Origin: Loktanella salsilacus
GTDB taxonomy: Bacteria > Pseudomonadota > Alphaproteobacteria > Rhodobacterales > Rhodobacteraceae
Reading direction: 5' to 3'
Length of the DNA stretch: 40,252 nt
Assembly: GCF_900114485.1 (NCBI RefSeq)
Contig: NZ_FOTF01000027.1
Coordinates: forward strand, 1-40,252
Position numbers and translations under genes: made by a program. Each line of letters starts with the position of its first letter. The first letter of the stretch is position 1. Below are positions 1 through 40,252 of the stretch, piece after piece. Under the pieces are notes generated by a model. It saw nothing but the letters and a program-made list of their open reading frames with translations. It was not told the DNA's origin and made no database searches.

Positions 1-87
1 AGATGACGTCTCCGCCCTGCCCAGCCATGCTGCAACACCGCACCTGAGACATTTCTACTTTGCACACCGAGGGACATTCTAACTTGG

Positions 88-930
88 TTGCAACAGATCG
101 CTACCTCCACGGTGGTCATGTTCGGTCTGATGTATCTGAACTCGTACTCTTTTGAGCATATCTATTTCTCGCAGACCCGTATGTGGATGGCGCTCTACAT
201 GGGTGCGATCATGGCGATTATCATGCTCGCGTTTATGCTGGGCATGTACAAGAACCACACAGCCAACATGGCCATCTTTGGCGGTTCCGCGGTGGTTTTT
301 GCGCTGGCGCTCTGGTTGGTACGATCACAGGAAACGGTCGGTGACGTCGCGTGGATGAAGGCAATGATCCCGCACCACTCTATCGCAATCCTGACGTCGT
401 CGCGCGCCAACATCACGGACCCCCGGGTTCGCAAATTGGCCGATGAGATTGTGCAGGCACAGGACCGTGAAATTGCGGAAATGCGCTGGATGATTGCCGA
501 CATCGAAGCCAATGGCGAACAGGCGACGTTTCCGTTGGGCGAAACCGATGTTCCCGCCGAGGTGACATCGCTGACTGATGCATTGTCATCCGCCGTCATC
601 GCCTCTGTGGATCTGGCACCATTGAGCGACGAAGAAATTACCCGCGCCCTACCCGCCGGTGCTGTTTGCGATTTCCGTCGTGGCATCGACGCGGGTCCTG
701 TATTCGCCGTCTCTGCGGATGGTGCATCGGTGACGAAGGTATCTGGCCAACTGGTTATGCTGACGGCAGGCGAGGCCCTTGGCGATGCTGGCGTTGCGGC
801 CCAGGCGGAAGGCCTGCGTGTAACGGTCACGCCCAATGCCGCTCAAGATGAAGCCACTTTGCTCTTCGACCTGACCGCAGAACAACCTTTAACTGTCGGC
901 TACGATGGCTACTGGACCTGCGCAGGCTGA
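88..930 (+). CDS. DUF305-domain membrane protein with C-terminal extension
   Basis: The first 80 residues hold about three membrane segments (roughly 5-20, 32-54, 61-78). They are followed by the DUF305 signature around residues 88-137, including an M-I-P-H-H-S motif with His96 and His97. DUF305 proteins are small metal-linked proteins often found beside copper-resistance genes; their biochemical role is not established. About 140 residues after the DUF305 part form an extra domain that I do not recognise, with a lone Cys in 'AVCDFRR' and another in the last few residues. The start is uncertain: TTG at 88 has a weak GAGGGA about 13 bases upstream, the frame is open back to position 7, and the sequence before the first membrane segment does not look like the usual N-terminus of this family, so the 5' end may be recombined. 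It is followed after 31 bases by the glutaredoxin-MauE gene, probably in one operon. Confidence 0.8.
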   Translation: MQQIATSTVVMFGLMYLNSYSFEHIYFSQTRMWMALYMGAIMAIIMLAFMLGMYKNHTANMAIFGGSAVVFALALWLVRSQETVGDVAWMKAMIPHHSIAILTSSRANITDPRVRKLADEIVQAQDREIAEMRWMIADIEANGEQATFPLGETDVPAEVTSLTDALSSAVIASVDLAPLSDEEITRALPAGAVCDFRRGIDAGPVFAVSADGASVTKVSGQLVMLTAGEALGDAGVAAQAEGLRVTVTPNAAQDEATLLFDLTAEQPLTVGYDGYWTCAG

Positions 931-961
931 AGTCTGTTACGAAAGATAAGGAGTCTGCCTC

Positions 962-1723
962 ATGCCCAAAGACAATAGTGCGGATGCCAAATCGGCTATC
1001 CTCTACCGGATGGTCATGTCAGAGCACACATGCCCCTATGGCCTTAAATCCAAAGACCTGCTGGAACGGCACGGCTACAAGGTCGAAGATCACCACCTGA
1101 AGACCAAAGAAGAGACAGAGGCCTTCAAGGCGGAACACGACGTCAAGACGACGCCGCAGACCTTCATCGACGGTCAGCGGATCGGCGGCCATGAAGATCT
1201 TCTGGTATTCTTCGGTAAGGCTGACCCGGCGGATGATGGACTGTCCTATACCCCTGTTATCGCGCTATTCTCAGTCGCCGCACTGACGGCTGTCGCGTTC
1301 ACATGGTATGCTTTTGGCACCCTGTTGGCTTGGCAGACGCTGGGCTGGTTCGTGTCACTGTCAATGATACTATTGGGTCTGCAAAAGCTCAAAGACATTG
1401 AGAGTTTTTCGACCATGTTCCTGAATTACGACCTGCTCGCCAAGCGTTGGGTACGCTACGGCTACATTTATCCGTTTATCGAGACCGGCGCAGGCATTTT
1501 GATGACCGCGATGGTTGCGACATGGCTGTCAACGCCGTTGGCACTGTTGATCGGCACAATTGGAGCTGTCAGCGTGTTCAAAGCCGTGTACATCGACAAA
1601 CGCGAGTTAAAATGCGCCTGCGTTGGCGGCGACAGCAACGTGCCACTGGGTTTCGTATCGCTGACCGAAAATCTGGGGATGGTCGCAATGTCGGTTGTGA
1701 TGCTGGCCCTGTTTTTGACATGA
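962..1723 (+). CDS. Glutaredoxin-MauE fusion membrane protein
   Basis: Residues 10-85 form a glutaredoxin fold with C-P-Y-G at 24-27 (one active-site Cys rather than CPYC) and the cis-proline motif T-P-Q-T-F-I-D-G at 64-71. Residues about 95-250 are a four-to-five segment membrane domain of the MauE/DoxX kind, ending with a conserved C-A-C motif near residue 220. MauE-type proteins are linked to thiol-disulfide or electron transfer at the membrane, so this protein probably handles disulfides or metal-bound thiols at the periplasmic face; that role is inferred from the domains. The ATG is preceded by AAGGAG about 9 bases upstream. It lies in a + strand run with DUF305 and cytochrome genes. Confidence 0.85.
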   Translation: MPKDNSADAKSAILYRMVMSEHTCPYGLKSKDLLERHGYKVEDHHLKTKEETEAFKAEHDVKTTPQTFIDGQRIGGHEDLLVFFGKADPADDGLSYTPVIALFSVAALTAVAFTWYAFGTLLAWQTLGWFVSLSMILLGLQKLKDIESFSTMFLNYDLLAKRWVRYGYIYPFIETGAGILMTAMVATWLSTPLALLIGTIGAVSVFKAVYIDKRELKCACVGGDSNVPLGFVSLTENLGMVAMSVVMLALFLT

Positions 1724-1987
1724 CGATGTTCCAGTCAGTCGTCATGAGAGATGACGATACGACAGCGCTGGTATACCTCTCACATGAGGGGAAGGAGAAG
1801 GTGAGCAATATGGGTGAATGGCGCGGAGAATGTAGGGGCCTAGACTAAAGAGGCATAAGACCTGCAATCCCTGCGTGCCGTCATCTTTTGATTTTAAAAT
1901 TTGGCGCTCTGCCGACCATTCAAAAACTGAGAGACACTACACTATCACCACAATTCAGTCTAAATATCTGATCGCATCAAAAAGGTT

Positions 1988-2515
1988 TTGACCCTCCTGC
2001 GCTGGAACCTGTTTCAAGCTTTCGCAATAACAACCGTTCAAATGCGGCGTGCAGGCAGTATGACCACCTTTCATCCAACGCAAACCAAAGCAACGCCTGT
2101 GGGTTTTGGCGGCGGGCGTGTGTTCGGCTGGCAAATGTCATGGGCGACGGATATTTACCGTCTTTTGGTGGGCCGACCTCTCTCGCGGTCTCCTCGGGGA
2201 ATTGTGGCGCGCCTGGCATCTGGTCTCATGTCACTTCTTGTCGTCATGCTTGTTCTAGACGGCGGGCACCTTCAACCCGCCTTCGACGCCCATGTTCACC
2301 CTCACGCCATCGCACAGTCCGCGACGATAGCGACACCCAGCCATTCTACAGCCTCGGGGTGTCATGTCATGAATGCCTGTGGATTGGTTATCGGGATCAC
2401 GAACCCCATTCCGGACAAGCCGGCTCTTGAGGCTGCATTGCATACAAGGCCAGCGATTTCGAACGTGACAGACCAGGTGGGCCACCGGTCCGATGTGCCA
2501 CCACCGCGCATCTGA
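1988..2515 (+). CDS. Small hypothetical membrane-anchored protein
   Basis: I recognise no family. The frame encodes up to 175 residues; internal ATGs at 2042, 2060 and 2135 are alternative starts, and the last gives 126 residues. One strong hydrophobic segment (about residues 76-92, L-A-S-G-L-M-S-L-L-V-V-M-L-V-L) would place a His-rich tail outside. The tail has two cysteines in 'GCHVMNACG', which could bind a metal or form a disulfide. It sits between the glutaredoxin-MauE gene and a cytochrome c gene in a copper-related island and ends 59 bases before the next start. The 264 bases before it hold no gene that I can see. Whether it is translated is not certain. Confidence 0.45.
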   Translation: MTLLRWNLFQAFAITTVQMRRAGSMTTFHPTQTKATPVGFGGGRVFGWQMSWATDIYRLLVGRPLSRSPRGIVARLASGLMSLLVVMLVLDGGHLQPAFDAHVHPHAIAQSATIATPSHSTASGCHVMNACGLVIGITNPIPDKPALEAALHTRPAISNVTDQVGHRSDVPPPRI

Positions 2516-2574
2516 AGCCATGTCCTCGACCGGGACTGCTTCGCCACATTGCCACATTTGAAAAGAAGACAGAT

Positions 2575-3231
2575 ATGAAACGATCAATAACGATCGGCGC
2601 GATCATTGCATCGTCGCTGGGCGCCGCTGCACTTGCCCATAGTGGAGCCACAGGCGTCGTGCTGGAGCGGATGAACGGTATGTCCGCCATGAAGAAAGTC
2701 ATGGGAGAACTTGCGCCAATGATGCGCGGGGAGGTCCCTTATGATGTCGCCGCGGCCCAAAAGGGTGCCGCGACCATCATGGCACACGCCGGCGGCGGCA
2801 TGGTGAAACTCTTTCCCGAAGAGGCTATTCCCGCGACATCTTACGCGGTGCCAGCGCTATGGGAGCGATGGGATGACTTTTCTGATCTGGCCGATTTGCT
2901 GGAAAGTCAGGCGTTTGGATTGGCAATGGCCATACCCAACGGGCTGACCGCGCCGGAGCCGCCAAGCCCGCCTCATGACATGGAAGCGATGAATAACATG
3001 TCCGACATGGTCGGTATGACTGATGCAGTCGTGCAGCCATCGCAGGATCTGACCGTGGCACAACTAATGGGTGTCGAACCGACGGCTGATGCGCACACAA
3101 GCCCAACAGTTCTGCCGGAGGAGCGTGAAAGTAGCTCTCTTGATTATACCATGATGGCCGCACCGGCCGCCTTTGAAATGGTTAGTCAGACCTGTGCGGC
3201 GTGCCACAGCCAATTTCGGCGGGGTAGTTGA
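2575..3231 (+). CDS. Cytochrome c'-type (class II) periplasmic cytochrome
   Basis: The protein has a signal peptide (about residues 1-21, cleavage after A-L-A) and a single C-terminal heme-binding motif C-A-A-C-H at residues 207-211 followed by S-Q-F-R-R, the arrangement of cytochrome c'/c556 four-helix-bundle proteins. At 218 residues it is about 70 longer than usual. The excess is a Met/Asp/Pro-rich insert at about residues 125-185, with 'MEAMNNMSDMVGM' as its most striking part. The insert may bind copper or be a flexible linker; that is inference. The stop codon is one base before the next start, so the two cytochromes are almost certainly co-transcribed. Confidence 0.85.
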   Translation: MKRSITIGAIIASSLGAAALAHSGATGVVLERMNGMSAMKKVMGELAPMMRGEVPYDVAAAQKGAATIMAHAGGGMVKLFPEEAIPATSYAVPALWERWDDFSDLADLLESQAFGLAMAIPNGLTAPEPPSPPHDMEAMNNMSDMVGMTDAVVQPSQDLTVAQLMGVEPTADAHTSPTVLPEERESSSLDYTMMAAPAAFEMVSQTCAACHSQFRRGS

Positions 3232-3232
3232 T

Positions 3233-4201
3233 ATGCGATCACTCGTCGTTCCGCTGATCTTAGGAGCTATCTTCGCGGCTGCTGGCATTTTTATCGTAGC
3301 ACGCTGGCCCATTATGGAGCCTGTCACACTTGGTATGATGGAAGGTGATGCAAAGCGTGGTGCCTATCTTGCCCGGTCTGCGGGATGCGTAGCATGCCAC
3401 ACTGACGTTAAGATGGGAGGGGCCGCGATGGCAGGCGGAGCACCTTTGGACACGCCTTTTGGCCGTTTTGTCCCGCCGAACTTAACGCCGGATCCGGTCC
3501 ATGGCATCGGAGACTGGACGTTGGATCAGTTCGCTGTTGCCGTGCGGCAGGGAGTCAGACCCGATGGAAAGGCCTATTATCCTGCGTTCACCTACGAATT
3601 TTACAACCAGTTCACCGATCAGGACATGGCAGATCTCTGGACAGCGTTCCGCACAGTGCCGCCCGTATCTGTTCCCACAGCGCAGCACGATTTAAACTTT
3701 CCATTCAACCTTAGATGGGGCCTCAAGCTGTGGCGGGCGCGGTACATGACACAGTCTGAAACGACGCCTGTCATGGCGCAGTCGGATGCTTGGAACCGCG
3801 GACAACAGCTGGTGAACAAGGCAACGCACTGTGGAGCCTGTCACACCAAACGCGGATTGTTCGGCGGGCTCGACGCCAATGCAAAATTGGAAGGAAACAC
3901 CAACTTGCCGGGAGGTAGCAAAGCCCCTTCGATCAGTACCGAAGACCTGTTGTCACGGGGGTGGACCGTTGCCAACATGGCCTATGCCCTGCGGACAGGA
4001 ATCACACCAGACGGCGACGTACTGGGCGGAAGTATGGCCGAAGCCATAGCGCAAGGCACCGGGATGCTGACCGAGGGGGACCGTGAAGCGATTGCAACCT
4101 ATCTGCTGACCCCGTCAGGCCAGATCAGCGTTGGATTGCCAACCAATGCAGCGGTTTCTTCGATGGACAGTATGGCCGGCATGGAAAGCGGAGGAAACTA
4201 A
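3233..4201 (+). CDS. Membrane-anchored diheme cytochrome c
   Basis: This 322-residue protein has an N-terminal membrane anchor (about residues 3-23) and two heme motifs, C-V-A-C-H at 52-56 and C-G-A-C-H at 200-204, each within a class I cytochrome domain with the conserved 'FxPPNLTPD' and 'DWTxxQF' segments. This is the layout of cytochrome subunits of periplasmic dehydrogenases (alcohol/gluconate dehydrogenase subunit type), so it probably passes electrons to the respiratory chain. No partner dehydrogenase is present; the multicopper oxidase encoded nearby is a conceivable partner, but this is a guess. The C-terminus ends in a Met-rich tail (MDSMAGMESGGN). I chose the ATG just after the preceding stop because an earlier ATG in the same frame would overlap the heme motif of the preceding gene. 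Confidence 0.85.
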   Translation: MRSLVVPLILGAIFAAAGIFIVARWPIMEPVTLGMMEGDAKRGAYLARSAGCVACHTDVKMGGAAMAGGAPLDTPFGRFVPPNLTPDPVHGIGDWTLDQFAVAVRQGVRPDGKAYYPAFTYEFYNQFTDQDMADLWTAFRTVPPVSVPTAQHDLNFPFNLRWGLKLWRARYMTQSETTPVMAQSDAWNRGQQLVNKATHCGACHTKRGLFGGLDANAKLEGNTNLPGGSKAPSISTEDLLSRGWTVANMAYALRTGITPDGDVLGGSMAEAIAQGTGMLTEGDREAIATYLLTPSGQISVGLPTNAAVSSMDSMAGMESGGN

Positions 4202-4202
4202 C

Positions 4203-4625
4203 ATGGAGTTTCATTACCGCCCATGGACCGGCCTGGCATGGGGCCTCACCACCTTCGCGAGTGTCGGCACGATCACTGCAGTCTGGTCCAACCCCTGGTT
4301 CACCCGGATGACAAGCGTTGCTGTCTGGGAATTTCCTGCGGTGCTTTTGTTGGCTATTCTGACCGGGGTATTCTTTGCAGTCCGCTTCACGGCCTGTGGC
4401 GCACGCCGGGCCGGGATCGGGGGCGTCCTGTCCTTCATCGGCATCGCCTGCCCTGTTTGCAACAAAATCCTGATGCTAGTCTTCGGCGGCCCCCTGTTGT
4501 TGGCGTACTTCGATCCTGTCCGGCCCTACATCGCTCTGGCGGGGCTGATCCTTCTGGCCGTCGGCATCTATCGGAACATCGCAGCCCGGCGCGCGGCCCT
4601 CGCCACGGCATGGGTCATGTCATGA
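4203..4625 (+). CDS. Small multi-pass membrane protein with CPVC motif
   Basis: The 140-residue protein has about four hydrophobic segments. A C-P-V-C-N motif near residue 82 lies between two of them, and a further Cys lies in 'FTACGARR' near residue 64. CxxC in a membrane helix hairpin suggests metal or disulfide handling. I do not recognise a named family beyond 'conserved membrane protein'. It starts one base after the preceding stop and overlaps the next gene by ATGA, so it is translationally coupled to both the diheme cytochrome and the penicillin-binding protein. Confidence 0.75.
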   Translation: MEFHYRPWTGLAWGLTTFASVGTITAVWSNPWFTRMTSVAVWEFPAVLLLAILTGVFFAVRFTACGARRAGIGGVLSFIGIACPVCNKILMLVFGGPLLLAYFDPVRPYIALAGLILLAVGIYRNIAARRAALATAWVMS

Positions 4626-6559
4626 CCAAAACGCATATAGACCCTAAGGCATCTCCCCGGATAACGCGCCGCGGTATGATTTTGGGCGGCGCCCAACTGA
4701 CAGTCGTAGGCGCGCTCGGTTTGCGGATGCACAAGATGCAGATCGATGAGGCCGACACATTTCGCACGATGGCAGAAGAAAACCGGATCAGCATGCAACT
4801 GATCGCCCCGCCCCGCGGGCGTATTCTGGATCGGTTCGGAGCTGTTCTTGCTGATAACCGACCGACATATCAGGTGACCATAGTGCGCGAGCGGGCAGGC
4901 GATGCCCAAAAGGTCCTTGCGCACGTACAGATGATCCTAGGGCTGTCTGACGATAACCTGAGGCAAATTCTGGAGGAAATGGCGGAGCGTAGTAGCTTCG
5001 TGCCGATCACGGTTGCCAAAGACATCACGTGGGATGAGCTGTCACAGATTTCGATTAACGCCCCTGCTTTGCCGGGAGTTTCGGCAGATGTCGTGCTTCA
5101 ACGGGTTTACCCCTTCGGGACCGATTTTGCCCATATTGTCGGCTATGTTGGGCGTGCCAATGCGCAGGACGTCGAAGACAACGACGGTAACAACGCCCTG
5201 CTGGCCATGCCCGGCTTCCATATCGGCAAGATCAGTGTTGAAAAGGCCGAAGAGGCGTCCTTGCGCGGCACCGCCGGCCGTCTGTCGGTTGAGGTTAACG
5301 CAGCAGGCCGTGTCATGCGGAGTCTGGACCAGGTCCCACCTGTGTCCGGGGCGGACCTGCAACTGACGATCGATCATCATCTTCAGAACTTTACGCTGGC
5401 CCGGCTCGCTGGCCAGAGTGCCGCGGCCGTGGTCATCGACGTTCAAAACGGTGACCTGCTGGCATGCGCCTCGGCACCTACGTTCGATCCGAACCTCTTC
5501 GTCGATGGCATCTCCTCGAAGGACTACAATGCGTTGCGCGACGACCCATACAGACCCCTCTCGGACAAGGTCGTTCAGGGTGCGTATCCGCCAGGCTCGG
5601 TCTTGAAGATGTCTTTGGCTCTTGCAGCACTTGAGGGGGCCCAAGTCAGTCCCGACGAGACAGTCTATTGCCCGGGGTTTGTCGAAATCGGTGGTCGAAG
5701 ATTCCACTGCTGGAAGCGCGGCGGACATGGCCGTATCAATTTGCGTGGTGCCCTGCGCGAGTCCTGTGACGTATTCTTCTACGAGGCTGCCCGGCGGGTG
5801 GGGATCGACAACCTACATGCCATGAGCGCGAGACTCGGTCTGGGCGAGAGGCCTGATCTCCCCCTCTCAGGAATTGCGTCGGGTCTGAACCCGTCCCGGG
5901 AATGGAAAATGCAGCGCTACGGAAAAGAGTGGCTGATTGGCGATACGATCAACGCATCTATTGGGCAGGGTTTTGTGCTGGCCACGCCGATGCAACTTGC
6001 GATCATGGCAGCGCGAATTGCGTCCGGAAAAAACGTGACCCCACGCTTATTTAAGCCTCAAATCGCAAGTGATTTACCAGGTTTTACAGACATGGGATTG
6101 GCACCCGCGTCCCTAGCGCTTGTTCATGCCGGAATGACAGATGTCGTCAATGCCGCACGCGGCACTGCGAAATCATCCCGGATTGTGGCTGAGGGGCAGA
6201 CAATGGCGGGCAAGACTGGATCGAGTCAGGTCTTTAGCATAACGGCGGCAGAACGGGCCGCTGGCGTACGCAGTCAGGCTGACCTTCCATGGGACCGCCG
6301 AGACCATGCGCTATTCACTGCTTTTGCGCCTATAGCGCAACCGCGCATCGCGGTATCGGTCCTCGTTGAACATGGCGGTGGCGGATCGCTTGCCGCAGCC
6401 CCCATCGCGCGTGATCTGGTTCTATTTCATCTGAACGGCGGGCTGCCCCCAGTTGAGGCTTACCCGGCAGATCAACGCGGTCGCATGCAAACAAGCTTGG
6501 ATGAGCTGAGCGCATCAATCCTGCCAATCGATCGTCACGCGCAAAAAGAGCGGACATAG
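4622..6559 (+). CDS. mrdA: Penicillin-binding protein 2 (peptidoglycan transpeptidase)
   Basis: The 645-residue protein has one N-terminal membrane anchor (about 22-40), a pedestal/dimerisation domain and a transpeptidase domain with all three active-site motifs: S-V-L-K at 326-329 (nucleophile Ser326 after 'YPPG'), S-C-D at 381-383 and K-T-G at 531-533. Family knowledge: PBP2 crosslinks lateral-wall peptidoglycan in the elongasome, normally from a chromosomal mreBCD-mrdAB locus. Here it is the last gene of a cytochrome/copper operon, coupled by ATGA to the CPVC membrane protein, with no rodA beside it. It is therefore probably a second copy, perhaps for cell-wall maintenance under metal stress or for beta-lactam tolerance; both roles are inference. 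It looks intact and full length. Confidence 0.92.
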   Translation: MTKTHIDPKASPRITRRGMILGGAQLTVVGALGLRMHKMQIDEADTFRTMAEENRISMQLIAPPRGRILDRFGAVLADNRPTYQVTIVRERAGDAQKVLAHVQMILGLSDDNLRQILEEMAERSSFVPITVAKDITWDELSQISINAPALPGVSADVVLQRVYPFGTDFAHIVGYVGRANAQDVEDNDGNNALLAMPGFHIGKISVEKAEEASLRGTAGRLSVEVNAAGRVMRSLDQVPPVSGADLQLTIDHHLQNFTLARLAGQSAAAVVIDVQNGDLLACASAPTFDPNLFVDGISSKDYNALRDDPYRPLSDKVVQGAYPPGSVLKMSLALAALEGAQVSPDETVYCPGFVEIGGRRFHCWKRGGHGRINLRGALRESCDVFFYEAARRVGIDNLHAMSARLGLGERPDLPLSGIASGLNPSREWKMQRYGKEWLIGDTINASIGQGFVLATPMQLAIMAARIASGKNVTPRLFKPQIASDLPGFTDMGLAPASLALVHAGMTDVVNAARGTAKSSRIVAEGQTMAGKTGSSQVFSITAAERAAGVRSQADLPWDRRDHALFTAFAPIAQPRIAVSVLVEHGGGGSLAAAPIARDLVLFHLNGGLPPVEAYPADQRGRMQTSLDELSASILPIDRHAQKERT

Positions 6560-6692
6560 CTACCACACAACTGTTCCCCAAAGAACGAACCAAGGTATCG
6601 CATCGATTGGCTTATGGATGTGAAAGAATGAATGACCGCCTTGCTGTCGAAGACGCAGCCGTCAGTATTGAAAATGCAGTTTTTGTCCGACG

Positions 6693-7151
6693 TCAAAATA
6701 TTCCGTTCTCTTGTTGAAGTTCACGGATATAGCGCGCAATCATCAGAACATCGGCATTGGTGACGCCATCAATCGGGGGCATGTCGCCGAAACGCCAATG
6801 ATGCGACCGTACTCCATTCTTGGCCGCTAGAACGAATGCCATGTCAGAATGGTGGTTAGGCTCATAGGTCTTATGCACCAGCGGCGGGGCGACGCCATTC
6901 TGACCTGCAGCATTCGTACCATGACACGAAGCGCATTTAGCCTCAAAGCCACGTTGCCCCATAAGGGCGTCGGCTGAAAGTTCGGGTGGTACCACAACGT
7001 CGACCATCGGCACATTTTCAGCCAGTGTACTTGTATCTGGGGGCGGCATGGATGGACGTCCATCTTGGGGTGCAGCGTATCGGGCGGCCCAGTAAAAGGC
7101 AAAGCTGCTCAGCACGAAAACCGCTATGATCGCTTTATATGTGTTGTTCAA
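6693..7151 (-). CDS. Membrane-anchored class I cytochrome c
   Basis: The 152-residue protein has an N-terminal anchor (about residues 7-24), a Pro-rich linker and one cytochrome c domain with the heme motif C-A-S-C-H near residues 73-77 and an M-P-P axial-ligand segment ('FGDMPPIDG'). It converges on the penicillin-binding protein gene; the 133 bases between the two stops show no clear terminator. It is the last gene of the - strand copper run, 257 bases downstream of the multicopper oxidase. It could accept electrons from, or donate them to, the copper oxidase; that pairing is inferred from position only. Confidence 0.85.
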   Translation of the reverse strand: MNNTYKAIIAVFVLSSFAFYWAARYAAPQDGRPSMPPPDTSTLAENVPMVDVVVPPELSADALMGQRGFEAKCASCHGTNAAGQNGVAPPLVHKTYEPNHHSDMAFVLAAKNGVRSHHWRFGDMPPIDGVTNADVLMIARYIRELQQENGIF

Positions 7152-7193
7152 TTTGTGCCTCGTCTCTCAGGTGCTCAGTTGCCGCATGTCCCG

Positions 7194-7208
7194 TGAAGGT
7201 TCCCTTCA
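7194..7208 (-). promoter_or_regulatory. Short inverted repeat upstream of cytochrome c gene
   Basis: TGAAGG-TTC-CCTTCA is a perfect 6-bp inverted repeat about 45 bases before the cytochrome c start. It resembles half of a MerR/CueR-type copper operator, but no convincing -35/-10 was found around it. It may be a binding site or chance. Confidence 0.25.
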
Positions 7209-7408
7209 AAGCCCGCCTTGTTCACAGACAATCACCTGCACGATTAAAGTGGCGACGTTTCGCATGCCCGATTTGGAATGCAAAACGTGTCAGGCAAGAC
7301 AACCCTGTTTAGGCGCGACTATCAATGCGTCGATGCCCAGGCTGCAAGGCGCGGCTCAAATCACAGGATGATAGCCCGAAACTAGTTCGACCCTCTGTGT
7401 GGCTCAGG

Positions 7409-8911
7409 TCAGACATATTTCACTGTCGTCATCATGCCCGCCGCCATGTGGTAAAGGTTATGGCAATGCAGCGGCCATTCGCCGGGGTTGTCAGCGTCGA
7501 ACTGAATCGTGACCATCCCCATTGATGGGACCAAAACCGTATCCCGCATCGCGCCGGAAATTTTACGCCCCTCCAGACCAACAACCTGAAAATGATGTCC
7601 GTGCAAATGCATGGGATGCGACATCATGGTCATGTTATGCATCGTGATCTCGACGCGTTCTCCGACTGCCACTTCCAGCGGTTGACGGTTATCGTAGGTC
7701 CGCCCGTCGATACCCCAGACATAGGCCTGCATGTCGCCTGTCAGCATCGCCATGATTTGACGCGTCACAGGTCTGACCGAAAGTGGAAATGCGGCCACAA
7801 GCTGCTGCTCCATCTCCAGCAGGACCGGTGCGGATTTCGTGTCTGCAGTCTCACTCATCTTTGTGATCGTCGCACCCGTCGGGGCCAGCACGATCCCCGT
7901 GCGAGCGGTATCACCTTCGCGCTGCGCCAGTACCGGAACAACGGCCCCATCGGTCGGCATCGTGACTTCGATATCAATGCGTTGCGCCATTGTCAGCCCG
8001 AACTGGCTACCGCGCAACGGTTGCACAGGCATGCCATCGACGGCTATGACAGTACCTTCGATCTGACCCAGATCGACCCAAAAGTTCGTCGATGCAGCTG
8101 CGTTGATAATCCGCAGCAGAACAGTATCGCCCTTGTCGACAGCCACGACTTCAGGATCGGACAATGTGCGGTCATTGGCGAGATAGGCATCAAAAGAGAT
8201 ATCGTTCAGGTCCATGTCCATGTTGTCCATGGCACCCATCGCCATGCCGCCCATGTCCATTCCCGGCATGGCCGCGGTACTATCGTTCCCGCTCATGCCT
8301 GAATGGTCCATCCCCGCCATGCCCCCCATGTCCATCGTTGCTGTGCCGGATCCGGCGACTGCTGCGCCACTCCCTTTCAAAGTCGCAAGGATTTCCTCCG
8401 GAGGTGTGAATGAAAAATCATGCAACAGCACGACGATTTCCTGCATTTGTGGCTCGCCGTCACGGACAATGAGGGGGGCGGCCATCAGCTGCGTTTCTTG
8501 CAGACCCATATGCGAATGCATCCAATTCGTGCCGCCGCGCGGCAGATCGAACCTGTAATCCATAGAAGCGCCGGGCGCGATCGGTTCCTGAGACAAAGGG
8601 TTACCGTCCATACCGAACGGGGGCGTCAGCCCGTGCCAATGAATTATTGTGGCCACGTCGGTCGTGTTGTTCAACGACACGTTGAACCCGCCCGCAGCGT
8701 CAAGGATCAAACCGGAGCGCCCCTCAACATCCGTAATCCCGAAGACGGTCGCAGCCTTGCCATTCACCTCAATCGTGCGTGTGCCAACTGTCAACGATTG
8801 ACGGGAGCTCGCAGCCCACGCTGCCGAGTTGACGCCCAGACCTGCAGCGAGCGTGGTGGACCCAGCAAGGGCCAGAAAGTGACGGCGGTCGATGGCGTAT
8901 TGGTCGCGCAT
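7409..8911 (-). CDS. Tat-exported multicopper oxidase (CopA/CueO type)
   Basis: The protein starts with a Tat signal (R-R-H-F-L-A-L-A-G at residues 9-17). It has the four copper-ligand motifs of a three-domain multicopper oxidase: H-W-H-G at 91-94, H-S-H at 132-134, H-P-M-H-L-H-G-H-H near 437, and H-C-H-N-L-Y-H-M near 482-489. Between the first and second domains (about 193-234) is a segment with more than ten methionines in MDMGGM-like repeats, as in copper-tolerance oxidases that oxidise Cu(I) to Cu(II) in the periplasm. Function as a periplasmic cuprous oxidase is well supported by family. It lies downstream of the copper ATPase on the same strand, with a CueR-like operator before it. Confidence 0.92.
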   Translation of the reverse strand: MRDQYAIDRRHFLALAGSTTLAAGLGVNSAAWAASSRQSLTVGTRTIEVNGKAATVFGITDVEGRSGLILDAAGGFNVSLNNTTDVATIIHWHGLTPPFGMDGNPLSQEPIAPGASMDYRFDLPRGGTNWMHSHMGLQETQLMAAPLIVRDGEPQMQEIVVLLHDFSFTPPEEILATLKGSGAAVAGSGTATMDMGGMAGMDHSGMSGNDSTAAMPGMDMGGMAMGAMDNMDMDLNDISFDAYLANDRTLSDPEVVAVDKGDTVLLRIINAAASTNFWVDLGQIEGTVIAVDGMPVQPLRGSQFGLTMAQRIDIEVTMPTDGAVVPVLAQREGDTARTGIVLAPTGATITKMSETADTKSAPVLLEMEQQLVAAFPLSVRPVTRQIMAMLTGDMQAYVWGIDGRTYDNRQPLEVAVGERVEITMHNMTMMSHPMHLHGHHFQVVGLEGRKISGAMRDTVLVPSMGMVTIQFDADNPGEWPLHCHNLYHMAAGMMTTVKYV

Positions 8912-8972
8912 TGAAAAGGCTCCGTTGTGGCTGATTTGGGAAACAGATCTGGTTAAGGGATTCCGCTACTCA

Positions 8973-8990
8973 CCTTCCTGTGTGGGAAGG
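8973..8990 (-). promoter_or_regulatory. Candidate copper-responsive MerR-family (CueR-like) operator
   Basis: CCTTCC-N6-GGAAGG lies about 62-79 bases before the multicopper oxidase start. Read on the - strand it begins 'TTGCCTTCCC' and ends 'GGAAGGTGA', close to known copper-responsive operators (TTGACCTTCC...GGAAGGTTTA). No merR/cueR gene is in the window, so the regulator would be encoded elsewhere. Confidence 0.45.
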
Positions 8991-9092
8991 CAAGTCCCAT
9001 TTGAGGATGACCTCTTCAGCTCGCGGTCCCGTGATTGCTGTGAAGTACTCGAACGCAATGTGGTTGCCTCAGATTCATCGGGACCTTGCGCG

Positions 9093-11426
9093 CTACAACT
9101 TCACCCGGCGCAATCGCAGTGCGTTGGCGATGACCGAAACTGAGGAGAGGCTCATTGCCGCAGCCGCAATCATCGGAGATAGAAGCAGTCCGGTGACGGG
9201 ATAGAGCAGCCCAGCCGCGATAGGGATCCCAAGTGCATTGTAGGCAAAAGCAAAGAACAAATTTTGTTTGATATTGCGCAATGTTGCATGGGCGAGTTTG
9301 CGTGCCCGTACAATGCCCATCAGATCACCACCTAGCAAAGTGATACCCGCGCTTTCCATTGCAACATCGGCGCCAGTGCCCATGGCAATACCAACATCTG
9401 CAGCAGCCAGCGCCGGTGCATCATTGACCCCGTCGCCTGCCATTGCGATCTTGTGGCCATCCTTTCGCAATTGATCGATCAGCGTCTTCTTGTCTTCCGG
9501 CAATACACCGGCACGCACCTCGTCGATCCCCAGTTTCCCGGCAACCGCTTGCGCAGTACGTTCGTTGTCGCCCGTCGCCATGATCACGCGCAAACCTTGT
9601 GCATGCAGTTCCTTGATCGCCTGCGCTGTCGATTCTTTGATCGGATCGGCCACCGCAACGATCCCGGCCAGCGTGCCATCGACCGCAACAAACATTGCCG
9701 TCTTGCCATCGGTCCGCAGGGTGTCAGCTTTGGCATCGGCGTCTGCCGTGTCCAAATCCATATCCTTCATCATCGCAGAATTGCCAAGCGCCACGGCCCG
9801 CCCGCCGACTTTGCCACGCACGCCCTTACCTGTGACCGCCTCAAAGTCCGTAGCCTCTTGGCGTATCGCACCATGCGCTTCGGCCCCTTCCACGATGGCT
9901 TCAGCCAGTGGATGCTCAGAGCCACGCTCGAGCGCTGCGGCCAGGGAAAGAATGTCAGCCTCGGTCACATCGCTAAGGACTATTGTATCAGTCAGCTTTG
10001 GCTTGCCCATCGTCAGCGTGCCGGTTTTATCCACGATCAGCGTGTCGACCCCCGCCATGCGTTCAAGCGCCTCGGCATCCTTGATCAGCACGCCCGCTTG
10101 TGCGCCCCGCCCTGCTGCCGTCGTGATCGAAATCGGCGTCGCCAGCCCAAGGGCGCAGGGGCAAGCGATGATCAGTACCGAGACAGCCGCTGCGATGGCA
10201 AAGACTAACGCAGGGTCTGGGCCAAAGATCATCCAGAGTACAAAGGCGAGGATTGCTACCCCCACCACGGTCGGCACAAAGACAGCCGCGACCCGATCCG
10301 CCATACCTTGAATCGGCGCGCGTGACCGTCGTGCGTTCGACACCATAGCAACGATCTGCGCCAAAACTGTATCTGCGCCGACTTTACTCGCCTCAATGAC
10401 CAGAGAGCCGTTCTTATTGATCGTGGCACCCGTCACCGCATCGCCCGGGCCCTTTTCAACAGGCATCGATTCGCCGGTCAACATGCCCTCGTCCAGACTG
10501 GAGCGTCCTTCGATTACCGTACCATCGACCGGCACGGCATCACCGGGACGCACACGCAGGCGGTCGCCTTCCATAACGTTTTCCAGCGGTGCGTCGTATT
10601 CCGATCCATCCGGCAGGATACGCCGCGCAGTCTTTGGCGCGAGATCAAGAAGCGCCCGGATCGCATCACCGGTGCGTTCCCGTGCCCGCAGTTCCAAAAC
10701 TTGGCCAACGAACACCAGCGCAATGATGACAACCGCCGCCTCAAAATACGTGCCGACACCCTGACCCATCCGGTAAACTTCAGGGAAAATGCCTGGCAGA
10801 AATGTGGCCACGATAGAATAGAGATAGGCCGCCGCCACGCCCAAGCTAATCAGCGTCCACATATTGGGGGAGCGGTTAATCAGCGAGTCCCAGCCACGTT
10901 TGAAGAATGGCAAAGCAGCCCAAAGCACGATTGGCGTTGCCAGCACAAACTCGACATAGCTTGCTATCTGATGGCCAATCCAGTCACGAACCGGCAAACC
11001 CACCAGTTCGCCCATTGTGAGAACGATGAGCGGCACAGCTGCCACCGCAGAGATCCACATCCGGCGGGTAAAATCTGTCAATTCATGACTGGGCTCGTCC
11101 GTCGGCATAACCGGTTCCAGCGCCATGCCGCAGATAGGGCAAGGCCCAGGTGCATCGCGAATGATCTCAGGGTGCATCGGGCAGGTATACTGAACATCAG
11201 CCGGGGCGGCCTTCTTTCGCCCGGCAGCGCGGCCAGTGGCATAAAACCACGGATCGGCATTGAACTTCGTTTCGCATTTTTCCGAACAGAAATGATAAGT
11301 CTTGTTCTGAAAATCCGCATGACGCGTCTTAGCTCCCATAGCGACGGTCATACCACAGACAGGATCTTTGGCAGTCTCAGCGCCCTTAGGAATGACCGTC
11401 TCCATGTCTCCGTGAGCGTGTTCCAT
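9093..11426 (-). CDS. copA: Copper-exporting P1B-type ATPase with YHS and heavy-metal-binding N-terminus
   Basis: The 777-residue protein begins with a YHS domain (D-P-V-C-G-M at 21-26, Y-H-F-C-S-E-K-C at 44-51). A heavy-metal-binding module follows (C-P-M-H-P at 82-86, C-P-I-C-G-M at 96-101). The P-type ATPase core has T-G-E-S at 317-320, membrane metal motif C-P-C at 422-424, phosphorylated Asp466 in D-K-T-G-T, H-P at 504-505 and G-D-G-V-N-D near 664-669. The CPC motif and this N-terminus mark a Cu(I) exporter; the classical CxxC HMA domain is absent. I chose the ATG at 11426 because AAGG precedes it by a suitable distance; the frame extends 20 codons further upstream. It follows the APC permease gene by 63 bases. 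Confidence 0.92.
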
Positions 11427-11489
11427 TTTGTGGCAACCTTCTGATGATTTTCTTTTGCTTGGGGCTTCCAGCAGCTGGAAGCGCAAGCC

Positions 11490-12800
11490 TTATTTGTGTT
11501 GGTTATGTTGAATTTTGGGGATCGGGTGGCGCGCCAGAAAAACCCGCTCGAACAGGAACACCAGCGCCATGAACGTTAACCCAAGGATAACGATCAGCGG
11601 ATCGGACTGCCATTTCGATACCGCGAACACCATCAGCACCACGGCATCGAGCGCGATTGCAGTTAATAAAACCCAACCCCGGGCCTTTATGTCGTGGCGA
11701 AGATGTCGAAAGACGCCGATGTGGATGATGATATCCATCACCAAGTAGAACAATGCGCCAAGAGATGCGATGCGGCTCAGGTCAAAGAACACCGTCAGGA
11801 AGCCTGCGATCACTACGGTGTAGACGAGCGTATGGTCCTTGATCGTACCCGGCATTCCGAAATGGCTGTGCGGGATCATCTTCATATCCGTCAGCATGGT
11901 CAGCATCCGCGACACGGCGAACACACTTGCAATCAGCCCGGACGCCGTCGCTACGAGGGCAAGGGCCACTGTGAGGTAAAAGCCAGTTTTGCCAAGTGCG
12001 GGTTCCGCCGCTTCAGCAAGGGCATAGTCCTTTGCCGCCACAATGCGGTCGAGCGACAGACTGGAGCCTACAGCGAAGGCGACAAGCAGATAAACGACGA
12101 CACAAATCGCGATGGAAGCGACAATAGCCCGGCCCACATTTTGATGCGGGTTCGTAACCTCGGCACCGCTGTTGGTGATGGTCGTAAATCCCTTGAACGC
12201 GAGAATGGACAACGCGACGGACGCTACGAAGCCGGTAGCCCCGGCTTCTCCGACGCTCGCCTCAAATGTTATCCCACTCGCCCAAAGGCCTGCCGCCCCA
12301 AACAGCGTAATGCCACCAACTTTAAGTGCTGCCATGACAATAGACAAAAGTCCCACGGCGCGACTTCCAGAAATGTTGACCAAGTAGGCGAACACGATGA
12401 GCCCGACACCGAGCACCGGTACGAGGATGCTATCGGCTTCTCTGCCAAGAGCCCGCATCGCGTACGTGCCAAAGGTGCGTGCGACAAGACTTTCACTGAT
12501 GACCATCGACAACGTCATCAGTAATGCGGCCCCCGCGGCGACCGTTGTCGGCCCGTAGGCTTTTTGAAGGATCATCGCGATCCCACCCGAAGACGGGAAG
12601 GCGTTCGACATCTTGACATAGGTGTAAGCGCTGAACGCGGTCACAATCGCACCAACGACAAATGAAAGCGGGAATAACGGTCCTGCCAGTTCGGCGATTT
12701 GTCCGGTCAGCGCAAAAATACCCGCGCCGATCATCACGCCGGTGCCCATCGCAATTGCCGCGAGCAGAGTAATGCTATTTTTTGTGTAGACCTGTGTCAT
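11490..12800 (-). CDS. APC-superfamily amino acid/cation permease
   Basis: The 436-residue protein has about 12 hydrophobic segments. The first helix carries the APC signature 'GTGVMIGAGIFALTGQ', whose unwound G-A-G motif binds substrate in LeuT-fold transporters. The substrate cannot be told from sequence. Its position directly before the copper ATPase and after a small EF-hand/metal gene cluster suggests a link to metal stress, perhaps uptake of a thiol amino acid or another metal-binding solute; this is only a positional guess. The start overlaps the stop of a possible 29-codon upstream frame (TGATG). Confidence 0.85.
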   Translation of the reverse strand: MTQVYTKNSITLLAAIAMGTGVMIGAGIFALTGQIAELAGPLFPLSFVVGAIVTAFSAYTYVKMSNAFPSSGGIAMILQKAYGPTTVAAGAALLMTLSMVISESLVARTFGTYAMRALGREADSILVPVLGVGLIVFAYLVNISGSRAVGLLSIVMAALKVGGITLFGAAGLWASGITFEASVGEAGATGFVASVALSILAFKGFTTITNSGAEVTNPHQNVGRAIVASIAICVVVYLLVAFAVGSSLSLDRIVAAKDYALAEAAEPALGKTGFYLTVALALVATASGLIASVFAVSRMLTMLTDMKMIPHSHFGMPGTIKDHTLVYTVVIAGFLTVFFDLSRIASLGALFYLVMDIIIHIGVFRHLRHDIKARGWVLLTAIALDAVVLMVFAVSKWQSDPLIVILGLTFMALVFLFERVFLARHPIPKIQHNQHK

Positions 12801-12889
12801 CAGTCTTCCTTCTTGGCTTTCTGCCGCGTCGTGGCCCTGACCAAGAGCAGTACGATCACCAAATCAAAGCCGAGAACCGCCCTTGGCAC
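12800..12889 (-). CDS. Possible 29-residue membrane peptide coupled to the permease
   Basis: A GTG-initiated frame encodes a peptide with one hydrophobic stretch (VLGFDLVIVLLLV) and a basic tail, and its TGA overlaps the permease ATG as TGATG. The overlap and the membrane-like composition suggest a leader or small partner peptide. No good ribosome-binding site is visible and I recognise no family. About 200 further bases up to the next small gene hold nothing I can identify. Confidence 0.25.
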   Translation of the reverse strand: MPRAVLGFDLVIVLLLVRATTRQKAKKED

Positions 12890-13088
12890 GCCCTTAGCGT
12901 ATTCCGCAGATCACGTATTTGCCCGACTGGCAGATGACGCCTGGCGATACGGATTGCTCTGCGCGGCGCGATAATGCTGACGCCAGAGCCGCCGTTCACC
13001 GCGCGGCTCTGAATTTTGGATGAGCCAATCTAGGTCGTGCGCATCGTGCGGTGAAACGCGCGACGTAGACCGCTCACCTGCCAAGGTG

Positions 13089-13205
13089 TCATTTACGCAG
13101 ATATTTCAGCAAGGCTGCTATTACGACACCCGCGAGAACAATGCACACGATCGCCCAGAGCCAGCTAAAACCCATTCCAAAACCCATACTGTAGTCATTC
13201 ATCAT
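13089..13205 (-). CDS. 38-residue single-span membrane peptide
   Basis: A short frame starts with two ATGs (13205 and 13202). It encodes a Gly/Met-rich N-terminus (MNDYSMGFGMGF), one clear transmembrane helix (about residues 14-33) and a basic end (KYLRK). The purine stretch AAGAAAG lies a few bases before the start. Small proteins of this kind are common beside copper and metal genes. It sits between the EF-hand gene and the permease on the same strand. Function unknown; the Met residues could contact copper. Confidence 0.5.
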   Translation of the reverse strand: MMNDYSMGFGMGFSWLWAIVCIVLAGVVIAALLKYLRK

Positions 13206-13283
13206 CGTTCTTTCTTACAAGGTTTTTCGGGAGTTTCCCCACGCGCAAGCGTTCGACACTCACGCATGGGCGACCTAAATGGC

Positions 13284-13811
13284 TCAGTTATTGCCCATCA
13301 TTCCATGACCTGCGCCCTGCACACCGTCCTGCTGCTCGCTCATGTGGCTCTGCATCATCGCGGCCATTGCCGTCATTTCGTCTGCCGTCACCTGCGCGTC
13401 GCCGTCCGGATCGTGCATCTGAAACGCGCGGACGGTCATCGGCCTCGTGTGAGCAGCGTGCATCACCGCGAACTCATCAAGTGAAAGCGTGCCATTGGCG
13501 TCAGCATCATAAGTCTTGAGTTCGGCTTGAATGCCAGTGCTCACTTCTTCAGGGCTGAGAGTGCCGTCCTCATTGGTATCGAATTTGGTCATGGCGTAGG
13601 TATCGGCCCCACTCATCATCATACCCATACCATTACCCATCATGCCGCCATGGTCGTGCATCATGTCCATGTTTGCGCCCATCATATCTCCTCGATCACC
13701 CATCATCGCGCCCTGCTGCATCGGGTTTTGATGTGCAGCCACCGGCAGTGCAACAACGGTAAGTCCAAGCGCAGTAATAGCTGTAAGGACAACGTTTTTA
13801 GAGTTTTCCAT
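13284..13811 (-). CDS. Exported Met/His-rich EF-hand protein
   Basis: This 175-residue protein has a signal peptide (about 1-26, ending A-L-P-V-A-A-A-H). A Met/Gly/His-rich segment follows (about 30-72, many 'GMM', 'DMM' and 'MMHDHGG' patches), then three EF-hand-like calcium loops: D-T-N-E-D-G-T-L near 82, D-A-D-A-N-G-T-L near 105, and a less perfect D-P-D-G-D-A-Q-V near 137. The C-terminus is again Met/His-rich. Calcium binding is expected of the loops; copper binding by the Met/His parts is inferred from composition and context. AGGAGAG precedes the ATG at 13811. The frame is open further upstream, but that part lacks a start with a ribosome site and runs into the repeated module. Confidence 0.8.
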   Translation of the reverse strand: MENSKNVVLTAITALGLTVVALPVAAHQNPMQQGAMMGDRGDMMGANMDMMHDHGGMMGNGMGMMMSGADTYAMTKFDTNEDGTLSPEEVSTGIQAELKTYDADANGTLSLDEFAVMHAAHTRPMTVRAFQMHDPDGDAQVTADEMTAMAAMMQSHMSEQQDGVQGAGHGMMGNN

Positions 13812-14202
13812 ATTTTCTCTCCTGGATTGGGTCGGCATGACGCCGAGAGAAAAACCATAGTTTATCCAAACCCTTCTACGTTGACATGGATCAAGCATTT
13901 CGGGCGCAGATGAGGCCTTCACGGACACGTGTTTACCTGTTTTCTGTTTTAAATTAGGGCCCCTGCCCCGCCCTTTGGGCATGTCACCGCGCTTCTCAGG
14001 CTCCAGCCGGCAGATCGGCCATCGCCCGCAACGTCCCGACCCATCCTTCCTGTCCGAATGGCCCGCGCCCTGTCTCTTTGAGCCAGTGCGCAAACCTTCG
14101 GCCATGGTCGTCCTGGGCCGTGCCGATGCGCCCTTGCGGGTCACGATCGCATGGGGCGCGGCGCGGGGTTCGCGCAAGCGCGATACGCCACTGCGCCGCT
14201 CA

Positions 14203-14238
14203 GGAAAAAAGAAAGAAAGAAGGGGACCGCTGGTCCCC
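14203..14238 (-). terminator. Rho-independent terminator for - strand transcription (module copy 1)
   Basis: Read on the - strand, GGGGACC-AGC-GGTCCCC is followed by a T-rich run (TTCTTTCTTTC then TTTTTT). It would stop transcripts coming from the right, and the same element is kept in the second copy of the module. Confidence 0.6.
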
Positions 14239-14385
14239 CACCGCAACCCTGAAATACGGCACCCAAAGCGGTGTCCCCGTCCTTCCTACGCCTGCGGCTT
14301 TGTGCAGGCCGGGTGATCCCCCTCCCCTTTGGCTTTGATTTCAGCATTGCGGCGGCACCCCCCCTGCCCTCGCCGGGAGGCAGGT

Positions 14386-14425
14386 TTTCAGGAGAGGGGC
14401 GCGCTTCGCGCTTCCTCGCCAGAAA
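14386..14425 (+). promoter_or_regulatory. Imperfect hairpin before DUF3768 (module copy 1)
   Basis: Arms at 14386-14397 and 14414-14425 pair with two mismatches around a GC-rich loop that can itself pair. It corresponds to the perfect hairpin in module copy 2 and ends about 60 bases before the DUF3768 start. Confidence 0.5.
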
Positions 14426-14485
14426 CCCCGCTCCCATTTTCGGCATCAAGACCGGAAACGCAGCACCACCACAAAGGACTAAACC

Positions 14486-14881
14486 ATGACCGAAGTGACC
14501 ACCTTGTCGGCAGAAGATCAGGCCGAGATTGACCGCACTGCAAAGATCGCAGAGCAAAATGACCTTTTCCGCATAACTTGGGGCGCAGACCCCAGCGTTC
14601 AGGGCCAGATCGTCGTGACGCAAGGCGTATCCGCCCTGTCCGTGATTGCGCAAATGCGGATCATGGGAGCCGTGAAGGGATTTGCGACCTTCACTGAGGA
14701 CAATGACCCTTACGGCGATCACACCTTTGGCGCTTTTGAAGTGACCGACGAGGGTAAGGCGATCCTGCTTTTCTGGAAGATCGACCTTTACGACACTGAC
14801 TACACCTTTGGCAGTGACACCCCAGAGGACACCGACGCGACCCGCCGCGTTCTGACCATCATGCAGCGCAGCGAATACTAG
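14486..14881 (+). CDS. DUF3768 family protein
   Basis: The 131-residue protein shows the DUF3768 pattern: N-D-x-F-R near 30-34, 'GQIVVTQGVSAL', F-T-E-D-N-D-P-Y-G-D-H-x-F-G near 68-82, an F-W-K-I-D segment, and a C-terminus 'RRVLTIMQRSEY'. The family has no known biochemical function but is common on alphaproteobacterial plasmids beside ParB-like and ArdC genes, suggesting a role in plasmid establishment (inference). AAAGGA lies 8 bases upstream of the ATG and belongs to the duplicated module. The ParB-like gene follows after 75 bases. Confidence 0.85.
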   Translation: MTEVTTLSAEDQAEIDRTAKIAEQNDLFRITWGADPSVQGQIVVTQGVSALSVIAQMRIMGAVKGFATFTEDNDPYGDHTFGAFEVTDEGKAILLFWKIDLYDTDYTFGSDTPEDTDATRRVLTIMQRSEY

Positions 14882-14898
14882 AGCCGTTCAAACGGCCA

Positions 14899-14920
14899 GC
14901 CGCGCCCACCGAGGCGCGGC
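14899..14920 (+). repeat. Hairpin between DUF3768 and ParB-like genes
   Basis: GCCGCGCC-N6-GGCGCGGC is a perfect 8-bp stem without a following T run. It may stabilise or partly attenuate the transcript between the two genes. Confidence 0.45.
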
Positions 14921-14956
14921 ACCCAAACCCTTCACCACATATCAAGGATCAAAACC

Positions 14957-16804
14957 ATGAACGTAGATCGCAAAACCATCGCAGTCACAGACGCGCAAAT
15001 CCCTTTCGCTGACCTCTATCTGTCGGACCTCAACCCGCGCAGCATCGTGAACGATGAAGCCATTGAACTGCTGGCCGCAAACATCCGCAAACTTGGCCTT
15101 ATCCAGAACCCCGCAGGTTTGCGCGATGCAGACGGCAAAGTCGCCATTGTGGCAGGTGGACGCCGTTACCGCGCCCTTGCGATGTTGCAGGACGAGGAAC
15201 GGTTTCAGACCGTGACCGTTCGCATGGCCCCCGATCAGGCGACGGCCGAGTTTTGGGCGACGAGCGAGAACGCGCAGCGCGAAGACCTGCACCCCGCCGA
15301 CGAAATCCGCGATTTTGGCATGATGAACGAGCGCGGCGTGAAGGTCGCAGACATTGCCGTTGCTTATGGCGTGACGGAGAAGCACGTTTATCGCCGCTTG
15401 GCCCTGTCAAACTTGCCCGCCCCTGTTCTGGACGCATTGAAGGCAGGAACCGTTAGCCTGTCCCATGCTGCGGCTTTCACAGTGAGCAACGATGAAGCTC
15501 TGACCTTGGAGGTTCTGGCGTCTCATTTGGAGCGCGTAGCCCAAGGCTGGGGCGGCCTTAGCGAACACATGATTAAGTCGCGCCTGAAGCCCAACAACGT
15601 GAAAGGCACAGACCGCCGCGCCGTGTTTGTGGGGCTGGACGACTATAAGGCCGCAGGAGGCCGCGTAGGTGCCGATCTGTTTGAGGACGTCACCACCTTT
15701 GACGATCCAGCCATTTTGGACCAGGTTTTCGCCGCAAAGCTGACCCAGACAGCCAACGACTATCCCGCCGCCCATGGCTGGAAATGGGCCGAGGCAACCA
15801 CCGAACCCTACATCGGCTATGATTTTGCCAAGAGCCAAACCCTTGGCAAACTCTATGCCATTGAAGGTGAATTGACCGAGGCAGAGGCGGAGCGTTGGGA
15901 CGAACTGGCCGAACTAGCAGACGCCGAGGCTTTGGACGAAGAAGGCACCGCCGAAATGGACGCCTTGCAGAAGAAGATGGACGGCGATTTTACCGACCTG
16001 CAGCGGGCGCTATCTGGCGTTGTGCTTTTTGTTGCGACCAATGGCACCGTGTCGCTTGAAAGCGGCTTTATCCGTTCCGAAGATATGGCCGCAGCCGTTG
16101 AAGCTGGATTTGTAGAGCCGTCCCGCCATGCCGAAGCAAACGCGACCCCGAAGCCTGCAATCTCTGAAACGCTAGGCCGTGATCTGGACCGGATCAGCAC
16201 AGGCGCACGTCAAAATGCGATGCTTGATGATCCTAAATTGGCCCTCCACCTACTGGCGTTCCAGCTATGCGGAAAGATGGGATACGACACCGCGTTTAGC
16301 CTGCGCAAAGACGAGGCGCCAAATGTCCCGGCCACCGAAACTGGCTATGTGCTGGACAAGCGCCTGACCGTTGCGGACGCCGACAACCGCAGCCCGTTCG
16401 ACCGTGACCACGCCGCCGAATTTGCCAAGTTTCGCAAGCGGGGCGATGCAAAGATCATGGACCTGCTGAACCGCTATCTGGTCAGTCAGTTGAGCATCAG
16501 AAACGCCGACCTTGGCGCGATGATCGACAAGCTAACAGCCAAGCGCACCCGCGACACCTTCACACCAACCGCCGAGAACTTCTTTGGCCGCGTGAACGGC
16601 GCTTACCTCAATGACCTATGGAGCGATCTTTTGGGATTGGCCGCAGACCACCCCACCGTGACCACGTTCGAGAAGTTGAAGAAGGGCGAGAAGGCTTTGA
16701 GACTAGAATGCCTGTTTGCCGATCCAGCAACACGCACGGCCCTTGGCCTGTCCGAAGACCAGACCTGTCGCATCAACGCATGGCTACCCGAAGGCATGGC
16801 CTGA
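14957..16804 (+). CDS. Large ParB/Srx-domain protein of plasmid leading-region type
   Basis: This is a 615-residue protein. Residues about 10-110 form the ParB/Srx nucleotide-binding domain, with 'LNPR' near 22-25, 'LIQNP' near 50 and G-G-R-R-Y-R-A near 72-78, the ParB CTP-box region. Residues about 130-200 contain the KorB-like helix-turn-helix ('VKVADIAVAYGVTEKHVYRRLALSNLP' region). The remaining 400 residues are unlike partition proteins. This is not the segregation ParB of the repABC cassette, which is separate. ParB-like proteins of this large kind are found in plasmid leading regions with ArdC and DUF3768; nuclease or transcription-factor roles have been proposed for relatives. No partner ParA is adjacent. 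Confidence 0.8.
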   Translation: MNVDRKTIAVTDAQIPFADLYLSDLNPRSIVNDEAIELLAANIRKLGLIQNPAGLRDADGKVAIVAGGRRYRALAMLQDEERFQTVTVRMAPDQATAEFWATSENAQREDLHPADEIRDFGMMNERGVKVADIAVAYGVTEKHVYRRLALSNLPAPVLDALKAGTVSLSHAAAFTVSNDEALTLEVLASHLERVAQGWGGLSEHMIKSRLKPNNVKGTDRRAVFVGLDDYKAAGGRVGADLFEDVTTFDDPAILDQVFAAKLTQTANDYPAAHGWKWAEATTEPYIGYDFAKSQTLGKLYAIEGELTEAEAERWDELAELADAEALDEEGTAEMDALQKKMDGDFTDLQRALSGVVLFVATNGTVSLESGFIRSEDMAAAVEAGFVEPSRHAEANATPKPAISETLGRDLDRISTGARQNAMLDDPKLALHLLAFQLCGKMGYDTAFSLRKDEAPNVPATETGYVLDKRLTVADADNRSPFDRDHAAEFAKFRKRGDAKIMDLLNRYLVSQLSIRNADLGAMIDKLTAKRTRDTFTPTAENFFGRVNGAYLNDLWSDLLGLAADHPTVTTFEKLKKGEKALRLECLFADPATRTALGLSEDQTCRINAWLPEGMA

Positions 16805-16829
16805 CCAGACCGCAGGGCGGACACGCGCC

Positions 16830-16946
16830 ATGCACCATCCTTTGACCGGAGACAGCTTCTTGCTGATGTTAGATGAATTGAAAGACGATGAAGTCTTGCG
16901 CCGCATGGCAGATAGCTGCCCCGTCCTAAATTCAGAACTTTTTTAG
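16830..16946 (+). CDS. Possible 38-residue peptide downstream of the ParB-like gene
   Basis: This short frame starts with ATG 25 bases after the preceding stop and has AGGGCGG about 9-15 bases upstream. It encodes an acidic peptide (LLMLDELKDDEVLRRMADS core) that could form a helix. No family recognised. It is followed directly by a strong hairpin. Real translation is uncertain. Confidence 0.35.
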   Translation: MHHPLTGDSFLLMLDELKDDEVLRRMADSCPVLNSELF

Positions 16947-16951
16947 AGGCA

Positions 16952-16991
16952 GGGCCGGTGCAACCCTAGATAGGTGTTGCACCACTGGCCC
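16952..16991 (+). repeat. Strong two-part hairpin after the ParB-like operon
   Basis: GGGCC and GGTGCAAC pair with GTTGCACC and GGCCC, giving a 13-bp interrupted stem. No T run follows. About 55 bases later comes a textbook terminator, so the stretch from here to 17073 could be a small RNA or a 3' untranslated structure. Confidence 0.5.
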
Positions 16992-17046
16992 GCAGATATG
17001 AGTCTGTCCCTAATTTCCCCGATTTCCTTGTGGCGAGGAATCAACT

Positions 17047-17073
17047 GGCCTCGCTTTATGCGAGGCCTTTTTT
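17047..17073 (+). terminator. Rho-independent terminator
   Basis: GGCCTCGC-TTTAT-GCGAGGCC is followed by six T residues. It ends the DUF3768/ParB-like transcription unit on the + strand. Confidence 0.85.
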
Positions 17074-17194
17074 CTTTGCGTGGATGCTTTGGGCAGAGGT
17101 GGAGTGATGCCCGCTTGGCCCAGGTCTTCGCCCTCGCCCAAGCGGCCTTGCGCTATTCGCGCAGAACGCGCTTCGCGCGGCGCATAACTCAATC

Positions 17195-17368
17195 TTAGCT
17201 TTGAGGTGGAACGGGTAAACTTGCGCCCGCGTCACGCAACAGCGCATCGAGCCGCCCTTGAGCAAAACGCGCCAGCGCGTCAGCATCGTTTGCAGCATCA
17301 ACGGAATTGCGCTGTAGAAGATCCGGTTTGGCTTGCGCCAGCCAAAAGGATTTAACCGGATATTGCAT
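17195..17368 (-). CDS. 57-residue hypothetical protein coupled to the nuclease gene
   Basis: The ATG overlaps the stop of the thermonuclease-like gene (TGATG), which argues for real translation by coupling. The peptide has an Ala/Asp-rich helical middle (residues about 25-50) and ends 'GASLPVPPQS'. I recognise no family. Confidence 0.4.
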   Translation of the reverse strand: MQYPVKSFWLAQAKPDLLQRNSVDAANDADALARFAQGRLDALLRDAGASLPVPPQS

Positions 17369-17753
17369 CACTGACACCACCCTAATCTTTTCCCGCCGTT
17401 GTAGCGCCGCGCCAAACCTTCAGAGACTAAGGTGTCAGCCACATCGAGTTGCTGCACAATCAGGCGGGCAAGCCCGCGATCATATCTGTCCCGCCCCGGC
17501 AGCACGACCAAATCGACACGCTGCGCATCTCTCAAAAGATCGCGCAACCGCGAAGTCGCGGCGCGGCCAAGGGCCAGCTCGTAGTCGCATTGTGGCCGAT
17601 AGGTTTCTGGCGTGTCGAAGCCGACAAGCCTAAACCGATCGCCTTTGCGTCGATGGTGTCGCCGTCTATGACATAGATCAAAGACGCGGAAATTAGTTCC
17701 GCGGCTGCGGGCAGCGGACAAAGCAGGACACAGATAGCGAGGGGCCTAAACAT
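17368..17753 (-). pseudogene. Secreted thermonuclease (SNase) homologue broken by one frameshift
   Basis: The start codon at 17753 opens a frame with a signal peptide (about 1-18, ...LPAAAE) and the SNase motif 'VIDGDTIDAK'. The rest of the domain, 'GDRFRLVGFDTPETYR', 'DYELALGRAA', 'GRDRYDRGLARL' and the C-terminal 'KRLGWCQ', continues in another frame. Adding one A in the run at 17644-17646 (TTT on the + strand) would join them into one intact protein of about 128 residues that keeps the catalytic Arg and Glu residues. It is either a recent pseudogene or a sequencing error in a homopolymer. Family function: exported or periplasmic nuclease that cuts DNA and RNA with calcium. Confidence 0.75.
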
Positions 17754-17832
17754 TCGTCACGCCTTTTCAGGTGATCTGGTGCTGCCACCTTTCTATCACA
17801 GCGGGTCTTATTATGAATCCACAAATAGGCGC

Positions 17833-17852
17833 GGCATGGCCTCTGCCATGCC
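17833..17852. repeat. Hairpin between nuclease and umuDC genes
   Basis: GGCATGGC-CTCT-GCCATGCC is a perfect 8-bp inverted repeat in the divergent intergenic region. It may be an operator or a weak terminator; no long T run follows. Confidence 0.4.
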
Positions 17853-17910
17853 CTTTCAGGGTGCGACTGCCCTTGAAGCGGAAGCCGTCAAACCGCCTCT
17901 CGACAACTGC

Positions 17911-17959
17911 TTGACAGGAGACACACGGGTATCAGATAGAAGCGGAACATAACAAGAAC
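17911..17959 (+). promoter_or_regulatory. umuDC promoter with alphaproteobacterial SOS box
   Basis: TTGACA at 17911-17916 is a consensus -35; a weak -10 (GATAGA) follows at about 18 bases. At 17945-17959 lies GAAC-ATAACAA-GAAC, an exact match to the alphaproteobacterial LexA box GAAC-N7-GAAC, placed near the expected transcription start. LexA from the chromosome should therefore repress umuDC until DNA damage. Ribosome site AGAGGAG lies 7 bases before the umuD ATG. Confidence 0.8.
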
Positions 17960-17975
17960 AACAGAGGAGTCGCGG

Positions 17976-18410
17976 ATGCCCCTTCATCCCATCGAAGCCC
18001 CGATTTTAGCCGACAAACATATCATTGGCATGCCTGCTATGCGGGCCAGCGCAGGGTTTCCGTCCCCCGCAGGTGATGATCTCGAAGACGAGATTGACCC
18101 CATCGCTTGGGTTGTGAGGCACCCCGCATCAACCTTTTGGTGGCGCGTAGAAGGCGACTGCCTATGGGATGTCGGCATTCGGGACGGTGACATCATTGCT
18201 GTCGATCGCGCAGGCAAGCGGCGGCTGGGACGTGCTGTTTTGGCTGTGGTTGAGGGTGCGGTGACGGCGAAGATACTGCGCAAGCGGGATGGCAGATACT
18301 ACCTGGCACCGGCTAACAGCCGGGAGTCCTATCCAGACATAGAGTTGACTGAGGACAGCGAGATTTGGGGAGTCATTGCCGGCATCGTGCGCCGGTATGA
18401 TCTAGAGTGA
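17976..18410 (+). CDS. umuD: UmuD-like S24 peptidase with Cys in place of the catalytic Ser
   Basis: The 144-residue protein aligns along its length with UmuD. The cleavage region is A26-G27-F-P-S-P-A, the equivalent of the C24-G25 bond in E. coli. The catalytic lysine is Lys99 in 'VTAKIL'. The nucleophile position, normally Ser in G-D-S-M, is Cys62 in 'EGDCLWD' (codon TGC); the 37-residue spacing to the lysine is kept. Self-cleavage on RecA filaments normally activates UmuD for translesion synthesis; whether a Cys nucleophile works here is unknown. It overlaps umuC by GTGA and has an SOS box upstream. Confidence 0.88.
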
Positions 18411-19696
18411 TCCGGCCAATCGCGATCAGCGATAGCGCCAACTTCTACGTCAACGCCAACTTCTACGTCAGCGCCGAGCGGATTTTCGACCCAACGCTGA
18501 AGAATGTCCCTGTTATCGTGCTGTCTAACAACGACGGGTGCGCCGTTGCCCGTAGCGATGAAGCTAAAGCGTTGGGCATAAAGATGGGTGAACCGCTTCA
18601 CTTAATCCGCAATAAGGTTGAAGCGCACGGCATCCGTGTTTTTTCGTCAAATTATACCTTGTATGGCGACATAAGCCGCCGCGTGGTGGAGGTGTATGAA
18701 GACTACTCGCCCACGGTCGAAATCTATTCGATTGATGAGTGTTTTCTAGACTTCACCGGGTTTAGGGATCGCACAGCACATGCAAAATCCCTGCGCCGCG
18801 AAGTGCTGCGGCGGATCGGCGTTCCGGTCAGGGTAGGCATTGCTCCAACGAAAACCTTGGCAAAGTGTGCGAACGACATTGCCAAGAAGAACCCGATTTT
18901 CGCAGGTGTGCTCGATATGATGGATGAATCGCTTGCCAACTGGCTACTGCCGCTTGTGCCCGTCGGTGACATTTGGGGGATCGGGCGAAAGACGCAAGCA
19001 AAGCTGGAAGGCATCGGTATAGGGACCGCTGCTGAATTGCGGGACATGCCACTTCGGCAAGCCCGCGCTCTTGGAACTGTCGTGCTGGAACGCACGGTTT
19101 TAGAGCTTCAGGGTGAGCCCTGTATTGCATTTGATGACGTGGAACCGCAGCGCAAAGGCATGGCGGTCACGCGGTCATCTGGCAAGCCGATGAAGGACTT
19201 CGATACGCTTTTCCAAGCGATCACAGCCCACGCGACACGCGCCGCCGAAAAACTGCGACAGCACGGTTTAGTGGCCGGAAACCTCACTGTGTTTTTCCAT
19301 ACGAACCGCCACCGTCAGGATCGTCCGCAATACGCTGGCTCGAAATCAACAAGGCTGACGCGAATGTCTTCGGACACTTTCGATCTTGTCGGCGCCGCCA
19401 AACGCTGTGCGTTAGCCGCTTGGCCCAAGATCGGTGCGGAATCGTATGGGTTTACGAAGGCAGGCATCATGCTCGATGATCTTTTGCCCTACGATGAAAG
19501 GCCGCTGACCCTGTTTGATATGCAGCGAGATCAATCACCAACCCTGATGCAAGCCTTGGACGAGGTGAACGGACGGTTTGGCAAAAAGACGATAGTTTTA
19601 GCCAGTGAAGGAATGAAGCGGTCATGGCAGCTTCGATCAGATCACCACAGCCCGCGATACACGACGAGATTGAGTGATTTGCCAGTGGTCAGATAA
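18407..19696 (+). CDS. umuC: Translesion DNA polymerase V catalytic subunit (UmuC-like)
   Basis: The 429-residue protein is full length for UmuC. It has '[15 protein letters not shown]' near 44-58, catalytic '[10 protein letters not shown]' near 106-115, a helix-hairpin-helix segment ('[19 protein letters not shown]') and the C-terminal UmuC domain. The N-terminal catalytic Asp is Asp9, but the adjacent motif N-F-Y-V is duplicated in tandem ([12 protein letters not shown]), a 6-residue insertion next to the active site and steric gate. The polymerase may be impaired, or the first copy may act as an altered N-terminus. The start is GTG, overlapping the umuD stop. It should insert bases opposite lesions together with processed UmuD. 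Confidence 0.88.
18437..18470 (+). repeat. 18-bp tandem duplication inside umuC
   Basis: The 16-base string GCCAACTTCTACGTCA occurs twice with an 18-base period and keeps the reading frame. Relatives carry only one copy of the encoded N-F-Y-V motif. Confidence 0.85.
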
Positions 19697-19802
19697 GTGA
19701 ATGGCATGATCTTCCCGTTGGCAGTTTTGCCGAAAGCGGCACGAACATTCCGACCGGATATTGCACCTATTGCGCACCAAAATAAGCGCAACACAAAGCG
19801 CA

Positions 19803-19829
19803 GTTTAAGGCGATTAAATCGCCTTAAAC
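19803..19829. promoter_or_regulatory. Perfect 27-bp palindrome upstream of an orphan gene
   Basis: GTTTAAGGCGAT-TAA-ATCGCCTTAAAC has 12-bp perfect arms and lies 75 bases before the next ATG, above an AT-rich promoter-like stretch (TTGTTT, TATGCT). No T run follows on either strand, so an operator is more likely than a terminator. Confidence 0.55.
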
Positions 19830-19903
19830 CCCTTATTTGTTTGGATTTTTGGCGGTTTATGCTAGATTCAACCTTAAGTAATACAGCCAGAAAGGCCGCT
19901 TAA

Positions 19904-20416
19904 ATGTCCATTGTTCCAGCATCCATCCAAGCGGTTTGGCACAGCGCCCAGCTGCTGATCGCATTTCACAAAAACAAGGATAAAACCAAGCGGGACGTAC
20001 CGTATTTCTGGCGTCCAAAGGAGGCGTTTGCCCGCTTGGCCGCGAAGCCAGAAGATCAAGAGGCGGTTGTCGTCATGCGTGCCGCTGATGCTGAAGGTTC
20101 AGATGTGCAGATCAAGATGCACTCAGATAAAATCGTGATTCGCCGCGACCGTGATCTAGGTTGGTCTGGTCTCATTATAGACGATCACCAGATTCAGATT
20201 AAGGTGGACGGCACCGTGATCCGCATTGATCCAGACGGCGGCGTTGTGGTCGAGCGGGACTCGCAAAAGACCCACCTTGAAGGCACCGGTGAAATTTTCC
20301 GCTTTACGCCTGACACAAAGATCGTTGTGTCGGCGGACGGCGGACGCATGTCGCGCGAAACCGATGTTACCTTTGACGGCTTTACGCCAGACGGCGTAAT
20401 TTCACGACGTAAGTAA
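19904..20416 (+). CDS. 170-residue hypothetical protein
   Basis: I recognise no family. The N-terminal 55 residues are helical and basic; residues about 65-165 alternate short hydrophobic strands with charged turns ('DVQIKMHSDKIVIRRDRD', 'QIQIKVDGTVIRIDPDGGV'), suggesting a beta-solenoid or beta-sandwich such as those in phage baseplate-like or carrier proteins. No signal peptide. It has its own promoter region with a palindrome upstream. It sits between umuC and ArdC in the proposed leading region. Confidence 0.6.
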   Translation: MSIVPASIQAVWHSAQLLIAFHKNKDKTKRDVPYFWRPKEAFARLAAKPEDQEAVVVMRAADAEGSDVQIKMHSDKIVIRRDRDLGWSGLIIDDHQIQIKVDGTVIRIDPDGGVVVERDSQKTHLEGTGEIFRFTPDTKIVVSADGGRMSRETDVTFDGFTPDGVISRRK

Positions 20417-20511
20417 TGGCCTATGACTAGGCTGTAGTTTTTTTAACGATTTCAATTTTTTAGGATATAAATTTGGACTCCTTTTTTTACAAAGCGAAAA
20501 CGGAGATTTTG

Positions 20512-20754
20512 ATGGTGTCTTATCTACGAGGTCACGGCGGTTCTGAAATGTCGCGCTTCACCCGCCGCTTGATTGCAAGGTCGGAGCTACACCGCGCTTG
20601 GCTTCTAGGTTCGCTTGGATACGTTGAAGAAGGTGGCGTGACCTACGGCCCCTGCAATACATATCCCGGCATCACCTTTGAACCTGACGACACCGACGAG
20701 GCGCAGCAGGTAATACCTGACGACGTTTTCCCCACCTACCCCGCGCAGCTTTAG
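20512..20754 (+). CDS. 80-residue hypothetical protein
   Basis: ATG at 20512 has GGAG 7 bases upstream; a TTG start 39 bases earlier is possible. The N-terminus is basic (RFTRRLIARSELHRAWL) and the C-terminus acidic. I recognise no domain. It is on the + strand like the other genes of this region and ends against a convergent - strand gene with a 4-base overlap. Confidence 0.5.
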   Translation: MVSYLRGHGGSEMSRFTRRLIARSELHRAWLLGSLGYVEEGGVTYGPCNTYPGITFEPDDTDEAQQVIPDDVFPTYPAQL

Positions 20755-20972
20755 TCACCGCCTCGATCTTTCGCCAGCGACCACGATATTTGCATACCGT
20801 AGACAACAGTTTTGACCCTCGCGCCGCACTTGGCACAGCGAGCGACACGCCTAACATCGTTAATCGTTTGGCACTTCATTTCTATGGCATCAGCAACACG
20901 AACCGCCACTGCCTTGCCACAGGTATATTTCAGCCAAAGAGTGTGATCTGGAATTTGCACGAGGTCAGTCAT
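20751..20972 (-). CDS. Small Cys-rich (zinc-ribbon-like) hypothetical protein
   Basis: The 73-residue protein has Cys at about 18 and 34 and a C-A-K-C-G motif near 46-50, a pattern typical of small zinc ribbons. Its start overlaps the end of another short - strand frame that ends 'YHCAKCSRHD', so the true N-terminus is uncertain. Function unknown. Confidence 0.45.
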   Translation of the reverse strand: MTDLVQIPDHTLWLKYTCGKAVAVRVADAIEMKCQTINDVRRVARCAKCGARVKTVVYGMQISWSLAKDRGGD

Positions 20973-21122
20973 GCCGCGAACATTTCGCGCAATGGTAGGC
21001 CGTCAACTCAGGCACCAGCTTGGCCGCGATCATAGCAAAAATGGGCCGCGCATAGCGCGGCGGGCTGAGCGGAGGCGCTACCTCGCCCCTCGCACTGCCT
21101 AGATATTTTCTTGTTTCTTGAT

Positions 21123-21509
21123 CTAAACCGCGAACGCCAAAAGCGCCGAGGCAAACAGCTTTGAGTGCAGCTTTGCTGCCCACTCGAGTTCTGTTTTTAT
21201 GGTGTCGCAGGATTCATTTTTGGCAAGGTTGGCGAAGATCCGTTGAATCTGATCTGCCTGACCCGACAGCGATCCGGCGTTACCGGTCGGCGTGTTCGCG
21301 GCTGCGACCATGAACACACTCAAAACTTGCGTTCCAGTGTGCAGCCATTTGCGCGTACCTTGAGCGCGAGCGATCCGATCCTGCGATGCAAAGGTCAGCG
21401 CCGCGCTGCGCAGTGCCGCTTCGGCATCACTTTCATCATCGAGGCCACCCGCCAGACGGGCTTGGACAATCCAGCGATCCATGCGGATACGGAGGTCTTT
21501 CTTAAGCAT
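21123..21509 (-). CDS. 128-residue hypothetical protein
   Basis: ATG at 21509 is preceded by AGAGG at 7 bases. The product is mainly helical, with a moderately hydrophobic middle ('WLHTGTQVLSVFMVAAAN') and an Ala/Leu-rich end. No family recognised. It is divergent from the duplicated module that precedes the ArdC gene. Confidence 0.5.
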   Translation of the reverse strand: MLKKDLRIRMDRWIVQARLAGGLDDESDAEAALRSAALTFASQDRIARAQGTRKWLHTGTQVLSVFMVAAANTPTGNAGSLSGQADQIQRIFANLAKNESCDTIKTELEWAAKLHSKLFASALLAFAV

Positions 21510-21836
21510 CGACAGCCTCTTTCTGCACATTTTTGGGTTGATCGTTTTCTATCATAGAACCGCTGATCTGTGAATCCGAAATCATGAAGGTTATGGCCCC
21601 TGCCACCCCCCTCGGGGTGTCACCGCGCTTCTCAGGCTACAGCCAGCAGACCGGCTTTCGCCCGCAACGTCCCGTCTCATCCTCCCTGTCCGAATGGCCC
21701 GCGCCCTGTCTCTCTGAGCCAGCGCACAAACCTTCGGCCATGGTCGTCCTGGGCCGTGCCGATGCGCCCTTGCGGGTAACGATCGCATGGGGCGCGGCGC
21801 GAGGTTCGGGCAAGCCGAACGCCGCTGCGCCGCTAA

Positions 21837-21872
21837 GGAAAAAAGAAAGAAAGAAGGGGACCGCTGGTCCCC
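21837..21872 (-). terminator. Rho-independent terminator for - strand transcription (module copy 2)
   Basis: GGGGACC-AGC-GGTCCCC followed by a T-rich run on the - strand, identical in design to the element in module copy 1. Confidence 0.6.
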
Positions 21873-22006
21873 CACCGCAACAAGAAAATACGGCGCGTCC
21901 TGCGGGGCCGTGTCCTCGCCTTCGGCTGCGGGCCGCACCACCCCCTTGTCCGCTTGATTTTCCAGTTGCGGCGGCACCCCCCCCCTGCCCTCGCCGGGAG
22001 GCAGGC

Positions 22007-22046
22007 TTTCAGGAGAGGGGCGCGCTTCGCGCGTCCTCTCCTGAAA
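22007..22046 (+). promoter_or_regulatory. Large perfect hairpin before ArdC (module copy 2)
   Basis: TTTCAGGAGAGG (22007-22018) pairs exactly with CCTCTCCTGAAA (22035-22046). The loop contains a further 5-bp CGCGC/GCGCG stem with a TTC tip, so about 17 bp can pair. It ends 62 bases before the ArdC ATG. Confidence 0.65.
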
Positions 22047-22108
22047 CCCCGCTCCGATTTTCGGCATCAAGACCGGAAACGCGGCACCACCACAAAGGAC
22101 CGAAGATC

Positions 22109-23029
22109 ATGGCTAAAGCTCGTTTGGACATTCACCAGCACGTCACTGATACCATCATCGCACAGATCGAGGCAGGCACCCCGCCTTGGCGCAAGCCGTG
22201 GACAGGTGGCACAGTTGGCGCTTGCCTGCCCGTTCGTCACAATGGCGAAGGCTACCGCGGAATCAACGTGCTGATGCTTTGGGCAGCGGCGTCCGAGCGT
22301 GGCTATTCATCCGAACGCTGGATGACTTTTAATCAGGCGCAGAAGCTTGGCGGGACCGTAAAGGAGGGCGAAAAATGCGCCCGCAGCGTTTTCTATGGCA
22401 CCTTTGAAAAGAAGGACGGCGAGCAGCGCGACGGCGGCAACGAAGGCGAAGGCAAAGCGCGGATCGCCTTTGCAAAGGCGAACAACGTCTTTAACGCGGA
22501 TCAGATCGAAGGCTTGCCCGCTGAATACTGCATTCAGCCTGACCCCGCCCGCGATCTAGGCACCCAGGCAGACCCAGCCCTAGAGGCATTTTTTGCCAGC
22601 ATTGGCGTGGATATTGTCACCACTGACAATCCCCGCGCCTACTACCGCCCCGCAACAGATCAGGTTCACATGCCACCCGTTGCTACTTTCACCAATGCCG
22701 CCCGCTACTATGGCGTTTTGGCTCACGAAATCACGCACTGGACCAGAGCAGAAAAGCGGCTCGACCGTCTGAAAAAGTTTGGCACTAAATCCGCTTATGC
22801 GCAGGAGGAACTTGTGGCCGAGATAGGGGCCTGTTTTTTGGCCGTTCACCTTGGCGTTGAACCAGAATTTGACCAGAGCGCAGCCTATATCGAAGGTTGG
22901 TTGGCGGCGTTGAAATCTGACAAAGGGCTGATTTTCAAAGCCGCGGCGGAAGCACAAAAGGCCGTGGATTTTGTTCTTGCGGCAGCCGACGCCAACACCA
23001 TCGCAGAGGACGGCCGCGCCGCCGCGTGA
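22109..23029 (+). CDS. ardC: ArdC-type antirestriction protein (ssDNA-binding plus metallopeptidase)
   Basis: In this 306-residue protein, residues about 5-130 form the ArdC N-terminal single-stranded-DNA-binding domain ('IIAQIEAGTPPWRKPW', 'YRGINVLMLW', 'RWMTFNQAQKLGG'). The C-terminal domain is a zinc-metallopeptidase fold with H-E-I-T-H-W at 206-211 and the downstream Glu in 'EELVAEIGACFL'. ArdC protects incoming plasmid DNA from restriction after transfer. It is headed by a copy of the duplicated module and followed by a terminator-like hairpin, so it forms a single-gene unit. Confidence 0.92.
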   Translation: MAKARLDIHQHVTDTIIAQIEAGTPPWRKPWTGGTVGACLPVRHNGEGYRGINVLMLWAAASERGYSSERWMTFNQAQKLGGTVKEGEKCARSVFYGTFEKKDGEQRDGGNEGEGKARIAFAKANNVFNADQIEGLPAEYCIQPDPARDLGTQADPALEAFFASIGVDIVTTDNPRAYYRPATDQVHMPPVATFTNAARYYGVLAHEITHWTRAEKRLDRLKKFGTKSAYAQEELVAEIGACFLAVHLGVEPEFDQSAAYIEGWLAALKSDKGLIFKAAAEAQKAVDFVLAAADANTIAEDGRAAA

Positions 23030-23059
23030 AACTAGTTCCTGACAGTCTGAACCATCTTG

Positions 23060-23086
23060 AACCCCGGCCTAAATGGTTGGGGTTTT
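23060..23086 (+). terminator. Probable terminator after ArdC
   Basis: AACCCC pairs with GGGGTT across a 13-base loop, followed by TTT. Stem is short; it lies 30 bases after the stop. Confidence 0.5.
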
Positions 23087-23089
23087 TGG

Positions 23090-23506
23090 GTGCCTGCGTG
23101 AGGATAGGTGACGCGGCACGGCGACGAGCTGCGCCCGCCCCCTGCGCCGCCTGTTCTTCTAGCGGGTTCCCGCTGAAAAAAGACAGCCTGACGGCCAGCA
23201 CCTTCGGCCCGGCGTCAGGCCGCGTTGGATCCCTTCAATGCGATGTTACAAGGAGACAGCATTGCAAGGGGTTCGTCATTGTCCGTCATGAACTGTCTCA
23301 ATACAGTGAAGGGCATAGCGAAATCGGGTCTGGTTCAGTTCACTTTAGAGGCGTCTGCCGCATTGGAGCCTCATGCCAAGTATTGAGCGCCCCCAATTGT
23401 CACCACTTTCGTGCCAGCATCACCAGCTAATGCAGCACGGAGAACATGATCGACAAGACACGCGAACTTAGCTTTCGAATTGAAAGGAATGGGCCTGCGC
23501 ACGAGA
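23090..23506. other. Intergenic region without a recognisable gene
   Basis: I see no supported gene. Two inverted repeats are visible: AGCGGG/CCCGCT at about 23161-23174, and GCCTGACG/CGTCAGGC at 23186-23193 and 23213-23220. Both could be transcript ends or protein-binding sites. Confidence 0.4.
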
Positions 23507-23800
23507 TCACGCGTCCCGTAGCAAATCCTGTACGACAGAAGGCTTCTTTGCGATCAGGGCCAACAAAACTTGTGCTGGACCCGTGGGGTGTCTGCGCCCA
23601 TGCTCCCAGTTCAGCAGCGTGCCCTTTGCCACACCAATGCTCCTGGCGAATTCGGCCTGTGAAAGACCGGTCTTCTGGCGCACCTCAGCTACGTCAACTT
23701 CGGCAACCGAAACCTCATGCACCTTGGCGTGAGAAATCTCTCCATTCGCAAAGGCCAGCGCCTCTTGTAGGCCTTTGGACAGGGAATCGAAAGCACTCAT
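23507..23800 (-). CDS. HTH antitoxin (HigA/NadS type)
   Basis: The 97-residue protein has a Cro/CI-type helix-turn-helix at about residues 44-70 ('LSQAEFARSIGVAKGTLLNWEHG'). It follows the toxin gene with a 4-base overlap; this toxin-first order is typical of HigBA-like and NadS-type pairs. It should neutralise the toxin and, with it, repress the promoter upstream. Confidence 0.88.
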   Translation of the reverse strand: MSAFDSLSKGLQEALAFANGEISHAKVHEVSVAEVDVAEVRQKTGLSQAEFARSIGVAKGTLLNWEHGRRHPTGPAQVLLALIAKKPSVVQDLLRDA

Positions 23801-24138
23801 GTTGCGTCTCCATACTTTGCGACGAGCGCTCTGCTCATCTCTACCGCTGCGGCCTGCTCCGTCTTTGACAAATTGGCCTTTTCGTTCTTGGCAAAGACCG
23901 TGATCAGGAAGATTGGCATGTGGGCTCCGCCAAACACATATATCGTCCTGTAACCGCCGCTCTTTCCGCCCCCTTCTCTTGGGATGCGAACCTTGCGAAG
24001 CCCGCCGCCAAGGGACACGCCAGCCTCCGGGTTGGCCGCAATGAAATTAATTGCGAATTCCCGTTCGAGTTCGGACATGATTGCCTTGGCGCGTTTCTGA
24101 AATTCAGGCAGTTCAACCACAGTCTGCAATCGTGTCAT
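23797..24138 (-). CDS. RelE/HigB-type toxin
   Basis: The 113-residue protein has the fold pattern of RelE-like toxins of the COG4737 kind: 'FQKRAKAIMSELEREFAINFIAANPEAG', then 'GLRKVRIPREGGGKSGGYRTIYVFGG', then 'FLITVFAKNEKANLSKTEQ'. The basic and aromatic residues expected of a ribosome-dependent mRNA interferase are present in the R-x-x-Y-R-x-I-Y region. The pair probably stabilises the plasmid. A strong promoter ends only about 10 bases before the ATG, so the mRNA may be almost leaderless. Confidence 0.88.
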   Translation of the reverse strand: MTRLQTVVELPEFQKRAKAIMSELEREFAINFIAANPEAGVSLGGGLRKVRIPREGGGKSGGYRTIYVFGGAHMPIFLITVFAKNEKANLSKTEQAAAVEMSRALVAKYGDAT

Positions 24139-24148
24139 CGTTGTTCAC

Positions 24149-24177
24149 CATATATGCTTCACCGACATATGTGTCAA
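24149..24177 (-). promoter_or_regulatory. Promoter/operator of the toxin-antitoxin pair
   Basis: On the - strand a perfect TTGACA is separated by 17 bases from TATATG, 10 bases before the toxin ATG. CATAT and ATATG halves flank the spacer as an inverted repeat, a likely autoregulatory operator. Confidence 0.65.
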
Positions 24178-25171
24178 TGACGTATAGACGAAGGTCATTG
24201 GGCGCAAGCCAGCAAAAGACCGGCATTGCTGGATCTGCGTCTGCCCTGTTGGCAATCGCAGCGACATACGTATTGAAGACTGCAAAGAGACAAAGCGCTG
24301 CAATCCACACGGTGATCGGAAGCCCTGCTTTGCTCTCTCCCGTTTTTAGAAAGGCAGATGCGGAAATCGCCGACATCGGGTTTATCGACCGAGCCGTAGG
24401 GGCAGGTCATGTCGCCCTTGGCCGGTCTCCTCTGCCTGGTCAGGAATAAATTGATCGGCTCCGCCAAACGAAACCGGTAGCCTTCATCTGCGATCTCGGC
24501 CGCGGTCTCGCCGCCGGGGAACAGGCGCTCAGATGCGCCGTAGATCTGGGCGACCTATTGGGCCTAGAAGCGCAGCGTCTTGCCGTGATCGGGACCAAGC
24601 GTCTGCCGGAGCGCGTTCATCATCCATATGTCTGACCTCATCACACTTCCATGTCGTAATAATTGCGACCTCATGCGAAAAAGAAGCCCATTTTTTGGGA
24701 GGCCATCTCGACATGCGTGCGCTTGCGTAACGCTAAAGCGCCTGAAGTCGTCGGAATTGAGTAGAGCGTTCCGGTGAAGTGGAGAATCGTGGCAACCACA
24801 ATCCAAAACCCGTTTCGTCCCAATCTATCGTCAAACGCGTTACTTGCTTGTACAGGCGGACATTCAAATCAAAGTTCCAGAAATTGAACAAACGACGCCT
24901 GTGGACAACCTGTGGATAGAATTATTGCATAAAATCAACTTGCTAAGTTGCATGGCTCATGCACTGCATGAAGGCAGATAGCAGGTTTGGACTGTTTTTT
25001 TTCGAGATGAGCCGTGTCGGGGCGAAAATTTTTCTTGAGTTCGTCAAGGTGGGCAGTCATAGCTGTAACGCAATACGACACAAGAATAAGTTCTACGCGT
25101 TTCTGGTCTCCAACGAGACACTATGTAGTCCAGTAACGCCAGTCGGGACACTTTGAGCGGGGCCTACCACA
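24178..25171. other. Intergenic region upstream of repA with possible gene remnant and DnaA-like boxes
   Basis: I see no confident gene in this kilobase. On the - strand a frame without a start (about 24555-24420) encodes 'YGASERLFPGGETAAEIADEGYR'-like sequence that looks like a coding remnant. A second short frame (24376-24113) would give an 87-residue one-span membrane protein that overlaps the toxin promoter; I do not trust it. Near repA, two DnaA-box-like sites on the - strand (TTGTCCACA at 24900-24908 and TATCCACA at 24911-24918) precede an AT-rich stretch with an inverted repeat CAACTT-GCT-AAGTTG at 24936-24950, which may belong to replication or to the repA promoter. Confidence 0.4.
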
Positions 25172-26374
25172 ATGCATTCAGTGCTGCACGATAAGTTGCG
25201 CGAAGACGCAGAGCGCCTTTCCGAAGCTTTGGAACACATGTCTAAGCTGTTCCTCGCCCCCAAAGAGGAAAAGACCCTCCGTAGCTTTGCAACGCCTGAA
25301 GTGGCAGAGCTGCTGCGCGTCAGTGACGGGTACCTTCGCAAAGCGCATTTCGATGGTCGCATTCCAGAGGTCGAGCAAGGGGCGAACAACAAGCGCCTTT
25401 ATACGGCAGAGAACATCATCGAAATCCGACACATCTTGGCGCAGAACGCTAAGGATCCTCTCCAGTTCCTCCCGGGCCGGCGACCCGGTGACAAGCTTCA
25501 AATCTGGTCTACCGTGAATTTCAAAGGCGGCTCAAGCAAGACCACCACGACAATAAGCCTCGGCATGCGGCTCGCCATGAGGGGGTATCGTGTACTCTTG
25601 CTCGACAGTGATCCACAAGCCTCCCTGACCACGTTCTTCGGCTATCAGCCGGAGATCGATTTCAGAAAAGGTGGCACCCTTTACGACGCAATTCGCTACA
25701 ATGATGGTGACAGCGTGCGCGTCCCGATCGTTGATGTACTCAAAAAGACCTATTTTCCCAATCTCGATATCGTTCCTGGCGGCATCATGCTGTCGGAGTT
25801 CGAGACCGAAACGCCTATGGCCCTTAGCCGCGGCGAGCAGCCTGTATTTTTCAATCGGATCCGGGACTCGCTACGGCAGGTTGAAGACGATTACGATATC
25901 GTTCTGATCGACTGTCCTCCTCAACTCGGATACCTGACAATGTCGGCGGTGTGCGCGTCGACCTCACTTCTGATGACCATCATTCCCGAGCGCGTCGATC
26001 TGGCCTCTGCAAGCCAATTCCTGACGATGGCCTCAGGCGTTCTCGAAGTGCTTCATACGAATGGCGGAATCGGCGCCTACGACAACTTCGCATATCTGCT
26101 GACGCGGTTCGATACGGCCATCAGCACACAGCAAGACTTATCCGAATGGATGCGGGAGCTTTTGGGCGACAGCGTCATAAAAACGCCTTTCGTCAAGTCT
26201 TCCGCGGTCAGTGAGGCCGGCCTCTCCCAAAAGACAATCTTCGAAGTTGATCTGTCGGCCGTCAAGAACCGCAAGACATACGAACGCGCATTGGAATCCG
26301 TCATCGGATTCTCCAACGACATTGAAATCATGATTCAGAACTCATGGGGACGAGGAGATAGTAATGAAACGTGA
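25172..26374 (+). CDS. repA: Plasmid partition ATPase RepA (repABC)
   Basis: In this 400-residue protein, residues about 38-90 form an N-terminal MerR-like winged helix ('ATPEVAELLRVSDGYLRKAHFDGRIP') typical of RepA, which represses its own operon. The ParA ATPase domain follows, with the deviant Walker A K-G-G-S-S-K-T-T-T at 118-126 and 'LLLDSDPQASLTT' and 'DIVLIDCPPQLG' downstream. It drives segregation together with RepB on parS sites. It overlaps repB by 11 bases. Confidence 0.95.
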   Translation: MHSVLHDKLREDAERLSEALEHMSKLFLAPKEEKTLRSFATPEVAELLRVSDGYLRKAHFDGRIPEVEQGANNKRLYTAENIIEIRHILAQNAKDPLQFLPGRRPGDKLQIWSTVNFKGGSSKTTTTISLGMRLAMRGYRVLLLDSDPQASLTTFFGYQPEIDFRKGGTLYDAIRYNDGDSVRVPIVDVLKKTYFPNLDIVPGGIMLSEFETETPMALSRGEQPVFFNRIRDSLRQVEDDYDIVLIDCPPQLGYLTMSAVCASTSLLMTIIPERVDLASASQFLTMASGVLEVLHTNGGIGAYDNFAYLLTRFDTAISTQQDLSEWMRELLGDSVIKTPFVKSSAVSEAGLSQKTIFEVDLSAVKNRKTYERALESVIGFSNDIEIMIQNSWGRGDSNET

Positions 26375-27314
26375 TCTGCTGTCACGCAGCCTTGCGCAGA
26401 TGGGGTCCAAAACTGCCGCCACCCCTGGGCCGTCCGGTACGGATGAGGGTGCTCCGCGTGCGCTCAAAAGTATGTCGGATGTTCTGGCTCAAGTCTCTTC
26501 ACAGTCGGCGCAGGACGTCAATGTCAACGACATTGCCGACTCCGATATCGCCGACCGCTTCGATGTCAGCGTCGAGCTCGACGCCCTCGTCGAATCCATC
26601 CAGACATCCGGCCAGCAGCTCCCTGCCCTTCTAAGATACCGCCGCGGTGCTGGACCGCGCTACGAAGTCGTCTATGGTCGTCGCCGTATTGCGGCGTGCC
26701 GGAGGCTCGGCATTCAAGTCAAAGCCTTCATCAAGGAAATGGATCCGCGCGAAGCGCTGGTGTCCCAAGCCCTCGAGAATTCGGCCCGCCTTGAACGCAG
26801 CTTCATTGAGCAGGCCATCTTTTCCGTCAAACTTGAAGACCAGGGGTTTACGCGCGCCGAGATCTGCGACGTTTTGGCCGTGGACAAGGGGACGTTGAGT
26901 AAACTGATTGGTGTTGCCAAGGATGTTCCAGAGGATGTCATCTACGGCATCGGCGCGGCCCATGACGTCGGCCGCAGGCAGTGGTTGGAACTACGCCGTC
27001 TTTTCGGCCTGGAAGGCCGACCGACCGATGAGGATGCGGTGGCGCTCCTTCCCACTGTAGGATCAGGCGCTGAAAAGATTGCCACAATTATCAAAGACAT
27101 GCAGGCAACGGAACATGCGGTGCCCGCGCGGGCTGCCAAGAGTATGGCTGCCCCCCCTGCCCCGCCGCGAAAGATAGGTGACACACCGGTCGCGTACATG
27201 GTGAAGGGGCACCGACTCACGATTGAAATATCGGATAAAAAAGAACACGGCTTCATTGGCTTCGTCGAGGACAATCTCGAAAAGCTATATTCGGCCTGGA
27301 AGGATGAAAAATAG
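26364..27314 (+). CDS. repB: Plasmid partition protein RepB (ParB family)
   Basis: The 316-residue protein has the RepB N-terminus (MKRDLLSRSLAQM), a ParB nucleotide-binding domain ('LVESIQTSGQQLPALLRYR', 'YEVVYGRRRIAACRRLG', 'EALVSQALENSARLERS') and a KorB-like helix-turn-helix ('GFTRAEICDVLAVDKGTLSKLI'). It should bind the four GTTGGCC-type palindromes downstream. GAGGAG precedes the ATG. Confidence 0.95.
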   Translation: MKRDLLSRSLAQMGSKTAATPGPSGTDEGAPRALKSMSDVLAQVSSQSAQDVNVNDIADSDIADRFDVSVELDALVESIQTSGQQLPALLRYRRGAGPRYEVVYGRRRIAACRRLGIQVKAFIKEMDPREALVSQALENSARLERSFIEQAIFSVKLEDQGFTRAEICDVLAVDKGTLSKLIGVAKDVPEDVIYGIGAAHDVGRRQWLELRRLFGLEGRPTDEDAVALLPTVGSGAEKIATIIKDMQATEHAVPARAAKSMAAPPAPPRKIGDTPVAYMVKGHRLTIEISDKKEHGFIGFVEDNLEKLYSAWKDEK

Positions 27315-27357
27315 TGAACATACGGAATTACAGCCCGTAACCCATTGTTTTCATTTA

Positions 27358-27373
27358 GTTGGCCACGGCCAAC
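27358..27373. promoter_or_regulatory. parS-like site 1 (repB-repC intergenic)
   Basis: GTTGGCCACGGCCAAC fits GTT-N4-GC-N4-AAC, the repABC parS consensus, except that the centre is AC rather than GC. It is the first of four copies. Confidence 0.75.
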
Positions 27374-27420
27374 TTCACCAAACCAACAATAACCGCAGTT
27401 AGAGGAGGCAGGCACCACAC

Positions 27421-27474
27421 AAAAAGAAACCCCCCGAAGGCGGTTAAGCGCTCCAGAGGGTCCCGATCTACTGC
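27421..27474 (-). ncRNA. Antisense ctRNA regulating repC (incompatibility RNA)
   Basis: Between repB and repC, the - strand has TTGCAG (complement at 27504-27509), a 17-base spacer and TACCAA (27481-27486). It ends in a terminator hairpin (AACCGCC/GGGGGGTT with a TTCG loop, 27428-27445) followed by T-rich sequence. The predicted RNA is about 54 nt, the usual size of repABC ctRNAs, which bind the repC leader and limit RepC translation. Position and structure fit; the promoter match is modest. Confidence 0.65.
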
Positions 27475-27552
27475 AATTTATTGGTACCCCTAAATTTTTA
27501 ACGCTGCAACACCGATTTCGGTGACCGGTATCATTTTGTCGTCTGAAAATGT

Positions 27553-28734
27553 ATGTACCACCACCCAGCAACGGCTCTTGAAGCCGAGGCACAGTCGATC
27601 TGTGCCGTAGATGAACACACCGCATTCGATGGTGTCGGAACGGTTGCGCAGCAGCCGCATTTTTGTCCGGTCAGGCGCCGTGATCTGTTGGCCGCGGTCA
27701 ATACCGCCGCAAAGGATCTTGGTTTGCGCCCCGCATCGGTTGTCGTCATCGACGCCCTGTTGAGCTGCCTGCCGTGCAAGGATCCCAAAACGGGTACCGA
27801 CAGTCCAATTACACCGCTAACGCTGCTGACAGTCTACGCCGCCAACGCCACACTTTGCTTCCGGGCGAAAGGCATAACCGACCGCCAGTTGCGTCGGCAT
27901 CTGGAGACACTCGAAGATGTCGGCCTGATCACACGAAAAGACAGCGCCAACGGGAAACGATTTCCCATCCAGCGATCTGGCAAGGTCATTGGTGCTTTCG
28001 GGATCGACCTATCACCTCTTCTGGCGCGGTCGGCAGAAATCATCCACTTAGCGCAACGACGCCGTGATGACGCCGCCGAGCTACGCGGGCTGCGGTCCTG
28101 CATCCAGTCGCTCCGAATAACATGTCTCGACCTCGACGTAGACACGGAGGCCACAAATTTTCTCGACAGCATCCGCAATATTCTACGTCGTGCCACGACG
28201 ACGGTCATCGAGGCACGCGCCATCATATCTAAACTCAAAGGCATCATCGCTGCCACCTGTGCCGTGACTAGTCCGGTTCAAACCTCGAACGAAACCGAGA
28301 TCTACATCCCGGTTAAAGCCTCCTGTGTAGCGCAAAAACACAACGCAGAACCGCATGAAACGTCCGCCACAGACGGACAAAATGACCGGCACAAAGAACC
28401 TACAAAATCATATACAAAAAAAATAACCCCCCAATCATTGACGAACCTCTGGCATAGACTCACGCATATTCGAAATTTCTACCCCGATATGCCGCGATCA
28501 GATCATCACGCCCTCCAAATCGTATATGAGTTCGGAAAAATGCTGAGAATTGACCCTGATATTTTGGCAAGTGGCATCGCATCGAAAGGCTGGCAAGTTG
28601 CGCTTGAAGCTCAGAATGAAATCGCCGCACGTGTTGCAACCATTGCCGACCCCACAAGTTATTTTGGGCGCTTGTTGAGGACCGGCAACAGACTGAGCCA
28701 AACGTTCATCCCCGACGTGAGAAGCTATGCCTGA
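27553..28734 (+). CDS. repC: Plasmid replication initiator RepC (repABC)
   Basis: The 393-residue protein carries RepC hallmarks: 'RRRDLLAAVNTAAKDLGL' near 38-55, 'VVIDALLSCLP', 'ANATLCFRAKGITDRQLRRHLETLEDVGLI' (winged helix, about 98-127), 'NGKRFPI' and 'GAFGIDLSPLLAR' near 145-160. RepC starts replication at an origin that, in this family, lies within its own gene. No strong ribosome-binding site precedes the ATG, in keeping with control by the antisense RNA. Confidence 0.95.
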   Translation: MYHHPATALEAEAQSICAVDEHTAFDGVGTVAQQPHFCPVRRRDLLAAVNTAAKDLGLRPASVVVIDALLSCLPCKDPKTGTDSPITPLTLLTVYAANATLCFRAKGITDRQLRRHLETLEDVGLITRKDSANGKRFPIQRSGKVIGAFGIDLSPLLARSAEIIHLAQRRRDDAAELRGLRSCIQSLRITCLDLDVDTEATNFLDSIRNILRRATTTVIEARAIISKLKGIIAATCAVTSPVQTSNETEIYIPVKASCVAQKHNAEPHETSATDGQNDRHKEPTKSYTKKITPQSLTNLWHRLTHIRNFYPDMPRSDHHALQIVYEFGKMLRIDPDILASGIASKGWQVALEAQNEIAARVATIADPTSYFGRLLRTGNRLSQTFIPDVRSYA

Positions 28735-28798
28735 GAATAATGCAGCCAACAGATCCCTACTCCGTTAATGTGGCTCGTATCACCGAAATTGAACTGCA

Positions 28799-28814
28799 GT
28801 TGGCCGCGGCCAAC
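28799..28814. promoter_or_regulatory. parS-like site 2 (downstream of repC)
   Basis: GTTGGCCGCGGCCAAC, a perfect palindrome and an exact match to GTT-N4-GC-N4-AAC. Confidence 0.85.
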
Positions 28815-28908
28815 TCTTGTGAAACGAAAGATCGTAAATGCGTCTTTTCATTCAGGATAGCCCAGCAATAGCAGCTTCTCACCTGAGCCAAGCAAATGGG
28901 TCAGCGCT

Positions 28909-28924
28909 GCTTGCCGCGGCCAAC
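28909..28924. promoter_or_regulatory. parS-like site 3 (degenerate left arm)
   Basis: GCTTGCCGCGGCCAAC differs at two positions of the left arm from the perfect site. It lies in a 421-bp stretch after repC that has no supported gene. Confidence 0.65.
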
Positions 28925-29155
28925 TTCATTTCAAGGTTTTCAAGGATCCATGACTGGGGCTGTGTCTCTCTGATCCCTACCTTGTTCGTTACAATATGCC
29001 ATTGCATGCGGGTCAGTGCGATGACCCTACTGCACCATGGCAGACCCCCGGCCAGACTCCGTCCAAACCGGCCGTTGTCAACTAAACTGAACGCAGTCCA
29101 TGAGCACTCTAGTCAACGAGGTTTTTATCAAAATCTTCGATACTCATCTTTATGT

Positions 29156-29821
29156 TCAAATTGACGCCACCATGATCCAAGCCTGCGCGGCGATATTTCC
29201 CCACCTATGAGCGCTCGGGAAAATGGGCCTGCTACTAATCTCCGACGGCATAGTTAATTTATTCAACTGCAGATCTACTTCGCCTGTCCGGTAAACATAG
29301 ATGTCTGCTTCATCATCAATGGTCTTCGATCGCCACAAACTGATCCGCATTAACGGAATGTTGGCCGCGGCCAACATTTGATCGACACCCTGCGTCCCAG
29401 GCATGACAGCTGGCATATCTTCGATCATCTCGAACGTGAGGTTGGCAATGTCATTCCGCCCACGGCCGCCGGAGGCAAAAGAGTAGGCGAGCAGTGTACG
29501 GTCGCGAAATGCGGTGAGGCGCTCTCCCGGGATCGTCGGAAATGGCATCGAAGTTCAGTATTTAGTAAAAGGAGTTTACCTTGTTCATACGGAATATGAT
29601 GTCCCAGGTGATCGCCTTCTTTGATTGACGCCCGCGTCGGCCGCTGCGGCTGCGCCGGGCCACGCGAAGAACTTTTTCAGGCGGGCATCATTGAAGGGGT
29701 GCTCGCGATCGCTCAACGCGCAGACCATGTGCCGCGTCGACATGTTTAGACGCAAGGTGCTATTTGGATGCGGCTTGCCATTTTTGGAAAAGCCCGCTTC
29801 TTTCAGGACCTTGGCTGACAT
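29156..29821 (-). pseudogene. Decayed tyrosine recombinase (phage-integrase family)
   Basis: Two - strand frames together resemble the first two thirds of a plasmid-type tyrosine recombinase. 29821-29585 encodes 'STLRLNMSTRHMVCALSDREHPFNDARLKKFFAW', like the core-binding domain. 29548-29156 encodes 'AFRDRTLLAYSFASGGRGRNDIANLTFEMI', like the start of the catalytic domain, where the motif normally reads RDRALLLFAFASGGRRR. They are in different frames, and the second stops before the catalytic H-x-x-R and Tyr. It is therefore inactive. Confidence 0.7.
29360..29375. promoter_or_regulatory. parS-like site 4 (inside recombinase remnant)
   Basis: GTTGGCCGCGGCCAAC, identical to site 2. It lies within the broken recombinase sequence, where it encodes 'LAAANI'. 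Confidence 0.8.
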
Positions 29822-29834
29822 ACCGCGGTTGCAT

Positions 29835-29912
29835 CGTTATTATTAAATAATTATAGTATAACATACTGATATCGTTAAATAAATATTATTACCCCCCTAA
29901 CTACAGTCTCAT
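29835..29912. other. AT-rich island between two broken mobile genes
   Basis: About 80 bases are strongly AT-rich (runs such as TTATTATTAAATAATTATAG). They contain the inverted repeat AGTAT-AAC-ATACT and a partial direct repeat starting ATCGTTA. This may be an old insertion junction. No gene. Confidence 0.4.
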
Positions 29913-29951
29913 TATCGGATATGAGGTACTTTCTTGTAGGTTTTGGCCGTT

Positions 29952-30539
29952 GTGGATCAATCAGGCATCATCATCGTAGATGATGCGGCATGGGAACAGG
30001 CAGTTAATCGGGAGGCGGTGATCTGCCGCTTGGCAAACAAAGCCCACCCTGATCGTGCCAAATTTCTTCCAGCCTGTCGGCAGCTTGGGGTCAAACGAAC
30101 CCGTCTTTAACAGCTGATCAAAGCGTACGAAGCGCTGCCGATCGCCAGATCTCTTCTGACAGCCGCAGCGGGCACCCAAACGCGTGGTGGACGACCGCCG
30201 GAAATGAACGAAGCCGTGATGATTGCTCGGGCGGTTGAGAACATCTGCAAGTCGCGTCAGAAACTGAGAATTAATGAGTGGCACAAGGAAGTGCGCATCC
30301 GCGACATCAGGAGGGCAGGGGACCGCAGCGCTATCGGCTCTGCCTATTTGTTCAACGGCCGCTTCGGATCGAAGTCGATCAGCCGGATACTTTCGCCCTT
30401 ACGGAACAATCCGTCAGCGCGAAGGGCCGTGGGTGTTGATATCCCGACGCCACCATCGGTGGATGCAAAGTTGATTAAGCGCATGTGGGAGCCTAAACGC
30501 CTGGCAGCAGTTCTGACCCAGACTGGACCGTCACTATGA
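29952..30539 (+). pseudogene. N-terminal remnant of a Mu/TniA-type transposase
   Basis: From GTG at 29952 the frame encodes 'VVDDAAWEQAVNREAVICRLANKAHPDRAKFLPACRQLGVKRTRL', interrupted by TAA at 30108-30110. It continues in the same frame 'QLIKAYEALPIARSLLTAAAGTQTRGGRPP' and 'VENICKSRQKLRINEWHKEVRIRDIRRAG'. This is the N-terminal, DNA-binding part of Mu-transposase-C family transposases. The catalytic DDE part is missing. Between 30540 and 30801 I see no further supported gene. Confidence 0.65.
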
Positions 30540-30801
30540 CCTTTGCCACAGTCGATACAGCGAACCTTTCAAACCTCCGCGGTCCTCGTACAGTATCCGA
30601 CGCGATTGCTGGAAACGACCGAAAGAGGGCGGTTAGCCGCGGAGAAGCCGGGCCAGGATCGATCTGGAAGCTTGGGGCGATATCCGCGTGGCTCCGGAGC
30701 GAAGCCTTTGGATTACGCATACCAAAGGGACGGGTAATTGCTGTCGCTGTCGCCCGGCCGGAAGAGATGCCAATCGGGCCATCATGAAACGATGCGGTCT
30801 A

Positions 30802-31284
30802 TTAAAGGCCGTTCGTCTTGCGGAAGATCTGCGCCAGTTCTTCGTCATGCTCCCGCAGGAATTCACGCAGCAAAATCGCGGGGCTTGCGAACTTTCGAGC
30901 ATCGGGGCTCAGGCTCAATATTTTGTCGCGTATGGCGAGCGCGAGGTCGCTCGAATGAGCCACAGTCACCCGCAGTTGCTTGGGCTCAACGGCAGCTGCG
31001 GCCGGTTCAGGTTTGCGAGTCGGGGTCTGCGCGGTGTTGGGTGGAGCGATGTTCACTGTTTCATCCGAAGACTGTTGTTCGGTAGGTGCCGCATTTGGCG
31101 TGTGATCGGACTGTATGTCAGCTGGAGGCGCTTTGCTTGGTGCCGGCGTCAGCTCTGATTGTGACGTGTCAGCTTCAGTTTTACCGAGACCGTTCGCCTT
31201 CGCTGTTGTTGCAATGGAAGCCCGGTCTCGGTCCGTGAGGCCCGGAACAGGCATCTTTTGGCGGGGCTTGCGTTCAACAGCCAT
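30802..31284 (-). CDS. Partner protein of the VirC1/ParA-like ATPase (possible VirC2/ribbon-helix-helix type)
   Basis: This 160-residue protein has a disordered Pro/Ala/Thr-rich middle (about 35-100) and a compact C-terminus (about 103-160): 'KQLRVTVAHSSDLALAIRDKILSLSPDARKF', then 'AILLREFLREHDEELAQIF'. One short strand followed by two helices is what a ribbon-helix-helix domain looks like, and the segment can be laid against the RHH core of VirC2; this is by eye only. It overlaps the ATPase gene by one base (TAATG), so the two are made together. The likely role is DNA binding at the heptad array or transfer origin. Confidence 0.6.
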   Translation of the reverse strand: MAVERKPRQKMPVPGLTDRDRASIATTAKANGLGKTEADTSQSELTPAPSKAPPADIQSDHTPNAAPTEQQSSDETVNIAPPNTAQTPTRKPEPAAAAVEPKQLRVTVAHSSDLALAIRDKILSLSPDARKFASPAILLREFLREHDEELAQIFRKTNGL

Positions 31285-31985
31285 TAAAATTCTCCCGTGA
31301 TAAGGGCGGCCAACGCATCTGCGGCCCTCTGTATTTTTTTGATCGCCTCAAAGCTTCGACCATCAGCTTCTGCCGCAGCGATTGCTTCGTCGCTGGTCAT
31401 ATCGTCACCAATAAACGATTTGATCGCGCTTGAGCGATGCAATCCTTTGATCGCGCCATAATGACCATGGATGAGTTCTTCATAAGCAAGCATTTGAGCG
31501 TTCGGAAATTGGCCCTCTTTTTGGTAGATGACAGTGAGAAAGTCTTTGGGGTCTGTGTCGTCATCGCCCGTCGCTTCGAGGGCAATTTTAAAGTAGGCTA
31601 ATGTCTTTTCAACGCCGGTTACTTCGTTCTTTTCAGGGCCACACGGCGAAAATACGCGGTCGCAGATTGCAAGAGCTGCCATTTGCTTCGCATCTTCACC
31701 GCCCTTCGTATCAATTATGATCCAATCAACGTCATCTTGAAGCCGGTCCAGCATCATATTGTAGCACTCCGCCACTGTCGCTTCGTGCCGTATATCAAAG
31801 TCGATGATATCAATGCCTTCGTTGCGTGCGCAAACAGGGATCGCCCAGTTTGTGACACTAGCCTGATTGTCGAAGTCAATGATCTGGACGGTTTGACCGC
31901 TCCGAAAGAAGCTGTCCGCAACGAGGGCTGCAGTTGTGGACTTGCCGACTCCACCTTTGGTTGAAGCGAAAGTAATGATCTTCAT
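31284..31985 (-). CDS. ParA/VirC1-like ATPase
   Basis: The 233-residue protein has Walker A K-G-G-V-G-K-S-T at 10-17, 'VQIIDFDNQASVTNWA' (A' motif) near 33-48 and 'WIIIDTKGGEDA' (Walker B) near 88-99. It lacks the N-terminal HTH of RepA. The 'IIIDTKGG' form and the position beside mobilisation genes resemble VirC1 of Ti plasmids, which brings the relaxosome to the secretion channel; a second partition system is the other possibility. GAGGA precedes the ATG, and the heptad array begins 62 bases upstream. Confidence 0.8.
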   Translation of the reverse strand: MKIITFASTKGGVGKSTTAALVADSFFRSGQTVQIIDFDNQASVTNWAIPVCARNEGIDIIDFDIRHEATVAECYNMMLDRLQDDVDWIIIDTKGGEDAKQMAALAICDRVFSPCGPEKNEVTGVEKTLAYFKIALEATGDDDTDPKDFLTVIYQKEGQFPNAQMLAYEELIHGHYGAIKGLHRSSAIKSFIGDDMTSDEAIAAAEADGRSFEAIKKIQRAADALAALITGEF

Positions 31986-32046
31986 TCTGCTGTCCTCAGT
32001 GTCGGAGCCGGTGCATGTCTTGGAGCCTGTGTTGTTCTAGGCGGTA

Positions 32047-32243
32047 ACCTACAGCCTGCCACCTATAACCTACAACCTGCTACCTGTAGGCTATAGCCTG
32101 AAACCTGAAATCAAGCGGCTACAACTTTCTGCCCATCACCTGAAGGCTCTGTCCCGAAGCCTAAAACTTCTGACCTCTACTTTTGCAGCCTCCTACCTCC
32201 TGCCTTTAACCTTCTGCCTGCAACCGTGTGCCCAAAGCCTTTG
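32047..32243. repeat. Array of about 27 degenerate 7-bp repeats (consensus RCCTNNA)
   Basis: From 32047 the core RCCT recurs every seven bases: ACCTACA, GCCTGCC, ACCTATA, ACCTACA, ACCTGCT and so on. By my count 17 units have a perfect RCCT and most others differ by one base. Phase is kept to about 32179, shifts by one base, then continues with GCCTCCT, ACCTCCT, GCCTTTA, ACCTTCT, GCCTGCA to 32243. It lies immediately upstream of the VirC1/ParA-like gene, where it could be the operator and centromere for a ribbon-helix-helix protein. No reading frame explains a 7-base period. Confidence 0.85.
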
Positions 32244-32533
32244 GCAGCACGGATGGATTTGATGCTGGCAGCAACCGCAGGCGCACTGGCAAATGGAACT
32301 CATCGGGATCGCGCCTTGAGGCGTTGGATCGAAATGCCGTTTCCGCCTTCCAATGAAGCATAGGGATTGTGAGTGGGGCAGGGTGGGGCAAGGCCCGACT
32401 TCGCAATGAGAGGCCCGCTTTGAGGCCTCTGTGGACATTTTTCGCCCCTTCGAGGCGGTCACACCTACGGTGTTCCGTCGCTACCCCGGTGGGCGCTCCG
32501 TCGCGTCCCTGCGGGTCGCTCAAACGGACTAAA

Positions 32534-32580
32534 ATTATAGATATGTGGCAGAGCTATAGTTGCGCGCACATATCTATAAT
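32534..32580. repeat. 14-bp perfect inverted repeat of the probable oriT
   Basis: ATTATAGATATGTG and CACATATCTATAAT are perfect arms separated by 19 bases. The AT-rich arms lie between the heptad array and the mobilisation genes, 16 bases from the nick-site match. Likely a relaxosome accessory-protein site. Confidence 0.75.
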
Positions 32581-32595
32581 GTTAGGGAAGGGGTA

Positions 32596-32604
32596 GCAGG
32601 ATAT
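32596..32604 (-). other. Candidate P-type oriT nick site
   Basis: The - strand reads ATATCCTG followed by C, matching the nick region of P-type origins and T-DNA borders (ATCCTG, cut after G). Cleavage would fall between 32597 and 32596 and send the - strand out toward lower coordinates. Its place right before MobC and a VirD2-type relaxase makes it credible; the match alone is short. Confidence 0.65.
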
Positions 32605-33190
32605 GCAGCTTGCAAGACATTTTCGTTTTAGGGCTTTCCAAATGCCGAAATCGTTCAAGACCAAGGACAAAATCGCGGCCTCGAACATGCTCTTGGAGGG
32701 CGAGACCCCAAAGTTGGTCGCGGCAAAATTTGGCGTCCACATTTCCACGATCTACGCTTTGCGAAAGGATCGGGGTCACGGCCATACCAAGCCGGATCGC
32801 GCCTCCCACAACATCACATTCCGCCTGTCCGACGTAGAGTTGCGGGCGTTGGACGTCTTCATTGTGGATGCGGGATTGCCTTCGCGAACCGCCGCCTTGC
32901 GCTCACTGGTGCGCTCCGCGACGGGTTTCCTAGAGCTGCGTCGCGATGAACTGCTCGATCTGACCGAGGCGAGACGCGAGTTGCGTGCCCAGGGGCGCAA
33001 CCTCAATCAGCTGACCTACGCGATGAACAGGTCGGCTTTGAGGGGTGGGGCGAAGCTATCGCCAGAGGATAAGCAGTTTCTGGCGACAGTTCGGCATACC
33101 TTCACCGTCGTCGACAGGCTGATTTCTGTCGGTTTCAGCGAGGTGCGACAGCAAGGCCGGAACGCATTGCACGCGGGAGAACACCTGTGA
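32603..33190 (+). CDS. MobC-like relaxosome protein with N-terminal helix-turn-helix
   Basis: From ATG at 32603 the product is 195 residues; a second ATG at 32642 would keep the nick site outside the gene and give 182. The N-terminal part has a resolvase-like HTH ('PKLVAAKFGVHISTIYALRK'). It is followed by a ribbon-helix-helix segment ('HNITFRLSDVELRALDVFIVDAGL') and the MobC signature 'LRAQGRNLNQLTYAMN'. MobC proteins open oriT and help the relaxase nick. An HTH fused in front of MobC is unusual. It overlaps the relaxase start by 4 bases. Confidence 0.82.
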   Translation: MQLARHFRFRAFQMPKSFKTKDKIAASNMLLEGETPKLVAAKFGVHISTIYALRKDRGHGHTKPDRASHNITFRLSDVELRALDVFIVDAGLPSRTAALRSLVRSATGFLELRRDELLDLTEARRELRAQGRNLNQLTYAMNRSALRGGAKLSPEDKQFLATVRHTFTVVDRLISVGFSEVRQQGRNALHAGEHL

Positions 33191-35565
33191 GCGGCGGGTT
33201 CTACGATGATATCATGATCCGGGCGCGGCGCAGTGCGGGCCATACGTCCGTTGGCGGTGCAACGTCGCGTGGCAATCGTGTCTGGAAAAGCCTGACCTCG
33301 ACAGGCAGCGCCTTCGTCAAGCGCATCCCTGGCGCTGGCGTTCAGCATCAAAAGCAACTGGCGGGACAGCTGGCTTATGTGAACGGCAAGGCCAAGGGCA
33401 TCTTCGGCTTCGCCCCCGGCGTCAGCATCGATGACGACGCTTTTGCCCAGGCTGATCTTGATCAGATGATGAGCGCATGGGCGCAAAACTGGAAGGGTCG
33501 CCCCCGCAACGGCCATACTAGCCACATGGTGTTGTCGTTCCCCGACGACGTGTCCCAGGACGCCGCCTTCGTGATCGCGCAACAGTGGTGCGCTGAAATG
33601 TTCGAGGATCAGACGCATATCGCGGAGACTTGGGAATACGTTGCGGTCCTGCACACTGACACCGCCAATCCTCATGTTCATGTCGTTCTGAATAATCGTG
33701 GCGAAAATGGGACGTGGTTTTCCATATCATCCGAAGGGATTTTCAATCCCCAGATGATGCGGGACCGCATGACCGACATTGCCGACACTTACGGCCTGCG
33801 GCTTGAAAGCCTGACACGCGCCGACCGGGGCCTTTATGGCGCACCTATCACAAGTGCCGCAGTCTTTGCCGCCCGCGAAGGCCGCACACTCGCAACCCCC
33901 GAAGTCAAAAGCAGTCTGACCTCTGAATGGCGCAGGCAGGATATCCAGGAGACCGCAGAGCTTTACACCACCTTGGCCGAATTTGCCGAGACCATCGGCG
34001 CACCGATGATTGCGAAGCGTGCGTATATTTCAGCAGCAGCCCTATTCGCAGGCAATGCAGTCCCGAAAGGACAGATGATGGACATTGACCTTGATGTCAC
34101 CGCAGACCGCGAGGACATACGCACGACTTTGATCGGATGGGCCGAGCAGAACAAAGACGCCATTGACGCTTTGCCGCAGAGCCGTCGTGCGTCGGTCATG
34201 TCAAAGATCGACTCCGCATTAAACATCATCGAAACAGACGTGACCCCGGACTTGACGAACGACACGATCTGGCCCGCTTACAAAGAAGCGCCGTCGTCGT
34301 ATCTCATTCCTGACGCCGGCGCTTTGGAGGCCCGCGCAGCCCTGTATATCACCGAAGAAAATGCGGGTCTGTTGCAAGAGTTCGCCATTGAGAACATCTT
34401 GGACACCTACCTTGTGACCGGCGAAGTGCCGGACAGGTTCAGGGCGGTTATGCCCGCCGTGGCTGACGCCTATGCGGAAATGCATAACCACCGGCTCGCA
34501 GAAATCCCCAAGGAGATAAAAGCCTACGTCCTGAAAGGTGCCCAGATGGGCTTGGACCCTGTGACGGTGCAAGAGCGGCTTATTAATGCGATTGGCGATC
34601 CGGTTGAGAACGCCCGCATGGAACGGGGCGACATAGCCGCGATTGCCGCCGCGATGCCAATGCCGCCACGCGACGTGGAGGCTTTTAAAGATGCGTCCCG
34701 CCGCATTGAAGAAGCAACCACTCTCGTCGTCGAGGATGGAGTTTCGACCCCGCTTGATCGTTTTGAGGGGATGCAGATTGCGCTCTCTCAAGCGGAAACA
34801 ACGAAAGGTCAGCCTGGCAAAGAACGTGCGCTCGATCAGCTTGGAAACGAGTTGATCGACCTTGCGACGGCAAAGCAGCGCGGCGATCTCACGAAAGAGC
34901 AGGAGCAGGCTTTCGATGCTGTCGCGCCGAAGATTTTCGCACGGCACGGCAAAGACATTAAAGCCGCAATGATGGCCGTTGCGACCAACGATCTTGGTTC
35001 AGCCGAGGATGATCGGCAGGTTTTGAGGCCCGAGCTATCCCGCGAACAAAACGAAGCGATGATACGGCAGGAGGCCGCGGGCCGCGTTCTGCAAATCGAA
35101 AGCAAATTCGGAGCGAAGGCCGTCGAATCTCGGATGGTATCAGAGAACTACGAAGTCGCCGCTGGCCGTTACCGCGACTGGCAGATGGAACTTGGCAGGG
35201 TCGAAGAGACCATCATCGCTGACAGCAAGGTCTACGATCGTGACGGCGTGGCCCGTGTCATGCAGGACGTGGCCAACACCGCTGCAGCGACAGACCGCGC
35301 CGATCTGGCGGACAGTGCAGCAGGCCGTCAAATGCTGACGGCATTTGTCGCCTTGGAGGGCAGGGGGGCCATGCAGGAGGTGGCATCCGGCAACATGGAT
35401 TCACTTTGCGAATACGTCGATACGCCCGCCAACCAGCGACTTGCGGCGAAGGAGCTTCTGAAAAGCGCAAAATCTGTCGATGTGGGCTTGGGACTGGATG
35501 AAATTGAAACCGGTCTTGAGGCCGTCGATCCGAATTATGCGCGCTCGCGCGGGCTTTCGATTTGA
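33187..35565 (+). CDS. VirD2/MOBP-type relaxase
   Basis: In this 792-residue protein the relaxase domain occupies about residues 45-230. The catalytic Tyr is probably Tyr64 in 'QLAYVNGKAKG'. Motif II is 'SHMVLSFP' near 112. The three-histidine metal motif is H156 ... P-H163-V-H165-V-V. The long C-terminal part (about 560 residues) is acidic and helical and probably carries the secretion signal. It should nick oriT, stay bound to the 5' end and be passed through a type IV secretion channel. No virB genes are in the window. Confidence 0.88.
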   Translation: MSGGFYDDIMIRARRSAGHTSVGGATSRGNRVWKSLTSTGSAFVKRIPGAGVQHQKQLAGQLAYVNGKAKGIFGFAPGVSIDDDAFAQADLDQMMSAWAQNWKGRPRNGHTSHMVLSFPDDVSQDAAFVIAQQWCAEMFEDQTHIAETWEYVAVLHTDTANPHVHVVLNNRGENGTWFSISSEGIFNPQMMRDRMTDIADTYGLRLESLTRADRGLYGAPITSAAVFAAREGRTLATPEVKSSLTSEWRRQDIQETAELYTTLAEFAETIGAPMIAKRAYISAAALFAGNAVPKGQMMDIDLDVTADREDIRTTLIGWAEQNKDAIDALPQSRRASVMSKIDSALNIIETDVTPDLTNDTIWPAYKEAPSSYLIPDAGALEARAALYITEENAGLLQEFAIENILDTYLVTGEVPDRFRAVMPAVADAYAEMHNHRLAEIPKEIKAYVLKGAQMGLDPVTVQERLINAIGDPVENARMERGDIAAIAAAMPMPPRDVEAFKDASRRIEEATTLVVEDGVSTPLDRFEGMQIALSQAETTKGQPGKERALDQLGNELIDLATAKQRGDLTKEQEQAFDAVAPKIFARHGKDIKAAMMAVATNDLGSAEDDRQVLRPELSREQNEAMIRQEAAGRVLQIESKFGAKAVESRMVSENYEVAAGRYRDWQMELGRVEETIIADSKVYDRDGVARVMQDVANTAAATDRADLADSAAGRQMLTAFVALEGRGAMQEVASGNMDSLCEYVDTPANQRLAAKELLKSAKSVDVGLGLDEIETGLEAVDPNYARSRGLSI

Positions 35566-35567
35566 AA

Positions 35568-37577
35568 ATGACCGTCGCCTGTCTGATCGCAGTTATCTGC
35601 GGTCTTGTCGCCGGGTCCGGTATTTCCAGCGTCTTTCTGACGATCGCCCTGGGGCGAGACATTCTGGCAACCGACCTCATGCTGCACACCAAAACCCTCA
35701 TGTCTGGCATGTTGGTTCAACAGCCGTATCTAACCGGCCATTTGATCGTGTTGGCCGCCGTCGCATTTTTCCTGCTGATCGCACTTGTGACGGTGGCCCA
35801 GGATCGGCTCGTCAACTATGGCGACAGACGGTTTCAGTCTAAATCGAGCGTCCGCAAAAACCTGATGCTGAATGAGCCGGGCGCTGGTTTTGTCCTTGGT
35901 GAGCATGTCGCCCCGCCAGCACAGCACCCAGATCGACCAATCAACATCAAGGCCAACAACACCGACCCCGAAAAGAACAAGTCTCTGAACACCCGCCGTG
36001 TCCGCTACATCGCGGCACTCTATAGCACCGTCAGCAACATCCTGTTGGTCGCGCCGACGCGCAGTGGTAAGGGCGTTGGTTTCGTTATCCCGAACGCACT
36101 GACATTTCCCGGCTCTATGGTTGCGCTGGACGTGAAAGGCGAGCTGTGGGTCGAGACGTCAAGAGCGCGTGCACAGCTTGGCGACAAAGTTTTCCGGTTC
36201 GCGCCGTTCGACTTCAAGCACCCGACGCACAACTACAATCCCTTGGCAGGTGTCGCTGATATTGAAAACATGGAGGAGCTTTGGACGGCGATTGGCCGCG
36301 TCGCGCATCTGTTTCTACAATCAGACGGCAATCAAGATTGGCTGGATGGTTCGATCCTGCTGTTCATCTCCGCAGGCATCCTTGCCGTTCAACGTGGCAA
36401 TGCGACGATGGGGGAAATCTACCGGATCATCTTCGGAACGGGCGAGGGGGCGGATATTGGCAAGTCCTCTGCCGAACGCCTGCTGGAAGCCGCAAAGGAA
36501 TGCCAGTATCCGCCCGCAGCACGCCAACTTAACTACACGGCATCGCTGGACGCAAAAATCTCGCAGAGCTTTATCTCCATCTTGAGCACAGCGGGCCTGT
36601 CGCAGTGGGCGAACCCCAAAGTGGAGCGCGTCACACGCACAAGCGATTTTGACTTCAGGGAAATGCGTCGCACGCCAATGTCGATCTATTTGGAAGTGCT
36701 GTCCGACGACGTTCAGGACCTCAATTCCCTGATCCGGCTTTTCTTTGCGGACCTTATTTCATTCCTGCGTTCGTCAAAGCCGGAGGCCGACGAGCCTTTT
36801 CCAGTGTTCATCTTGTTGGACGAATTTGACCAGTTGGGCCACATGCCCCTTGTTGTTCAGGCCATGAAACAAACGGCTGGTCATGGCGGACGGTTCGCAA
36901 TTGTTACTCAGTCCGTTCCAGGCCTTCTGTCCGTTCCATACACCCCGGAGGAAGTGCAGGCGATTGAAAGCGCCTGTCAGGTCAAACTCTATCTTGCGCC
37001 CAAGGAAGACCGCACGGCCAGCGAGATCGAGACCCTGCTCGGGGATCGAACGGGATCAACCAAGAATCGTCAGAAAGAGGTCAAGACTGTCGGCTTTGGC
37101 GGCGGCGGTGTCACGACCGGCACGGAAAAGCGCCCGCTTCTGACAAAGCAGGAAATCCGGCAGATGGACCCCAACAAGATTCTCATTGTTCCCGACAGCC
37201 AGAACCCGATTTTGGGCGACCGCATCAAATACTATGAATCCAAGCAGATCAGAGCGATCTACGAAGCTCAGGATAAGACCGTCTATCCCTACCCAGAAGC
37301 CGACGATCCGAAGCACCGTGCCATGACCATGACGGAAGTCAGGAAACGTGCGACGCAGGCCACAGAGACGCAGAATGCTAAGATTGGACAACGCGATGAG
37401 AACATGACGAAGGCGCGTGAACCGAAAACAACCGTGCCACAAAGGCGTCGCGAAAAGGCCCCCGTGAAAGCAAAGCCGAAGGGGAAGCTAGGGCCAGCAG
37501 CGCAAGCTGCGTTGGTTGATACAATGAACAGCGCCCAAAACCAGTTGAAACAGGAAGGGGGCCCGAAGGCCGCTTGA
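35568..37577 (+). CDS. virD4: VirD4/TraG-type coupling protein
   Basis: This 669-residue protein has two N-terminal membrane segments (about 2-30 and 56-78). Walker A is A-P-T-R-S-G-K-G-V-G near 163-172 and Walker B 'FILLDEFDQLG' near 414-424, followed by 'VTQSVPGL'. It is the ATPase that links the relaxosome to the secretion channel. I use the ATG at 35568, two codons after a TTG that overlaps the relaxase stop. The tail is rich in Lys/Pro/Ala. The 258 bases after it hold no convincing gene. Confidence 0.92.
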   Translation: MTVACLIAVICGLVAGSGISSVFLTIALGRDILATDLMLHTKTLMSGMLVQQPYLTGHLIVLAAVAFFLLIALVTVAQDRLVNYGDRRFQSKSSVRKNLMLNEPGAGFVLGEHVAPPAQHPDRPINIKANNTDPEKNKSLNTRRVRYIAALYSTVSNILLVAPTRSGKGVGFVIPNALTFPGSMVALDVKGELWVETSRARAQLGDKVFRFAPFDFKHPTHNYNPLAGVADIENMEELWTAIGRVAHLFLQSDGNQDWLDGSILLFISAGILAVQRGNATMGEIYRIIFGTGEGADIGKSSAERLLEAAKECQYPPAARQLNYTASLDAKISQSFISILSTAGLSQWANPKVERVTRTSDFDFREMRRTPMSIYLEVLSDDVQDLNSLIRLFFADLISFLRSSKPEADEPFPVFILLDEFDQLGHMPLVVQAMKQTAGHGGRFAIVTQSVPGLLSVPYTPEEVQAIESACQVKLYLAPKEDRTASEIETLLGDRTGSTKNRQKEVKTVGFGGGGVTTGTEKRPLLTKQEIRQMDPNKILIVPDSQNPILGDRIKYYESKQIRAIYEAQDKTVYPYPEADDPKHRAMTMTEVRKRATQATETQNAKIGQRDENMTKAREPKTTVPQRRREKAPVKAKPKGKLGPAAQAALVDTMNSAQNQLKQEGGPKAA

Positions 37578-37835
37578 TCCGGACCCTTCGGCTGCGGTCA
37601 TCGCCCAACGCGAACGGCGAAGCGATAAATTGTTTTGAGTTTGGCGAACTGCCGTTCGACCGTCGTATCGCTCCAGGCATGCCAATTCTGGAGGATGTAA
37701 ATGCTTATGGTCGTCTCCGGCAGGACCGGTGGTGGTCTGCGTCCGTCTCTCCTACAGTTCGTGCGGAGATGCCGCTGCGAAAAGGATGATAGATCGACTC
37801 CAAGGTTTTCGCGTCGGAATTGAGGACCGTTTTTT

Positions 37836-40022
37836 ATGTCTTCACAATGGTCGCGGGCGAGTGGCTATGGCTTTGTCGCCATCTGCAATCCGGGCCTTTA
37901 TCCGCCGTCCGGAATCGATAAGATCACGGTCATGAGACAGAATGTACTTCAGGCGTGTATCGCAGAACGACCCGGGCAGGGGGGTGACCACCTGGTTTTT
38001 CGATGGGCTGACTTCTGGGCGCCGCGCATTGCGTCAAATCTTCATGCGGTGTCTGGCATGCTTGCGCTGATGGACGATGAGCCGGGGCTACCAGACGACC
38101 TATTGGCGCTCTTCAGCGCTGTTCTTGCCGCCATGCGCATGAACCGCGAGAACCGCGAAAAGGATGCTGCGGCATTTTTTGCGTTAGTTGATGGCTGGCT
38201 TGATTTGAAAGTGGCATCACAGAGTTTTAACAACCGACAAAAGATAGGGCTATGTCGGGCGTTCATTGATGCCGGTTTGGAGCCTCCCGATGGAATCCGC
38301 CTCAATTCGGACGTCGCAGCTAACGATGCGTACACCGCGACCACGCAAATGCCCGATATTGCTGAGCTGATGCGTGATGTGATCCCAGACAATGTCACGG
38401 GCTATCCGGCGTATATGATCTTGCGAGAAGCTATCGGGGCGATGCCCCGGCCCGTGGCAGTCCTCCTGGTGACGCAATTGATAGCCCGGGGTGTCCCAAA
38501 ACTAGTTTCGACAGGACGCTATTTTCTGCTCGATCCGGTGGGAGAGATGCGTACTGCGGCGGCCCAAGGATTTGCCGAGCTCGCGCAGGCGGGCGGCGTG
38601 GATGCAGGCGGGCTCTCTGATTTGATCCAACTGCGCAAGTGGATCCCGGACCCAAACACCAAGACGATCTTGGATCGTGGGATCAAGGAATCGCTACGGC
38701 GCGAACCCTCTGGTGGGTCTGCGCCTCGGTCATGGACACTTCATCGTCTGGTGTCGTCATTGCCCGACGGCACTGGCAGTCAGAGCATCCTAGCGAGTGT
38801 CAGTTACGGTGGCCAAAAATGCATTGCGGCGCTGCTGCTTAAGACCGGTCACGGCATCAAGGACGCCTATGCCATCCCCTGTAGCAGTGCGAGTGATCAG
38901 CGGCGCATCCTTGCTGAAATCGAAGTATCGATGCCGATGCACACGGTGCCGGTAGATTATCTGCCTGCTGCCCTCGCCGCGGCGCTTGGCGAGGGTCTCG
39001 CAGGTAACCTGCCCCCTGCACCGGGCTTTTTGGATGTGGCAGAGATGCTGGGACTTCGCGGCATCGCACCATCCAATATCTCAGCGTCTGTCACCGACAT
39101 CGCTGATCCGGACGCCCAATTGACCGGTCTATCCGCGGTAAAACGCGGACAGCTTATTGGCCGCAGCAACTCGTGGCTGCGGGACCATGAGATATCATCG
39201 AGCTGGTTTGTCAGCGATGCGGAGTTCTCATCAGCTTTGGAGGAGGTCAGAACCGAGCGTCAGGCCACGCAGGTGGTTTGGGCGCATTTGGAAACGAAAC
39301 GCGGCTTCTGGTCATCGCTGTTCGCACGGTCGGCCGCTATTTTGCGCCATGATGGCGGCGACGCGTGGCTGGTTTTTGCGACTGTCGCGCATGGTATGGA
39401 CACCGGCCGGGCACTCAAAAAAATACCTATTTTTGAGATGATCGTTGCTATGACATTGGATGTTGCAGAACAGGACAGATATGGGCTGCGTCCCGACGGT
39501 GAGCACTCGCTGGACGAGCGAGAGGCTGATGACGACATTGGTTCCGAGATCGCCCCTGAAACGAAAGGTGAGCTGGAGCGCCTGCTGCACAAAACTCCTC
39601 TCAGTCCGGATCTGATTGATGGTTATCTGACGGCCGTGATCGTGGCGCCGCGGTTCGTGACCCCAGCAGACTGGTTACCACCGCTTTTTGCTGGGATCGA
39701 GTTTCCCGGTGAGAACAAAGTACAGCGCGTGCTCGACATCATCATGATGCGATACGGCGTCATTCAAGACGGCCTCTTTGACGGGGACATCGGGTCGTGT
39801 CTGAGGACACGCGCGGCACACCGTTTCAGCGAATGGCTCGTTGGCTTTGCCCTTGCCAGTACCATCTCTGCCGCCTGGCCGAAGCGGGGGCTCTCGAAGG
39901 ATGATCAGAAAATCCTGAAACTGATCAAGGATGGCGGATCAGATGATCACATCCAGTCCACGTTGAAGCCGCTGTTGCCCGGTTGGCTCGCAACAATGGC
40001 AGCAAGGGCTGTCGACGGATGA
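37836..40022 (+). CDS. 728-residue protein of unknown function with a YecA/UPF0149-like segment
   Basis: I do not recognise the protein as a whole. Around residues 589-625 it has 'LSPDLIDGYLTAVIVAPRFVTPADWLPPLFAG', the pattern of the YecA/UPF0149 family (L-D-G-x-L-x-A-x-x-x-x-P ... W). The C-terminal SEC-C zinc motif seen in many such proteins is absent. The long N-terminal part (about 1-560) is mainly helical, with no signal peptide or membrane segment, and has a few scattered cysteines. GAGGA lies about 10 bases before the ATG; an internal Met at residue 33 is an alternative start. It follows virD4 on the same strand, as in a plasmid transfer region, but no role is known. Confidence 0.7.
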   Translation: MSSQWSRASGYGFVAICNPGLYPPSGIDKITVMRQNVLQACIAERPGQGGDHLVFRWADFWAPRIASNLHAVSGMLALMDDEPGLPDDLLALFSAVLAAMRMNRENREKDAAAFFALVDGWLDLKVASQSFNNRQKIGLCRAFIDAGLEPPDGIRLNSDVAANDAYTATTQMPDIAELMRDVIPDNVTGYPAYMILREAIGAMPRPVAVLLVTQLIARGVPKLVSTGRYFLLDPVGEMRTAAAQGFAELAQAGGVDAGGLSDLIQLRKWIPDPNTKTILDRGIKESLRREPSGGSAPRSWTLHRLVSSLPDGTGSQSILASVSYGGQKCIAALLLKTGHGIKDAYAIPCSSASDQRRILAEIEVSMPMHTVPVDYLPAALAAALGEGLAGNLPPAPGFLDVAEMLGLRGIAPSNISASVTDIADPDAQLTGLSAVKRGQLIGRSNSWLRDHEISSSWFVSDAEFSSALEEVRTERQATQVVWAHLETKRGFWSSLFARSAAILRHDGGDAWLVFATVAHGMDTGRALKKIPIFEMIVAMTLDVAEQDRYGLRPDGEHSLDEREADDDIGSEIAPETKGELERLLHKTPLSPDLIDGYLTAVIVAPRFVTPADWLPPLFAGIEFPGENKVQRVLDIIMMRYGVIQDGLFDGDIGSCLRTRAAHRFSEWLVGFALASTISAAWPKRGLSKDDQKILKLIKDGGSDDHIQSTLKPLLPGWLATMAARAVDG

Positions 40023-40187
40023 GCTTTTGTTCCCACATGTGCTGCTTTGCATCCGCGCCACCACTCGTAGGCTCCGATAATCGCAATCTGCTACACCCTT
40101 GCCGCCCACATTCGATAGTGCAGCGAAAGTCGGCTAAGTGATTTTAGCAAACGGCCTTGTCGGGGCCGGATCATGTAACGGGCAAGA

Positions 40188-40252
40188 ATGAAACAAAATG
40201 CAACCCTGCAACGCCTGCGGGACTGGGCTCATCTCATCAAGCGCGATGTCGT
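40188..40252 (+). CDS. DUF1232 (YkvA-like) membrane protein, 5' end only
   Basis: The last 65 bases open with ATG and encode 'MKQNATLQRLRDWAHLIKRD', the typical start of DUF1232 proteins, in which 'LKRDVVALWLAARDPRTPWYAK' normally follows. The gene continues beyond the window. The 165 bases before it contain a CGGCC/GGCCG hairpin. Confidence 0.7.
   Translation, partial: MKQNATLQRLRDWAHLIKRDV

Follow-up and report, generated by a model that had tools for sequence, protein, structure and literature searches.

A phased 7-bp repeat array accompanies a ParA–partner operon beside a nic-like site on alphaproteobacterial plasmids

What does a long run of evenly spaced 7-bp repeats do in front of a ParA/VirC1-like gene, a few hundred bases from the relaxase genes of a Loktanella salsilacus plasmid? 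An earlier note on this DNA, made from the sequence alone, described about 27 consecutive heptads at 32047-32243 and proposed that they are either the centromere of a second partition system beside repABC or an 'overdrive'-like element that recruits VirC1 to the relaxosome. Here, the window denotes the whole stretch analysed, that is, the 40,252 nt of positions 1 to 40,252 of contig NZ_FOTF01000027.1.

The array is not a chance pattern. In an autocorrelation of 32047-32243, identity was 0.458, 0.486 and 0.489 at lags 7, 14 and 21 and 0.15-0.32 at lags other than multiples of 7, and 0/2000 dinucleotide-preserving shuffles reached its identity at lag 7, 14 or 21. Elsewhere in the window the next lag-7 peak was 0.36 and none exceeded 0.37. 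The count of 17 perfect RCCT cores and the single 1-base slip claimed earlier were both reproduced, with 11 cores in one phase, 6 in the next and the slip at about 32187. The claimed 14-bp superperiod of the second half, from alternating GCCT and ACCT, is present over six units (G A G A G A, then G G) and extends no further; it is weak, the alternating stretch of 57 nt giving 0.63 at lag 14 and 0.48 at lag 7. By a phase-tracking model the array spans 207 nt (32036-32242) and comprises about 29.6 units with one slip; 50 nt separate its end from the ParA start codon (31985), and its consensus is on the minus strand, which is that of the ParA operon. Replication iterons were ruled out as an explanation because repC lies elsewhere in the window (27553-28734), and coding repeats because the array is intergenic. 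The features of the region are as follows.

32036..32242, minus strand: heptad array, AGGYNNN on the minus strand (RCCTNNN on the plus strand), 1-nt slip near 32187; defined by periodicity, phase-tracking and phase-dependent conservation in four Loktanella copies; putative operator/centromere-like role
31284..31985, minus strand: array-proximal gene of the operon, for a 233-aa deviant Walker ATPase of ParA type (PF13614 9.4e-16; VirC1 PF07015 1.9e-5; PDB matches to ParF and ParA)
30802..31284, minus strand: partner gene, 160 aa, overlapping the ParA stop codon; 3' of ParA in five close loci; predicted to bind the array
30266..30484, minus strand: beyond the partner gene, what is left of the N-terminus of a second, decayed ParA of type II, the L. 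atrilutea kind, with which it shares 67% identity over 63 aa; one stop codon counted
32529..32585, no strand assigned: inverted repeat with 19-nt arms (32529-32547 and 32567-32585), 95% complementary, adjoining the nic-like site
32594..32604, minus strand: nic-like site ATATCCTGCTA, with putative cleavage between 32597 and 32596 by the MOBP-type consensus
32603..33190, plus strand: VirD1/MobC-like accessory relaxosome protein (PRK13858 VirD1 2.9e-4, below its cut-off)
33187..35565, plus strand: VirD2-like relaxase (PF03432 1.4e-12; VirD2 7.2e-18, below its cut-off)
35562..37577, plus strand: VirD4/TraG-like coupling protein (PF02534 4.9e-69)
25172..28734, plus strand: repABC (RepA, RepB, RepC), on the same contig

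The first gene after the array belongs to the ParA family, having both the deviant Walker A motif (KGGVGKS) and a match to the ParA-class profile. Against VirC1 models it scores 24.6 bits in Pfam, where the cut-off is 24, and 29.5 in NCBIfam, where the equivalog cut-off is 313. A promoter scan found no sigma-70-like promoter for the ParA operon. On the opposite side of the array, the VirD1-, VirD2- and VirD4-like genes are transcribed away from it; the true start of the VirD1-like gene is probably an internal ATG near 32642, close to the onset of homology with L. atrilutea. The sequence TATCCTGC, on the minus strand within 32594-32604 and adjoining the inverted repeat, was named nic-like for its resemblance to TATCCTG^C, the MOBP-type nic consensus. 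If it is cut as that consensus implies, the array, then ParA, would be the first to enter the recipient.

Window-type ParA is found in 4/9 genomes of the genus (own included). In one relative (G006) and two copies in another (G005), the ParA is 92-95% identical to that of the window and the array and motif are the same. Across these four close copies, mean pairwise identity is 0.81 in the core positions of the heptads against 0.58 in the spacers (Mann–Whitney p = 9e-9; the phases come from fitting the model to the window, whose copy is also among the four compared) and 0.83 in the rest of the intergenic DNA. A gap of 20-21 nt, about three units, occupies the same place in the alignment in 3/4 of the copies. 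The earlier note would have given up its proposal had related plasmids not conserved the 7-bp phase; they do conserve it. In L. atrilutea (G001), where ParA is 49% and the partner 33% identical, the array again has period 7 with another motif, csATgcg. ParA–partner units seem to be exchanged for one another here: in one of the G005 copies the first pair is followed by a second, of the atrilutea type, whose start is seemingly cut by IS-like sequence, and the window holds the decayed remnant listed above; this decay rules out a second working ParA behind the window partner. Within Loktanella, the exchanged block seems to include the array as well as transfer genes.

Beyond the genus, we compared 31 loci: five from Loktanella (window included), three from other genomes (G029, G175 and G425) and 23 plasmids picked to be diverse. 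A plasmid search with one of the ParAs of those three genomes gave 130 records; of the 23 plasmids, 22 come from the 60 records listed among these, and the other is NZ_CP034814.1. The sample holds no Agrobacterium record; one of its plasmids, Martelella pMM259, has a rhizobial host, and its type IV secretion system is described as of rhodobacteral origin (PMC5613091). The best period was 7 in 25 loci, 8 in three (L073, L082 and L089), 4 in one (L080) and 12 in two (L081 and L088). Each locus beat all 200 of its own shuffles, L080 and L081 narrowly. These counts are not independent because some of the 31 loci are near-copies, ParA identity being at least 80% in 19 pairs among the 25 period-7 loci. 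Control tiles reached 0.42 at period 7 in 2/715 cases, which overlap and both lie on a second array of the plasmid p1PARARS4, and 26 other ParA-bearing loci (L013-L038) had no lag-7 peak above 0.42 within about 3 kb each. The 8-bp arrays occur where relatives carry 7-bp ones; the unit length itself varies. L080, L081 and L088, all on Paracoccus plasmids, fall into one ParA clade, in which the periodicity is weak and of 4/12 bp.

Among the period-7 loci the spacing stays constant while the letters drift (AGGY, ACA, tGC, GCGTT): motif similarity is 0.97 at ParA identities of at least 80%, 0.71 at 50-80% and 0.36-0.48 below that, with the period unchanged. Such retention of a 7-bp spacing under changing letters suggests a docking site that aids plasmid inheritance or transfer. 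How the Loktanella clade came by the same period is a separate matter. It sits on a very long branch of the ParA tree, 5.9 changes per column from the rest, and its partner shows no detectable relation to those of the other clades, so the shared period is either convergent or was kept at the site through gene replacement. The window ParA had one partial match in the plasmid set, where the window VirD1 had none at 1e-8 and the window intergenic DNA none at blastn sensitivity. A scan of genome contigs gave eight loci, two of them the Loktanella relatives and the other six matching part of ParA at 23-47% identity; among viral contigs, no relative of the window ParA turned up.

The array follows ParA, not the relaxosome. 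Its end lies 0-72 nt from the ParA start in 25/25 period-7 loci, in which it measures about 161-466 nt (23-66 units). The nic-like motif, on the same strand and in the same order, occurs in 22/26 loci (absent in L070, L072, L081 and G005b), and its distance to ParA is 339-764 nt, apart from 2139 nt at the locus with an intervening IS5-family transposase gene; in the 8-bp locus L073, the array is 33 nt from ParA and the nic-like site 2.1 kb away. A search for VirD1 in 394 genomes of the family returned 11 non-own matches in 10 genomes. Arrays were found in 3/3 of these loci with a flanking ParA (G029, G175 and G425) and in 0/8 without one, a contrast drawn within about 1.5 kb of flank and with three closely related ParAs on one side. 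The highest period-7 score among the eight ParA-less loci was 0.406 (L066), and in one of them (G409) VirD1 is 64% identical to that of the window. The earlier proposal is supported in part: there is a conserved, 7-bp-phased array tied to the ParA–partner operon, beside a nic-like site.

Two known systems share features with this arrangement. In the stb operon of R388 (StbA/StbB, with TraK of RP4 resembling StbA), an array of direct repeats surrounds the promoter (here the array lies directly upstream of ParA), and StbB is a ParA-type ATPase likened to VirC1 (PMC3098194), as the ParA/VirC1-like ATPase here heads an operon divergent from relaxase genes. The R388 repeats (stbDRs) are two sets of five 9-bp units with 2-nt spacing, an 11-bp period, whereas here 23-66 units of 7 bp are contiguous, and stbA precedes stbB, whereas here ParA comes first. 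In R388, StbA binds the direct repeats that precede stb; without stbA, transfer and plasmid loss both rise, and without stbB, the gene of the ParA-type ATPase, conjugation is abolished (PMC3098194), which by analogy makes R388 stb a precedent for a joint role in stability and transfer. NAH7 is a further case in which partition-related proteins are described as acting at oriT (PMC12421886). The delta/omega system of pSM19035, the comparison drawn in the earlier note, is apt for the period and for the overlap with the upstream region of the operon: its heptads (WATCACW) are likewise contiguous and overlap promoter regions of the ParA/ParB genes (PMC9499535). There, six sites of 7-10 units occur, whereas here there is one long array (with a second, shorter one in one relative); the heptads of pSM19035 are of mixed orientation in the native arrangement (PMC9499535), and the letters here differ. 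Omega is a ribbon–helix–helix ParB, whereas the fold of the partner here is unconfirmed, and the array here stands beside a relaxase. Searches of the open-licence literature, with term look-ups in roseobacter plasmid papers, found no description of this array.

The best reading, by analogy, is that the array module is stb-like with omega-like spacing. We consider it probable that the array is the heptad operator/centromere of the ParA–partner pair, working like the stb/stbDR module of R388. The small protein encoded behind ParA would bind the array in many copies side by side, one per heptad, over 160-470 bp whose near end is no more than 72 bp from the ParA start codon; its binding would be cooperative and would repress the ParA–partner operon. 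The complex of partner and array would mark the plasmid for the ParA ATPase and load this ATPase, which would position the plasmid. Given the array's place in the leading region of the putative transfer origin, we infer that the same complex may serve inheritance and also modulate or localise conjugation, in the way of StbA/StbB on the R388 stbDRs. The earlier choice between centromere and overdrive is better recast, since the position relative to nic matches that of the stb/TraK module in the leading region of R388/RP4, and no array above chance was present at the single canonical VirC1 locus compared.

Several observations count against this reading: the period is 8 or 4/12 in 6/31 loci, the window partner matches no known DNA-binding family and shows no detectable relation to the partners of other clades, its ParA clade sits on the long branch noted above, the promoter scan came back empty, and the window, with its repABC, and 10/23 plasmids have a further ParA-class match. 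The partner was said earlier to end, perhaps, in a ribbon–helix–helix domain, and we could not confirm this. Pfam and other profile searches returned no family, and neither the PDB sequences nor, for its model, the PDB folds gave a match (nothing at E <=0.001, nor below E = 9); the model itself is of low confidence (mean pLDDT 61, pTM 0.26) with a helical C-terminus. The middle of the protein is predicted to be disordered, and its C-terminal ~60 aa are conserved. Across the family, its profile found its own genome alone, 1/394 genomes (393 genera). The two large partner groups of the other clades are related to each other (hhalign probability 96%), and the partner profiles A2, A3 and A4 gave no credible solved structure.

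The strongest alternative, which we regard as a real but minor contender, is an element for transfer alone, in which partner and ParA would act like VirC2/VirC1 (or TraK/TraL of RP4) to bring the relaxosome to the secretion channel and have no part in inheritance. VirC1/VirC2 of Ti-type plasmids are likewise a ParA-like ATPase and a small partner, and the array-linked ParA has VirC1-family scores and virD-like genes nearby. The nic-like sites fit this idea, as does a relaxase annotated beside the array and divergent from the ParA operon in 20/23 plasmids (the exceptions being p1PARARS4, L070/L083, with none annotated; L082, with MobC and an LPD7 protein; and L088, with a hypothetical protein) and divergent also in the window and the four Loktanella copies. 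The VirC1 model aligns with almost the whole of three ParAs of roseobacter type (PRK13849, 5e-22 to 5e-25, below its cut-off), and because repABC is present, the window plasmid does not need a second partition site. However, overdrive of Ti-type plasmids lies on the other side of nic from the array here. At the canonical virC locus examined, that of VirC1 on Rhizobium etli p42a (L087), the best period is 7, but 28/200 shuffles score as high. Moreover, p1PARARS4 keeps array, ParA and partner with neither an annotated relaxase or MobC nor a nic match, a status that rests on an incomplete PLSDB gene table and on a plasmid with VirB2/VirB3-type genes just upstream.

A role confined to transfer also sits poorly with the many plasmids on which the module supplies the only ParA found. 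In 13/23 plasmids the array-linked ParA is the sole PF13614 match (in one, W06, it falls just under the cut-off), with no other protein above the PF01656 cut-off; the other 10/23 and the window have a further ParA-class match. A RepC-type initiator is present in 10/13 of these sole-ParA plasmids, several of which are near relatives of each other, and a ParM search found 0/13, its control also giving no match.

That the array is purely an operator, cooperatively repressing the operon through the partner with no centromere or transfer role, seems improbable to us. Its place 0-72 nt before ParA is what an operator would have, because the ParA promoter would then fall in or beside the array; however, 23-66 units seem more than a simple repressor needs, and omega of pSM19035 requires at least four contiguous heptads for full activation of the ParA ATPase (PMC9499535), so a scaffold fits better. 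Binding of the array by VirD1/MobC or the relaxase, as an accessory site of oriT, is very unlikely. In most loci the array does lie in the mob intergenic region, and the Loktanella exchange cannot separate a link to VirD1 from one to ParA because the exchanged block seems to carry both; yet the VirD1 relatives have an array only where ParA flanks them, the locus lacking an annotated MobC retains one, and the array hugs ParA rather than nic. A neutral satellite born of replication slippage, which runs of near-identical units in L079 and L073 might recall, is the least credible reading given cores conserved above spacers, an unchanged position and period across deep ParA clades whose letters differ, and comparable control tiles confined to one related array.

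Returning to the operator/centromere reading, we tentatively extend it to the RepC-only replicons of Rhodobacterales, where heptad arrays could be overlooked centromeres and a single ParA–partner–array unit could serve both inheritance and transfer; the period would be held by the geometry of a protein filament on DNA while the letters drift fast, so that co-resident plasmids keep compatible, private centromeres. RepC-only plasmids would in this way gain a candidate partition system, and the arrays recur widely at transfer origins of alphaproteobacterial plasmids, both marine and from soil. They form a natural series (same spacing, other letters, some shifts from 7 to 8) in which the co-evolution of a centromere-binding protein and its site can be followed, and which offers a way to ask whether inheritance and transfer share one machine.

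Several further observations were made along the way. In the Roseobacter litoralis array (L077, 2312-2985) the 14-bp superperiod is strong, the best values being 0.61 at lag 14 and 0.42 at lag 7, and 8-bp periodic stretches lie beside other ParA genes in L019, L027 and L052, the last a Paracoccus marcusii plasmid outside the 31 loci with another ParA type. The second array of p1PARARS4 (L083, about 25675-25754) is shorter, has the GCGTT motif of the main array and lies far from it, upstream of an annotated AAA ATPase gene and near a ParB/RepB/Spo0J-type gene. In the window, 14957-16804 encodes a protein of 615 aa in which ParB N-terminal and HTH domains were recognised, outside the repABC and ParA operons; ParB-domain proteins are annotated on L083, L084 and L086 also. 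A VirB10-type gene is on another contig (C76). Finally, 7409-12800 of the window encodes a multicopper-oxidase-like protein, a copper-type P-type ATPase and an amino-acid-transporter-like protein, likely metal-resistance cargo.
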